Shown here piece after piece: positions 1-64,000 of a stretch of 64,000 bases of DNA. Under the pieces are notes generated by a model. It was given only the letters and a program-made list of their open reading frames with translations. It was not told where the DNA came from and searched no databases. Where the stretch lies: assembly GCA_948474755.1 (NCBI GenBank), contig CAOLHI010001655.1:124001-188000 (forward strand), in the 5' to 3' direction. Source of the stretch: Ctenosaura bakeri (lineage: Eukaryota > Chordata > Lepidosauria > Squamata > Iguanidae). Both the position numbers and the translations under genes were made by a program. The stretch's first letter is position 1, and every line of letters begins with the position of its first letter.

Positions 1-1894
1 GAGGCGAGTCCGTCGACCTCTCGGAGGATGAGATCGAGGACGTTCCCCAACAGCGCCCGGACTCGCCTGTGGCAGACCCTCCAACCCTGGTGGAGGAGCG
101 CCACCGCCCTCTTAGCCGTCGCAGGTCGGCCGACCTGCAGCAGAGAGAGCCCTCTGCTTCTCCGGAGTGGCGTTCGACCTCCTTCAGGTCCCGGTCCCGC
201 TCTTCCGAGCGTCCGGTGGCCTCGCCGCCTCCGAGGGAGACAAGAGAGGAACAACCTCGCTCGTCTGCCTCAAGATACACCTCGGCGTCCTACGTGGCCA
301 GGTACGCGAGGGAATCTGAGTGGAGAGAGCGCCCGGCCTCCTATCGGTCCCATTCGCCATCGTACCGGGATCGGTACCATCGTGGCCCGAGTCGCTGGGA
401 GACCTTCCGGAGGTCCCGGTCACCTCGTCGACAGCGCGAATCGCGCTCGCCTAGAGGGGACGAGGCTCGGTACCGTCGACGCCGAAGCCGATCTCCGTCG
501 GACCGCCGCTCCTTCAGCCGCTCTCCCTCCCCTCGATATCATAGGGCGAGGGAGCCTTCACCACGGTATCGGGCGATATCGCCACCTCCTAGGGTCACGG
601 CGACGGCGACGCGCCCTACGGAGTCGGTGGTGACTGAGCGGGCTACGACGACGTCAGCCTGCCAGACTACCCCGGTCACCACCAAGAGGGTGAAGTCCGT
701 GGTCAGCCATCCCAAGCGGGACGCTGCTGCTACCACCGCCCCGGCTGCGGAGAAGCCTAGGAAGGCAACACCTGCGGCGACTACGAAGGAGCCGGAGAGC
801 GAGCGGCGAGAGGACTCACCGAGCTCGGAGTCGTACGACTCGAGTGCGGAGTCTGAGGTGTCTGAGGCGGCCCCCCAGGAGTCTCCTCCGTTGGGATTCG
901 GGGACCCGATCCCAGATTCTGCTCCAGAGGACGTCCACCAGTTCTCTGCGATGCTGCTCCGCATGGCCACTACCCTCGGCCTTAAGATCGCCGATGCGGA
1001 GCCGGAGGATGACGATCCAGCCTTCTCCGTTTTCGAGGAGAAGCGACCTTCCACGGCCCCGCTGCCTCTCCTGCCCCGGGTATCCAGACTGGTGAAGGCC
1101 GCCTGGGATAGACCGGCCTCGGCTCAGCCGATACCGCAGCGGTTAGAACACCTCTACAGGGTGCAGAAGGATAACGCCGGTTATCTATTTAATCACCCTG
1201 CACCGAACTCTGTGGTCGTCGAGTCCGCGCAGACGAAAGGCTCCGGCAGGCAACACACCACCCCGCCGGACAAGAGGGCAGGAAGTTGGACGCCTACGCA
1301 AGGAGGTTCTATTCGGCTGCCTCCTTGCAGATCAGGCTGTCCAACACTCAGGCTTGCCTCGCGGCATACCTGAAGAAGGTGCTCGATCGCCTGCAACCAG
1401 CGATGGAAGCGGTACCGGAGGACATCCGCCAAGCCTCCTCCGTGATCTTCAATGAGGCTATCTCCATCGCTCGGCACCAGATGGCCTCCTCCCGGCACGC
1501 AGTGGAGATCGCCTCCCGGGTCATGGCGGGATCCGTCGGCCTCCGCCGCCATGCTTGGCTTCGACCGGCCGACATCCAGGAGGACACCAGAAGGAGGATT
1601 GAAGATCTCCCCTTCGACGGTGAAGGCCTATTCAATTCGTCCACAGACGAAGCTTTGGACAATCTCGTCAAGGCGAGACTGACCGCAAAAAAGATCGGGC
1701 TGCAGCCGGCCACGCAGACCCGCAGGGCCTCCACCTTCCGACCATCCTGGCGACGATCTTCCACCTCGTCGTTCCAGCGTTCGGCCCAGTCTGGACAGTC
1801 GAGACCGTCCTCCGGCTCATCGGCCAGACGCACGATTAGGCGGCGCCCGCCTTCGTCGAAGAAGTCCTCCTCCGAGACAAAGTCTCGGTTTTGA
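1..1894 (+). pseudogene. DIRS Gag-like ORF1, frameshifted, 5' end outside window
   Basis: The frame is open from base 3 and runs to about 1273. It continues one frame over from about 1274 to 1894. The N-terminal part is very rich in Arg-Ser dipeptides with acidic Ser/Glu stretches, resembling an RS domain. The C-terminal part (about residues 400-600) is helical with an Ala/Leu/Arg pattern and ends in a second basic Ser/Arg tail. The two parts look like one protein split by a single missing base, because sense resumes at once in the new frame. Its role by family analogy is a nucleic-acid-binding structural protein. No zinc knuckle was seen. The shorter ORFs on the opposite strand are shadows of this biased composition. 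Confidence 0.8.
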
Positions 1895-1895
1895 C

Positions 1896-3808
1896 GTGCC
1901 TGGCAGGACCCGCCAATACCCACTCTTCAGCCTACCATCAGCGCTCGGAGACCGACCGACTCTCGCTCGACACCTAGCGGAGTGGCAGTATGTCACTACG
2001 GACTCTTGGGTGCTTTCCATCGTCCGTCTTGGCTACGCCATCGAGTTTCTCGATATTCCTCCTCGCGGCGTTTATTACTCCACGCCGTCGAGTCCGGCCC
2101 TCCTGGAAGAGATCCAATCCCTCCTCCAGAAAGGGGCGATCGAGCGGCTCCCGCAAGAGGCCAAGACCACCGGCTTCTTCTCCAGGTACTTCACGGTACC
2201 GAAAGCCGACGGTACCCTCCGGCCGATCCTAGACCTCAGAGGGGTGAACTACTACATCCGCCCCAAAAGGTTCAAGATGGTCACGATACCGTCGATCCTA
2301 CCCTTCCTACATCGAGGGGACTGGTTCGCCTCCATCGATCTCCGAGACGCATACTTCCATATCGCCATTCGCCCGCAGCACAGACGGTACCTCCGCTTCG
2401 CAGTCGACGACACCTGTTACCAGTACAAGGTGCTGCCGTTCGGACTCTCGACTGCCCCAAGGGTCTTCACCAAGTGCATGGCCCCGGTGGTATCCTACCT
2501 GCGGACGAAGGGCGCTTCCGTCTTCCCCTACCTCGACGATTGGCTGTTGGTGGCGTCCTGCAAACAGAGACTTACCACGACGTCCACATGATGTTGTCAC
2601 TCCTGACCCGCCTTGGTCTACGAGTGAATCCGAAGAAGTCCCACCTCGAGCCGGCGAGGATCTTGGACTTCATCGGGGCGACGCTCGACTCGACCTCCGC
2701 CAGGGCGTACCTACCAGAGTCTCGAGCACAAACTTTGATCCGGGCCGCCGCTCACGCTCGTACGGCCCCGACGTTATCTGCGAGAAGCGTCCAGCAGCTC
2801 TTGGGCTACATGGCTGCGACGACCGCTGTGACATATCTCGCCAGGCTGAGAGCAAGACCTCTTCAACACTGGTTCGTCCGCATATTCGACCCCCTGCGAG
2901 ACGAACAGACACTCCGACTGCAGCTGCCGGGAGACGTCCGCTCATCCCTCCGATGGTGGCAGTCGCGACGCAATCTCATGTCGGGGATGCCTTTCCAACA
3001 GCCGACACCGAAGGTGACGGTAACGACCGACACCTCCCTGTATGGATGGGGTGCCCACTGCGGCGATCTCAGAGTCCGCGACAGATGGACCGACGACGAG
3101 ACCGCTCTCCATATCAACGCGCTGGAGCTGCTTGCCGTCTGGAAAGCCCTACGGGCGTTCCGCCATGCCGTGGCGGGGCGCACGGTCCTGATTCTGACGG
3201 ACAACACCACCGCTGTCTGCTACATCAACAGACAAGGTGGGACTCATTCCACGACCCTGCTCGACATCGCGCTCGGCCTGTGGGAATGGTGCATTCGCCT
3301 GCACACGCATCCCGTGGCGGTTCACCTGGCCGGGCAGGAGAACACCACGGCAGACGCCCTCAGCAGGGACACCTCATCCCATCACGAATGGTCTCTCTCC
3401 GGAGAGGCGTTCAGACTGATTCGGGACCGCTGGGGCGAACCATCGATCGACCTCTTCGCGACCAGGGAAAACGCGAAGTGTCGCCGATTCTGTTCCAGAG
3501 CGGGCCACGATCGTGCCTCCATCGGGGACGCTTTCCAGTTTCCGTGGACCGGGGAACTCCTCTACGCGTTCCCGCCGTTTCCGCTGCTCGGCCGGACGAT
3601 ATCGAAGATCCTCGCCGACCGAGCCGACGCGATCCTGGTAGCCCCGTACTGGCCGAGGCAACATTGGTTCGCACCCCTGCTACAAGCCGCGCGAGACGAC
3701 CTGCTCCGGTTGCCACCGACACCGGACCTGCTCTCCCACTCCGGCGGCCGAGTCCTCCATCCGGACCTGCCACGCCTGGCCCTCCATGCCTGGAGGATAT
3801 CGCACTAG
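1896..3808 (+). pseudogene. DIRS reverse transcriptase / RNase H / methyltransferase-like polyprotein, one frameshift
   Basis: Frame 3 from 1896 to about 2565 carries the RT: a VPKADGTLRPILDLRGVN finger motif, the SIDLRDAYFHI block, the LPFGLSTAPRVF block and the catalytic YLDDWL box. Sense then shifts to frame 2 and continues to the stop ending at 3808. RNase H follows with TDTSLYGWGAH, the ELLAV helix, LTDNTTAVCYINRQGG and HLAGQENTTADALSR. Next comes SIDLFATRENAKCRRF, typical of the DAM-like methyltransferase domain of DIRS elements. The shift near 2565 is a one-base indel between the YLDD box and the RT thumb, so the ORF as read is inactive. The 3' end overlaps the recombinase ORF, as in other DIRS elements. 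Catalytic residues of RT and RNase H are otherwise present. Confidence 0.88.
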
Positions 3809-4821
3809 ACGATCCCGTGCTCGGTACCGTCCTCGTCGCGGCCAGGAAGGAATCCACCCGTCGCAACTATCAATACAAGTGGCGACGCTTCCTGACCTTC
3901 GCTAACGAGAGGAGTGAGCCGGTATCGCCCGCGGGGCTCTCGACCGTCCTGCACTTCCTCCTGCACCTCCGGCAACAGGGCCTGGCGTTTCCATCCCTGA
4001 AGGTGTATCTCTCCGCGATCGTGGCATACCAACCGCCACGATCTGCTGCCTCGGCCTTCTTCAGGAACGATACCGTTAAGCGGTTCCTGAAAGGACTTCA
4101 TCATCTCTACCCGCCGGTATCGCCGCCGCTACCGCCGTGGTCCCTCTCGCTGGTGCTCTCGCAGCTGACGAAGCCGCCCTTCGAGCCGATGGCGACCTCG
4201 GATGACAGGCTCCTGACAATGAAAACTGCCTTCCTGGTAGCGGTGACCTCAGCGAGGCGAGCGGGTGAGATCACAGCTCTTCGTTCCGATGAGCCCTTCA
4301 CGGTCTTCCACAGGGACAAGGTGGTCCTGAGACCTGACATCTCGTTCCTGCCAAAGGTGGTGTCCAGTTTCCATCTCAACCAGGATATCATCCTGCCTGC
4401 CTTCTTCCCGAACCCGACGACACCGTTGGAGCGGTCCCTCCACTCCCTGGACGTGCGTCGGGCATTGGCTTTCTACAAGGACAGGACTGCTTCCTTCCGA
4501 CAGACGCCGCATCTCTTTGTTTGCTATGGGCGACGTCGGAGGGGCCTAAAAGTGTCCACCCAGCGCTTCTCCAAGTGGGTGGTGAGGACTATTGAACTGG
4601 CGTATGAGCTTGCGAGGAAGCCTCCGCCAGTCCTGCTTCGAGCCCACTCCACCAGAGCGGTGGCTACTTCTGCGGCCCTCCTGCGAGGAGTTGACCTGCA
4701 TGAACTCTGCCGTGTGGCGACCTGGTCCCAACCATCGACCTTCGTGCGCCACTACAGGCTCGACTGCCGGTCGCGCAGAGATGCCCGGTTTGGACGTGAG
4801 GTGTTGGCTTCCGTGCTGTAG
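3760..4821 (+). CDS. DIRS tyrosine recombinase (YR)
   Basis: This is the C-terminal ~350 codons of a long open frame. The upstream part of that frame only overlaps the RNase H ORF and is not meaningful protein. The true start is not fixed, so it is placed in the overlap before the stop at 3808. An N-terminal SAM-like DNA-binding region begins around AARKESTRRNYQYKW. The catalytic fold shows the first Arg in the TSARRAGEI motif, the AHSTR box (His-x-x-Arg) and the nucleophile Tyr in TFVRHY. These residues match the Arg-His-Arg-Tyr tetrad of tyrosine recombinases. By family, the enzyme inserts circular DIRS cDNA without target duplication. The frame is intact from 3808 to the stop at 4819-4821. 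Confidence 0.87.
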   Translation, partial: SGPATPGPPCLEDIALDDPVLGTVLVAARKESTRRNYQYKWRRFLTFANERSEPVSPAGLSTVLHFLLHLRQQGLAFPSLKVYLSAIVAYQPPRSAASAFFRNDTVKRFLKGLHHLYPPVSPPLPPWSLSLVLSQLTKPPFEPMATSDDRLLTMKTAFLVAVTSARRAGEITALRSDEPFTVFHRDKVVLRPDISFLPKVVSSFHLNQDIILPAFFPNPTTPLERSLHSLDVRRALAFYKDRTASFRQTPHLFVCYGRRRRGLKVSTQRFSKWVVRTIELAYELARKPPPVLLRAHSTRAVATSAALLRGVDLHELCRVATWSQPSTFVRHYRLDCRSRRDARFGREVLASVL

Positions 4822-4857
4822 GACCTGACCCGCCGTCCGACCGGTAAGCTACACAGT

Positions 4858-5193
4858 CTCCTAGTGTATGAAGGCACAGAGACCACGAAGAAGAAGAACA
4901 GGTTGCTTACCTGTAACTGTGGTTCTTCGAGTGGTCATCTGTGCCATCATACACACCCGCCCTTCCTCCCCTCTTTCTCAGGTCCCTGTAGGTTCTACGG
5001 CGGACGACAGAACTGAGGAGAGACCGTTGCTCGGCGGGAGGAGCATGCGCAGTACCGGCGTGGGGGAGGGGTTCCCGCCAAGCGAACAAGCTCTAGAAGT
5101 TTCCGAACGCTACCGCGCAGGCGCTAAAGCTCCTAGTGTATGATGGCACAGATGACCACTCGAAGAACCACAGTTACAGGTAAGCAACCTGTT
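4858..5193. repeat. DIRS internal complementary region and right inverted terminal repeat
   Basis: Bases 4897-4953 and 5137-5193 are perfect reverse complements over 57 bp, separated by 183 bp. A degraded direct copy of the first part of the right arm (the segment with ctcctagtgtatg) also lies at 4858-4896. This arrangement fits the internal complementary region plus right ITR that DIRS elements use to circularise their cDNA. The spacer is GC-rich and contains gcatgcgcag and cgcgcaggcgc, which resemble NRF1-type promoter sites. That reading is inference only. Confidence 0.88.
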
Positions 5194-7200
5194 CATTTTT
5201 CTGTATTCAGTCCTGATGATAATTTCTTGTCACAAGTACAGCTTATGCATCAGGACAACAAAATGTTGTGACATACCAATTTCTTTAAAAGAGATCCATA
5301 GTTTTTCATGATCTATACAGCCAAAAGCTTTGCTATCATCTATAAAGCACAAGCTGATTTTCTTCTGAAATTCTTTGGTATGCTCCATTATCCAAGGTAT
5401 ATTTGCAATATGACCCCTAGCGCTTCTTTTTCCAAACCCTGCTTGGACAGCTGGCATGTCTTGCTCCATATATGATAAAAGTCTTTGTTGTAGAATTTTG
5501 AGCATCACTTTACTTGCTTGAGAAATTAATGCAATGGTCCACCTGCAATCTATGGTGTCTACTTTTTGGGGGACTGGATTGTATATTGAGCATTTTCAAC
5601 CTGTCGGCCATTTCCCCCCCATATTTGCTGACAGATTTTAGTTAGACTAGACTAGATTCTGTTGCTGTAGCTTTAAGCAACTGAATTGGTATGCCATCTG
5701 TTCCTAGTGATTTATTTCTTCCAAGTGCTCTGAGTAAAACTTCCACTTCATTTTCTAACATTGTAGTTTCACCTTCAAATGATTCTTCCTGGGATGAATC
5801 TGTCATTTTTTCATCTCTTGTATACAGTTCTTCAGTATATTTCCATCAGCTTTTTATTTGTACTCGGTCTTGTGCATTCCTCTGCTGGTCGTACAGCATC
5901 CCCATTCTAGCTTTAGATTTCCTTTAATTTCTTAAGTCTTGTGGAAGAAGTTTTTTGTTCTTCCATTTTTTGGTGTTACTTTTTTTTTTTTACTTTGCAT
6001 TTATTATTATACTAGTTCTCTTTGTCTCTGCACATAAGCCGCTGAACAGTACATTCAGGATCTTGATTCTATTTCTGTCCCCTTTTACTTTTGCTTCACA
6101 TCTGTCATTAACTGCTTGAAGAGTTTCACCTGTCATCCATTGAAACTTCTTCTCTCTCTCTCTCTCTCTCTCACTGCAGATAGTCTTTTTGCATTCCTTC
6201 CTGTCTATGTCCCTGGCTTTAATCCAGAGTCCTTCTGGATCCCATTCAATTAGGCTTAATAGTGCAAATCTATATTTCTATATTATCTTTAAATTCTATG
6301 GAGACATTCTTCAAGTTGTATTTTGGCACAATGGTTCGTTCAGCGTTCTTCTTTAGCTTTACTCTCATAACTAATTTTTGATAGTTGCTGTTCATGGTCT
6401 GTGTCACAATCTGCTCCTAGTCTTGTTTTTGCAAAAAGGATAGAACTTCTCCATCTTCTGGTTCCAATTATGTAGTCTATTTGATTTCTATATTGGCTCT
6501 CAGGTAAGGTCCGCATATGCAGTCAGCTCTTTGGTTGTTTGAAAAATGTGTTTGTCATAAACAAACTGTTGGCTTTATAAAATTCAATCAGTTATTGCCT
6601 TGCTTCATTTCTTGATCCTATGGCAAATTTGCCTCCAATCTTTTATTCTGTTCTTTCACCTACTTTTACATTTCAATCACCTATGAGTAACAAGAAATTC
6701 TATTTTGATGCACAATCAGTTTCTTTCAATCTTTCAGTTTCTTCTTCTGCTTCTGCAGTTGGAGCATAAACTTGGATTATGGTTACATTGATGATTTTTC
6801 TCTGAAGTCTCCTTGATATGATTCAGTCAGACTTTGCATTCTATACTTTGACTGCTTTTGTTACATCTCTTCAAATTATTAATGCCACCCCACTTTTTCT
6901 TAGACTTTGATTGAGTGAAACGCTTCTCCCTCAAACTGTCCCATTCCTATCCATTTTAGCTCACTCACCCCAAGTACTGCAATGTTTATATGCTCCATTT
7001 ATTGTTTTAATATGTCTAGTTTCCCCAGATTCATGCTTCTCACATTCCATGTTCCTTTAACATGGGTTGTACAGCTTCGCATTTCCCTTTCATCTCTGAA
7101 CATGTTAACAGCTGAATATCCTTTTGGCTTCAGTCCAATAGCATCATTAGCCACAGTGCTACTTGTAGTTGACCTCTGCTGTAACTTAGTAGCTTATTGA
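5194..7200 (-). pseudogene. RTE/BovB LINE, endonuclease and partial RT, decayed
   Basis: Minus-strand translation starts with an RTE-type endonuclease N-terminus (about 6900-7090: GTWNVRSMNLGKLD, then ELKWIGMGQFEGE). It continues through the RNQIDYIIGTRRWRSS block (about 6440-6510) and enters the RT (5230-5508), where GHIANIPWIMEHTKEFQKK and SLCFIDDSKAFGCIDHEKLW match BovB. Many stops and frameshifts break it. The RT is cut off at 5194 exactly where the DIRS element ends, so the DIRS inserted into this LINE. The rest of the RT should lie beyond the left edge. Sequence up to about 7440 may be the element's 5' UTR. Confidence 0.8.
6150..6173. repeat. (CT)n microsatellite
   Basis: A short CT run sits inside the decayed BovB LINE. 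Confidence 0.9.
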
Positions 7201-7602
7201 GTGCTAACTAGCCTGAGAGTTTCAGCTTCTGGTACTATCACTTGTTTCACTTTGGATTGCCTGACTGTACGGTTTTTGTGAAAAAGACTTTCAAAAGGGT
7301 TTTACTGTGCCTCCATCTGAGCACTGCTAACAAGCATTAGCTATGGTGACACTGCTGTTGTGTCTGAGAGATCCTTTGCCACTGTCATGCCCCACTGCCG
7401 CTGCATACCAGTTTGGCACATTTAGTCTGCTTCTTCAGCAAAAGCCTGTCTGACATGGAAAACCTTACCAACAGCATTCGGTTATAATTGCAATATGAAA
7501 CCTGGAGCTAATTGTCCATTAAGCACAAGAGAACATGGGAGGTAGAACAATATAAATTTTTCCCATCAAAATTGGTATGAACTGCAGGAGAAAGTTACTC
7601 AC
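7200..7602. other. Unassigned sequence between BovB and lectin exon
   Basis: The right part (7445-7602) is unique-looking intron sequence. The left part may be BovB 5' UTR. I looked here on the minus strand for the last lectin exon and saw no W-I-C ending. Confidence 0.5.
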
Positions 7603-7715
7603 AGTGTGTTATTTAATGGGGAGCCTTCTACCCAAGACCATTCACTTGTAAAGGGAACGGCAGTCAGTCCAAGCCATAGCAGTTGTCCCCCATCAGTCAT
7701 ACGCTGTATGAAGTC
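7603..7715 (-). CDS. C-type lectin receptor exon, middle of CTLD
   Basis: 113 nt: 37 codons plus two bases. The acceptor is cttatttcttggcag and the donor is CT|gtgagt. It opens with DFIQRMTDGG, carries the CTLD signature LLWLGL, then SEWSWVEGSPLNNT. This corresponds to the WIGL...W-x-W-x-dGs region of the lectin fold. An N-N-T glycosylation sequon sits at the end. It starts in phase 0 and so follows directly from the EEL end of the previous exon, exactly as in KLRB1-type genes. It ends in phase 2, so one more exon carrying the final two cysteines is required. None was found between here and the left edge, which is filled by BovB and DIRS sequence. Confidence 0.87.
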
Positions 7716-7824
7716 CTGCCAAGAAATAAGTCCATAGATTTTCAGGAGATGCGCTTATACATTAACAGAGGCATAGTCTGTACATATCCAACAGATCATC
7801 ACGGCAGAGTGTGTATGCTATTCA

Positions 7825-7965
7825 GGGCTTGGAAAAGTAACTTTCCTGGACTACATGTCCCAGAACTCCCCAACAAGTATGTCCATGCTATATTAGGGAT
7901 TCTAAGGAAAAAAAGTAACGTTTCCAAATTCTGGTATGAATTCTCTTCCCTTAGGCTTCTATACC
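7825..7965. mobile_element. Short palindromic MITE (lectin intron)
   Basis: The arms read cttggaaaagtaactttcctggactaca and, inverted, gggattctaaggaaaaaaagtaacgtttccaa. This is a decayed palindrome of a type common in squamates. It lies between the two lectin-domain exons. Confidence 0.55.
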
Positions 7966-8729
7966 GCAGCTACTTCCAAGGGAATCCACAGTGCTGAACT
8001 ACTTTAAAGAAATTGTGGAGGAAAAAAGTAATGGGGTAGTGGTGTAAGGGGTGCCCTGAGATGGAACCAGGGTTCCTTAGAAACATAGGGTGCTGTGAGA
8101 GGTCACCAGGGGTTTTGCAAGAGATTATGAGTGATTTTTTTTAAAAAAAGCTGTAGATATAATAATTTTTATGCAGATATTTCTTGACTTGAAAATTATT
8201 TCAAGGATTGCTCCAGGATAAAAATATAAAAATGGCTGGCTCAGAATTTGCCATAACCTTTTTTTTTTTTTTGGAGTAGTGAGCAGCTTCACAGGGTGCA
8301 AAGACTGCACAAATGCCATTTCCTACTCAACCACTCATTCCCTGCAGGCTGCACTTTGACTTAATCCAAAACTAGAAGTGGCTAGAAGGTCACATATAGG
8401 CCATTTCCTTTTTGGCGGGAAGTGTTGGCAGGGGAGGCACAAAGTGCAGGGTGCATCATTTTAGCCAAGAACAACAGATGTGCAATTCTCTGTTTTTCTA
8501 ATATATCTAATATTTTCTAATATAAATCACGCTGCCTCAGAGAAGATCCCATGGGAACCAATTTTGGTTTCTTTCCAGCATCAAGTCAAAACATGGCCTT
8601 TTATGAAAGCCCTGAGGGTCTAATTTAATTTTTCCCAAAATGAATGCATCAGTGGTTTAACCTGTTTTATCCTTTTAAACTTTTTTAACCTATTATATTG
8701 CTTAATATGCTTTAGATTATATAAGTCTA

Positions 8730-9115
8730 AATACCCACCAACTGTCCTGATTTGGCAGGAGCAGTCCTGATTAATCCTTTGTTGTCCCACTTTTTCAACT
8801 GCTTTAAACATTTCCCAGTTTCTCTTTTCTCCTCCCACTTTCCCCACTTTGTCCTCAGTTTATCTTAACTGTAGCAGACTAAGTTCACAGTGCAGAAGTA
8901 GTTTGCACTCAGTGAACTCAGCAGCGGGACAGAAAAGGGCATGAAATCTTGCCCTTCCCACTAGGCTCAGGCAAAAGCAAACTGCTGCGGCCTCTCCTAG
9001 CTTGTGTTTTCTTGCTCGTTAATAACTTTTGACATCTTTACAGCATTCTGATGTTGCTTAGCTGCACATGTCCCAATCTTCATCTCTGAAATGGTGGAGA
9101 GAATGTAAGTTATTT
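8730..9115 (+). repeat. Unclassified interspersed repeat, copy 1
   Basis: It shares an ordered series of blocks with 11150-11520: tcctgatt...ggtcctgattaa-like start, ttgtcccac, cccagttt, agtttgcactca, cccttcccactaggctcaggcaaaagcaaact and catgtcccaatctt. No coding, TIR or tail was recognised. The two copies are clearly diverged, so the family is old. Confidence 0.6.
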
Positions 9116-9208
9116 AAACATATCATATCTGGAATTGTTTTACATTGTTTTCCCTGTACAACATATTTGGATCCCATGACATAGGCAGGATGAAAAAAAA
9201 GTTAAACA

Positions 9209-9210
9209 AA

Positions 9211-9241
<31 letters not shown>
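9209..9241. repeat. (GT)n microsatellite
   Basis: A run of about 15 GT units. The Cys-Val reading frames across it are artefacts. Confidence 0.95.
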
Positions 9242-9358
9242 ATGAAGAGACTCTGGGGGGTCACAGGAATGACCTTGATGATCCACATGTGGCCAATGGG
9301 CTTCATTATTCATTATTCCTCCCATACCAAGATGCATGTGACATAATAGTACACCATG

Positions 9359-9558
9359 GGCCTTCCTGCCCTATACTGTTATAGTGCTGTTATTCCACTT
9401 TCAACATCCTGTGGAATTCTGAGGTTTGTAGTTTCCTGAGGCCAAAGAGCTCTCTGGCTGAAGCTTCCAAATGCCCCTCCCTAAACTACAAACCCCAGGA
9501 TTCCACAGGATGTTGAAAATGGAATAACAGCACTATAACAGTGTAGTGAGGAAAGGCC
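9359..9558. mobile_element. Palindromic GGCC-ended MITE, copy A
   Basis: A long imperfect palindrome: ggccttcc...actgttatagtgctgttattccactttcaacatcc, and the same inverted near 9500-9558. The centre contains aaagagctctctggctgaag. It is the first of at least seven copies or fragments of one family in the window. It has no coding capacity. Confidence 0.85.
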
Positions 9559-9559
9559 C

Positions 9560-10140
9560 CACGTTTGAAAGTACAGGGATTGGTAGAGATTATACAGTCA
9601 TTGCCATGGGAATGCACTGAAGCCAGTCCATGACATGTGCCATTGCACGACATCATCACGGTGCCGCCCCTATCACATCCCTAGCCGTCGCGACAGTGCT
9701 CTAAACCATTGCCAGAAAAAATCCAATAATGTGCAATGATTATGTTGCCGGTGGCCATGTGGAAAGGACAGAAGTGCTATCAAGTGCTTTCTTCCTCAGT
9801 GCAACACAGGAAGAGGCCGGCTGCACTGCAGAAGAAAGAAGCATGTCCCAAATGCTACCCATCCACTGGCAGCCAGGTGTGGTGGGAAGCATTTGAGTCC
9901 TGCTTTCATCTCGGCATGGGATCCAGGCATGGTGTGGAGAGGGCCTTCAACATTCTTGTCCTGATCATTTATTTATCATTTATTTTATTTATTGCATTTA
10001 CATGTTGCCTTTCCTTCCATCCAAGGTGGCATATAACTTTTCCTTTAACCTACTTGGTCAGGCATCAACTGCACAGGGAGAAACAGATTCATTCTGGTGG
10101 TGATCGGAGCATGGCTGAATGACATTTCCATCAAATTTGG
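9560..10140. other. Intron sequence with a decayed LINE/SINE 3' tail
   Basis: 9955-10030 resembles the inverted 3' end of an L2/CR1-type element (tttatttattttatttattg...ccaaggtggcatataa). The rest is unassigned. The 128-aa ORF here shows no recognisable domain. Confidence 0.35.
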
Positions 10141-10214
10141 TGGTGGTGAGTGATCAAGGCAGAAGAAATTGCTTAGTTAAGTGCACTTAAGTATAATTAA
10201 GTATAAGTCATACT

Positions 10215-10340
10215 TTCTCAGCTCCAGAGGAAGGAAAATACAACCCCCCTCTGAAGACACCTGGCCAAGAAAACCTCATGATAAGTTCACCTTAGGGCCG
10301 CCGTAAGTCAGAAATGACTTGAAGGCACACAACAACAAGT
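10215..10340 (+). mobile_element. Sauria-type SINE, 3' part
   Basis: It ends in ggccgccgtaagtcagaaatgacttgaaggcacacaacaacaa, the BovB-like tail of Sauria SINEs. The tRNA-like head is missing. It lies about 300 bp downstream (in gene direction) of the lectin 1 exon. Confidence 0.85.
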
Positions 10341-10646
10341 ATAGGCTTATTTAATTAAGTAGCTGGATTCCAACCAATATCATTTTCTAAGAATTATGGG
10401 CAGTTGTCCAACAGTCCCTTGCCACTGACACCACCGCTTCAGGAAAAAAAGGAATCTGACAGAGTTCAAGTCAGACAAATAATTCAAATATTTGTAAACT
10501 TGAATCATTTATACAACTCTCCTAATATAGATCAGTACAGCATGAAATTGGGATCTTTCAGACAAAGGATTACAGTTTGTTTGTTTTTTGTAACACAGAA
10601 AATGCACAGAGTTGACTATTCAGATCTTGAGGCTATCATTACGTAC

Positions 10647-10801
10647 CAGTTCTTCTTTCTCCTTTATCACTGCCAGCTGAGAAACTTTTGCTGTGCAGTC
10701 ATAGTGACTCTTGTTCCATGTCTGCTTTTCTCTGGAGATCCAGTAGCACTTATCCTCATGGCGCAACCAGGTTTCAGGGCAGAGTTTGCATGTTGAGTTC
10801 T
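10647..10801 (-). CDS. C-type lectin receptor exon, start of CTLD
   Basis: 155 nt: two bases completing a split codon plus 51 codons. The acceptor is ataattcag|AG and the donor is CTG|gtacgt. The peptide begins NSTCKLCPETWLRHEDKCYW, the hallmark C-x-x-CP-x-x-W-(n)-KCY start of a long-form CTLD. It continues with a W, a conserved Cys in HYDCTAK, and QLAVIKEKEEL, matching the usual L-x-x-I-x-x-x-E-E-L end. Two N-glycosylation sequons are present (NST and NKS). The exon boundary at EEL is the conserved one in NK-receptor genes. The overlapping longer plus- and minus-strand ORFs here are artefacts in other frames. Confidence 0.9.
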
Positions 10802-11149
10802 CTGAATTATTTTTTCAAAAAAAGGAGGAGTTGATACTTGATATATTTGAGTCAGGTCTAAATATTGTAAATTTTCCACTCCAATAACTAACCATGTATT
10901 TATACTGATACCAAACTACCTGTAAACCAGCTCACTGAATTAGACATGCTTATTCTTTTCTTTAATTCAGCTTTTCCCCTTTGTTTCCAAAGGAACATAT
11001 TTATAAAAATTGTTAGCTGTAGTCCTCTTGAATTAAAGAAGGACTTTTTTCCCCTAGATAAGTGGTATTTTCCTGTTGCTGACTTTTTGACGTATGATCA
11101 GCTCTTAAAATCTAAGAATTAGCAAGTAGCAGTCACTGTTTTAATGAGA

Positions 11150-11520
11150 TTTATCAAGGAAGCATAGAAAAGTATGCTATCCTGATTTAGCATGGGTAAT
11201 CCTGATTAACCTTCCGTTGTCCCACCTTTTTAGTTGCTTTTGAAATGTCCTAGTTTCCTTCTCCCTTCACTTCCCCTCTTTGTTTTCAGCTTATTTCAAT
11301 AGCTACAAACTGAATTCAGAGTACAAAAATAGTTTGCACTCAACTCAGGAGGACAGGAGGGGAGGAGACAGAGTGTTGCCCTTCCCAGTAGGTTCAGGCA
11401 AAAGCAAACTAGTGCAGCCTTTTCTAGCCTTTTTGTTCTTCTTCATTAATAGCTTTTGCTATGATGCTGCAGGCCACTCATGTCCCAGTTTTTAATCTGT
11501 GAAATGTTGAAGGGTATGGA
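11150..11520 (+). repeat. Unclassified interspersed repeat, copy 2
   Basis: This is the partner of 8730-9115, same orientation, with the same order of blocks and many small indels. Confidence 0.6.
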
Positions 11521-11607
11521 AAAGTTGGTAAGAGATTAACCTGAAAATACAGATCATAAGGACTGCTATTTCTTTAAAATGCCAAGTTGTTGTTTTTTTA
11601 CAGTCAA

Positions 11608-11836
11608 ATCCTATGCAGTACCCTAAAGGCACCAGATTCTGTCTGATCTTAGAAGCTAAGCAGGATCAGTCTTAGTATATGGATGGGAGACTGCCAATGA
11701 CTACCACATGATATAGGCTGTAATTCAGAGGAAGGAACTGGCAAAACCACCTCTGAGTATTCCTTACCTAAGAAAACCCTTTGACTTTCATGGGGTCACC
11801 ATGAGTCAACAGGGACTTGAAGGCACATACATACAA
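11608..11836 (+). mobile_element. 5S rRNA-Sauria chimeric SINE
   Basis: The head (gcaccagattctgtctgatcttagaagctaagcagg...tggatgggagactgcc) is 5S rRNA-like and includes the internal promoter region. The body and tail (gtcaccatgagtcaacagggacttgaaggcaca) are Sauria-type. It is not a functional 5S gene because it is diverged and fused to the SINE body. Confidence 0.85.
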
Positions 11837-11862
11837 GCTGATCTAGGAGCCTTTTTAACTAG

Positions 11863-12041
11863 GGCCATTTCCACACTAGACTTCTATAGCGCTATTATTC
11901 CACTTGCAACATCCTATGGAATCCTAGGGTTTGCAGTTTTGGGAGGGCCGCCCAGCCCCTCCTGAAACTGCAAACCCTAGGATTCCATAGGATGCTGCAA
12001 GTGGAATAATAGTGCTATAGCAGTCCAGTGTGGAACAGGTC
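11863..12041. mobile_element. Palindromic GGCC-ended MITE, copy B
   Basis: Arms: ggccatttccacactagacttctatagcgctattattcc and its inverse. The centre is short (gggagggccgcccagcccctcc). The flanks are tag on the left and taa on the right. Confidence 0.85.
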
Positions 12042-12097
12042 TAAGAGATGAGGGATAAATGCGGCAATTAACCCAGTAAATAAAGCTGTCCCATCTT

Positions 12098-12314
12098 TGA
12101 GCCAGTGCAGTGTAGAGATTTGAAATATTGAACTAGGATTCCAGGAGACCAGGGTTCAGATCTCTGCTCGGTGATGGAAAACCATGGGGTGACCTTGGTC
12201 AAGTCCTTAGGTTCAGAAGAGGGCAATGGCAAACTTCCTCTGAATGACTCTGGCAGAAATAAACTTAGGACAGGATCATCTGAAGTCAACTTGAAGGTAC
12301 ATAATGACAACAAA
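12098..12314 (+). mobile_element. Sauria-type SINE, nearly full length
   Basis: A tRNA-like head (gagccagtgcagtgtagagatttg...agaccagggttcagatc) precedes the tail ctgaagtcaacttgaaggtacataatgacaaca. It is diverged. Confidence 0.8.
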
Positions 12315-12389
12315 TCCCATCTCTCTGGAAAGAAAAGCTTGGCAAGCTTTGATAAAGCCAGTCAATGACAGCCTTTGGAATGCTGTCAC

Positions 12390-13020
12390 GGGGGGCCCAT
12401 CAGGGAAAGAATACAATGCCAGAGCTTTTCTGTGAGACAGATTGATAGGGTTATACAACTCCTGTGTTGCAATGGCTCCACTGGCTGCCAGTGTGTTTCT
12501 GGACACAATTCAAAGTGCTGGTGATGACCTATAAATCCCTAGATGGCTCAGATCCAGGTTATCTGAAAGACCGTGTTCTCTATTACGAACCAGTCTGGGC
12601 TTTGAGATCTGCTGAAGAGGCCCTTTTCTCTGTCCTACCACCTTCACAGGTGCATCTCGTGGGAACAAGAGAGAAGGCCTTCTCAGAGGTTGCCCCCAAG
12701 CTCTGGAACTCCCTTTCTAGAGAGGTCATATTGGCACCCTCCCTTCTTTCCTTCCATAGACAAGCAAAGACATTTTTATTCCGACAGGCATTCAATATGT
12801 GATTATGGTATGTCTGATAAAAGGTGGTGGCTATTGTCAACTGTTGAGGATTTATGAATGTCTGAGTTTTAATTATGTGTTTTAACTTTGCTTTAATTTT
12901 TATTTGATCAATTAACTTGTGTTACAACTTTTGTATTCCATGATATTTAACTATTTTTTAAAAATTATTGTAAGCTGCTTTGAGTCCTTTTTTCCTGAAA
13001 AAGGGTATAAATAAAGATGA
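12390..13020 (+). pseudogene. L2-type LINE, ORF2 C-terminus and 3' end
   Basis: The 112-codon frame 12464-12802 reads LHWLPVCFWTQFKVL, then TYKSLDGSDPGYL, and later EKAFSEVAPKLWNSL, the typical C-terminal block of L2 LINEs. The 3' end has the taagctgctttgagtcc...gggtataaataaa tail. It is 5'-truncated, as most LINE copies are. Confidence 0.8.
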
Positions 13021-13033
13021 CGATAATGATGAC

Positions 13034-13034
13034 G

Positions 13035-13067
<33 letters not shown>

Positions 13068-13068
13068 T
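13034..13068. repeat. (ATC)n microsatellite at LINE tail
   Basis: A run of atc triplets follows the L2 tail directly, so it probably grew from that tail. Confidence 0.9.
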
Positions 13069-13069
13069 A

Positions 13070-13664
13070 AGTCAGACATAGAGACAGGACTGATGAGGCC
13101 AAATGAGAACGTTAGTCCAATAGGAACTGAGCTTGTGGGAAGAATTCAGTAAAAAGTATTACTTTTTATAAGCTAAAATATTGTATTGTGTATGGAGCAA
13201 GCATATTGCTAGATGTTTGACTTGTGTGTTATACAATGCATCTTTGCTGTTCTGTTGTTTACCTTATGTCACGCGTTCCCAAACTGAACCTACCAATAAG
13301 CAGATCTGTCTGTCTGTCCAGTGTCCTGTTCCCTTTGGGGAGGGATCTTTAAGGTAAAAGGCCAACATAAGCTATACGAGTCCACAGGCTGGAGCTGCAG
13401 GACAGACCTAGAGAAGGGATCCATCACATCCTTTTCACAAAATGTTTGGGATAAGAAAAAGGATGGAAGCATCAGCAGAGAAGGATTACAAATGGAGGGT
13501 GACAACATCTCTACCCTCACCAGATTCAGCACTTGAAGAAGGATGGTGACAACATGAACAAAACCTCAGAGGGGCCACAAAAGCATCGAAAATTGGGCTC
13601 TTTATCCAGCCCACTGACTTCAGCATAGTTTGCAAAAATTATTTGTTTGTTTGTTTGTTTGGTG

Positions 13665-13718
<54 letters not shown>

Positions 13719-14005
13719 GGATTTTAACTCCCAAAATTATCCAATTACCACAGCCACTGAACTTGCTAGCTAGGGGATTCTGAGAGCTGTAATCAGAAAG
13801 AGAGAGGGAAGGAGGGAGAAAGAGAGAGAGAGAAAGATAGGGATGGAGTACTATTACAAGCCCTGCAGAAATCAGTGGAAAATTAAGCAATGTTTACATC
13901 TCTCTTTTGGCACTGATGGGACTTCCATGTACTTGATTCCATCTGGATCATGCCAATACTGCTTCAAACTGAACAGGTGGAGGTCACTGAAAACATTAAC
14001 GTTAC
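13070..14005. other. Intron with (GAT)n microsatellite
   Basis: A (GAT)n run of about 18 units lies at 13664-13718, with a (TTTG)n run just before it and a purine-rich tract at 13796-13840. A short MITE-like piece (actcccaaaattatcc...gattctgagagctgtaatc) follows. Poly-Ile/Asp reading frames here are artefacts. Confidence 0.7.
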
Positions 14006-14167
14006 CTGTGGAGTGATTACCATATGATTTGCACAGATATTGTAGCAAAGCCTGTTGATCATCCAGCCTGATCTTCTGCTGACTCCTGTTCCTGGGTGCT
14101 TGGCTGCTTGTTCCTTGGAAGGCATGGATCTTCTCAAGACTATTCAGAGATTCTTTGGTCCACCAAA
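14006..14167 (-). CDS. C-type lectin receptor exon, extracellular stalk
   Basis: 162 nt: two bases, 53 codons and one base (phase 1 at both ends). The acceptor is tccctcttttaaag and the donor is ACAG|gtaacg. The peptide begins WWTKESLNSLEKIHAF, then a Gln/Arg/Asn-rich run (SSQAPRNRSQQK), then RLDDQQALLQYLCKSYGNHST. Heptad-like Leu spacing suggests a short coiled coil. A Cys near the end could pair in a dimer or with the first CTLD cysteine. Sequons NRS and NHS are visible. It was found because both flanking exons demand a phase 1/phase 1 exon; there is no long ORF here. The family has a variable stalk exon in this position. Confidence 0.8.
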
Positions 14168-14619
14168 CTTTAAAAGAGGGATTTTTGTGTGTGAGAGTTA
14201 AAATAACTTACAAACCTAAAACGACATACGGCACCTTCCATGGAAATACAGAAACATTACTTCCAACCAGTCCTTTTCCCTGGAAGTGCAATCTTTTGCC
14301 CATGGAGAATGTAAGACTGTACCTGTGCTAAGGAGTTTGACACCATTTTGGCTGACGTGGCTCTGTCCCATGGCACATTGGGATGTGTAGCTTCTTGAGG
14401 TGTATAGAATTCTCTAGTAGAGATTCTAAGCATCTCACTGAATGACACAACACCAGATTCTGTAGAACAGAGCCACTGCATTTAAAATGGTATCAGAGTG
14501 ATATAACTGTACAGTCTAGATACACTCAAAGTTGTTAACAGCCTGGTTCCCCCCCCCAGTCTTCCCCTGTCCTTCTGTTCAAGAAAGGGTGATAGAAATT
14601 CTTCAAATGGAAACTCTTT

Positions 14620-15316
14620 GGCCATTTCCATATTATATGCTGTCAGTGCATTGTACCATTACAATCCTAGCATTACAATCCTGGCATTGCCACTTGTACA
14701 GTTCTGTTGGATTAGGAATAGTCTTTTCTGCACTCTTCCACCTTAAATGTATGAGTAGCAGTATTGCCACCATTGTTCCTTTCACACTACCACATCCTTG
14801 GCCACCCCCTTACCCCATCTTTACCTTGCTCCACTACCCCTGATTGGTGGTTTTGTTTTTCTTTGGAAGCTGTACTAGCACATCAATGTTGTAGCACCAG
14901 GACATGCCAGTACGCTATTGCATTTTCACATTACAATGCTTAAAATGTATTTTAAAAAAATAAAAAGTTTTGACTCAAAGGAGAAAATAAACACAGAGAA
15001 GTAATAGATTTTGAAGTTACCATGCCATGGGAGTCACAAAGGGAGGGACAACCTGGGCATGCCCACAGCCCACCCACTGCTGGATCCATCTATCCTGCTA
15101 TCTAGTGCTATTATGGTACCGCACTGAGCCAGCTGAGCAGACTGAAGTGCTAAGGAGGTTCTTACTGGATTTTTTTCTGGAAATAGAATGCAACAGTATA
15201 GCGATGCTTGAGGGTGGGATAGCAGCTGGATAGTGATGACATAGTGTGCTAGCACAACTCCTGGACCAGAAACAACCTGCTGCTATTGCATTATAGTGAC
15301 GTTGTGTGGAAATGGC
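14620..15316. mobile_element. Possible larger non-autonomous DNA element with GGCC-type ends
   Basis: It starts ggccatttccatattatatgc and ends cgttgtgtggaaatggc, so the ends are inverted copies similar to those of the palindromic MITEs. The interior has tRNA-free, non-coding sequence. No transposase was seen. Confidence 0.4.
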
Positions 15317-16055
15317 TTCTGTCTCCACACAGACATGAGCATTCCCTCTTTGGATTTACTGCCTTCTCCATGAGGGAAGAGATAACAGAGGGGATGGGTC
15401 TAGGCACTTTCCTCTTCAAGTACAGAAGAAAGCAAAGTACCACCTTGAATGCTCTTTAAAGCACCATAGCCACACCTTTGCAAACAATTTGAATTCTCTT
15501 CAGAGAGGGCTTGAATCACTATTACTTAATTGGTTTTGTGGTTTCTCTCACATTCCTTTGAGGGCGTGAGAGAAATAATTTCCATTATCTAAAATGAAAG
15601 ATGTTTCTGTTGCAGAAAGTGAGAAAAAACTAACCCTGCTGATTATGAAATTAGCATAACCGCCACTGTTGCAAGCGGTGTAAAAATGTGGCTGCTCTGA
15701 GACATAAGCTCAGACATCGATGTTGAGTAAGGCACACTTTTTTCCCCATTCGCCAAGTCTACTTTGGATATTTGTTTGTTTGTTTGTTTCCCAGAACCTG
15801 GAAGCAACTAGTTACAAACAAATCATTACTTACAATTAATTCTGTTCTGTACTAACTGAGTTGTATTATTACTACAAGTTACTTATAGTAAATTAATAAC
15901 ATAACAAGGGATAGCATCCCTCCTTTTGCAGTGTAATAGTTTTAAGTTATCTTCATTGTTATAAGAGTAAGGTGGTCTAAGTGCTTGGATATGTTTTGTC
16001 TCATAACTCAGTAGCTTATAGAAATCTTATAGAAAGTAACTAAAGATAACTATGA
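15317..16055. other. Unassigned intron
   Basis: No gene or named repeat was recognised. A (TTTG)n run occurs at about 15770-15790. Confidence 0.5.
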
Positions 16056-16830
16056 AGTTATTTTCATAGAATCATAGAAATGTAGAGTTGGAAGGGACCA
16101 CAGGGGCCATGCAGTCCAACCCCCTGCCATGCAGGAACACCCTCAAAGCACTCCCGACAGATGGCCATCCAGCCTCTGCTTAAAAACCTCCAAAGAAGGA
16201 GCCTCCACTACACTCCGAGGCAGCAGATTCCACTGCCGGACAGCCCTGACTGTCAGGAAGTTCTTCCTGAGGTTCAGGTGGAATCTCCTTTCCTGCAGCT
16301 TGAATCCATTGCTCCTTGTCCTGGTCTCTGGAGCAGCAGAAAACAAGCCCTCTCCCTCCTCTACATGGCTTCCCTTCAAATATTTAAACATGGCTATCAT
16401 GTCCCCTCTTAACCTCCTCTTCTGCAGACTAAACATACCCAGCTCTCTAAGTCTATCCTCATAGGGCATGGCTTCCAGGCCCCTCACCATTTTGGTCGCC
16501 CTCCTCTGGACTTGGTCCAGCTTGACCATGTCCTCCTTGAATTGGGGTGTCCGGAACTGGACACAGTATTCAAGATGAGGTCTAGCCAAAGCAGAGTAAA
16601 GTGGTACCAGTACCTCCTCCATCTAGACACCATACTCCTATTGATGCAGCTGAGAATTGCATTGGCTTTCTTGGCTGCTGCATCACACTGCTGACTCATG
16701 TTCAGCTTGTGGTCTATGAAGACTCCTAGATCCCTTTCACACGTACTGCTATCCAGCCATGTGTCCCCCATCCTATATTTCTGTATTCCATTTTTTCTAC
16801 CTAAGTGTAGGACCTTACACCTTGGAGTAA
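16056..16830 (-). pseudogene. CR1 LINE, ORF2 C-terminus and 3' end
   Basis: The minus-strand frame 16143-16622 is 159 codons without a stop: [16 protein letters not shown], then [25 protein letters not shown], then [26 protein letters not shown]. This is the classic CR1 C-terminus. The 3' end has the atgattctatgaa-type motif near 16065. It is 5'-truncated. Confidence 0.92.
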
Positions 16831-17834
16831 TGAGAAAAATTTTATAAAAAAACAAAGACTATTTCAAACTGTAAACTGTTTTTTTAAAAAATGTAGCCTA
16901 AAGTCTAACTACTTTTAGCAGTTTTGGAACTATAGTAGTAACTAACTCACTTTAAAAGTAACTTTCTTTTCTTCTGTCTTTTACTTCTTAGAAATATTTC
17001 ACAATTCAAAAATACACTGGTCTTTTTCTTTCCAGTTTTCTGAATGCAAAATGGCTGCCAGTGTTATTTGCACAGTGCTTTTAACAGGGTTAGGGGAAAT
17101 GACTGAATGGTAGGAGGGGAAAAGTGGAGAAATCAGGATTCCTCCCTCCATTCCCAATGCAGTGACATTCTTTTCTCAGTTCACATCTGCCCATGGATTG
17201 ACACATGTGTTCAGATTCCTCCCACTGCCCATCAGCTGCCAAGCCCTGTTGCTAGCAGTTTACTGATGGGAAAAGAAGGAAGTGGGACGCAGTTCATAAC
17301 ATGGAGAAGGAGGTGGTCTCAGATCAGTTGCAGGGGGAGAAATTAGGGTATGTTCTCAAATGGAATGCACTGAGATGTTCATTCCCCCAGCCAGATCTTC
17401 ATAGTCTGACAGTTTGACAGCTGCCAGGTGGTGGAAGGTTTTTTGACAGAGTATGTGAATAAAAGAATAGCTCCATGCCCAGTCCAGAAGGGACTCACTT
17501 GTGTGTAATCTGCACTTATGCATGCATATAGCACTAGCAGGATGCTAGCCTATGATTATTAAAGTTTGTAATCTTCTGAAACTGGATCCGAAAGTAGAGC
17601 TTTAGTAGTAAGAATTTCAGGGAGAATTTTTTCTTATTTTTTTGAGAGACATAATCTTAAAAAATTATTAATTTGAGACTCCGTTATTAGTAGGAATGTT
17701 CAAATAATGTGCTACGTACATTTTTAAAATGAATTTAACAAATTCAGTCTCAGATTTAAGAAAAATTACTCTTTTGGCTGAGGCATCTGTTACTGCGGTC
17801 TAGGCCTATTTGGAGATAGCACCAGATATCACTT
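16831..17834. other. Unassigned intron, AT-rich
   Basis: No convincing feature was recognised. Confidence 0.5.
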
Positions 17835-18697
17835 TGATATCATAATTCGGCTCTCTTTCACCACCCCACTCCACGTCTTTGTGAGCCCCCGGACAAGCAC
17901 GAAACTAGGCTTGGCACTTATCTGCTGAAATATTCTCAAACAATACAGGCAAGCCAGACATAGCCAGATCGCCGCTTCAGGGACCTCCCCAGCAAACACC
18001 ACATTATATATGTGCACTACCTACAAGAGGCTCCCTGCCCCGAGCAGGCAACTTGACAAAAGCTGAGCCATCCACTGTCAAGCGTTGCACATTTACATAC
18101 TGGCTACACCTTTGTTAATTCGGCTCTGATTCCATCATGCTAAATTGTGACCTTTCCGAGACATTGTCTCGCACCCAAGACCCATTGTTCTCCCCGAGTA
18201 AGGCATAGCCTGCAGTCACACTTCTCCCTATAAAAACCCCTGATTCCAAGACCTTCCTCGGATTGCTCCCAAGTTCCAGATTGCCTTGCTGCTGCATTGC
18301 TTGACGAGCTTCCCCTCAGCTCCACGTGCTGAGATACACTGAACCCCAGCATCGCTCTCTATCTTCTTTCTGGGCTCCAGGAATAGGTTTCGTATCACCC
18401 GAATCAACTATCCCTCTGAAAATCCCGCTATCATACTCACACCTTTATTTTCCTTAGTTATCTGTGTGCATGTGTTGCTTACATTGTGTGCCTGTATTTA
18501 ATAAAGATCATTCATTATTTTCAATGCGGTCTGCTTCTTGACTTGGCCTGACCCTGTAAACACTGGGTTACAAGATCCTGCTGCGTTACCCTGCCTCTTG
18601 TTTTGCCAACTAATGCTCTTGACTAATTTCCCCCAACTTGTGTAATTGTAAGGTTATTTAGGTGTCCCTCCCGGGACCCCCAGTAAACAGGGTAACA
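17835..18697 (+). mobile_element. Solo LTR, copy 1
   Basis: It begins tgatatcataattcggc and ends cagtaaacagggtaaca (TG...CA). A TATA box (ccctataaaaacccc) lies near 18228-18240 and a polyadenylation signal (aataaag) near 18500. The same family occurs at 33880-34701 and inverted at 62866 onward. No internal coding region is attached, so it is a solo LTR. The retroelement class is not resolved. It lies in the intron between the transmembrane and stalk exons of the lectin gene. Confidence 0.75.
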
Positions 18698-18713
18698 CAT
18701 CATTCAAATGTTA

Positions 18714-18768
18714 ATCAAGGCTGACCCTGCTTAGCTTCCAAGATCAGACAAGATCTGGTGCCTTAGGA
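18714..18768 (-). mobile_element. 5S rRNA-like SINE head, fragment
   Basis: Inverted gctgaccctgcttagcttccaagatcagacaagatctggtgcc matches the internal promoter part of a 5S-derived SINE. Confidence 0.7.
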
Positions 18769-19385
18769 AGAACTTATTTTATTGTAAGAGCTGTTTGACA
18801 ATGAAGTAGAATGCCTCAGAGGATGGTGGAATGGAGATCTTCAAACAGAAACCCTTTGCACTCCACCCTCCCAACCCGCCATATGGATGAGAGAAGAACA
18901 GGACAGCAACAACAGTTCTGCATGACATTGTAATGGTCACGTTTTTCCATCCCTGGGTGGCACAATTGTTGAGTATATCATTGACAGGTTTTCCCTGTCA
19001 ATGGTCCATGATCTGTGCTGCTATCCTGCCATGCCCCTGCACTTACCTTACCTATGGAGGCCCTGGAAGCACATTGGAGGTGCTTCCAGCCCCAGCACAG
19101 CCTGGGAAAGTGCCTGGCTGTGCTGCAGAAGGAAGAGGCAGGGCCATCGTGCTTCCTTCTGCAGCGAACAAGCCAGGGTAGAGGGGAGCATTGGCACCCA
19201 TGCTCCCATCCCTGCAAAGCTGCTGACGGGATGATGCTGGGATAACCCTGGGCCCAGGTAAGTGCAGAAAGGTCCAGAGGTGGGACTAGCATCTTTCAAG
19301 AGATCCTTAGCTGTGTATTCCTGCATGGCAGACAGTTGGACTAGACTGACCTTGTGGTCCCTTCCAACTTTATGATTCTGTGATA
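18768..19385 (+). mobile_element. CR1 3' end split by a ~430-bp insertion
   Basis: CR1 tail blocks lie at 18768-18850 (aggaagaacttatttt...agctgtttgacaatgaag) and 19288-19385 (tgtattcctgcatggcag...tatgattctgtg). The intervening DNA begins ccctttgcac and ends gtgcagaaaggtcc, an inverted pair, so it may be a non-autonomous DNA element. Confidence 0.55.
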
Positions 19386-19689
19386 AACTCAGCAGAGAAA
19401 TGAAACCCATTCTTGTACTGAAGTGTACAGTTTTCAGATTGCTGAAATCTAACTCCTAACTTAAAAAATGCATTATATTAAGGAAAGTGAATATAAACAT
19501 ACTGAGGGAAAGTACACACAAAAATCACGTTGTATTATATTTGGGGAAAACCTTTGCCAAAACTGCACAGGTTAGGACAAGTTCATACAACATCTGTACA
19601 TTTGGGGAAGCATGCACAAAATCATGTATGAATATTCATGCTGATTGGTTGGGGAGATTTTTTCCAGTGTTCATAAAGTTACAGCGTGT

Positions 19690-19908
19690 CTTCTGTATAT
19701 GCGGGGATTCTGTTCTAGGAACCTTCACATAAAACAAAAATCACGAATGCTCCATCCCATTATTGTCAATGGACTCAGCATACATGCACTTGTGCTGGCA
19801 CAGATGTGCACATGGCTTCAGGTGACCTTGCATTCATATGTGCAGAGGCTGCATCAGTTTTGTATCCTGAATCCTTGTGAATGGGGAGGACCACTGTACT
19901 ATAGAGTT
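19690..19908. mobile_element. Tigger/pogo-like MITE, decayed, copy 1
   Basis: Contains ctgtatatgcggggattctgttctaggaacc and ends gaatggggaggaccactgtac, resembling the tacagt-ggccctcc ends of Tigger-type MITEs. Confidence 0.5.
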
Positions 19909-19909
19909 G

Positions 19910-21210
19910 GCAGTGTCCCAGTAGTACATCTGACTACTATAGAACTGGTTCTTCAGAATCCTTTCTTTTCCAGAACAAGTAAGCCAAGAACAAACCTGAT
20001 TTAGGATTTGGTTTATTAAAAGTGCAACAAAAGAAGGATTCCTGTTCTGAAGTCACACTGAACAACACAGAGATGAAGGTTTCCTGGTTTGTTTAGTCAC
20101 TCCCATTTAGTGCTTAGTGGAAATTGTTGGGGGTTAAAGTTTCCCATGGCATTAGCCCTTTGGGGAACTCTATGAAAGCTAAAATTGTAAAGAATTAGCC
20201 TTCTTTTAAGAGAGTTGCAGAGAAAGCATGTCCCAATCTCTGTGCATTTTCCCTGAACTGGAGGCTGACTTGAAAGCAAAAACAAGGCAGGCAGGTTCCA
20301 AATTTAAAAAATTTAAAAGATTTACTAATAAACTTTATAATTACATATCCATTAGAGAAACTAGATCCTAACTAACTAATAAAAGGATTTGGGAAAATAG
20401 TATCTTCATTTTAAACTCACTGACTTCTTGGTGAAAAGGCTAGCATAGAAAGAGAAGTTGCTAGAAACAAGATTGCTAAAGGGAGAGAGTGTGAGTGATG
20501 TGGCCTTCTAAGTATGACCAGTAACTGACACCAGAATGTATCCTGGGTCACATGATCTGGATACAATGGCCAATCATTAACACAGAACAATAGTTGAGAC
20601 TTTAGCTGTGAGACCAGGAAAGGCTTTTCTATTCAAAGAAAATTAACCCTATTCTATCTAAACCCCAGAACAAGAGGGAGGAGAGAGAATGCTAGAATTT
20701 TCCAACAGAAACAACTGAGCAGCATGCACCAGTCAGCATGCTGTTTTCTCAGAATCATACCTATAGTGTCCCAGCACAGATCTGTTTTATTGCATTGGTC
20801 CAAATCCTAATTTTGTGGTGCTGTGACCTAGGAGGCAGCATCAGGGTGGTGAGAATATTATTCTTTAGAATGCACAAGGGTACTTGGAAGCTGACTGTAA
20901 TATTAGGGACTGTCCATCATGCTCCATAAAGCACCCTATGTTATATTATCCTAGCGTATATATCCGATGTTGCCGGGGATTTTATCTTCTCATAGATAAT
21001 ACTTGCTGAAAAGATTTGAGATCCTGTGTCTCTAACTCCCCAAACTTTCTTGTCCATACTTGTAACTTTCCCCCATATTCCCCAATCCAATCTGTATTCA
21101 GAGTTATTAACATATGGAGGTTGGGTTCCTTAAGGAATACACTGCCCTCCTCCTTGCTGCTGGGCCTCATCTCCACAGCAGCTGGCCTATTCAAGACAGG
21201 CAGAGTTGAC
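19910..21210. other. Unassigned intron
   Basis: No recognisable exon or repeat, except AT-rich stretches around 20300-20350. Confidence 0.45.
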
Positions 21211-21211
21211 T

Positions 21212-21290
21212 GAGGCCCAAGAGCTCTCTGGCTAGGATTCTAAAGGTCTTTCCCTAAACTGCAAACCCCAAGATTCCATAGAATCTTCTT
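21212..21290. mobile_element. Palindromic MITE fragment, copy C
   Basis: Only the centre and one arm remain: gaggcccaagagctctctggc...aaactgcaaaccccaagattccatag. Confidence 0.65.
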
Positions 21291-21411
21291 AGGCAGCCAG
21301 TCGTATGAAGTCTTTGCCCGACACAGCCAATCGTATGAAGTCTTTGCCTGTCTGACAGACAAAGAAACTTTGACTTTTATATATTAGTAGATTATGTCTC
21401 AGATTACTCAC

Positions 21412-21513
21412 CCCAGATGCTCAGTGCTGTTATGGCTCCCACTAGAAGGAGAATTGTCATGCATCCACACCCAAGAAGGAACCGATGCCATCGGGGATGT
21501 CTCAGCAGGATAT
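21412..21513 (-). CDS. C-type lectin receptor exon, transmembrane segment
   Basis: 102 nt: two bases, 33 codons and one base. The acceptor is ccattggctcttgtag and the donor is TGGG|gtgagt. The peptide is ILLRHPRWHRFLLG followed by a hydrophobic helix (CGCMTILLLVGAITALSIW). A basic RHPRWHR stretch just before the helix fits a type II membrane protein with cytoplasmic N-terminus. The PRWHxxxL...LLL..A...LS.W pattern resembles exon 2 of KLRB1-type receptors. Phase 1 at both ends fits the tail and stalk exons. Confidence 0.82.
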
Positions 21514-21639
21514 CTACAAGAGCCAATGGTTGTGGAAAGAGGTTAAAACGAGGAAAGAAAAATAACTCTGGTAGCTCAGGGCAGAGACATCTCTAATTCA
21601 TATCTTATTTCCCCCACAGATGATTCTGTGAAAAAATCC

Positions 21640-22215
21640 AGAAAAAGAATCATAGAATCATAGAGTTGGAAGAGACCCCAGGGGCCTTCCAATCCAACCC
21701 CCTACCATGCAAGAACCCATGTCAAAGCACTCCCAACGGATGGGCATCCAGCCTCTGCTTAAAAACCTCCAAAGAAGGGGACTTCACCACACTCCCAGGC
21801 AGCATATTCCACTGCTGAACAGTTCTGACCACCAGGAAGTTCTTCCCGAGGTTCGGGTGGAATCTCCATTCCTGCAGCTTGAATTCATTGCTCCTTGTCC
21901 TAGTCTCCGGGGCAGCAGAAAACAAGCCCACTCCCTCCTCAACATGACATCCCTTCAAATATTTAACATGGCTATCATGTCCCCTCTTAACTTTCTCTTT
22001 TGCAAAATAAACATACCCAGCTCCCTAAGCTGCTCCTCATAGGGCATGGCTTCCAGACCCTCCACCATTTTGATTTTCCTCCTCTGGACACATTCCAGCT
22101 TGTTAATATCCTTCTTGAAATGAGGTGCCCAGAACTGGACACAGTATTCCAGATGAGGTCTGACCAAAGCAGAATAGAGTGGTACCAAGAACCTCTCCAT
22201 TTATTATTCTCCAGG
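21640..22215 (-). pseudogene. CR1 LINE 3' end, second copy
   Basis: Minus-strand frames 21722-22200 repeat the CR1 C-terminal blocks ([40 protein letters not shown]). It is broken by one frameshift near 21960. The right-side 3' end motif atcatagaatcatagag is at 21648. Confidence 0.9.
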
Positions 22216-22224
22216 GACTGATAA

Positions 22225-23280
22225 TCAATCATGATTGTTGTCAAGTTGGTTTTGACTTAGGGAGACCCTAGGCATGAGAGACTTCCAAGATACTCTGTCA
22301 TCAGCAGCCCTGCTCAGGTCTCACAAAATCAGTCAGGGTCATGCTGTCTGAAAGAAGCACATAGCAATCATGGCTGGTAGCTACCCAGGGGTAGCTTCAT
22401 CCTCCATGAGTTTGTTTCATCCTTTTCTTTTAAAGCATCTAAGAAGGCAAGAGACACCAGTGCCACAAATCCATAGTTTACCATAGTTTAACTATATGCT
22501 GTGTGAAAAACTTGATCTTGAATCTCTCCCCTTCTCCTTTCATTCATTCATACATACATACACAGTATGTATGTATATATGTATGTAGGTATTTAGCATA
22601 TTTATAACCTGCTGTTCAGCCACAAAGTCTCTCAGAGCAGCTTACAAATTATTAATTTGACAGTTCCCTGCCCTCAGATTTACAGTCTAGATAGGGCAGA
22701 CACACAAAGAAAAGAGAATGGTAGCGAGGGAGGGGAGTAAGTCAAGCACATCCTGCCTTTTCTCCCTGCAGGGCCAGGGCAGTAGCACTTAGGATAGGGG
22801 AAGGGCCTTTCATCTGCTTCTGGACTCAGGCATGATGGAGCTGTGCCTGCCTCTTTTTCTCTCCCTCTGAGGCCAGGGCTTAGGCAGCTGGGACAGAGGG
22901 GGTTTACCCAATCATACCCTACAGAATCATAACACTTTGATCCACTTCTAACTGCTATGGGTCCAGTGTGGAATCCTGGCATTTTTCCACCAAGGGCAAT
23001 ACTTCACACTGGCATCGTATTCTTGCTGTTACATCTGCACATTAAGCCGGTTAGTATCGATGTTTCTTCTGCTGATTCGCACAGCTTAAGCTCTTACTAT
23101 CGATGTAAAACCAATGTATTGTAAAACCAGAAAAACTCTGATGTAAAGCACAAAAACCGGTTTGGCTGCATTTCTGACAACATGCAGAAGGTATACACAC
23201 AGAGATGGTTCTCTGTGGGCATTCCCACCTTTTCCTGGCATCATTTCCATCCACTCCTCTCTCCGCCCCTCAAATGCAGG
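22225..23280. other. Intron with short repeat remnants
   Basis: 22225-22330 (gttgtcaagttggttttgacttagggagacc) looks like a BovB/RTE-related tail. A (TACA)n run lies at 22548-22575, followed by an inverted LINE/SINE-type tail to about 22650. The rest is unassigned. Confidence 0.4.
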
Positions 23281-23344
23281 GTGGGCATTGGAATACAATG
23301 ATATGTTGGGACCCTCCAGATAGTTGCTTTTCAATTTCTGGCTA

Positions 23345-23900
23345 TCTAGAACAGAGCTTTCCAAACTTTTCATGTTGGTCACACACATTTTAGATATGCA
23401 TCATTTCGTGACACAGTAATTTTACTAGCAATTCTACTAGCAAACCGGAGGTGGGGGCTTGTCTTCTGTAAGAACGAACTAAAATACCTCTGCTGATATG
23501 TAGCAATATTGTTGTTTTTTGAAAAATTGACCCATCAGAGACGGTGGTGTGGAGCAAGGGATGGAGTGGGAGAAGGATGGGGGTTTCCCAAGAATTGATG
23601 AAGAGGAAGTGGCAAACGATTTTCACTGCTTTACTTCAGCAGAAACTGGAGGGCATGCAGATAACAATCCAGTAAAATTGGAGTAAATCAGGTTAAAAAA
23701 CACCACTCACAACACGTGGTGAAATGCTCCTGCACTCTGGTGCAGAAATGGCCTTAGAGTTTGTACTTTTATGAAGTACTTAGGATCTTCTGCTAGAGAA
23801 CTTAAGTGTTTCCCAAACTACACACAGAAGGTCTGTGTAGGATGGACCCATGACATTTAAAGTGCGGTCAAATTGCTATAACAGTGCAGTGTGAAGCAGA
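23345..23900. other. Intron with repeat fragments
   Basis: 23345-23460 looks like an interspersed repeat (gagctttccaaacttttcatgttggtcacacac). A MITE-end fragment lies at 23855-23900. No gene was recognised. Confidence 0.35.
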
Positions 23901-24236
23901 CCAGGGAGAAAACCTCTCTTTCAGTTCGTCCCCCAACTTTTTCCATTGTATGGGTAATTATACAGACCTCTGCCATCTCTGCCTTTTGAAATGGGCACGG
24001 TGCTCCACTTCTGTCTCTTTAATCTGAGGAACTGAGGGTTCTTTGTTAAATAACCTGTGTTCTCTACACACCTTCTGGCTAACTTAGCTTCTAACTCATG
24101 AACAACAGTATAGAATAACATTGACACTTCCCTTAAGTATCCTTATGGAGATTGGAATTTCAACAGATTGGTAATGAGACTGTGAATGTGTAGCTCTATA
24201 TATTTTTACGCTGTTTATTTGTTTATAAAAAAAATT

Positions 24237-24475
24237 AGTACAGTCAGTCCTCCATCTCTGCAGATTCTATATTTACAGAGTCAACCAATCATGGCTTGAA
24301 AATATTCCTAAATAAATAAATAATCCAAAAGTAAACTTTGATTTTGCCATGTTATATAAGGGATGCCATTTTACTATACCATAGTACATAATGGGACTTC
24401 AGTATCTATGAATCTTGGTATCCACGGGGGATCCTGGAACCAAACTCTAGCAGATACTGAGGACTCACTGCATAC
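24237..24475. mobile_element. Tigger/pogo-like MITE, copy 2
   Basis: Starts tacagtcagtcctccatctctgcagattc and ends ggtatccacgggggatcctggaacc...actgaggactcactg. The two ends are an inverted pair typical of Tigger-derived MITEs. Confidence 0.7.
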
Positions 24476-24734
24476 TTGGAAGCATCTTTCGTATTGCACA
24501 AACATTACTAAGTCTAAGCACATTGCTTTTATATGATCTTAATGGACATCCATATTACTAGTGTAGGCCTATATCTGTTCTCATAGATTTTACATAGCCT
24601 AGGCATCTTGTGTAGATAGACGTTACCTAGTTTTGGGCAAAGTATGCATCTTATTTATTATAATCTCTGCCTAGATTACTTGGTAACCCTTCCTTTCATT
24701 TCGGAGCAGCTGTACCTTTCTAGCTATGTTGAGT

Positions 24735-24850
24735 CTGTTATTACCATATTTGCTGGTGAACAAGACACACCAGTGTATAAGAGGCACTCCATTTATAAGC
24801 CGGCAAATATTATTTATCAGCATATAAGACACATTGGCATAGGGAAGGTG
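24735..24850. mobile_element. Small MITE with ttaccatatttgc ends, copy 1
   Basis: accatatttgctggtgaacaagac and cttataagccggcaaatat-like inverted pieces match the ends of the element at 62099-62683. It abuts the L1 5' region. Confidence 0.5.
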
Positions 24851-24859
24851 GCATAGCAG

Positions 24860-26832
24860 AGGGTTGTCGCTTCGCACAGCTGCGAAGAAGATGATCGGTG
24901 AGCAAGATTGGGAGCTTGTCTCAATGCCGGTGAAATGAGACTCATTACGAGACCGACTCCAGCAGTCAGTACCCAAGAAAAAGAGGAAGATCTTTGGAAT
25001 GGAGCTTGGCATGGACGATGCTGATGGGGTCAAGGAGCTGCCATACCTAGCTCAGCTATCAAGAAGCGGGACAAGCTGCACTGTTGTTATGAATAAACAA
25101 ATAGAAGGAACAGCTAACAAGTAAGTTGAAATCTACTGAACCTCAAGAAGGGAGAGGAGGTTTACCTTCGCGATATGGTCACTCTGGACTGGTAAGATCT
25201 AAACAAGTGACTTTGATTTGCTAAAGACTTATCCAGAGTTGGACAGATAATAAAGTTTCACATGGTATTCTAAAGTGACATACTAAAACACGAGGTAACA
25301 CAATTTAATACTGACTTGATACTTAATACTGGCTTCTTTGCTGAAGAATTAGAGTCACCTGCCACATAAGGCTATATAAATTGTCTGGATTTTTTTTCAT
25401 GCCCCAATTTAAGAGACATCGCTAGAACTCTTTTCTTTTGGAAAACTTACTACTTATTATAGCTGAAACCTGGGACATGATATATATTGAAATATAAAGA
25501 AACTTGCAGATTTAATTGTCGATAATCTTGAAATAGAGAGGTGAAGAGTTGAAGAATATGAGAGTGAAGTTAAAGCAGACCTGAAGTCAGATGAGAGAAA
25601 TCAGGAATGAGAGTGTTAGAAGAAAAGTGTGCTGGCAGAGAGGAGCGACAGCAGAAACCGTGATGAGATATAGACTGAAGTGATTTAAGACAGTGGAGAG
25701 TTAGAGAGACAGAGACTTTGTAATATAAAATCCAAAGAAGACTAAGTGACAGTCGAGAGGCAGAGAGACAGAAATCTTAAAGTATAGTGGAAGAAGATGA
25801 AGCGACAAAAGAGAGGCAGGGAGATAAAGACTCTAAAGTATAAAGGTTGATGAAGACAACGTAAGGGGGAAAGAAAGAAGAGTTCTGTTGTTACAGGTAT
25901 TTGAGATCATTGAGATCCTCTCCCCCTTTTCTCTTTACCCTTTTTCCTCATCTGGTTAACACATTATATTATGAATGAATTTTGAATGAATACAGAATGA
26001 ATTTTGGTTAAATAATATTATTGAATGTCATTTGATTCTAAAGTATTAATGTGTTAAATTATCACATTATATAATTTATATATATATTGGAAATCTTAGA
26101 TTATAAATTGAGAGAAATTTCCTAGTAAGGTCTAATTTATTAAGAGGGTCAGTTAATCAAAGTGGAATTGAATTTAATAGTGTAGCAATCTCTCTTGCCT
26201 GTCCTCTCCCTGTCTTTCCATCTGAACCCAACTGTACTGGGGTGTTGATAGTAGCTGATATTAGTCAAGGTCAGGAGATAACAAGGCACTGTCAGTCTGC
26301 TTGTTTATCTAGCATAGAAACATGTTAATATTTTGTGGATTTAACTCTTTGGTTACAGGTTCAGAATTGGGTTTATCATAAGCTATACTACAGTACCACC
26401 TAGTGGAAAACTTGTTATTAACTAAGGTTTTGGATTAATAATTAATTTCATTCCCTTTTATCCCCCCTGTGGGGGGAAAAAGAGGAAGAGAGGGAGAAGG
26501 CAAGGAATTATATTTGGGGAATTAATTAAAGGTTCAAGTAATTAATAAATCAAATATTTGAATAATAATTATAACAATTATATTAATATTTATTTAATCT
26601 CTCTATCTTATATATAAGATTTAGATATAAAATTAATAAATTAAATAACATTATAATAATTAAAATTAATTATTAGATACATAATAATAATAATTAGATA
26701 TATAATAATTAAGAAGAGTTGCTAGATATAGGACAAGAAATTTAATAACTAGGAGTTAAGACTTAATCACTGAATATTTGAACAAATAATCGATAATAGT
26801 AAGAATAATTAGTATTTAGAAAATTAGAGCAC
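24860..26832 (+). mobile_element. L1 LINE 5' UTR-like region with short tandem units
   Basis: This non-coding stretch directly precedes L1 ORF1. At 25678-25858 three related units of about 56-66 bp follow one another, each starting aag(t/c)ga and containing gagaggcagagagacag-like sequence. 26000-26700 is extremely AT-rich. The start is not fixed. Confidence 0.5.
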
Positions 26833-27881
26833 ATGACTATGATGGCAGTAGGACGAAGAAGAGTAGTACAAACAAATATCCAGACTTCAACTCAAAGAAG
26901 AGATTCAGGAGAAATTGAGGCTTATCAGTTATTTTTAGATGAAGTTAAAAAGATAAGAGTGGAAATGTGTTCAGAAATGAAGGATCTTTCATCTGAAGTA
27001 AAGAAAGAAGTAAAAAAGGTCAGAAAAGAGATGGAGAATCTTGATCTTAAACTAGAAACAATGACAAACAGTATAAGAAATATGAATAAAAGAATAGATG
27101 AAGTACAAGAGAGAACAAAGAGTTTGGAAAAACAGACAGGAGATTTTGAACTGATGGTGGAACAAAATGAAACAAAGAATACATTATCAGAAATAAAATA
27201 TAGAGAAAAATGTGTGAAAATAAGGGGTCTAGAAGAAAAGAAAGGAGAAGACTTATACACCAGAATAATTCCAACATTAGCAAAATTCTTTCACTGGCCT
27301 ACAGAACAGATGGACATGGAAGTGAACTGTATCTTCAGAATAAATTCATTAATCACAAAAAAAGGGAAAGTTTCTAGAGATGTTGTGGTCTACTTTGTAT
27401 CAGAACGCATGAAGGAGATGATAATACAGTAAAGCTACACAAACAGGTTAATAATAGAAGGTACAGAACTGAAAGTTTTTAAGGATGTTCCTTCTCAGAT
27501 CCTATAATGAAGAAGAGACTCTTTAACCCAAGTTTTGAAGAAATATGGGATACCCTATAGGTGGGGTAAATTCAAACGTGTCATCTTTACATAATCAGAA
27601 ATTATAGGTAATGAATTTGGTGATGAAAGCAGAAGAATTCCTGAAGAAATTTAAGGAAGACCTGAAGAAGACCTATGGAAAAGACCAAGTGAAAGAGGAA
27701 AAAGAGGAGAAGTCAATAGAGAGAGAATGGAAAAAGGGTGGAGACAAGCTGACAAAATTAGCAGTAAGAACAACAGTAAATTTATCAGAAGATTCCTCAC
27801 AACAAGAAGAATAAGAACAAGAGCAAGCAGAACAAGAAGAAATAGAAGAAGGTACTTCATTGGAGTTAGAATCAGTAGAAT
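26833..27881 (+). pseudogene. L1 ORF1, stop and frameshift
   Basis: The 199-codon frame 26833-27432 has a long Glu/Lys coiled coil (about residues 25-115) followed by an RRM-like start (KCVKIRGLEEKKGEDLY). A stop ends it at 27432. Related sequence continues in frame for a short stretch, then in another frame (27611-27814) as a Lys/Glu-rich tail. In L1 this protein is an RNA-binding trimer that coats element RNA. It is inactive here. Confidence 0.78.
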
Positions 27882-27900
27882 AGAATAACAGTAATCAAGT

Positions 27901-30900
27901 ATGAAGGTAAAAATATTTTCATGGAATATTAGAGGTTTGAATTTATTATCCAAAAGGAAAAGAATTTTTCACTACCTTCAGAAGCAAAAATGTGACATTT
28001 ATTGTATACAGGAAAACCATATCTCTAGTAAAGATGTAAAGATATCGAACAATTCTAAATTAAGGAAGAGTTTTTCAGCAACAGCAGAGAAAAATAAGAG
28101 GAGTCACAATTTATGTACATCAAAAATACACTGCAAAAGAAGTCTTAAAGGATCTACAAGGTAGATATATAGGTGTAGAATCAAATATTCTTAATATAAA
28201 GGTTCTACTTAAAGGAGTTTCTGGTTCTCTAGATAATAAAAAAGAATTTTATGAGAAACGTTTGCAAAAAATTAGAGATATCGATTATCAGGAAATTATT
28301 ATGATGGGAGACTGGAATGGAGTAGTAAACCCTGAATTAGATAGAACTATGAATCAGACACAGAAGAAAAAGAAAGGAAAACTTCCTGAATCATTTTTTG
28401 AATTAACAGATAGTTTGCTGTCAATAGATATATGGAGAAGATTACATGGGGATCAGAAAGAATTTACTTTCTTTTCAGAATATCACAAAATTGTGATATG
28501 ATCTGGGCTTCTAAAACACTAAATAAGAAAATACAAAAGATTGACATTCTCCATAGGACTATACCAGACCATAATGCACTATTATTAATTCTAGCAGATA
28601 AAAAACAAGAATATAGATGGAGATTGAATGAAGGTTTACTGAAAGATGAGAAAATATTTGAGAAAGATAAGAAAACTCTAGAACAATATTTCTTGGAGAA
28701 TTTAGACAAAGAATTATCTATAGCAACTGTATGGGAAGCTGGAAAATCTACTATGAGGCTTTCTCACTCAACAAGAAATAAAACTAAAAGGGGAAAGGAA
28801 AGAGAAAGAAGAAATATTAGTCAATGAGATAAAACAATTGAAAGAAAAGTTAAAAATATCTCCCCAAAGTAAAAAGATATTAGATGAGATAAAAGTATTA
28901 CAAAAACAGATCTCTCTAAATAAGACAGAAGAAATAGAAAGAAAATTACAATTCGTGAGGCAAAGGAACTTTTTCCAAGCTAACAAAACAAATAAGTGGT
29001 TAGCCTATAGAATTAGAAAGGAAAAGGAAAAACATCTGATTCTTCAAATAAACAAGAATAAGAAAATTCTTATAAAACAAGATGACATTAAAAAAAACCT
29101 TTGCTAGATTTTATAAAAATCTTTTTGTAGAATCGGAAATTAATCAGATGAAAAGAGATAGAATAAAAGAATATTTGTTTGAGGATAATTTGTCAAGAAT
29201 CATGGAAAGTAATGGGAAGAATTAAACAGACCAGTCATGAAACAGGAGTTGATACAAGCTATAAGGAATTAAAAGCAGGGAAAGCTCTGGGACCAGATGG
29301 ATATACTGCCTTGTACTATAAGACATTCCAAGATCAACTACTGAATCCATTACTGAGAGTAATAAATGGAATAGGTAAAGAGGATAAACCACCCTCATGG
29401 GGGAGGCAGATATTACTTCGATCCCAAAAGAAGGGAAAGATTTGCAAGAAATAGGAAACTATAGGCTGATAGTGCTGTTGAACATAGATTATAAAATATT
29501 TGCCACAATTCTAGTGGATAGATTAAAAAGGATATTACAAAAGTTGATACATAGAGACCAAAATGGATTCTTACCCAAGAGATCATTAAAAAAACAGTAT
29601 AAGGACAGTATAAAATATCATCAAATATTTCCATAAACATAATAAAAAGGAAATGGCCGTATTTTTCTTAGATGCTGAAAAGGCATTTGATAAGATGAAT
29701 TGGGGGTTTTTGGGAAGAAACTTTAAGAAGAGTAAATTTAGGGTCTAGATTTATAGAATGGATCATTTCAATATATAAGAAACAACAGGCCCAAATAATT
29801 GTAAATGATGAGAGAACAGAAAGTATATCAGTATATAGGGGTGTTAGACAGAGTTGTCCCCTATCGCTCCTTTTGTTTAGAATAATTTTGGAAGTTCTAA
29901 ACAAAAGAATCAGACAAGAAAACTGAATACAAGGGGTTAAAATTAAGAATCAGGCTTATAAGATCAGTGCATTTGCTGATGACTTGGTAATTATATTAGA
30001 GGACCCTCTAATAAGTATTGAGAAATTAATAGAAATATTAACAAATTTTGAAATGCTTTCAGGATATAAAATCAACAGGGATAAAACAAAAATAATTACA
30101 AAAAACATGCCCAAATGTGAGGAACAAGAATTAGTTAACTATACTGGTTTCTTGGTAGTTAAAAAAGTAAAATATTTAGGTACTAACATTACAAAAAATA
30201 ACACTGATTTATTTGATAATAACTACAGGAAAATTTGGCAGGAGATAAAGGAGGACTTCAAAAAATAGGAAAAATTAATCACTTCTAGGATGAATTGCAG
30301 CTATCAAAATGAATACTTACTTCACCAAAGATAAATTTCCTATTTCAAAATTTGCCTATAATATTGAATGATAAACCTTTTAGAGAGTGGAATAAGGATC
30401 TGACAAAATTTACATGGAAAAGTAAGAAACCCAGAATAAAATTAAGGATTATGGACAATATTAAAGAGAGAGGAGGAATGGACCTACCTAATTTAAAAAT
30501 TTTTTACCATGCCAACTGTTTAAAATGGACAATTGATTGGTTAACGCTGCGAGATCCAAACTTGCTACATCTGGAAGGTGAAGGACTATATTTTGGTTGG
30601 CATGCATATGTATGGTATGGGAAAGCCTCAATAGATAAAGGCCTTACAACACATTTTTTCAGGAAGGCTCTCTTAACTGTTTGGTTAAAATATAAAAAAC
30701 AAATATATTTTAAAATTCAATCTTGGGTCTCAATTCATGAGGCTTTCTATAACAAAGAGATACCTAAAATAAATAAATGGATTTTTTATAAAGACACATT
30801 GAAGATTCAAGGAAATACTACATATTTTAAATCAGCAGAAGAATTTTAATCTCAGGGTTTAAGTACACATTAGCTCTTACAAATTCAACTGGTAGAAAAA

Positions 30901-31411
30901 TATAGAATAGACAAAAAAATAGAAGATTTTGAGATAAAGGAGAAAGAATTTGATAAAATACTTAAACCGGAATCTGAACTTAGGGTTCGTAAAATATATA
31001 AAATTTTACTTAATCTGGGAACTAAGCAAGAAGTGGTTAAACAGACTATGATAAAATGGGTCCAAAATTTTACCCATACAATTTCTTTTGAACAATGGGA
31101 GAACTCATGGAATATGACATGGAACTTGATAAAACTGACTAGTTTAAAGGAAAATTATTATAAAATGTTTCCCAGGTGGTATTTAACACCATCACAGATC
31201 TATCAGATTGCAGGTAATGCAAAAGAAATATGTTGGAAATGTGATCAAAAGGGTATATTTTTTTCATATGTGGTGGTGCTGTACAGAAGCAAAGAAAGTC
31301 TGGAAAACTTTACATGATAAAATACAAGAAACGATGAAGATAAAATTCTCATTGTTACCAGAACTCTATTTACTTAATATGACAGATTGTTTACTGCAAT
31401 TAAACAAATAA
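27901..31411 (+). pseudogene. L1 ORF2, endonuclease and RT, multiply broken
   Basis: The start at 27901 reads MKVKIFSWNIRGLN, then CDIYCIQENH (endonuclease). GDWNGVVNPELDR lies in 28262-28501. DMIWASK and IPDHNALLL close the endonuclease. RT motifs are KALGPDGYTALYYKTF (29179-29454), IPKEGKDLQEIGNYR (29397-29636), FLDAEKAFDKMNW (about 29665) and FADDLVIIL (about 29968). The C-terminus has ERGGMDLPNLK and a CWKC zinc-knuckle start, with its FHMWWCC second half one frame away (31208-31411). At least six frameshifts or stops separate these blocks. 3' UTR-like sequence continues to roughly 32050. Confidence 0.88.
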
Positions 31412-32715
31412 AAAAAAAATCCTCCTCTATATGACCACAGCAGCCAGAATAATGTTTCGCTCAAATATGGAAACAAAAATCAATTCCCAGGATAGAAGAT
31501 TGGCTTTGAAAATTATATGATATAGCAGAAGCCGACATAATTATGAATTCATTAAAAGATAAAATGAAGATGAATTTTATCAAAGATTGGAGCATGATAT
31601 TCCCATTATGGGAATCACATTGTGGTAAGACAGCTATTATATGTTGGATAGGTAAGGAAAACAGAAGACAGCCATAAATGAAAAATTTTCTCCGTGTACC
31701 AATAAAATAGAATTGATAAAGCTTAAGTGATATATGAACTGACATAGATATTTGATTAATTGTAATCCGTTTAAGATATATTTAGCAAAAATCTAAAGTA
31801 ATAGTGTTAAACGCGACTCTGAAGATAGAAGAAATCGATAGATTATAGAATGAGTAACATATTGTTAAAATAAATGTGGATTTTTTTGTAAGAAGGTAAG
31901 TTATATATAGGTTTGCACTTACTTCTTGAGGTTCTGAAATTGGTGGTGGGGTGGGGGAGGGATCAGTGAAAGGAAAAGTAAAGGAAATATAGAGAAGATA
32001 TGAAATATTTTTGTAATGAAGAAGATAAATGTTATTGGTCATGGATTGGTTTTCAGTTATAAGTCTTCTTATCCTTATTCTTTCTATTATGTTTACACAA
32101 CCTTGTAATCATTCATTCCTTTCACTTGATATGCTGGACTATAACTAGCCACATATACTGAATCAAAAGCCCAAATTCCAGCAGGGATGTAATTGGAACC
32201 AAATGGAATGCTGGGGCAGATCCAAAACAGTCAACAAACAAGCAGAGTGTATATTAAATGTTAAAATGTTAAATGGTTTCAGCAGGCTGGCCTAAAACCA
32301 TTTATAAACCATTTGCTAACTTGAAACAAAAGCTTGGTGAAAGTTGGGGGTTACAGCAGTACACATGGTTCATTGTTTGTAACGGTAATGTTTGGTCAGA
32401 GACAGCTTGTGGACAAAAAAACACAAGTACGGTGGTCATTTTCATCATGCCAAAATAGAAAATGCATAATTAAAAAAAAGAGGGCTATGGAAGGCATGGG
32501 CTTCGTTAGGATTGCCAGAACTAGATTATACCAGGCTCTGAGATTGCAGGCCACATCCTCCAATCTAGGGAGGCAGCAAGCCCTGGAGAAGTTACAGGGG
32601 TCAGATTACAAGGAGTGACACCCTGCTGATATTATAATTTAAGCATGATACTTTAACCATCAATCATAGTTGCATAGAGTATGGCATTCAAATTAACAAG
32701 GTAAAGGAAGAAAAT
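31412..32715. other. L1 3' UTR-like sequence, then unassigned DNA
   Basis: 31412 to about 32050 continues the same AT-rich composition as the L1. No clear poly(A) tail marks its end. 32050-32715 shows nothing recognisable. Confidence 0.4.
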
Positions 32716-33206
32716 ATACAGTCGGCCCTCCACGTTTGTGGGAGTGACTTTCATGGATTTGATTATTTACAAATTTCTCCAACCCCTACTCCCCTCACCT
32801 CAAGTGCTTCTTTTCCAGGGGAACTTTCCCCTCAGGGGCTCAAATCAGGCTGTGCAGTCCTTTAAAAACTCACCTCTGGTCCTCTTCCTCCTCCACTAGT
32901 CACTGCCTGGCCAGCTAAGGACAGATCTTGGTCCCATTTCTCAGCACCACAGACCCTCTCCCAATGCTCACCACAGACACCCAACGAAGGAGATAGGTGA
33001 GAGAGGAAGAATAGGGCCACTATGCCAAACTTGCCACATTTCCCTGACCTAGATTGCACCCTGGGTGCCCATTCTCCCCACCATGCCTCAGCCCCCATCC
33101 TACACACACACACACACACACACATTTTGATATTTGCAGTTATTCCACTTTTGCAGTGGTCCTGTGCCCTTAATCCTAGTGAATGTGGAGGGCCTACTGT
33201 ATATAC
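32716..33206. mobile_element. Tigger/pogo-like DNA element, copy 3, with (CA)n
   Basis: Inverted ends acagtcggccctccacgtttgtggg and aatgtggagggcctactgta bracket about 490 bp. A (CA)n run lies at 33101-33124. No transposase ORF was seen. Confidence 0.7.
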
Positions 33207-33529
33207 AAACACTTTCTGGGACATGTCATGCAAAATGCAGACACTGATGCTGATAAAGATTAATTGCAGTGGTTTGCAAAGATTCTTCTTTCATTTTGAA
33301 ATCTGTGGTTTATGTTTAAAAATCATTTGGTAAACACAGGATGTGTCTATTAGACATATTCTTTGTTTACTTCTCACATAATTAAGAGGATTTCCTGTGG
33401 CATAAGTAGACTTTCATGGGTTAAAACAGGGATGGGCAATAGGCAAAATCTTACCTACTGCTGGACAGGTAATAAGCGGTAGATCACCAAACAGGGGTGT
33501 CCAGTGGCTATCATGTAAATGGAATGGTG

Positions 33530-33825
33530 AATCCTTTCTGTGCTTATACCTGAAGTTACCTGAAGAGACTAGAACACAGAGCAATGGCTTCAAATTTCAG
33601 GAAAAGAGATTAATCTAAACATTAGAAAGAACTTCCTGCAGTAATAGCAGTTTGACAGTGGGATACACTGCCTTGGAGTGTGGTGGAACCTGCTTCTTTG
33701 GAGGTTTTTAGAGGCTGGATAGCCATCTGTTGGGGATGCTTTGATGGTACATTCTTGCATGGCAGGGGGTTGAACTTGATGGCCCTTGCTGTTGCCTCCA
33801 GCTCTATGATTCTATTATTCTAAGT
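33530..33825 (+). mobile_element. CR1 LINE 3' end
   Basis: caatggcttcaaatttcaggaaaagagatt...aaagaacttcctgcag and a tgattctattattct end. Confidence 0.8.
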
Positions 33826-33879
33826 TAGAAAGAGCTAAGTTAGGAAAAGAAAGTCACAGACAAGGGCTGCAGACTATAG

Positions 33880-34701
33880 TGGGGAGACCACACAATTCGG
33901 CCTTTACCTGACCTTTCTCTGCCACCCCACTCCACATGTTTGCGAGGGTCCTCTGGACAAGCACGTACTAGGCGCGGCCGTTAATGGTTTTGCATTCCAT
34001 ACCCCACTGAGGCAGGCAACCCAAGCCTCTCTCGTTGCTTCAGGGAACACCTCACTGCAAACCCTTACAATAGATGCACGGCTCTCGGCCGAGCTATTCC
34101 TTTCAGACGAGACATTTGCATGCTGGCCATACCATTGTCGTCAAGTATTAAGCTCATCATGCAAACTTGACCTTTTCCAACTCCTTTGTCCAGTTCCAAA
34201 ATCCCTTTGTTCTCACCAAGCATGGCATAGCCTGTAGGCACAATTCACCCTATAAAAAGTCCTCACTTTTGGGACCTCCTTGGAGTGCTTTGGATCACCC
34301 TGGACTTCCATCTAGCCTTGCTGCCGGTCTGTCTAAGGAGCTCCCCTCAGCCAGCCACGCTGAGCTTCTTCCTCTTCAATTCCCACTTCTCTCCAGGACT
34401 ACAGCAAAAGGTGTCTTATTACCCGCTCCCCAAAATCTCTCCATTTCTATTTCCAAGTTAGCTAGTGTGCGTGTTGTCTTATTTTGCTGTTCATCTTTCA
34501 ATAAAACTGTTATTTTTGTTACTTTTAAACTGGTTTGCCTGCTTTCTGACCGGAAGCCGTAGACATAGGGTAAAAGATCCTAGCTGCAGTTACCCTGCCT
34601 CTCGTTTAGCTGAGAGAGTGCTCGAGCTTAAATTCCCCCAACTTGTGTTTTATTTGGTAGTTTTGGTGCCCCTCCCAGGATCCCCAACATACAGGGTAAC
34701 A
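33880..34701 (+). mobile_element. Solo LTR, copy 2
   Basis: Starts tggggagaccacacaattcggcc and ends catacagggtaaca. The TATA box (cctataaaaag) is near 34251 and the aataaaa signal near 34499. It is a diverged member of the family at 17835-18697. No internal region was seen on either side. Confidence 0.75.
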
Positions 34702-37210
34702 CCTTTACCCAGTCTGGACCTAAAACGCCAACACTTAGGAATCCTGCCACTCACCCTGCCCTTGTTTCTTCAAATATTCCCTTACCGGATTGGGTTGCTG
34801 GGCCTTGGAGTGACCACTTAAGCATGTTGTGGTGTGTGGCTGTGAGGCTTCTTTAGTTGTGGTATGCACGGCCTGACTCCAGCTGGGACTTAATAGAGAG
34901 CTGGAGACAAGTTTAAAAACAATAAGAATATTAAACACAATAAAGGAATATAATAATCTCTAGTAATGTATATATATATCAAACTCCTCACAATCATAGG
35001 TTGTTCTCCTTCCCCATTTCAATCCACAATCCTGTCTCTTTCAGAATCTCACATACACTCTCTGTCTTTCACACCTTGTTTCCTCCACACTCTGTCTGGT
35101 GTCAAAAGCGCCCCCACAACAGCCTCTATTTTTTTGTTCCTTGTTTTTCACCCACTCCCTGAACTGTGATTGGCTGCTTGCATGTCAGTCTGCCTAGCCT
35201 CTTTTTTACAACATGGTGCTGACTCCAAGTTATCCGAACAATGGCTGCAAGTAACCCCTTGTGAAAATGGGCCCTCCCATTTTCTGGGCAACATAGCTGA
35301 GAGGGATAGTCTCTCCTCCAGGCAAACAAAAAGTTAATAATGTGATAGTTTTAAGTTACATTTGTTGAGGATCAGCATCACAGAGGAAGAGAGATCACAA
35401 GAGACTATTGCCCGGTGAGGATGATCAGTCTGAGGAGAAACGTGGAAGCTTTGAGATGTGTCTGAGTGAGAGGTTATTAAAATTTGAGGTGCCACAAGGT
35501 AGGAGAGAAATTGACTGAAGACTTTAGGATCTGTGGAGAGGTATGGTGGTGCTGCCTGCCTCACCTTCCCTAGGGAAGCTTGGTCATAGGCTGGACAAAG
35601 AGGTCCAGAGTCCCAGCTTCCCATGGCCATCCAAGACCCAGGAGACCATCTGTACTGTGAGCAGAATAGGACTAGCTGCCTTAGGGCTTATGTTTCTTTC
35701 AATTTCAGCTAAATATAACCTAGGCTGTTTTGTAACTTTGTAAATGCTTCTCAGTAACATCTAAAGGACAGTTCCTTCATATATAAGATACTCCTTTGCT
35801 GATGTAAGATCATTTGCTTAGAATAAAAACTTTCTTTTAGAGATCTCTTCTTTCCATATTCTCTTTGTGTACCTTTCTTTGCTCAGTGTATGCGTATAGG
35901 ATTCTCATCTTCCACAGAAGGAGGAGGGAGAACTTCTCCAGAGGCAGAGGTGGGAAAAGGCAAAGTATGCCCCTCCACTAAGTTACTGAGTCACTTGGGG
36001 TAAATTAGTGGGTGCTGGTAGTTAGGTAGCTTTCAGAGGTTCCTTCTATTCAAGAGGAGGGGATGGGGCCAGAGAGCCCATTACACGGGGGCAGTGGTGC
36101 TCCATGGAAGTGGGAGACCGATTACACCCTTCCCCTCCCCAAAAATTAGGATGCTAAAAATGTTTGTATGGAAACCAGTAAAAGGATGTGAGAATTTAGA
36201 TCTAGTTACATGTTTCCAGGCTAACCACGTATTTAGAAACTGTGTATGTGCCTGTGTGTGTGCGCATGAGCACATACACATTTGCATGTAGTACAGTGAT
36301 TAATAAACAAAATTTAATAAATTAGCAAAAGATTTTAGCTTCTGCCTTCTTCAATTGATGAAAATAAATAGGTGTTTGTATGATTTCAAACAATGGAAAA
36401 TACTACATAGTCTAGAAAATGTATATACACACACCTATCTATATATCTATATATATCTATAGTGAAACCCCTTCAATTGCTAGTCAGTTTCATGGTGGGA
36501 CAACGTACATTCAAGCCCACAGATGTGCATAAAATTCCAACCACAGAATCTTCTGAAAGGAAATATGAAGGTGTTAACAACTGCATTATTGTTAAATGCT
36601 TAAAGATGAATCAAATGAACAGTATTTTTATTTCGAAATACAGTTTTCTGTCTGATTGTGCGTCTCACATTTACTTCAAAGAGGTTATTATAATGAACAA
36701 AACTGCCCCTAATTTTAAGTCTTACAAAAATCTGTCAGATAAAGTTGAGAGAGTGTGTCTGGCCCAAGATCACCCAATGAGCTGCCTGTCTTGATGAGGA
36801 TTTGAAACTGAGCTTTTCTGCTTTAATGATCAAACTACACCTCATGACAGACACTTAATGGCTCAGCCAAAACTTCATTTTCATGCCTTTCTGTCATAAA
36901 ATACAGTTTAACATATCTGTAAGGCATGAATTTTATCACAGTGTGTATTGCCCTGTTGAACTAACATAATTGTTTGTTGGCTTCATGGCATAGCAGGCCC
37001 TGGAACTCTGGGGTGATATCACTTTGTGGGTGAGATAAGTTCAGCGGATGAAGATAAGATTTTTGGCATCCAATCAATGTCCTCCACAATTGTGTTTCAG
37101 GCCCAATTTCCATTACCTTACCTGCTTTCTCCCTCCCTCCTTGTTTCTCTTGGTTCAAATTATATTGACTGTATTTATACTGATATGTTTATGCTGCTGC
37201 CAAAGGTAAG
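34702..37210. other. Unassigned DNA with a MIR-like SINE trace
   Basis: 36735-36850 reads inverted tRNA-SINE-like sequence (tctggcccaagatcacccaatgagctgcc). 35320-35860 has a gaataaaaactttc signal and might be LTR-derived. No exon could be supported. Confidence 0.35.
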
Positions 37211-37302
37211 ATGTAAACCAGTGGATTCAAATTACAAGAAAGGAGAATCCAAGAGGATATAAGGAAGAATTTCCTGATAGTAAGAGCTGTGTGACAGCAA
37301 AA

Positions 37303-37700
37303 TTTGTTGTTGTGTGCCTTCAAGTCATTTCTGGCTTATGGTAATCCTAAAACAAACCTATCACAAGGTTTTCTTGGCAAGATTTGTTTGCAAGGGAGTT
37401 GCTTTTGCCTTCTTCTGAGGTTGAGAGACTACAACTTGCCCAAGGTCACCTAGTGGGTTTCCATGGCTGAGTGAGAATTTGAACCCTGGTCTGCAGACTC
37501 AGAGGTTATTTCCACATGAGCCTGTTATAGCATTATGATTCCACTTTCAACATCCTATGGAATCCTGGGGTTTGCAGTTTCGGCCCCTCCCGAAACTGCA
37601 AACCTCAGGATTCCATAGGATGTTGAAAGTGGAATCATAGCGCTACAACAGGCTAGTGAGGAAAGGGCCAGAGTCTAATGCTCAAACTACTACAGCATGC
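37303..37700 (-). mobile_element. Sauria-type SINE split by a MITE
   Basis: The inverted tail (ttgttgttgtgtgccttcaagtcatttctggc) starts at 37303. The head resumes after the MITE as agagtctaatgctcaaactactacagcatgct. Confidence 0.85.
37504..37669. mobile_element. Palindromic MITE, copy D, inside a SINE
   Basis: ggttatttccacatgagcctgttatagc...gctacaacaggctagtgaggaaagggcc. The flanks repeat aga directly (or cagag if the ends are set two bases in), so a short target duplication can be read. Confidence 0.85.
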
Positions 37701-37914
37701 TAGATCTGGTCTGACTCTACTTCGCTGCAGGTTTTTAAAGAGATGAGCCTCTTTTAAGAATGTACAGTGACTGTATTCCTGCATGGCAGGGAGCTGAACC
37801 ACATAGCCCCTGCATCTCTGGATCCCTTTCTGTTGTATGATTCTGTGAATAGCAGTGGATCACCAAATACCCAGGTTCCTTGTATGCTCCTCAATGATAT
37901 GATTTGCATAACTT

Positions 37915-38580
37915 AGGCCCTTTCCACACTGAGCTATTAAAACAGCTCAGAGCGACCTCTGACTGAGGTCTTCTGCATCGTGGAGTGGACTGGGTCAGAC
38001 TACTTTTTGTAGTTCCACACCTTTTTTTTATTATTATTATTTATTTGTATCCCACCTCTCCATATGGATCGAGGCGGCGAACAACTTACAAATAGTATGT
38101 ATTTCGATACATTTCTATACGTGCCCCCAACAAGCTGGGTACTCATTTTACTGACCTGTGAAAGGATGGAAGGCTGAGTCAACCTTGGAGCCCGGCAGGA
38201 TCGAACTCACAACCTTGTGGCTTGCAGTACTGGCATTTAACCACTGCGCCACCAGGGCTCCAGAGTGACCGGAACTAGTTGCGCAGCATGCTTTTTAAAA
38301 ACCTCTTTTTAGAGGTTTTTCAAAAGCCCGGAGTGCGCGACTCCATGTCGCTCCTTCGCCACGCTCCAATGCAGATTTGCAGGCACGCACTATTGCATGC
38401 CTGCAGATCTGCCGGGGGCGGGCTTTAGGCTTCTCCCGAAGCCGCCATTTTGGATGCCGGAGCAGTGTGGAGCGACGAGCTCGCACTGCTCCTCGTCCCA
38501 ACAGACTCGATCGGATGGAGAAGAAATCCGGTGAGTCCTGTTTCTGCCCAATTCACACCCCACATGTGGAAAGGGCCTTA
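37915..38580 (+). mobile_element. GC-rich non-autonomous DNA element, copy 1, with SINE insert
   Basis: The ends ggccctttccacactgagc and ccacatgtggaaagggcc are inverted copies flanked by tta on both sides. The interior is GC/CpG-rich with a short hairpin (aacctctttttagaggtt). A second copy lies inverted at 51781-52208. A separate SINE is inserted at about 38020-38263. Confidence 0.75.
38020..38263 (-). mobile_element. tRNA-derived SINE with LINE-type tail
   Basis: The minus strand reads gagccctggtggcgcagtggttaaatgcc (A-box-like), then gttgtgagttcgatcctg (B-box-like). It ends in an L2/CR1-type ctccatatgg...aaataataataataa tail. Confidence 0.8.
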
Positions 38581-38589
38581 GTTGTCATG

Positions 38590-39130
38590 CCTTTGTCTCA
38601 GGACCAAGACAGGACACTTCCAACAGCTGTAACACAGAGACATGAAAACAACAATACTTAAGGGCAGCCAGCGTAGGTGACAAAAGGAGAGCCCAGGAGA
38701 CTTGGAGCATTTATATAGTAAAGACACATCTATTAGACAAACAGTGGGGGAGGCTATCAGCCCACAAAAACAGGGAAAGGGATGGGAAGATGCTGTTGCA
38801 GACAACTGATCTTATCAGTGGAAGCAGTATTTCTACTGGCCTGTCACTCTGAATTTACTATGAACTCAGACTGTGAAAACAATGACAGTAATTGACTAAC
38901 AAACTCTTATAAACTTTACTCATCACTGCTGATAAAAGACTTTAATTAGAGAGCTATTAATCTTGGCTGGCTGCTGGCATAGTACATTAGTCCATGTTAC
39001 GAGACCCTTTGATCTGGATTGTGATGGACACTTGTCATCAAAAGTTTCACTAGTGATGACAGGATAACGAAGCATAGAGCTCAGTCTCCATTTGCAGTGA
39101 TTTTAGCCCTATCTATAGCAAATAATGAAA
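38590..39130. other. Unassigned DNA
   Basis: No gene or known repeat was recognised. Confidence 0.45.
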
Positions 39131-39132
39131 TG

Positions 39133-39322
39133 AGAGCCAACATCGTATTGTGGTTTGAGCTTTGGACTATAACCCTGGAGACCAGGATTCAGTTCCCCAC
39201 TCAGTCATGGAAACCCACTTGGGCATGTCACACACTCTCAGCCCTGGAAAACCCCATGATAGGTTCCCCTCAGGGTCAACGTAAGTAGGAAATGACTTGA
39301 AGACACACAGCAACAACAACTG
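39133..39322 (+). mobile_element. Sauria-type SINE
   Basis: Head tattgtggtttgagctttggactataaccctggagacc; tail gtaagtaggaaatgacttgaagacacacagcaacaacaac. A short internal deletion is present. Confidence 0.85.
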
Positions 39323-40544
39323 GATTATGGAAGGCTGCTGGAAGAGACTGTTACCATCAGAATTTTGGATGCTACATTTTGAAAAGAATTGGTTATGTTG
39401 TTACTAGTTGTTACAAGTTACTGTTACTGCAGTAAATAAATTGCTAGATTATTTATTACATAACATCTTAATATTACTGGTATATTGGGCCTCGGAAAAT
39501 ACAAGGAAATGCCTTTCCCCACACCCTCACCCCATCTCTGATCTCCATAAGTCTGAGCAAACTACTTTGCCCAATTCCCCCCTCTAGTCACAACAAGAAA
39601 TGCTTTGTGCAGGTGGGCAGAAGCAGTTCTTGCTGCCAAAATGTTGATTCATATTGGTAATGAAGCTATTTCCCTAATATGACATGCATTACTTTTTTTT
39701 AAAAAAAAAATCTTTAACTGATTTTTATTTATTCTGAAAGTGGGAAGGGAAAAAATATTAAAACCAAAAAAAAATGAAAACCAAAAAAAAAAAAAAAAAG
39801 GCATTTCCCCAAAGATAAAATCTACTCATTAAATTCAAGTGTGATTATTATATATACACCAACTGGTACCTCCAACACAGATCTGAAAATGGCACAGAGA
39901 TATATCTCTGCACAACTTTGCAATAAAGAGTCTCCCCGCCCACATTCTATTACAAGTCATGTTTAAAAGAAAGGAACTCACATAAAGTATGAGTATTTAC
40001 ATCTTCCCAAATTAAACAATACTACGACATTTGGTACTACGGTATGGAAAGAAAGCAAGGAGGAAAAGAAATTCCTCAGAAGGACCATTCTGGCCCCAAA
40101 ACTGCAGCCCTGGGGCAAGGCCTCCCCAACCATCAGCAGCACCATCCGTAGATGATGAATGCAGATAGCCATCGAGCCATGTGGATGATATCAAGAAATC
40201 TTGCCACTAGGGTGGTGAGGAGAACACTCAGTCTGTCCCCCTGTGGTAGAATCCCTGGCAGAAACACACTGTCTTTGAACTAATGTAGCTGACCAAGAAA
40301 ACACATGGTGGACCTCTCTACAAGATCAACTAGTTGTCCATATTTTCCCCATGACGACATTTGAGCAGAGAACAAAAAATTAACTGTTTGAACTATAGCT
40401 CCCAGCTACTGTCTCCTAATTACCACTGTCAGCAGTGGAACTCTGGGAGTTGTGGTTTTAAAAAGTAATTTTTAAAGTTTGTCATGCTGTGTTGGGACCA
40501 CCAACCTAGAAGCCTCTGGTCCATACAAATAAGTCATTATTTAC
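39323..40544. other. Unassigned DNA with A-rich tracts and a mini-palindrome
   Basis: Poly-A runs lie at 39700-39800. A small inverted pair (actatagctcccag...ctgggagttgtggttt) lies at 40395-40460. It precedes the donor side of the candidate tail exon. Confidence 0.4.
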
Positions 40545-40662
40545 CTTGAACAGCAGATTTGGCTTGGAATCTTTGATCTTTTTGTCTTGGCCTGAAATTA
40601 AAGTAGCACTGCCCATCCTCCAGCAGGCAAGGAATTCGAGTTGGAAGTGCTTCCCTCTTCAT
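40545..40662 (-). CDS. Candidate cytoplasmic-tail exon of the lectin receptor
   Basis: 118 nt: 39 codons plus one base if the ATG at 40662 is used. The donor is CAAG|gtaaat in phase 1, which joins the transmembrane exon to give SAVQ-D-ILLRHPRW. The peptide contains EDGQCYFNFRPRQKDQRFQ. A Tyr after an acidic-Asp-Gly stretch recalls the EDGY hemITAM tails of CLEC1B/CLEC7A, and YFNF also has a YxN shape. The AG of the AAG after the ATG follows a strong polypyrimidine tract, so this could instead be an internal exon starting at 40656 with the start codon upstream. The 19-kb gap to the next exon lowers certainty. Confidence 0.42.
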
Positions 40663-40668
40663 GATATT

Positions 40669-40712
40669 GAAAAAAAAAGAAGAAGAAGAAGAAGGAAGGA
40701 AGGAAGGAAAGA
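40669..40712. repeat. (AAG)n/(AAGG)n microsatellite
   Basis: A purine run. On the minus strand it is the polypyrimidine tract just before the candidate tail exon. Confidence 0.85.
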
Positions 40713-41307
40713 GAGGAGAGCAGTGCTGTGAACATCCAACTCAGCTCTGCAAGAGAAACAGCTCTGACACCCTGTAGCATGCAAGCAAGAAGACAGCACA
40801 GGAAATGGCACCTTTGACATTTTGACCAACTGTCAACACCTCTGCTGTTGCCTCTTGCCTACTCGGGGGGCTGCCTTTATTAACCATATTTTTTTAAAAA
40901 AACAGTTTCAATTTTACTACATCATATTCATCCATTGTCACTGTCATCCTCTTAATGTTTCTCTCACATAACTTCAGATAGTAAAATCATAGGAAGACAG
41001 GCTTTTCCTTTGGTAACATTACCCTGTATGTGTTTGCATAACAAAGCATGGGGGGATTTTCACTTGGTTTGCTAAATGATTAATTTGCTAGATCTGCCCA
41101 CCCCAATGTAGCAGAACTCCATCTTGATTAGCACTGAGGACAGCCCCAGAAGAAAGAGGATTCAGACAGAAGAAACATATCACATGTTCTTCTATGACTG
41201 CTTGTGGTTGTCCCTCCAGCCTTCTGAGATAGAAGAAAGAAAATGGTGCAGCCTTGTGTGGAAAGGGGGAATATAACAGGCATGAGTGGGGTGGTTTATT
41301 TTCTCAG

Positions 41308-41417
41308 AAGCTCTTTAGACAACAAGGGCCCTTTCATTGCAATGTCAGGCCCTTTAGAGCTGAAGGTTAATGTCCCTACCACCAGCACCTGTAGAGAATA
41401 CATTAGAGACTTTCTGG
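41308..41417 (+). other. Weak exon candidate on plus strand
   Basis: 110 nt lie between a good acceptor (tttattttctcag) and donor (CTGG|gtgagt). One frame is open throughout and reads SSLDNKGPFIAMSGPLELK, then VNVPTTSTCREYIRDFL. I do not recognise the peptide. It may be chance, since single exon-like intervals occur by accident in introns. Confidence 0.2.
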
Positions 41418-41827
41418 GTGAGTTGCAATGAATGCTCTTCTACTCCTTTAGTTTGCTTATTGTTCACAGCGTACTGGGCACTGGAGTAACTAAGGAAAAT
41501 GTTTCTCTAGACATTTTCTTTTCTTGCCTTTCTCCCACTCCCTTTCACTATAAAGGATTTAATAATAATAATAAAAAATTAATAAAAAAAAGGAAGAATC
41601 AGGGCAGTCTTAATGGACCCTTAATATGGTAGCGTACAAAGAGATTCAAACTCTGCCTTTTAAGGTTAAACCTTCAAAGACTTGGGCCTGGATAGAGATT
41701 GCTGTGTGTTTTGGTTTCTACCACAATTTATATTTTTAAATGTCAAGTTTTTTGACACAAGTATGAAGACATACATAAATGTAGGTAAATTCTTCATTCT
41801 TATCACTCAGTTTTTCATGATGTGGCT

Positions 41828-41945
41828 GAAGACCACAAAGAAAGTTTCAACAGAAACCCAATGGAACAGTGACTAGTAAGGGAATAAATATTGCAATATG
41901 CTTAAAATATTCTGAGGAGCAAAAACCAGCAAACAGGATTTTCCC
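41828..41945 (+). repeat. Unclassified repeat shared with 53090-53205
   Basis: agtttcaacagaaacccaatgg, gtgactagtaagggaataaatattgcaat and ttctgaggagcaaaaa recur in the same order at 53090-53205. Confidence 0.5.
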
Positions 41946-42099
41946 CAGGAAAACCACCAACAGCTGAGGGTTCTGTCTCTGCTTGAAGGGCTGCTATAAA
42001 AAAAAGCGCACCCACTTTCTTAGTATTTTGTTCCATTGCCAAGCAACCCTACTGTTAAGATGTCTCTCCTAATGTTCTCTTAAAACCCACTTCATTTAT

Positions 42100-42480
42100 G
42101 CTTGATTTGTTGGGTGGCTAGCAGTGGGAAATAGAGCTTGGAGCAGTCACCTTTTTGCACTGTATGCTGGCTAGAGGATTCTGGGAATTGTAGTGTTGCC
42201 CAAAAAAAGAAAAGAAAAAAAACCCTTATCCAACTTCTTCAAGGGAAGATGAGATCTTTTGGCCAAAGTAAGCTTAGGCTGTATACCACATGGTAATAAA
42301 TGTCCAGTATTTCACAGTCATGACCATTTCCTTAGAGTCAAGTTACATTTTAATTAAAATTACCTGCATTTTGCCTTTCCTGTTGTGATTTTGTGCAAGC
42401 CAGTCACTGAACTTTAGGGCTTTGTAGGTCATAACCAGGACTCTGAATCATGCCTAGAAACAGGTTGCTAGCTGGTAGTC
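42100..42480. other. MITE half and an interspersed-repeat fragment
   Basis: 42120-42205 (agagcttggagcagtcacc...gattctgggaattgtagtg) is half of a squamate palindromic MITE. 42410-42480 (tttagggctttgtaggtcataaccagg) is a common squamate repeat fragment of a class I cannot name. Confidence 0.45.
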
Positions 42481-42639
42481 CCACTTCTTTCTCTCTGGTT
42501 TTTTTTTATCCTTCTTATCTTTTATTTGGCTTAAAACTTGTTAGTGTTTCAGATGCCATAAGAGTCTTCATTGTTGCTTTTTCTGTGAAAAGACTAACAC
42601 AGTCCTCCACTCCAAAAATACATTTATGTCAAAAAGAGA

Positions 42640-43800
42640 CTGAATCACGTTTTTCTGTAATCAGCCCTGGCCAATTTCTGGCTGATGCATTTATAGTCTC
42701 TTGCTCTTCATTAACTTCACTGCTTAAGATAACAAAGACCTTTTTGGATCACAATCCTGTGACTTTAATTTTAAGGGGTAAAGGAATGGGAGGGAATTAG
42801 AGATTGAAAGAAGCTCTGTTGCAAGACGAAAATGTTTTTAAAACATGTAGAAAAAGATTGGTGGCATACTTGGAAGACAATTTGGAAAAGGGCACTGATA
42901 TTAGAGTGGTATGGGATACCAGCAAAGCATTCATGAAAGGGTGCCTTATTCAACAAAGTGTGGAATTAAAAGGAGAAAAGGCAAGTTACTCATAGACAAG
43001 ATAAAAAGAGCTAAAGAAGTCTCCCACAAACAAGGCTGTGCTCAATTAAATCAAGATTCTTCAGAGACAGTTATCAGTGATGACAGTAGGTGAGACTGAG
43101 AAGATACATTATGTGAAGCAAAAGAATTTTGAGTTTGCCAACACACCTGGAAGTAGCTGGAATACAAGCTGAGAAAAAGTTAAACTTGAAGATGCAAAAA
43201 GGGAATGAAATGCTAAGTTATAATGTTAATATTAGGAAGTGTATATCACTGTAAAAAAAACCAAGTCCTATTAATGAAGATAGATTAACATTTATATAAA
43301 CAAGATCTTCTAGAGATTTCAGCATTGCAAAAGCAGATAATGAATGAACCTGTTACAGAGAGTGAGATTGCCAAGAACATTAAGAAAACTAAATCTGGCA
43401 AAGCTCCACTCCCAGGTAGTTTATTAGCAGGTAGTTAGAAAACTTTTGAAGACCAATTATTTTTCCTTTAAAGAAATTATTGAATTCAATATTATACACA
43501 GGGAAGAAATCTGAGACTTGGAAAAAGGCAATGTTAGTCTTCATACCCAAGACCAGAAGATGACAAATAACTACAGATCCATTTCCTTATCGAAAAATGA
43601 TTATAGAATTTTTCCAACAATACAAGCAGAAAGTTTGAAAAGGACCTTACAAGACTTTATTCATAAAGATCAAGCTGGATTGTTGTTGAAAAGACAGTTA
43701 CATGATAATATCAAATATGTCTTTGATATTTTGGCATATTTAGACATCATAGTGAGAAACAGGTAGTACTTTTATTTTTGGATGTTGAAGTTATAACTAA
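42640..43800 (+). pseudogene. L1 LINE fragment, ORF2 middle
   Basis: The endonuclease end (LDHNPVTLILRG) is followed by KEALLQDENVFKTC, DIRVVWDTSKAFMKG, SGKAPLPGS and RSISLSKNDYRIFPTIQAESLKR, stopping near FLDVE. Blocks follow L1 order but sit in different frames. It is internal to ORF2, so truncated at both ends. Confidence 0.8.
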
Positions 43801-44920
43801 AATCACCTTTCATTGCTTCCAGATGGACAACTACTACCTTTCCACCAAAAGACAATGCATACCTATCTGTTGAGTATATCTCTAGATGAAGCTTTTATTA
43901 TGGTGTTACTCTTCCTCATTTACGGAACTTTGCCACATGTTGTCATCTCCCACTTGTAACCTTCCATGTTTCTCCAGTACCCAGTCAAAACAACAACTCT
44001 ATAGCAAATTGTTTAAGGATAGTAAGATAGAGTAGCTGTATAACAATATGAAGTGACAAGTTTGGCAAGCTTTGGTACAACCAGCCAATCCCAGCTCACA
44101 GAATGCTGTAGGTGATATAACCTAGAGGCTTGCTTGAAAAATTAGTTAGGGTAGTCACAGGCAGAATGAAGTCCAGTTAGACAGAGAAGAACTGATATAA
44201 TCTGAATAGGATTTTAGGAGCTGGGAATGTGGAAAGAGTTCATGTTTAACTGTTATATCAAAAATCTTTACTGGTCCGGTTTTCTACAATTGTGCTTTTA
44301 TCATTAAAGAAAGGGAGAACAGGTCATGCTTTGCTATACTGAAAATACTGATCAATGTTGCTACTTGTCCAGACAGTGGTCACCTTGAGGCCTGAGTATC
44401 AAATCCATGAAAATATTTTTGATTAGAGTGCAGGACAACTGACAGGAGACAGTTAGCCCAGTGGTTCCTTCCACTGGTAGAAGACATACAGTTGAAATTG
44501 CAGGGCCTGTCTGCAGTGATGTTCAATCACAAATGCCTTCCAATTGACGGCACCCCAAGCCTACCATTGAGAGCACCAGTGGCAATCACTCATTTCTCCA
44601 GACATTTCGAGACTGCAACTCCCAGCATTTCTCACTTTGGCTATGCTAGCTAGGAATGCTGGGAACTGTGATCCAACAACCATCTGGAAGGATGTATAAT
44701 TCCCAGCAGTAATCTAAAAGTAGTTTTTCCATTCTTAATTTTTTTCCTGGTTAGTTTCCAGATGAGTCTGTTGGGAAATTGCATTGCCTTATTTATGGCT
44801 CTCATTGGGAGATCCAAGTAGCAGTGGAAAGAATATTCAAAAAAATGGTCAAAAATATATTTTTCAACTGTTAAGAAACTCTGACGAGAAGAATCCTGGA
44901 CTGACAAGAATCTTCACAGT
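43801..44920. other. Unassigned DNA with a short MITE
   Basis: 44600-44690 (gactgcaactcccagcatttctc...ctgggaactgtgatccaacaaccatctgg) is a common squamate palindromic repeat. The rest is unassigned. Confidence 0.4.
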
Positions 44921-44924
44921 TTGG

Positions 44925-45275
44925 GATTTATTCTGCACAAAATGTGCACATGGTGGTTTTGTGCAGAAAACAGCATTTTCTGTGGAGGAAACAGCATTCT
45001 TTGCATGAAAAAAAAATTTCACTGCAGAAATATTCATTATTGCACAAAAATGTTGTTTTCTGCACGGGGAAAAAGCTGTAATTGGGCATTTGTTCTGCAT
45101 AAAATTTGCATACGGTTATTTGCATAGAAAACAGTATTTACTGCACAGGAACTAATATTTCTGTGTGGCACAATTATTCTCCATTCAGAAAATGGTGCTT
45201 CCTGTGCAGAAAATTCTGTTTTCTGTGCAAAACAACCACATGAGAACCTTGTGCAGAATAACTTGTGTCTTGCAA
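44925..45275. repeat. Degenerate palindromic array of tttctgtgcagaaa-like units
   Basis: About ten imperfect units of ttttctg(t/c)(g)cagaaaa and their complements occur in 350 bp, separated by 10-30 bp. Because the motif is self-complementary, both strands stay open in several frames and give Cys/Phe-rich pseudo-ORFs. No known family was recognised. Confidence 0.7.
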
Positions 45276-45540
45276 ATTGCATATTTTTGAAGATTTTCTC
45301 ACAGTGGGAAGGAAATTGCTAAAATTACTCTTTGCTATGCTCAAGGAGAACCTTAGTGAGGCATTAAATCTCTAGGCCCAAATGACACTGATTTCCACGT
45401 CTAACCCTCTTGTGGAATGAAGTCTGCCAAGGAGAAAAAGTAGAATTGCTACAGAATATCCACAAAGTGCCACAAGGCATTATTGGGGCAGTGCCAGTCC
45501 CCTTCCACCTCATCATTTCACATTTTTCAGGCCTTATAAA

Positions 45541-45925
45541 TACAGTCAGCCCTCCACATTTGTGGGTTTCACTTTTGCAGATTTGATTATTCACAGATTA
45601 TTTGCTGTCATCTCTGCTGCCTCCCTGTGCCATTTTTAATAGGGACTGCAAGCCTCACCAGACTGAGAAACTGCAAATGAGGCTTGTAAAAATGGTATGG
45701 GGCAGCAGTGGAGGTTGCAATAAGCACCACCAGCCACCTACTTCTGCCCTGTGGAGGAACCCTGATGCCTCAAAGGAATCCATGGTGAGTTGGATATGGT
45801 GATCATAATTTTTTGTGCGTTAAATATGGTTTGGGAGGGCTTAAGAGTTAAGAGTGGAAAGGTTTTCCACTTTCACTGGGGTCCTGTGCTCCTAACCCTA
45901 GCAAATGTGGAGGGATGACTATACT
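45541..45925. mobile_element. Tigger/pogo-like element, copy 4
   Basis: Ends tacagtcagccctccacatttgtggg and gcaaatgtggagggatgactata are inverted. Confidence 0.7.
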
Positions 45926-47085
45926 CAGGGAGGCACTTATCCTTTCTACATATTGCCAAGGAAACAAAAACCTCAGTGCATCAATGTAAGTTGGCTTGGG
46001 TTCATTCTTGTCTTCATTCTGGAGATGGCCCCTGCTTCCTAGATAGTTGTGAAGAAGAGGGAATTTCAGCAAGTGTTGCTTGTTACCTGGTTGCCTGACA
46101 AGCCACACCTGTAGGAGCCTTTCCAGTTTTCTATCTGGCAACTATATTTCCCACATACCCCCCGTCTCCTCTGTGTGGGATCTGCTTGGGGATCAAGCTA
46201 GGTACAGATGGCACACTCTGTTCTGGTTTTAGGCTGCACCAACCTCAGAGTGAGCACTGTTGAACTCAATAGAAGTGGGAAGGCAAAATGAATAGAGATG
46301 TACCCTTTAGATTTGAAAGGGTAGGTCAGAGGTTATATTTGGAGGCAAGGCATATAAAAGTGGCTGTTGTATATAAAAATGGACACTCATTTCTAGCTTT
46401 TGGGTATCCAGCAGAGACAAAGTGACAGATATAATTTAATCAATGAATTAGATATACAAATTCAGAGTGGAAGCTGCACAAATGAATGTTAATGCATTTG
46501 CAAATCTATATTCAGTCCTTGTTTTTGCTTTTCCTGAATTCAAGAATTAGGACTGCATGCAGCAAAAATAAATAAATAAATAAATAATCATGAGAGACCT
46601 GTCTTGGAGTTGCCCTCAGTCTGAAATGACTTGAAGGCATGAAACAACAACAATGCATCAAAGTAACTTCTACTGAGGAATAATCTCAATGAGGAAATGA
46701 ACAACCAGTAACAATTTATTTAAAAATAGTTAGCTGGGATGGGGCTACAGTGCTGCAGGTGAGGATTCATGAATAGATGGGTGCTTCTTTCTTACAAAAA
46801 CGAGACAGTCATTTTCTTGCTTGAAGAGACAGAGGATGTGGTTAACTTCCTTTGTTAGTTTGAAGGGCAGGATATCATTATAGTACTAAAACAAATAGAT
46901 AAAATGGGGGTATATAACTCAAGACTGGTCAAGTTATTTCACTTTATTAAAAAAAAAATCCACAAGCACATCTCCCACTCCCAGTAAAAACAGAGCAACA
47001 ATACCTTAAGGACTAACAGTTTGCTGCCTCTTCGTGACATCAAAAACCCTTTGCCTGAGATGGGTGCCTCACATTGGCTAGACTG
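45926..47085. other. Unassigned DNA with a SINE tail
   Basis: An (AAAT)n run at 46566-46588 precedes a Sauria SINE tail (gttgccctcagtctgaaatgacttgaaggcatgaaacaacaaca, to about 46652). The rest is unassigned. Confidence 0.5.
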
Positions 47086-47089
47086 TAGA

Positions 47090-47470
47090 CTAGAACAGCA
47101 TTAAAAAACCATGTAACACCCGTATTAAAGCAATCACGTTGGCTGTCAATACATTTCTGTTCTGAAATCAAGGTCCCAGTGAAAATGTTTAAAGCTCTAA
47201 TGGCTTGGTACCTTAGTATTATAGGAGGCACTTATCCCTTTACATACCATCCAATAATTGAGGCCTGTTGGAGGGTTCCTCCTCTGTGTCCCACCTGTCA
47301 GGAGATGATCTATTGTGGGATGACATGGGAAAGAGCTTCCTCCACTATCCTACCAAGGTTATGGAATACCCTCCCCTCAAAGACCCAAATCATACCAACA
47401 CTGGTGTCATTCTGGTGTCAAGTCAAACCATTACTGTCACAAAGTTCCTTCTCAAGTTCAATCCAAATCG
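47090..47470 (+). pseudogene. L2-type LINE fragment
   Basis: The frame reads KMFKALMAWYLSIIGG, then ERASSTILPRLWNTLPSK, a decayed L2 ORF2 C-terminus in the same arrangement as 12464-12802. Confidence 0.6.
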
Positions 47471-47730
47471 ACCCTCCTATAACTTCAGACCTTAGACTGG
47501 TTCTACCCTCTGGGGCAGCAGGGAACAGGCCTGATCCCTCTTTTCTAGGACAGCCCTTGTGATATTTAAGGGAGGCAACCATATCACCCCTCTGTTTCTC
47601 TTTGCCAAGCTGAACAAGGCCAGCTCCTTCATCCTTTTTTCTCATATGTGTTGCTCTTCACACCTCTCATCATCCTTCTCTGAACCCACTCTGTATCTTT
47701 CTTAAAATAAGGTCCTCAGAATGATCTGTT
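47470..47730 (-). mobile_element. CR1 LINE fragment
   Basis: Inverted CR1 blocks: tctggggcagcagggaacaggcc, tatttaagggaggcaaccatatcacccctc and catccttctctgaaccc. Confidence 0.7.
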
Positions 47731-48289
47731 GCGCAGAAGCAGGAATTTCAGTGTCTGTGGGGGGGGGGTAGGGGTTGTCCTGCAACCAAGCATCACCTGC
47801 TGAGGTTTCCTCTTCTGCCAGCCAAGAAATACAGAGAAACCCCTGCTAGTATTCATTCTGGCAACCCTAAATTAGATGGGTACATGTATCAGAAAGGGGG
47901 GCAGTACTATTTGGAAAACTTTCCCATCAAGGCTTCTTAATATGTGTGGTTCCTCCTGCCACTGCTGCCACAACTACTCCAGCTATTACCCAACGCTCTC
48001 AGGAGGCACTCATGTCAGTGTGAGCATGAACCTGCTTCAAGCATTAGAATAAACTCCAAAGGAGCTGTTAAAGATACAGAAACCTATCTCCCTTCCCAAG
48101 TAGCATTGGATTGTGGTCCTTTAAAGTGATGACTAAAACCATGGGGGGATTCACCAGCCCTGTGAGCTGAGAGCCAGAAGCTTCCATTGCTTAACTGGAT
48201 AAAACATGCAAAGCTGTGGGCTGCTTCAGAAAAGCCAGAAGCTGTCTTTATGTTTGCTTGCTGCCTATTTTTCTCTGTCTCTCTTTCTA

Positions 48290-48355
48290 CACACACGCAC
48301 ACACACACACACACACCATAATAATAATCATCATCACCACCACCACCACCACCAG
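48290..48355. repeat. (CA)n plus (ACC)n microsatellites
   Basis: Adjacent simple repeats. The His/Thr and Gly-rich ORFs over them are artefacts. Confidence 0.9.
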
Positions 48356-48559
48356 AAGAAAAAGACTGGTATGTCCCCTTTGTTGGGTTCAAAACACTTA
48401 CAACATTCAAGCATTGTTTATTTGGTGAAGATGTGCAATTCCTTATAGAAGTGTAAGAAGCAGAGTTCTAGAAATTCTGAAATTCTAAGAATTCTTTAGG
48501 TGACTAAAAGCTTAAGAGTCAAAAGTTAAGAGTAAAAAAGACTGTTGTGGTTAACTGAG

Positions 48560-48790
48560 GAGACCTGCTTTCATTTTCATTCATCTAATTGTTTTATTTT
48601 TATGGCCTGCCTTGATTCCTGGTGCTCTTCCTCCACATTTTATCCTTACAACAATAACTCTGTGAGGTAGATCAAGTGGAGGGAAAAAGACTGGTGCAAG
48701 TAGGTGCAATCTCTTTCAGAGAGAACTTGAACATGGATCGCTTTACTCCCAGCAAACGGTCTATTAGACCACAAGTCTTGCTTTCAAGGT
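48560..48790 (-). mobile_element. MIR/CORE-like tRNA SINE, old
   Basis: cacattttatccttacaacaataactctgtgaggtagatcaag followed by inverted B-box and A-box-like sequence (gaacttgaacatgg...ctattagaccacaag). Confidence 0.6.
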
Positions 48791-49214
48791 AACTTTGAAA
48801 GTCTGCTTTGGAAAGGAGAATTCTGTCAGGCTTCTTATGCTGCTAGCACAATGGCAAACAATTAGCTGGCAGGAAAGTGTGGAGACCCGAAAAGACCAAT
48901 GGGAGCTGCATATGGGCTGCATGTTATTCCTCCCTGCCACATAAACGTTACTTTACATTGCCATACACACTGCCACTCATATCCACACTTAGCCAATATT
49001 GTTCCCCAGGTAACCTTGCCCAATCACTGTCTCTCAGCCTAATCTACCTAATTGAGAGAAAAGGTGCAGCCAAGTCACTTCCCAAAAGATTGGGATAGCC
49101 TGTTGGATGTCTGCTGTATTACAGCTGTTAGAGACACCAGAACACTGCCAGGAAACCTTGGGTGTCTGGGCTGAGAATGTGTCAGCCTCTTTTGTGTGTC
49201 AGACTACAGGACAT

Positions 49215-49350
49215 TAAGAGCTGAGGTGTTATTTTGTGAGATTTGGAAACCACAAGAGAGTGATTACCTTTATTGGCTAACCAAAACCAGTGAGAACCTC
49301 ATGCAAGCCTTCAAAGCTTCACTAGCACCCTCATCAGGCAAAGATGTTAA
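49215..49350 (-). mobile_element. Penelope-like element remnant with hammerhead-like core
   Basis: The minus strand reads ttgcCTGATGA, a short GCT...AGC stem, GAAG, then cttgcatgag...ggttagccaataaaggtaatc. The ggttagccaataaaggt ending is typical of vertebrate Penelope-like elements, whose terminal repeats carry hammerhead ribozymes (core CTGATGA...GAAA). The core here has GAAG in place of GAAA, so it is probably dead. Plus-strand positions of the two core boxes are 49331-49337 and 49309-49312. Confidence 0.55.
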
Positions 49351-49727
49351 ACATTACACAGAAGAAAAAAGGTGATGATGTTATAGTCACAGGCCTCTGT
49401 TTTGTCTCAGATGTTGTTTCTGCTGTCAGTTAAGATGGTCTAGAATAGAGGGATATTGATGCAGGCAGAGACCACTCCTATTCTTGGCCATGTGAGGGCC
49501 AAGGACAAAGGGCAATAAAAGGAAGGATAATAAAATTTCAGTTCCATAACATACCATCTTTCTACCATCATAGTAGAATAGTTCCACAAATCCCCACCAA
49601 GCTTTGGAACAGTGGCAGCTGTCCAAAAGCCTACAACATTGACAACTAAGAGTAGTGGGCTCCAGTAAAATAGCTGCAATGGACAAATGGCCCACAGGAT
49701 CTGTACTGAAGCAGCAAGAGAAAAGCT

Positions 49728-49780
49728 TGGTTGGTTGGTTGGTTATTTATGTACGTACATATGTATGTATGTATGTACTG
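49728..49780. repeat. (TTGG)n and (GTAT)n simple repeats
   Basis: Adjacent tetranucleotide runs. Confidence 0.85.
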
Positions 49781-50285
49781 CAATTGTGAAACACTAGTTC
49801 CTCTCTGATGTTTGAATGTTATTTTATATACTCCCCTTTCCAGCCCCTTACCATCTGCTGAAAAAACACAAACCCTACAAAACTTTAGCCTTAGTTTACA
49901 TTTCTTTCTTCTGTCTGATAAATGGTATAAGAGTTTTAACTCCAGGAATTTCTGAATTTAAATTTCAGACAGGTATGTACAAGCTGCAGGTGGTGTACAA
50001 ATGTTAAAAGGATTTCACACGATGGAAAGTTATGCATTGTTCTCATTATCTATTAATGTGTTGTCTCTCTCCCTTTGAGAACATATAGGGGTTGAAACAC
50101 ATTAGGTTTTTTATTAATAAACTGAGATGTGTCTTCTGTTTTCTGCTGATCATACTGGGTGCTGCTCAGTTTTATTTTCTTTGTTCTCTTGGTGCTGTCT
50201 GCTTCCAGAACTGCTCTCTCTGTAATACCCCTAGCACCCCCAAAAACCATGTTCTGAGGAACCTAATTATTTTATATCAAACATT

Positions 50286-51196
50286 GTGAGCCATAGAGAT
50301 ATACTGGAAGGTCACGTAGGCAAGAGAGCTATGAGATCAAAAGAATAGCTGTTTTCTGTCACAAGCCTGGGTTGTCTGGCAAATGGCTCACAGCCTATTG
50401 GAATGGATTTTCAGCAGTGATCAGAAAGACAATTACTCTCTGAGAAAATAAACAATGCAAAACAGCCTGGAAGTTGACACCTTAAGGCATGCATCTCCAG
50501 AGAGATACTGATCTTACAGGAAACTACAAGGATGTTTGGTTGTATTTTCTTTGAACTACAAGGGTATTTTCTTTGAACTAAAAAGAAAATAATCCATCTT
50601 AATAAAAAGATCCAACCAGCTGGGTTCACAGGACATATAACTAGGCATTTTCTGATTCTTTTTGGAGTTGGAGATAGTTTGGAGGAAGTTTGTAGGTTCG
50701 AGAGCTTAGAGTAAGGAGTTCTCTCAAATCTGCAAAACAACGAAGCTTGTAAACTCCCCGCAGCCCCTAAAGGCGTGGCTGAGATCGTTTCTTCCAGCTG
50801 AAGAATTCTAGATTGGTATAGTATTTAATCAAACTCTTATCTCTCTCTCTTTCCTAATTTTCACCTTTTTCTAACTTTTTATAGTCTTGTATGCTTGGAG
50901 TGTGAGTGAAGCTGAGTGACTGTATGAAATTTAACTTTCTATAGTCTTGTAAGCTTGTTATAGTTAGTGCAGTTGAGTGATTGTAGGGACTTTACATCTA
51001 TGTCAACACAATACTTACGTTTGAACAATTGTGTGGTTTTTGACTGGGCCTGACCGCATACAAATTGGGTTATGGATCCTGAATACCCTGTCCTCTTTGC
51101 ATAGCTAAAGTATGCAGAGCTAATTTTTCCCCACAAGAGACAATTTTGACAGCTGTTGGGAATCCTTTAAAGGAGTCCTAGGCAAACAGGGTAACA
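50286..51196 (+). mobile_element. LTR-like segment, related 3' part
   Basis: The 3' part (tgactgggcctgaccgcatacaaattgggttatggatcctgaataccctg...ggcaaacagggtaaca) aligns with the ends of the solo LTRs at 18697 and 34701. The 5' boundary (tgagccatagag) is a guess. A tandem pair (actacaaggatgtttggttgtattttctttga / actacaagggtattttctttga) lies at 50523-50580. It is a distant subfamily. Confidence 0.5.
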
Positions 51197-51199
51197 TCT

Positions 51200-51775
51200 T
51201 GACTAGGAATGAAACTAGCAGCAGGGAGAAAGAAAGATATTTGCAAGTGCAGATTGCCCTACAGTTGGATTGTGAAAGAGAGAACAAAAACAAAATCACA
51301 AATACATGTACATCCGGACATGTTTTAGCTCACTTCTGAGAATTTCTCAACATGTGTCACTCCCCTCCTCACAATTTTTGAAAAGAGATTTCCTTTTTCC
51401 CCCATGCTGCCAAAATTAATAAGTGAAAAAGTGTCTGAAGTAGTGGCAGGGCACATCAATATTTCAATATAAACATATGTTTTATTTACCGTTATGCAAA
51501 TTTAGAGGTTAAATGGAGGGACCCAGCAGGGACCTCTACCAGTCAACAGCATTCCCATTACTCCACATCAGACACCCAGAGAGCAGGTCTGCGGCGCCAA
51601 GTCACGTCTAGCCTTCTTATCAGGGCGAAGTGAGAATGGCTTTTTAAAAACACAAACATCCAGATAAGATGCATGGATAAGCAAAGGATCCCTTCCTGGA
51701 TCATACCAGCATACTTGCAGAGGAATAGAGTCAAGGAGTGGTAGATCTTTTTAATTAGCAGAGCTGATTAGATCA
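51200..51775. other. Unassigned DNA
   Basis: Nothing recognised. Confidence 0.45.
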
Positions 51776-51780
51776 CCTTG

Positions 51781-52208
51781 GCCCTTTCCAGATGTGGGAA
51801 GGGAACCGCGCGAAAACAGGACTCACCAGATTTCCTGAGCGTCTGGGTGAGTCCGTCGGGATGAGGAGCAGTGCGAGCTCGTCACTCTGCACTGCTCCGG
51901 CGTCCAAAATGGTGACTTCTAGTTGGTGGAGGCTCTGCACCAACTGGAGAAGCTTGCCAGCCGAAAGCCTGCCCCCAGAAGATCTGCAGGCACCACTTGT
52001 GTGTGCTTGCAAATCTGCTCCGGAGCATGGCAACGTTTTTAGAGTTTTTTAAAAAGCACGCTGTGCGACCAGTTCCGGTCACACAGAACTGGATTGAGGT
52101 ACGGACCTACAAAAAGTAATCTGCCCCTGTCCACTCTACGGTGCAGAAGACCTCCATCGGAGGTCGCTCTGCACCATTTTAAAAGCCAGGTGCGGAAATG
52201 CCCTTAGT
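51781..52208 (-). mobile_element. GC-rich non-autonomous DNA element, copy 2
   Basis: This is the inverted copy of 37915-38580 without the SINE insert: ggccctttccagatgtggg...gcgagctcgtc...gaccagttccggtcac...ggtgcagaagacctcc...gcggaaatgccc. It confirms the element's extent of about 430 bp. Confidence 0.75.
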
Positions 52209-52391
52209 CCCTCTGCTGAATTGGGTTGTACTCTGTGAGTCATTGTAGCTCTAGGGTTCTCTACTTTTTACTGACTTTACTTTCTGTCTTGGTATATTAC
52301 TGTTTGAGGGTCAGTGTGATTAATAGTTCCAGGGCTGGACTATCTAATTAATTAAATTCTCACCTTTTTCTTGACTTGGGACCCAAACCAT

Positions 52392-52762
52392 TTCCATTCA
52401 GCCATGGAAACCCATTGGGTGACTTTGGGCAAGTCACACTCTATCAGACTAAGGTTATTTCCACATTACACTGTTATAGTGCTACTATTTCATTTTCAAC
52501 ATCCTGTGGAATTCCGGGATTTGTAGTTTCCTGAGGCCAAAGAGCTCTCTGGCTGAGAGTTCTAAATCTCCCCCTCCCAAAACTGCAAACCCCAGGATTC
52601 CATAGGATCTTGAAAGTGGGATAATAGCACTATAACAGTGTAGTGCAGAAATGGCCTAAGAGGAAAGCAACAGCAAACCTCTTCAGACGAAATCTTGCCA
52701 AGAAAACCCTAGCATAGGGTCACAAGACAGCCTCGACTTGAAGGCACATAAACAACAAATAT
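52392..52762 (+). mobile_element. Sauria-type SINE split by a MITE
   Basis: Head part catggaaacccattgggtgactttgggcaagtcacactc, then the MITE, then aggaaagcaacagcaaacctc and the tail gacttgaaggcacataaacaaca. Confidence 0.85.
52453..52656. mobile_element. Palindromic MITE, copy E, inside a SINE
   Basis: ggttatttccacattacactgttatagtgc...cactataacagtgtagtgcagaaatggcc, flanked by taa on both sides (ctaag if the ends are shifted). The SINE reads through when one copy of the duplication is removed. Confidence 0.88.
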
Positions 52763-53654
52763 TATTTGTCATGATCTATGATCAACACTTTCATACTAGA
52801 TTCCTTCCTGAAGCTTTGCCGCAAACATTTCACATGCACATATATCATTTATGAAACTGTTAATTCAATTTGAAACACATACAGATAACGAGCGAGTATA
52901 AACTCTGTTTTGTATCATTAAATTTTTAGTGCAAGGCTAAGAGATTTAGACAAATATGGAAGCAAGGCAACTTTGGAGAACAGCAGAGTTTTTTGGAGTC
53001 TTTCCCTAAAAACCAACCCAGCTTCCTTTGCTTACTTTTCAGTGGTTGCATAAGTTCAGGAAAGTAGCAGTAGCAGTAGCTTTCTGCCTGACGATCACAC
53101 AGAGAGTTTCAACAGAGCCCAATGGAAAAAGTAACTAGCAGGGGAATACCTATTGCAACACAATCCAACATTCTGAGAACCAAAAATCAGCAACTAATGC
53201 TGATTACAACCAAAATCAAAACCAAGATACAATCAAACAATCAAAATGAAGATCAAATGATTATAACTAAAATATATAGAGTGAAATCATGTTGGAGAGT
53301 TACTTTTTCATAAGTGGACTTATTAGAATTAGAACTGGGCAGTTGCATACTTTCTGTTTACAGTAGAGAGCTACTCTTATGTCACTACATAGCAGAGCTG
53401 GCAAAGAGACCATTGCACAATGCGATAGATGCACATCAGGATATGAATCACATCAATCCGGATGCACATCGGGCACTCTTGCAAGCAACCTGTTGCTCAT
53501 CTGCACAATTCACTAACACAGCCTCTGCTACACAGCTAAGTATATGTAAAGTTACATAAGATAGATGGAGATATAGGATTCTGGTGATAAACCAGAATCA
53601 TTGGACTAGATCATTGGACTATTTATTTTACTCCTCTAGAGCACAGAGAGGCCT
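52763..53654. other. Unassigned DNA including repeat pair member
   Basis: 53090-53205 is the partner of 41828-41945. 53395-53540 carries repeated gatgcacatc motifs of unknown origin. ORFs here show no known domain. Confidence 0.4.
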
Positions 53655-53880
53655 AAATGCTCTAAAGACAACAGATCCCATCTGATCTTGCAAGCTAAGA
53701 TTCAAAGACCAGGTTAGTACTTGGCTGGGAGACTGCCAAGAAACACCACGTGCTGTAGACTATATTTCTGAGAAAGCAACTGGCAAAAGCACCTCTGAGT
53801 ATTCCTTGCCTAAGAAAATCCTAGGAAATTCATGGGGTTGTCATAAGTCAAAAAGTGACTTGAAGGCCTATACTTGTGTA
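53655..53880 (+). mobile_element. 5S rRNA-Sauria chimeric SINE, second copy
   Basis: cccatctgatcttgcaagctaag...gttagtacttggctgggagactgcc, then the Sauria tail ggttgtcataagtcaaaaagtgacttgaagg. Confidence 0.85.
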
Positions 53881-53944
53881 TAGCTTATATACTCCTTTCA
53901 GTATCCAGGGCAGCACACCTCTGTTTAGTAGTTCCTGGGGAACA

Positions 53945-54187
53945 GGAGGGTATTATTGGAGAGTGAGCCCTTGATATTTCCTAGCGTTTGGTTCCAGGAC
54001 CCTCCCCTCCAGTGGATACTGAAATTTGTGGATGCTCAAATCCCACTATGTACAGTGGTGTAGTAAAAAGGCAAGATCAAAGTTTGCTTTTTGGATTCTG
54101 TTTTTTTTGGGGGGGGGCATATTTTCAAGCTGTGGATGGTTGAATCCATGGTTACAGAATCCATAGACATGGAGGGCCCACTATACT
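53945..54187. mobile_element. Tigger/pogo-like MITE, copy 5
   Basis: ggttccaggaccctcccctccagtggatac...ggatggttgaatccatggttacagaatcc...catggagggcccactatac. Confidence 0.65.
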
Positions 54188-54289
54188 CACGTCCTGCATA
54201 TACCGGTAGGCTTCTCATAGGAACTGGACTAAAAATCTGCTGGGCAAATAGGTTCATTTAAGGAGAAGAGCCTGCCTCAGTAAAATTTG

Positions 54290-54770
54290 TTTTGTTTGCC
54301 ATCAGAGAAGCAGCTACCCTGATCCCTGTTGGTAGATAATTCCATATTCTAGAAGAAGCCTCTGAGAAGGCATCTCTTATTTCCCCATTAAGCATGCCTT
54401 CCACGATGGAGGGACAGAGCAGCACCCTCAGTGGCAGAACTCAAAACCTGGGTGGGCTCATATAGGAGAACCAGGCCTTTCAAAGAGCCCAGTTCCAAGA
54501 CATACAAGACTGTGCTTTTCAGGCTACCTGGTGTTGGGGGCTGGCAATTATTCTTTTCCATGATGACAGGGACTGGCACATTTTTGCCCATGGGCTATAG
54601 TTGTTTTTTGTTTTTGTTTTCCTTTCCTGGAAACTTGCCAGGGACCAACTGACCATTGGATCAGCAGTCCACAGACATCCAATTTGAGCAGCAGTGATTT
54701 GTTTGTTTATTTACTTACTTATTTATTTATTTTAGCGCGTATACTCCCTCCCTCCATTAATAATAGCACT
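54290..54770. other. Interspersed repeat remnants
   Basis: 54290-54510 is a squamate repeat-like segment (gataattccatattctagaagaagcc). A (TTTA)n-rich LINE tail lies at 54697-54735. Confidence 0.35.
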
Positions 54771-54899
54771 CAAGGCCATTGCGAACATATTTTAAAACAG
54801 TACCCATCAAAAACAATACAAAAGCATTAAATACAAGAATTTAAAAAAAAACAAATTTGGAGTGGCACAGAGTGCCAGAAATTTTACTTATTTAATTTG

Positions 54900-55460
54900 A
54901 TACGATCCTTGCCGCTTCTCCGTGCGTGCTTTTGGTGCCAGGCAGGGGAAGAGATGCTTACCAGATAGTCTGTCTGAAGCGTCAAAATAATTCGAAGTCA
55001 ACACAGATCTGAAGGTGATGGAGGCGGGTGGGGGGGCGCACGGCTTGCCTTGCTGCTTCTCTCAGCCAGCAAAATGGCTTTGAAAATCGCGGTTTCTTCA
55101 CTTTTCTTTCCCGCCCTCCCCTTCTTTTTTTTTTTTTTTTATGCCTCTCACGGAGGGAAGGAGGTTTCATTCAAAAGTATGCAGGAAGTGCACGATCGCT
55201 GCCTCTGTGCCTGGCCCAGACACTGAAAGTCACTGAACGTGACTTTCCTGGAGCTCAGCGTTTTCCCAAATAGCCCTTGTCGTGCCCCACACACGGTCTG
55301 CTTGCCCAGCGGCTCCTACCCTCCTAGAATCCTTCCAGGACAGGATTTCCAGTTAGGATCTAGGAGCCCGCGGCGTTGACGCCCCAGAGGAACTTTTTCG
55401 CCTTGGCCACCCGCGGGAAGGAAAATACCAGCGCATCGCTGGGACTGGGTGAGTAGAGCC
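54900..55460. promoter_or_regulatory. CpG-rich patch with outward splice donors, candidate bidirectional promoter
   Basis: This stretch is GC-rich with many CpG dinucleotides (cccgcggcgttgacg, acccgcggg, cagcgcatcgct, cacgatcgct), unlike the AT-rich, CpG-poor surroundings. A plus-strand donor (ACTGG|gtgagt, GT at 55449) and a minus-strand donor (ATCTG|gtaagc, GT at 54961-54960) leave it in opposite directions. That is what two divergent first, non-coding exons would look like. The plus-strand exon could join the ATG exon at 60389-60576. The minus-strand exon could join the lectin receptor gene. A poly-T run at about 55122-55140 interrupts the patch. No TATA box was seen. All of this is inference from composition and splice motifs. 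Confidence 0.4.
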
Positions 55461-55480
55461 CTGTGATCGCTTGGCCTTAG

Positions 55481-55830
55481 GATCGCCAGAAGTCGGAAAC
55501 AACTAGAAGGCACGCAAGGGCAAAAGCAACATGTGAAATGTGCCTTCAGGCTGCCCACATCCCCAACACGCCCTTGACTTCAAGCTACAGGAAAAGAGAT
55601 TACGCTTAAACCTCAGGAAGAACTTCCTGATGGTCAGGGCTGCCTGGCAGCGGAAACTGCTGCCTCAGTGGAGTGTGGTGGAGTCTCCTTCTTTGGAGGT
55701 TTTTAAGCAGAGGCTGGATGGCCATCTGTTGGGAATGCTTTGATGGGTGTTCCTGCATAGCAGTGGGTTGGACTGGATGGCCCCTGGGGTCTCTTCCAAC
55801 TCTATGAGTCTATGATTCTCTGATTGACTT
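55481..55830 (+). mobile_element. Sauria SINE tail followed by CR1 3' end
   Basis: 55481-55530 is a SINE tail (gatcgccagaagtcggaaacaactagaaggcacgc). 55568-55830 is CR1, with the frame 55540-55743 ending [17 protein letters not shown] and the tgattctctgatt end. Confidence 0.8.
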
Positions 55831-55914
55831 CTGCTACCTCCCTTGAATGCAATGGCTCCTGCCTCTGAGTAGACATTATGGACAGGATCTTGCTGATGGA
55901 AGGTGGATGTGTGC

Positions 55915-56255
55915 ATGTGCCTTCAAGACATTTGGTCAATTTGTCAATCTCATTGGGGTTTTCTTAGGCAAGAGTTGGTACTCAGAGGTGGTTTTGCCAG
56001 TTTTAAGTAGACATTAAGGAGGGGATCGTGCTGATGGAGACTGTGTGTGTGTGTGTGTGTGCATGCTTGTGCATGTGCACACACCTCTTCAAGTCACTTG
56101 TTAATTTAGGGGCAACTCCTTGAATTTCATAGAGTTTTCTTAGGCAAGGAATATGCCTGAAGGCAAATTTCATATGCTGTTGTCGCTCTTGTGCACCTTC
56201 AAGTTGTTTCTGACTTTTGGCAAGGAATATGCAAAGGTGGTTTTGCTAATTCTTG
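55915..56255 (-). mobile_element. Three partial Sauria-type SINE pieces in a row
   Basis: Inverted tails occur at about 55917-56000, 56088-56158 and 56177-56240, each with ccttcaag...ttcttaggcaag-like blocks. A (GT)n run at 56040-56062 lies between the first two. Confidence 0.6.
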
Positions 56256-57370
56256 CCTATGAAATACAGCCTCAGGCACCTAGGATTCCTTAAAGGGGGG
56301 GGGCAAATAGATCACAAGTGCATGGGAAAGATGTGGCACTGTTCAGATGTGCTGGCATGTGGGCCATCACTCAGATGTGTGCTTCTTATAACAGAAGCTT
56401 GTATACCTTGCTTAAGGGGAAGGAAAGGAAAGGTGTGGAACTTCCTGCTTTTTATGTTCAAAACGTATATCACAAACAATGCACAATTTAAGTTAATTCT
56501 GCAAAGTGTTCTTAGAATTCTCAGAGATGATTCATAGAGCCTTCATCCAGTTCTATGAGCTTGTATTACTAAAAATAGCTAATTAGGGAGAGCACCTCTT
56601 TTACTTTGTTGTTTCTTAATTACCTTGCTGAACTCCAGGGAGACTAAGGCACTGCTCCTAGTTCTCTCCCTTCCTATTTCATCCTCACAACAACAATGTA
56701 AGCCTTACATTGTAAGGTGTATCAGGCAATGAGAGTTAAGAGTGGCTCAGAGTCATCCAGTAACCCTTGGATTAAGGTCCGTTGAGTCCTAATCCAGTGC
56801 TGCGCTACACCCATTTCACTGTGTTTTATTTGGGTGAAAAAAAGAGTCTTTTCATGGTAGCAACTTGAAGGGTATTCTGCTGCTATGTTCCAAAGTTTAG
56901 GTATGTTGCCAAAATATTACTTTTACATTTTAGTTACCTTGCTTGCTGTATTTTTGTTTCCAAATATGATAGGAAGCCAATGGTAGAATGAAACCAATCA
57001 AGACCAATACATATGTACGTGTGTGTGTGTATGCATTTGCACAAAATATTTGTCTTCTACTGGCAATCTTAGCATACAAATAAAATAGATAAACAAAACA
57101 AAAACAAACAAACAAACCCTGGCAATTTTACTTAATTTAGACAATTGAACAAGATTCTGTCTTCTTTACACAAGTTTGAATTTCTTCAATTCTTTTTCCT
57201 CCCACAACGAATTTTACACAGATAAAAGTTACGTGGAACATTTTGGGTGCAGTAATGTTCAAGCAGTGCAGTGTTCAAGCAGTGTGATTTCAGTATCCTG
57301 AATTTCACATTTAATCATTTTACTAATATCCACCACATATGTAAATAACCTGTGAGCTGACCACGTTCTT
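56256..57370. other. Unassigned DNA with an old SINE
   Basis: 56640-56810 looks like an inverted MIR/CORE-type SINE (ttcatcctcacaacaac...gagtcctaatccagtgctgcgctacaccc). The rest is unassigned. Confidence 0.4.
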
Positions 57371-57374
57371 TGTC

Positions 57375-57569
57375 TTTGTTGTATACCTTCAGGTCATTTC
57401 CAAATTATGGTGCCTCCAAGATAGACACTACCACAAAGTTTTCTTGGCAAGATTTTTGAGAAGGGGTTTGCCATTGCCTTCCTTTGAGGCTGAGAGAATA
57501 TGACTTACCTATGGTCACCCAGTGGGCTTCCATGGCCTAACAGGGATTTGAGCTCTAGCACCAGATCCT
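57375..57569 (-). mobile_element. Sauria-type SINE adjoining a MITE
   Basis: Inverted tail ttgttgtataccttcaggtcatttccaaattatgg through cacccagtgggcttccatggcc. Its head is replaced or interrupted by MITE copy F. Confidence 0.8.
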
Positions 57570-57749
57570 GGCCATTTCAACTCTGGACTGTTATGGTACT
57601 ATTATTCCACTTCCAACATCCTATGGAATCCTGGCATATGCAGTTTAGGGAGGGGCTTCAAGGCCCCTCCCTAAACTGCAAATCCCAGGATTTCATAGGA
57701 AGTTGAAAATGGAATAACAGCACTATAACAGTCTAGTGTGAAAATGGCC
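57570..57749. mobile_element. Palindromic MITE, copy F
   Basis: ggccatttcaactctggactgttatggtactattattcc...cactataacagtctagtgtgaaaatggcc. No clear target duplication was seen. Confidence 0.85.
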
Positions 57750-58685
57750 TTAATTTCTTAAGCAATTTTCCTTGGAATCTGTAGCGCACAACTGTTCTCC
57801 CATCTTTTGCAGATATTTATTGAAATTGTATATAGGCAAACAACCAGTGCAAAAGGAAAACAAGGACCAAATATATGGTTTCTACCATATATTTTTTTAA
57901 TTTATTCCATTTAGGCCTCAGTTTTCCATTGGAAACTCCCATGGTAGCTAACAACACCAAAATGCACAAGAGAAAATAATTAACCCATAATTAGTAAGCA
58001 ATAACACACACACACACAAAGAGCAAACTAAAGTTAATCAAAACTTCTAAAAAAATTTAAAAGGACAACTTCTTGAAAATATAATGCAAGGCTGTAGTCT
58101 TTTACACATTTGCCTAGATTGAACATGTTGGGGCTTATTGTTGAGCACATATAGGGGAGTGAAATGTTAAATTATGAATACACATAAACCTGCAGAATGA
58201 CAAAGAACAGGAAACTGATTTGGCAGGCCAAAAGCCTATTTCATTTGAAAGGTTCCTTCTTCATATGGGGAAGCCATCAATAACACCTTACAAAAAGCCC
58301 ATCTAAATATTATGCTTGCAATTTAGCAGCAAAGCAATAATTTTGCATTGACTGATCCTGTCAATGCCTTAATGATTTATATGTGGCAGGGACTCCGACT
58401 CATGGAGTTTAATTTGTCCTGCTGACACCCCAAATCTGGTCTGCAGAGAAACTATAGGAGACTCTTCCCAAGCCTTACCTTTTCCAGAGTCTCCTCACTT
58501 TTTATTTATTTAGTTTATATCTTTTTATTTAGTTCTGCCTTTTACAGGATCCAAGGCAGCTTACAAACATTTGAAAAAATGGGGTAGAATTTTTAAAAAA
58601 TTATTCACAGAAAAGTTTTAAAAATTAAATGACAATATTTTTTTTTAAAAAGTACAGTGTTGAAACAATTTAACACACAATTAAA
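57750..58685. other. Unassigned AT-rich DNA
   Basis: A LINE-type tail fragment lies at 58500-58565 (tttagttctgccttttacaggatccaaggcagcttacaaac). Nothing else was recognised. Confidence 0.4.
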
Positions 58686-58687
58686 AG

Positions 58688-58886
58688 ATTCTTCTTGCTG
58701 TGTGCCTTCAACTCATTTCCGACATACGGTGACCCTAACGCCAACCTGTCATGGGTTTTCTGGGTCTGAGAGTGTGTGATATGTCCCAGATCACCCAATG
58801 GGTTTCTGTGACCAAGCAGGGAATCAACCTGGGATATTCAGGGTCATAGTCCAGTGCTCAGATATCTACACCATGTTGGCTTAGTT
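58688..58886 (-). mobile_element. Sauria-type SINE, nearly full length
   Basis: Inverted tail ttgctgtgtgccttcaactcatttccgacatacggtgacc; inverted head gggtcatagtccagtgctcagatatctacaccatgttggc. Confidence 0.88.
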
Positions 58887-59454
58887 AAAACCGAATTAAA
58901 AATAAAGACAGATAATGCCCCCCCCTTCATAATTGTTTTTGCCACATAGGTTATAAACCACTTATCCCTGTTGACGAGGCAATCATGGGTCAATCCCATG
59001 TGACTGTGATTGTTGAATGGAGATAATGTTGCAGTTTTCATACACACACACACACACTGCGCTGCTCTTCTTCTTCATTTGGAAGGTATGCAGGGCAGGG
59101 AGAAAGAAGCCCTTCCAAAAGCCCAGCTGAATCCTGACCAACACTCCTCCAGGAGCTGGCAAGCCTAACTGAGAGGGGTCTATTCTCCTCTCTTACCTGC
59201 ACAGAGAGAGGATGGGGAGAGAGCAAATCTGACTGCATTAGAGTAAGAAAAAGCCTTGCTTTGGCATTTAGGTGGCCTCCATTTCCAGTGATTGTTCGTT
59301 TTATGCAAAACCAGAAGCAAGCTTCCAATCACTTCTGTTTTTTGAAGAACTGTGAAATCATATTCTGGGAAGTGGTGCACCAGGAGGGTAAAATCACTGT
59401 CTTAGAGGGAATCTGTGGGTTCTTTTCCCTTATGACACTTGAGTGATGAGGCTG

Positions 59455-59990
59455 AATAGTTTACTGAGGCCAAAGAGCTCTCTTGCTGAGAATTCTAAAA
59501 GCCCCTCCCTAGACTGCAAACCCCAGGAGTCCACATGATGCTGAAAGTGGAATAATAGCACTAAGTGTACAGCAGAAGTGGCCCACGAATTTCCTCAGAC
59601 AACTCTCTAATGACTTTCCAGAAGCTCTGTGGTATTTCTGTATTTCATCTGGAGGTGGTATACATGTCACACTCTAGTGATCAATGTGTGTGGGTGTGTG
59701 AATGGGTACGGGTGTAGGGGAATCATATTGTTTCCAACCAGGTGTGTATCTACATTATATTGTTACAGCAGCTTCATACCAGTTTAACTGTCCTGGCTCT
59801 GGCCTATGGAATCCTGGTAATGGTAATTTGGTGGGGTGGGTTTGAAATCTTCTGGAAAGCTCTAGTTCAGGGGAAGTGAACTAGAACTCTGTAATGGAGA
59901 ATTCTACAAATTCTAGGAGTCCATAGGATGGAACCAGGACAGTTAAACTGGTATGAAGCAGCTATCACTGTGTACTGTAGATGCACTCCG
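59455..59990. mobile_element. Half MITE (copy G) and a second palindromic MITE
   Basis: 59460-59583 is the right half of the GGCC-ended palindrome family. 59740-59990 is a separate palindrome: tgttacagcagcttcataccagtttaactgtcctgg and inverted ccaggacagttaaactggtatgaagcagct. Confidence 0.75.
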
Positions 59991-60388
59991 GCTGGAATAC
60001 CAAACCTTCTCACACATCATGGAGTGATGCTTTAAGGGCCTCATGTCATTACAGTGTTCTCAGGTGCTGCAGGAGGTGCTACCAGCTCACAACTTTCACA
60101 CAAGCTTCACCCTTTTGAGCTGATCTGATATCAGCCCTCCAAGATTAGTACAGAAATTGATGGATCCCCTGGGCAGGCCAAGTCCTTCGGGCCACTGATT
60201 GCGCATCCCTGGTATAAATTACTTAACAATTTAAAATGAGGTCAGAAAAATGAAATGTTTTCTGCTGTTTAATATTGAGCCCAGTATCGGAGAAAGGGGC
60301 TCCTTGACACCAGAATCAGTTTGCCAGCCCAGTTGTTCAAATGTCCTGGCCTCTCCCCTTCTGATTGCTTTTTTATTTCTTATTTCAG

Positions 60389-60576
60389 ATGCCCTAAAGC
60401 CAGGTCTTGGGGCTGCAGTGTTTTGTTTTGTTTTTTTCCTGACAAGTGGTGTGTGAAAGAGTGAGAGGTCTCAACCCAGCAGTTGCATAGGGGAAGGATG
60501 GCCAATAATGAAGATAATCAACATGCAGATGCTAATTTTATTCCTAATGGACACATAAGGCCAACACCTAAAAAAG
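60389..60576 (+). CDS. Candidate first coding exon of an unidentified plus-strand gene
   Basis: The exon is bounded by a polypyrimidine acceptor (ctttttttatttcttatttcag) and a near-consensus donor (AAAAAAG|gtaagt). The coding part starts at the ATG at 60498 (context ggaaggATGG, A at -3 and G at +4) and gives 26 codons plus one base. The peptide is hydrophilic and Asn-rich: MANNEDNQHADANF, then IPNGHIRPTPKK. I do not recognise it. A 5' UTR exon ending at 55448 in the CpG-rich patch would be a natural partner. A phase 1 end is shared with tail exons of NK-type lectins, so a divergently transcribed CLEC2-like gene is possible but unproven. Confidence 0.45.
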
Positions 60577-61071
60577 GTAAGTGGAAACTCTCTGGGAGGT
60601 GGTTGCTGTGATATAAGGCCATTTAACCAGGAGCTGCAGAGCCCATGTGTGTGGGGAGGGGGGCATAGCAAGACTCTGCTCCCAGAGAAAGTAGCTTGGG
60701 ACTACTCAGGGCTAGTTTTAAAAGTCAGTGTTATTTTGTATATAAATCAGAGTTTTAAAGTCTTTAAAATCAAATATAAATTTTTTAAAAAATCTTTAAA
60801 ATCTTTTTTTTCTTAGCAATTAGTACACAAAGAGCTTAGGTGAAAGATATTATTACAAATACCAATTATACAACTTCTAACTGTATTCTGCAAATATGTT
60901 AACAGCAATTTTAGAGATAGGAGATAGCCTGATCTGTAAGTTGAGCTCATGTAGGTTGAGCTCATGAAGTAATTTCTCTCTGTCTCTGTCTCTCTCTCCC
61001 TCTTTGTCAGCCTTGCCTCGATCTGTTTAAGGGGTGGGTATGACCTCAGGGCTGGGACCTGTCCTGACTTG

Positions 61072-61204
61072 GGCCATTTCCACACTAGCCTGTTATAGCA
61101 TGATGATTCCACTTTCAACATCCTCTGGAATCCTGGGGTTTGCAGTTTCGGGAGGGGCCGAAAGTGGAATCATCGCGCTATAACAGGCTAGTGCGGAAAC
61201 GGCC
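61072..61204. mobile_element. Palindromic MITE, copy H, internally deleted
   Basis: ggccatttccacactagcctgttatagc...gctataacaggctagtgcggaaacggcc. The second inner arm is missing, leaving 133 bp. Confidence 0.85.
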
Positions 61205-61439
61205 ATGAGACTCTATTCTTCTTTGAGCACTTCAGGGCAATGAGATGAGCCTTAGTGCAATATGAACAACAGTTCAAGATCTCCTTGTCTCTGACAGGAG
61301 AGTACAGCAACAAACTAAAAGGTTTGGATACAATGAAAATATAAAAGACACAACTTAATATAACTGGCTCTGCTAAATTCTCTTGTTGTTTACCAGAGTA
61401 CATAAGGGTTTCTCTGTATTTTCCCATTCAAATGTTCAT

Positions 61440-62030
61440 TTCCTCTATATCCACCACCACACAGTCACCTATCACTCCTCCTTGGCTGTGCCCAGTAGTG
61501 ATGACCTCCATTATTCTATCTCAAACTTCTTGCCCTCTTTCCTTGTCTCCACTTGATACTGCACTGTCTGCTGTCCCCTGGGCACATATATCCCCTCTCT
61601 CATCCTCACTCTGTTCCTCTTGTCTTCCCTCCTCATCGCTGTTCAGTTTCACCCCCACATCCTTCTCTGTTCTCTTCCTCTGTCCCACAACTAGCCACCT
61701 CCAACTCTCTCTTCTGCTCTTCACTTTCCTCTCGAATCTGTCTTCGTCCTTCTCTTTCCCTCACCACGTCTGCTTCTTCCTCACTGCCTCTTTCCCCTTC
61801 CCTCCAGCTCACCACATCCACCTGTCCCATTTCCTCTTGCCGTCCTTCCTGCTGTTCATTTTGTGTCCATTGCTGGCATTCTGTCTATTCCTTTTCATGT
61901 TCTTTCTTCCATACCTCTCACTCTCCATCCCTCCCCGAGCACTTCCCTTCTGAATTCCTTACCAATCTCCCTGCCCTGCCTCCCTGACATTTCTACAGCT
62001 GCTTCATCCACATGTTCTTCCTCCCAGTTT
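61440..62030. repeat. Long polypyrimidine-rich tract
   Basis: About 600 bp rich in C and T on the plus strand, without a simple unit. It keeps long Ser/Pro/Leu frames open on the plus strand and Glu/Arg frames on the minus strand. These ORFs (173 and 144 codons) are best read as composition artefacts. Confidence 0.65.
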
Positions 62031-62098
62031 GCCCCAACAAACCATAGGAACAAAGTTTCTTGTGCTATGGGTGTTACCTCAGCCTTTTGCTGTGCCAG

Positions 62099-62372
62099 GT
62101 ACCACATTTGCCAGCATATAAGATGCACCCCCCCGAAAAAAATGCCTTCTGAAAATGTGGTGCATCTTATACACTGGTAAATACAGTAACTGCTGCCAGG
62201 GCATAGGAAAGTGAGGGAGTGAGAGGGATGAAAATAGTGTTCCAATAAGTGCCTGGGTGGGGGAAGTCCCTGTCCAGGCAAAAAGGAAAAGTATCTTTCT
62301 ATTTCTTTTTGCTTGAGGGGGGAAGTTCCCCCCACTCAGGGAGAGACAACAGGAATGGCAGAGAAGGGAGCT

Positions 62373-62405
<33 letters not shown>

Positions 62406-62683
62406 GATACACATTCACACTCACCTTCCTGTTCTTTTTCCGTCAGGAGGCAGGTCTCCTTGCAAGGCAGAGACAATAGGATCGGCAGAGAAGGGAGTTT
62501 CTTACACACACACGCCCCTTCTTGTTCTTTCTGTCTAGCAGGGAGGGACCCCCACCCAGGCAGAAATAAAAGGAAGGGGGACGGTACTTTTTTTTTTTTT
62601 TTTTTGCTAAAGAACACAGTCTGAAAATAGGATGTGTCTTATAGGATGGTGCATCTAATATGCCGGCAAATATGGTAAGTCTG
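62099..62683. mobile_element. MITE with ttaccatatttgc-type ends and internal ~125-bp tandem repeats
   Basis: Left end accacatttgccagcatataagatgcacc; right end ggtgcatctaatatgccggcaaatatggta. A short inverted piece (ggtgcatcttatacactggtaaatacagta) also closes the left end at 62158-62188. The interior repeats gagacaa(c/t)aggaa/tcggcagagaagggag at about 62342 and 62470 with (CA)n runs between. Confidence 0.6.
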
Positions 62684-62865
62684 GGGATGTGGGGGCTACA
62701 GCGATAGGCACCCCAATACCTTACTTGTCTCACCACAGTAGGCAACTGTGGAGTGCTACGGGACCACATTAGCCCCTTCAGAGACCTTGGAGAGCCACAG
62801 TCCCTCATGACAGTCCTACATCACATTTTTTTTTTTTTAAAAAAGGGGGTTACCCCCAAATGCCT

Positions 62866-64000
62866 TGTTACCCTGTTTACTGGGGGTCCTGGGAGGGACG
62901 CCTAAATAACCATACAAAACAACAATTTGGGGGAAATTAGCTAGAGCACTGCTGGCAAAACAGGAGGCAGGGCAACATAGCAGGATCTTGTAACCCAACA
63001 TTTATGGGGTCCAGCCAAGTTAAGAAGCAGACCGGTTTGGAAATAATAACTGAAATCTTTATTAAATACAGGCACACAATGTAAGCAAACCACACACACA
63101 GATAACTAAGGGAAATAAATATAAGAGCAAGATAGCTGGATTTTAGAGGGATAGTTGATTTGGGTGATACGGAACCTGTTCCTGGAGCCTGGAAGAAACT
63201 AGAGAGCGATGTCGGGGTTCAGTGACTCAGCACGTGGAGCTGAGGGGAAGCTCGCCAAACAAAGCAGTGGCAAGTCGGTCTGGAATTTGGGAGTGATCTG
63301 AGGAAGATCTCGGAATCAGGGTTTTTTATAGGGAGAAGTGTGACTGCAGGCTATGCCTTACTCAGGGAAAACACTGAGGTTTGGGCAAGAGACAATGTCT
63401 CCAAAAGGTCACAATTTAGCATGATGGAATCAGAGCTGACTTAACAATAGTGTAGCCAGTATTATGATATCAATAGCAATATCCAAAATGTCCATTCAAT
63501 AGAGACCAGTAAGCAAATGAATAGTGGCAGTAAATAGCAAAATCCAACAGTTCTTTTGAGTCCAGAAACAATGGTGTGCCTTCCAATGAGGCATTGCAGC
63601 AGCAAAGTCCAAACAACAAGACAGTAAGAGTAACAAAGTATCCAAGTCTGCAGACAAGCTAGTCAGGGCACGCTAGCTCTTTCCAGGAAGCGGCTTGCAA
63701 AGCATCAGCAATAGGAATAGTCCAAAAGGCAAATACAAAAGTTCTTGGAGCCAAAGAGTTCAGCAAACAGTTCTTTAAATTTGCTGTGGAGTGGCTGGAT
63801 CACTCCGTCTGGGGTCCCACAGCTGCATCAGAGGACTTGGGCAATGAGGTTTGGGCAAGAGACAATGTCTCCAAAAGGTCACGATTTAGCATGATGGAAT
63901 CAGAGCCGAATTAACAATAGTGTAGCCAGTATGCAAATACGCAAGGCTTGACAGTGGAAGGTTCAGCTTTTGTTAAGTTACCTGCTCGGGGCAGGGAGTC
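62866..64000 (-). mobile_element. LTR, copy 4, runs off the window
   Basis: On the minus strand it ends cagtaaacagggtaaca at 62866, has a polyadenylation signal (tttaataaag) near 63060 and a TATA box (ccctataaaaa) near 63323-63333. It aligns closely with the LTR at 17835-18697. The U3 part is enlarged by about 466 bp through a repeated 85-bp block (63380-63464 and 63846-63930). About 200 bp should remain outside the window. The flank after the LTR end shows no obvious primer-binding site, so a solo or 3' LTR is likelier than a 5' LTR. Confidence 0.75.

Follow-up and report, generated by a model that had tools for sequence, protein, structure and literature searches.

A lizard NKRP1-group receptor with a possible conversion of a Syk-type tail into a YxNF motif, perhaps of the Grb2 type

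Introduction

The CTLD of NKRP1-group receptors lacks a Ca2+/sugar site, having neither EPN/QPD nor WND, and is normally spread over three exons. Adaptor-coupled NK receptors, such as NKR-P1C and NKG2D, carry a charged residue in the transmembrane helix, and pY-x-N-x is the consensus for Grb2-type SH2 domains. According to sections of one account, the adaptor DAP10 recruits PI3K and Grb2-Vav1 through its YINM motif (PMC3819593). For lizards, part of a 2016 review says that the green anole has two KLRB1 genes (PMC5002281).

Here we describe a minus-strand gene in the window, the 64,000-nucleotide stretch of Ctenosaura bakeri DNA that was analysed, which we identify with high confidence as the lizard orthologue of a squamate NKRP1-group receptor (KLRB1/KLRF-like, C-type-lectin-like). 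Its cytoplasmic tail may have started as a Syk-type tail and been remodelled into a YxNF motif, perhaps of the Grb2 type, a function that we infer from sequence.

Results

Four minus-strand exons proposed in a first-pass annotation, when joined in silico at their proposed ends, do form one open frame of 171 aa with AG acceptors, GT donors and phases 1, 1 and 0. Together they cover a transmembrane helix, a stalk that bears cysteine, and two CTLD exons out of a probable three. The exons are real; the four-exon model itself was incomplete, as it lacked both exon 1 and the final CTLD exon, and its stalk donor was probably 15 nt short. Exon 1 matches the Anolis prediction P0001 (tblastn E 4.6e-14, 72% identity) and joins the transmembrane exon in frame, and five of probably six exons lie in the window (Table 1). 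The same query recovered exon 2 (helix) at E 4.6e-10, exon 3 (stalk) at 3.9e-21, exon 4 at 1.7e-23 and exon 5 at 5.5e-15. Two stalk donors are in frame: ATG/gtaatc (exon end 14021) gives the peptide SYENSTC, and CAG/gtaacg (exon end 14006) gives SYGNHSTENSTC, which matches SYGNHST... of Anolis P0001 and Sceloporus P0002. The stalk exon most likely ends at 14006, 15 nt beyond the end chosen initially. All five exons are free of stops and frameshifts, with every splice signal intact.

Table 1 Exons and tail motif of the receptor gene, in window positions
Feature	Position	Strand	Content
Exon 1	40545..40662	-	ATG and cytoplasmic tail (MKREALPTRIPCLLEDGQCYFNFRPRQKDQRFQAKSAVQ); donor AAG/gtaaat, phase 1
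Exon 2	21412..21513	-	transmembrane helix (LLGCGCMTILLLVGAITAL); donor GGG/gtgagt, phase 1
Exon 3	14006..14167	-	stalk; end 14006 (CAG/gtaacg) favoured over 14021; phase 1
Exon 4	10647..10801	-	first CTLD exon (CKLCPETWLRHEDKCYWIS...); ends phase 0
Exon 5	7603..7715	-	middle CTLD exon (LLWLGL...WSWVEGSPLNNT); donor gtgagt, ends phase 2
Tail motif CYFNFRPR	40585..40608	-	residues 19-26, conserved; Tyr20 the only cytoplasmic tyrosine

By hydropathy, the resulting 216-aa model has a type II layout, with a short tail, one helix (peak 2.31, residues 52–70), a stalk and a C-terminal CTLD. The membrane segment, residues 51–77, contains no K, R, D or E, unlike the helices of NKR-P1C and NKG2D, and Tyr20 is the only tyrosine ahead of it. 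The AlphaFold model of the Anolis orthologue has a helix at 48–93, of mixed confidence. In Sceloporus P0002 and Pogona P0003 the helix and stalk are separated by a few more residues than in the window gene.

Against Pfam, the joined peptide hits Lectin_C above the cut-off (E 9.5e-10) over profile positions 2–65 of 107; the remaining positions would fall in the absent last exon. It also matches lizard KLR proteins, with 4 of 58 candidates at E<=1e-3 (best 1.3e-76), and three of the four first matches bear KLRB1 names. These searches, together with tblastn, the PDB profile and the fold, give good support to its claim of an NK-type CTLD receptor gene on the minus strand. Its view that chance agreement was very unlikely likewise held. 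With three lizard proteins as queries, 50 first-order Markov copies of the window yielded at best 26.9 bits, against 51.6 bits for the weakest real exon with Anolis P0001 and 39.7 bits for the lowest real match of the three queries (exon 1 with Pogona P0003). A chance origin of the exon matches, at no more than 26.9 bits in 50 Markov copies versus at least 39.7 real, is thereby ruled out.

The last CTLD exon was not found in the window by tblastn or by an exon profile run over all 2723 six-frame ORFs of at least 15 aa (best E 0.43), a search in which the control exons scored 3e-28 (exon 4) and 1.4e-20 (exon 5). It is absent from the 7602 bases downstream of exon 5, which reach to the window edge, and because of this absence the completeness of the gene is not evident from the window by itself. 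A DIRS-like element fills positions 1–4821. NKRP1-group receptor genes lie in the NK complex next to CLEC2 genes; neither tblastn nor the exon profile found other CTLD genes or exons in the window. Among 20 ORF stretches put to Pfam, only retroelement-type domains exceeded the cut-offs, the others giving nothing or sub-threshold matches; beyond position 32000 this covered 12 of the 165 ORFs of at least 60 aa, and a gene of short exons could lie there.

Family placement rests on PDB comparisons, because the best 120 of 191 matches in a third protein search, meant for mammal and bird genes, were reptilian where named. In a PDB-sequence profile search the best single-domain chains were KLRF1 (152 bits), KLRF2 (140) and forms of KLRB1 (115–137), followed by LOX-1 (99), KLRG1 (96), CD94 (86) and single-domain NKG2D (83). 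Above KLRF1 stood multi-domain chains, whose scores add up several domains: in this search the IgY receptor, the PLA2 receptor and LY75, and in another, earlier one LY75, the IgY receptor and an NKG2D tandem. In a fold search with the AlphaFold model of the Anolis orthologue, NKp80 came first (TM 0.94 by target) and NKR-P1 next, with LOX-1 at rank 15. Among solved structures only, the CTLD is closest to KLRB1/KLRF. Human KLRF1/NKp80 (PDB 8qmd) is the nearest solved CTLD both by single-domain profile and by the fold of the Anolis orthologue, and KLRB1/NKR-P1 (human NKR-P1A, mouse and rat NKR-P1A/B) is nearly as close. By inspection, EPN/QPD and WND are absent from Anolis P0001; the region lies mainly in the exon absent from the window.

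A tree built from 53 of the 135 sequences, namely the window, Sphenodon, 19 turtles and every one of the 32 named lizard rows, places the window gene at 98/89 in a clade with Hemicordylus P0007 and seven predictions from Sceloporus, Anolis sagrei, Pogona, Varanus and the lacertids Podarcis and Zootoca (P0002, P0001, P0003, P0006, P0005, P0012 and P0009). In this tree the clade without Hemicordylus P0007 has 97/87. A smaller tree of 38 sequences gives the clade 98/92. Identity is 82% to the Sceloporus prediction and 76% to that of Anolis sagrei, and the orthologues mostly bear KLRB1-type names; they differ from the window gene in that its last exon is not inside the window. Earlier descriptions of the gene as hidden and possibly lineage-specific did not survive this comparison: iguanians, Varanus and lacertids already have predicted orthologues, identified by tree, geckos, skinks and others have predicted paralogues, and the receptor gene itself is known as a prediction in other lizards. 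Among the matches listed, named relatives are mostly KLRB1 or KLRF, the rest being hypothetical, unnamed, uncharacterized or plain C-type lectin. The automatic names are inconsistent (KLRB1B (alleles), KLRF1, KLRF2).

Gecko, skink, Elgaria and turtle KLRB1/KLRF predictions share family and layout with the window gene, and those of their tails that a classifier could assign are of hemITAM type (MEDEEGYxxL), of ITIM type (e.g. IVYADL) or acidic without tyrosine. The classifier mislabels P0108 and, as ITIM, P0035, an unnamed fragment that contains the Pogona exon-1 peptide with CYYNF; both are in neither tree, and P0035 is not counted among the seven YxNF proteins. Of the 9 clade members, the window among them, 7 carry the motif CY[FY]NFRPR, which occurs in 0 of the 44 other rows of the 53-sequence tree. 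It is common to the window and 6 of the 7 predictions, the exception, Sceloporus P0002, being a model that starts too late and so begins after the tail. The N-terminus of Hemicordylus P0007 also lacks the motif and is taken for a putative mispredicted first exon. On the 38-row tree, where 24 of the 38 rows could be scored, the motif requires one change among those 24. Its block has 7 of 8 columns invariant versus 3 of 30 elsewhere, a count made after the block was seen and with close lacertids as 3 of the 7 rows. The string CYFNF was not found in the literature searched, which comprised open-licence papers.

The window tail, EDGQCYFNF, contains no hemITAM (no acidic-Gly-Tyr-x-x-Leu), in which it differs from NKp80, and no ITIM or AxYxxL, in which it differs from KLRB1/NKR-P1; its sole tyrosine lies in QCYFNF. 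It is akin to the hemITAM-type tails of reptile relatives: against 15 distinct hemITAM tails it scored a mean of 31.4 versus 17.2 (sd 1.6) for shuffles, with 0 of 200 as high and a common register in 14 of the 15. No such fit was found to 35 ITIM tails (16.4 versus 15.1, 38 of 200 shuffles as high). Five YxNF tails were compared in this way, P0009 and P0012 being left out as near-copies of P0005; the other four kept the common hemITAM register in only 8 to 13 of 15, and the Pogona tail alone fits weakly (12 of 200 shuffles as high). In the hemITAM alignment, Gln replaces the hemITAM tyrosine in the window and a tyrosine follows two residues further on, in YFNF. Its ancestor appears to have been a hemITAM tail, but the hemITAM itself is gone. 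Several hemITAM tails likewise have Asn at the position that corresponds to the Asn of YxNF, whose conservation may therefore be inherited and not selected for Grb2 binding. A test of a joint clade of YxNF and four squamate hemITAM rows gave p-AU 2.7e-05, which says little because the four hemITAM rows are not one group themselves.

Discussion

On NK or other lymphocytes the receptor is expected to work as a disulphide-linked homodimer, with a CTLD that would bind a protein ligand of the CLEC2 kind. Signalling would proceed through its own single tail tyrosine, because there is no charged membrane residue to hold an adaptor. Tyr20 lies in C-Y-F-N-F, which fits the pY-x-N-x of Grb2-type SH2 domains, and a Grb2 step at this residue is put forward as putative and tentative. 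Our best guess, by analogy with DAP10 YINM, is that it may provide costimulation rather than Syk activation or phosphatase recruitment. The comparison is functional only: Y-x-N is present in both motifs, but DAP10 is a separate adaptor, whereas here the motif would act from inside the receptor and has Phe, not Met, at +3. In the most far-reaching reading, to which we give a probability of roughly 0.3, one squamate NKRP1/KLRF branch rebuilt the Syk-type hemITAM into a conserved in-receptor YxNF motif that would constitute a third signalling mode, probably Grb2-type costimulation. By a third mode we mean one that is neither hemITAM nor ITIM nor adaptor-coupled.

Two alternatives concern the same tyrosine. 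The tail could be a degenerate hemITAM with Syk recruitment retained, in which an insertion of two residues precedes the tyrosine and Leu at +3 has become Phe. This doubtful but serious possibility draws on the kinship of the window tail with hemITAM tails, on the acidic pair and glycine (EDG) ahead of the tyrosine and on the anomalous hemITAM of NKp80 itself, as sections of one paper describe it (PMC3819593); against it, none of the seven CY[FY]NF tails has YxxL, and the spacing of acidic-Gly-Tyr is disrupted. Y-[FY]-N-F also fits YxxPhi, with Phe, as an endocytic signal, in which case the receptor would mainly internalise ligand without kinase signalling. YxxPhi needs neither Asn at +2 nor the subsequent RPR, yet both are invariant in the 7 of 7 tails compared, and we regard a purely endocytic role as unlikely.

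The remaining alternatives concern the gene as a whole. Loss of the last CTLD exon, with a retroelement now lying downstream, leaving a decayed or truncated copy and no working receptor, would agree with the missing exon 3' of exon 5 and with the DIRS-like element, but the intact frame and splice signals of five exons and the 82% identity to Sceloporus make it improbable, and the last-exon search ends at the window edge. Still harder to credit is the idea that the gene encodes a CTLD receptor of myeloid type (Dectin-1/CLEC cluster or LOX-1) outside the NKRP1 group: LOX-1 is close behind in the fold search, but single-domain KLRF/KLRB1 chains lie 16–53 bits ahead of it in the PDB profile, and the named relatives listed are mostly KLRB1 or KLRF.

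The analysis corrects the gene model of a lizard NK-type receptor and places it against inconsistently named relatives; the receptor has a putative signalling tyrosine in an unusual tail setting. The tail points to a signalling switch within one family, in which hemITAM, ITIM, tyrosine-less and YxNF tails are found on related lizard ectodomains. A change of NK-receptor signalling polarity thereby becomes testable in lizards, on whose receptors we found little literature.

Five exons of an NKRP1-group receptor gene

Searching lizard proteins against the window with tblastn recovered, on the minus strand, the four exons proposed in the first-pass annotation, which encode the helix, stalk, and first and middle parts of the C-type-lectin-like domain (CTLD). 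The same search revealed a fifth exon, missed by that annotation. It supplies the cytoplasmic tail together with the ATG and connects in phase 1 to the helix exon across a 19-kb intron. The four exons lie where they had been placed, with AG/GT borders at each and phases 1, 1, and 0 as described, and a single open frame of 171 aa spans them once joined; the joined peptide matched Pfam Lectin_C (E 9.5e-10), and four of 58 candidate proteins, all lizard KLRs, reached E<=1e-3. One border is better placed elsewhere. In-frame donors occur at two places at the end of the stalk exon, and the original choice (exon end 14021) would lose five residues relative to our preferred end 14006, where the resulting SYGNHSTENSTC agrees with its Sceloporus counterpart SYGNHSTENSRC. 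The top score of three lizard proteins against 50 first-order Markov copies of the window was 26.9 bits, while the lowest true match of these proteins was 39.7 bits (exon 1 with Pogona P0003) and the weakest true exon with Anolis sagrei P0001 gave 51.6 bits. The last CTLD exon was not found within the 64-kb window.

Receptor exons and mobile elements in the window
Feature	Position	Strand	Details
Exon 1, cytoplasmic tail	40662-40545	-	ATG
Exon 2, helix	21513-21412	-	
Exon 3, stalk	14167-14021	-	preferred end 14006
Exon 4, first CTLD	10801-10647	-	
Exon 5, middle CTLD	7715-7603	-	
DIRS-like retroelement	1-4821	+	runs past window start; overlapping frames RVT_1, RT RNase H, Phage_int_SAM_1
Reverse-transcriptase fragment	5230-5595	-	RVT_1, E 3.1e-7; between last found exon and DIRS-like element
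Near-palindromic element	9358-9559		receptor-gene intron; 84-nt arms, 87% complementary
Near-palindromic element	11869-12035		receptor-gene intron; 79-nt arms, 92% complementary
AT-rich stretch	24000-32000	+	inside intron 1; GC 0.30-0.34; several open frames, L1-type LINE-like by eye

The DIRS-like retroelement includes a match to the tyrosine-recombinase N-terminal domain (Phage_int_SAM_1); GC is 0.63 over 1-4000 and 0.30-0.45 in the other 4-kb blocks. The AT-rich stretch contains a coiled-coil-like ORF (26809-27432) and further frames up to 31317, and four of its frames gave no Pfam match above cut-off. The two near-palindromic elements look like foldback transposons.

Family and orthology

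The five-exon model, 216 aa long, shares 76% identity with Anolis P0001, 61% with Pogona P0003, and 82% with Sceloporus P0002, a shorter protein. It has a hydrophobic helix without charged residues (approximately residues 51-72), five N-glycosylation sequons, and a stalk cysteine, C119 (C120 of P0001), that is near-invariant among relatives. NKRP1 receptors are thought to act as homodimers (PMC10008955), from which we infer that this receptor would also be a homodimer; in our proposal, it may be linked through the stalk cysteine.

A search with the first alignment returned 35 proteins at E<=1e-5 (3555 candidates), from lizards and turtles plus one unnamed fragment, and a wider search returned 191 at E<=1e-8 (4974 candidates); among the 120 matches listed, all named ones are reptilian. 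In the PDB, KLRF1, KLRF2, and forms of KLRB1 were the top single-domain chains; KLRF1 was outranked only by chains with several domains (IgY receptor, PLA2 receptor, LY75), and an NKG2D tandem fell between KLRF2 and KLRB1. For the Anolis orthologue, the AlphaFold model (mean pLDDT 77.8, CTLD mostly >90) matched NKp80 first (TM 0.94 by target), followed by NKR-P1B and human NKR-P1. In CTLD trees the window gene adjoins Sceloporus and Anolis, within a squamate clade that also holds Pogona, Varanus, lacertids, and Hemicordylus (support 98/89 and 98/92 in two trees). As judged from these trees, the gene is orthologous to the lizard clade members. The suggestion of a hidden, lineage-specific receptor was not borne out: this is a known type of gene, and predictions of its orthologues exist for other lizards. 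Two KLRB1 genes are reported in the green anole (PMC5002281).

A distinct cytoplasmic tail

The tail lacks YxxL and contains Tyr-x-Asn-Phe, the model's only cytoplasmic tyrosine (Tyr20) lying in the motif CY[FY]NFRPR. A pattern classifier, two of whose labels were wrong (P0035 and P0108), sorted 134 proteins and the window into 59 with ITIM, 18 with hemITAM, and 7 with YxNF tails; a further 7 tails were acidic and tyrosine-free, and the remaining 44 proteins had another kind of tail or none that could be used. All seven YxNF proteins, the window included, fall inside its nine-member clade, and YxNF versus the rest requires one change on the tree (24 of 38 rows given a state). Of the two remaining members, a Sceloporus isoform begins within the transmembrane helix. 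The other, the Hemicordylus model P0007, differs at its N-terminus and lacks the motif there; unless mispredicted, it speaks against a clade-wide YxNF tail. Searches of open-licence papers found no earlier report of this tail type.

Tails also vary elsewhere in the family. A gecko clade (P0013, P0017, P0024, P0036, P0037, P0039) keeps the acidic hemITAM start without the tyrosine (e.g. MEDEESSMAL), apparently a separate hemITAM loss within lizards. Turtle receptors adjoining on the CTLD tree (e.g. P0062 and P0059, P0129 and P0120) have tails of either the hemITAM or the ITIM type, which suggests that tails have been exchanged repeatedly.

Ungapped alignment of the window tail to hemITAM tails fell in one register in 14/15, with a mean score of 31.4 versus 17.2 (sd 1.6) for shuffles, none of 200 scoring as high; against 35 ITIM tails it was not distinct from shuffles (38/200 as high). 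For the Anolis, Pogona, Podarcis, and Varanus YxNF tails, respectively, 0, 12, 1, and 0 of 200 shuffles scored as high against hemITAM tails, the register being kept in 13, 9, 11, and 8 of 15, and 124, 170, 178, and 68 of 200 did so against ITIM tails. In this common register the hemITAM tyrosine position is occupied by Gln18 in the window and by Pro, Pro, Pro, and Ser in those four tails, and the conserved YxNF tyrosine sits two residues past it. A small insertion plus deletion retaining the same tyrosine is a possible alternative alignment.

We infer three readings of the tail, all from motifs. A degenerate hemITAM ranks second and is unlikely; a role in endocytosis, ranked third, is more doubtful still. 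DAP10 acts via YINM through PI3K and Grb2-Vav1 (PMC3819593). The Tyr-x-Asn-Phe tail may signal in a Grb2-type manner, tentatively the most likely of the three readings (probability about 0.35).
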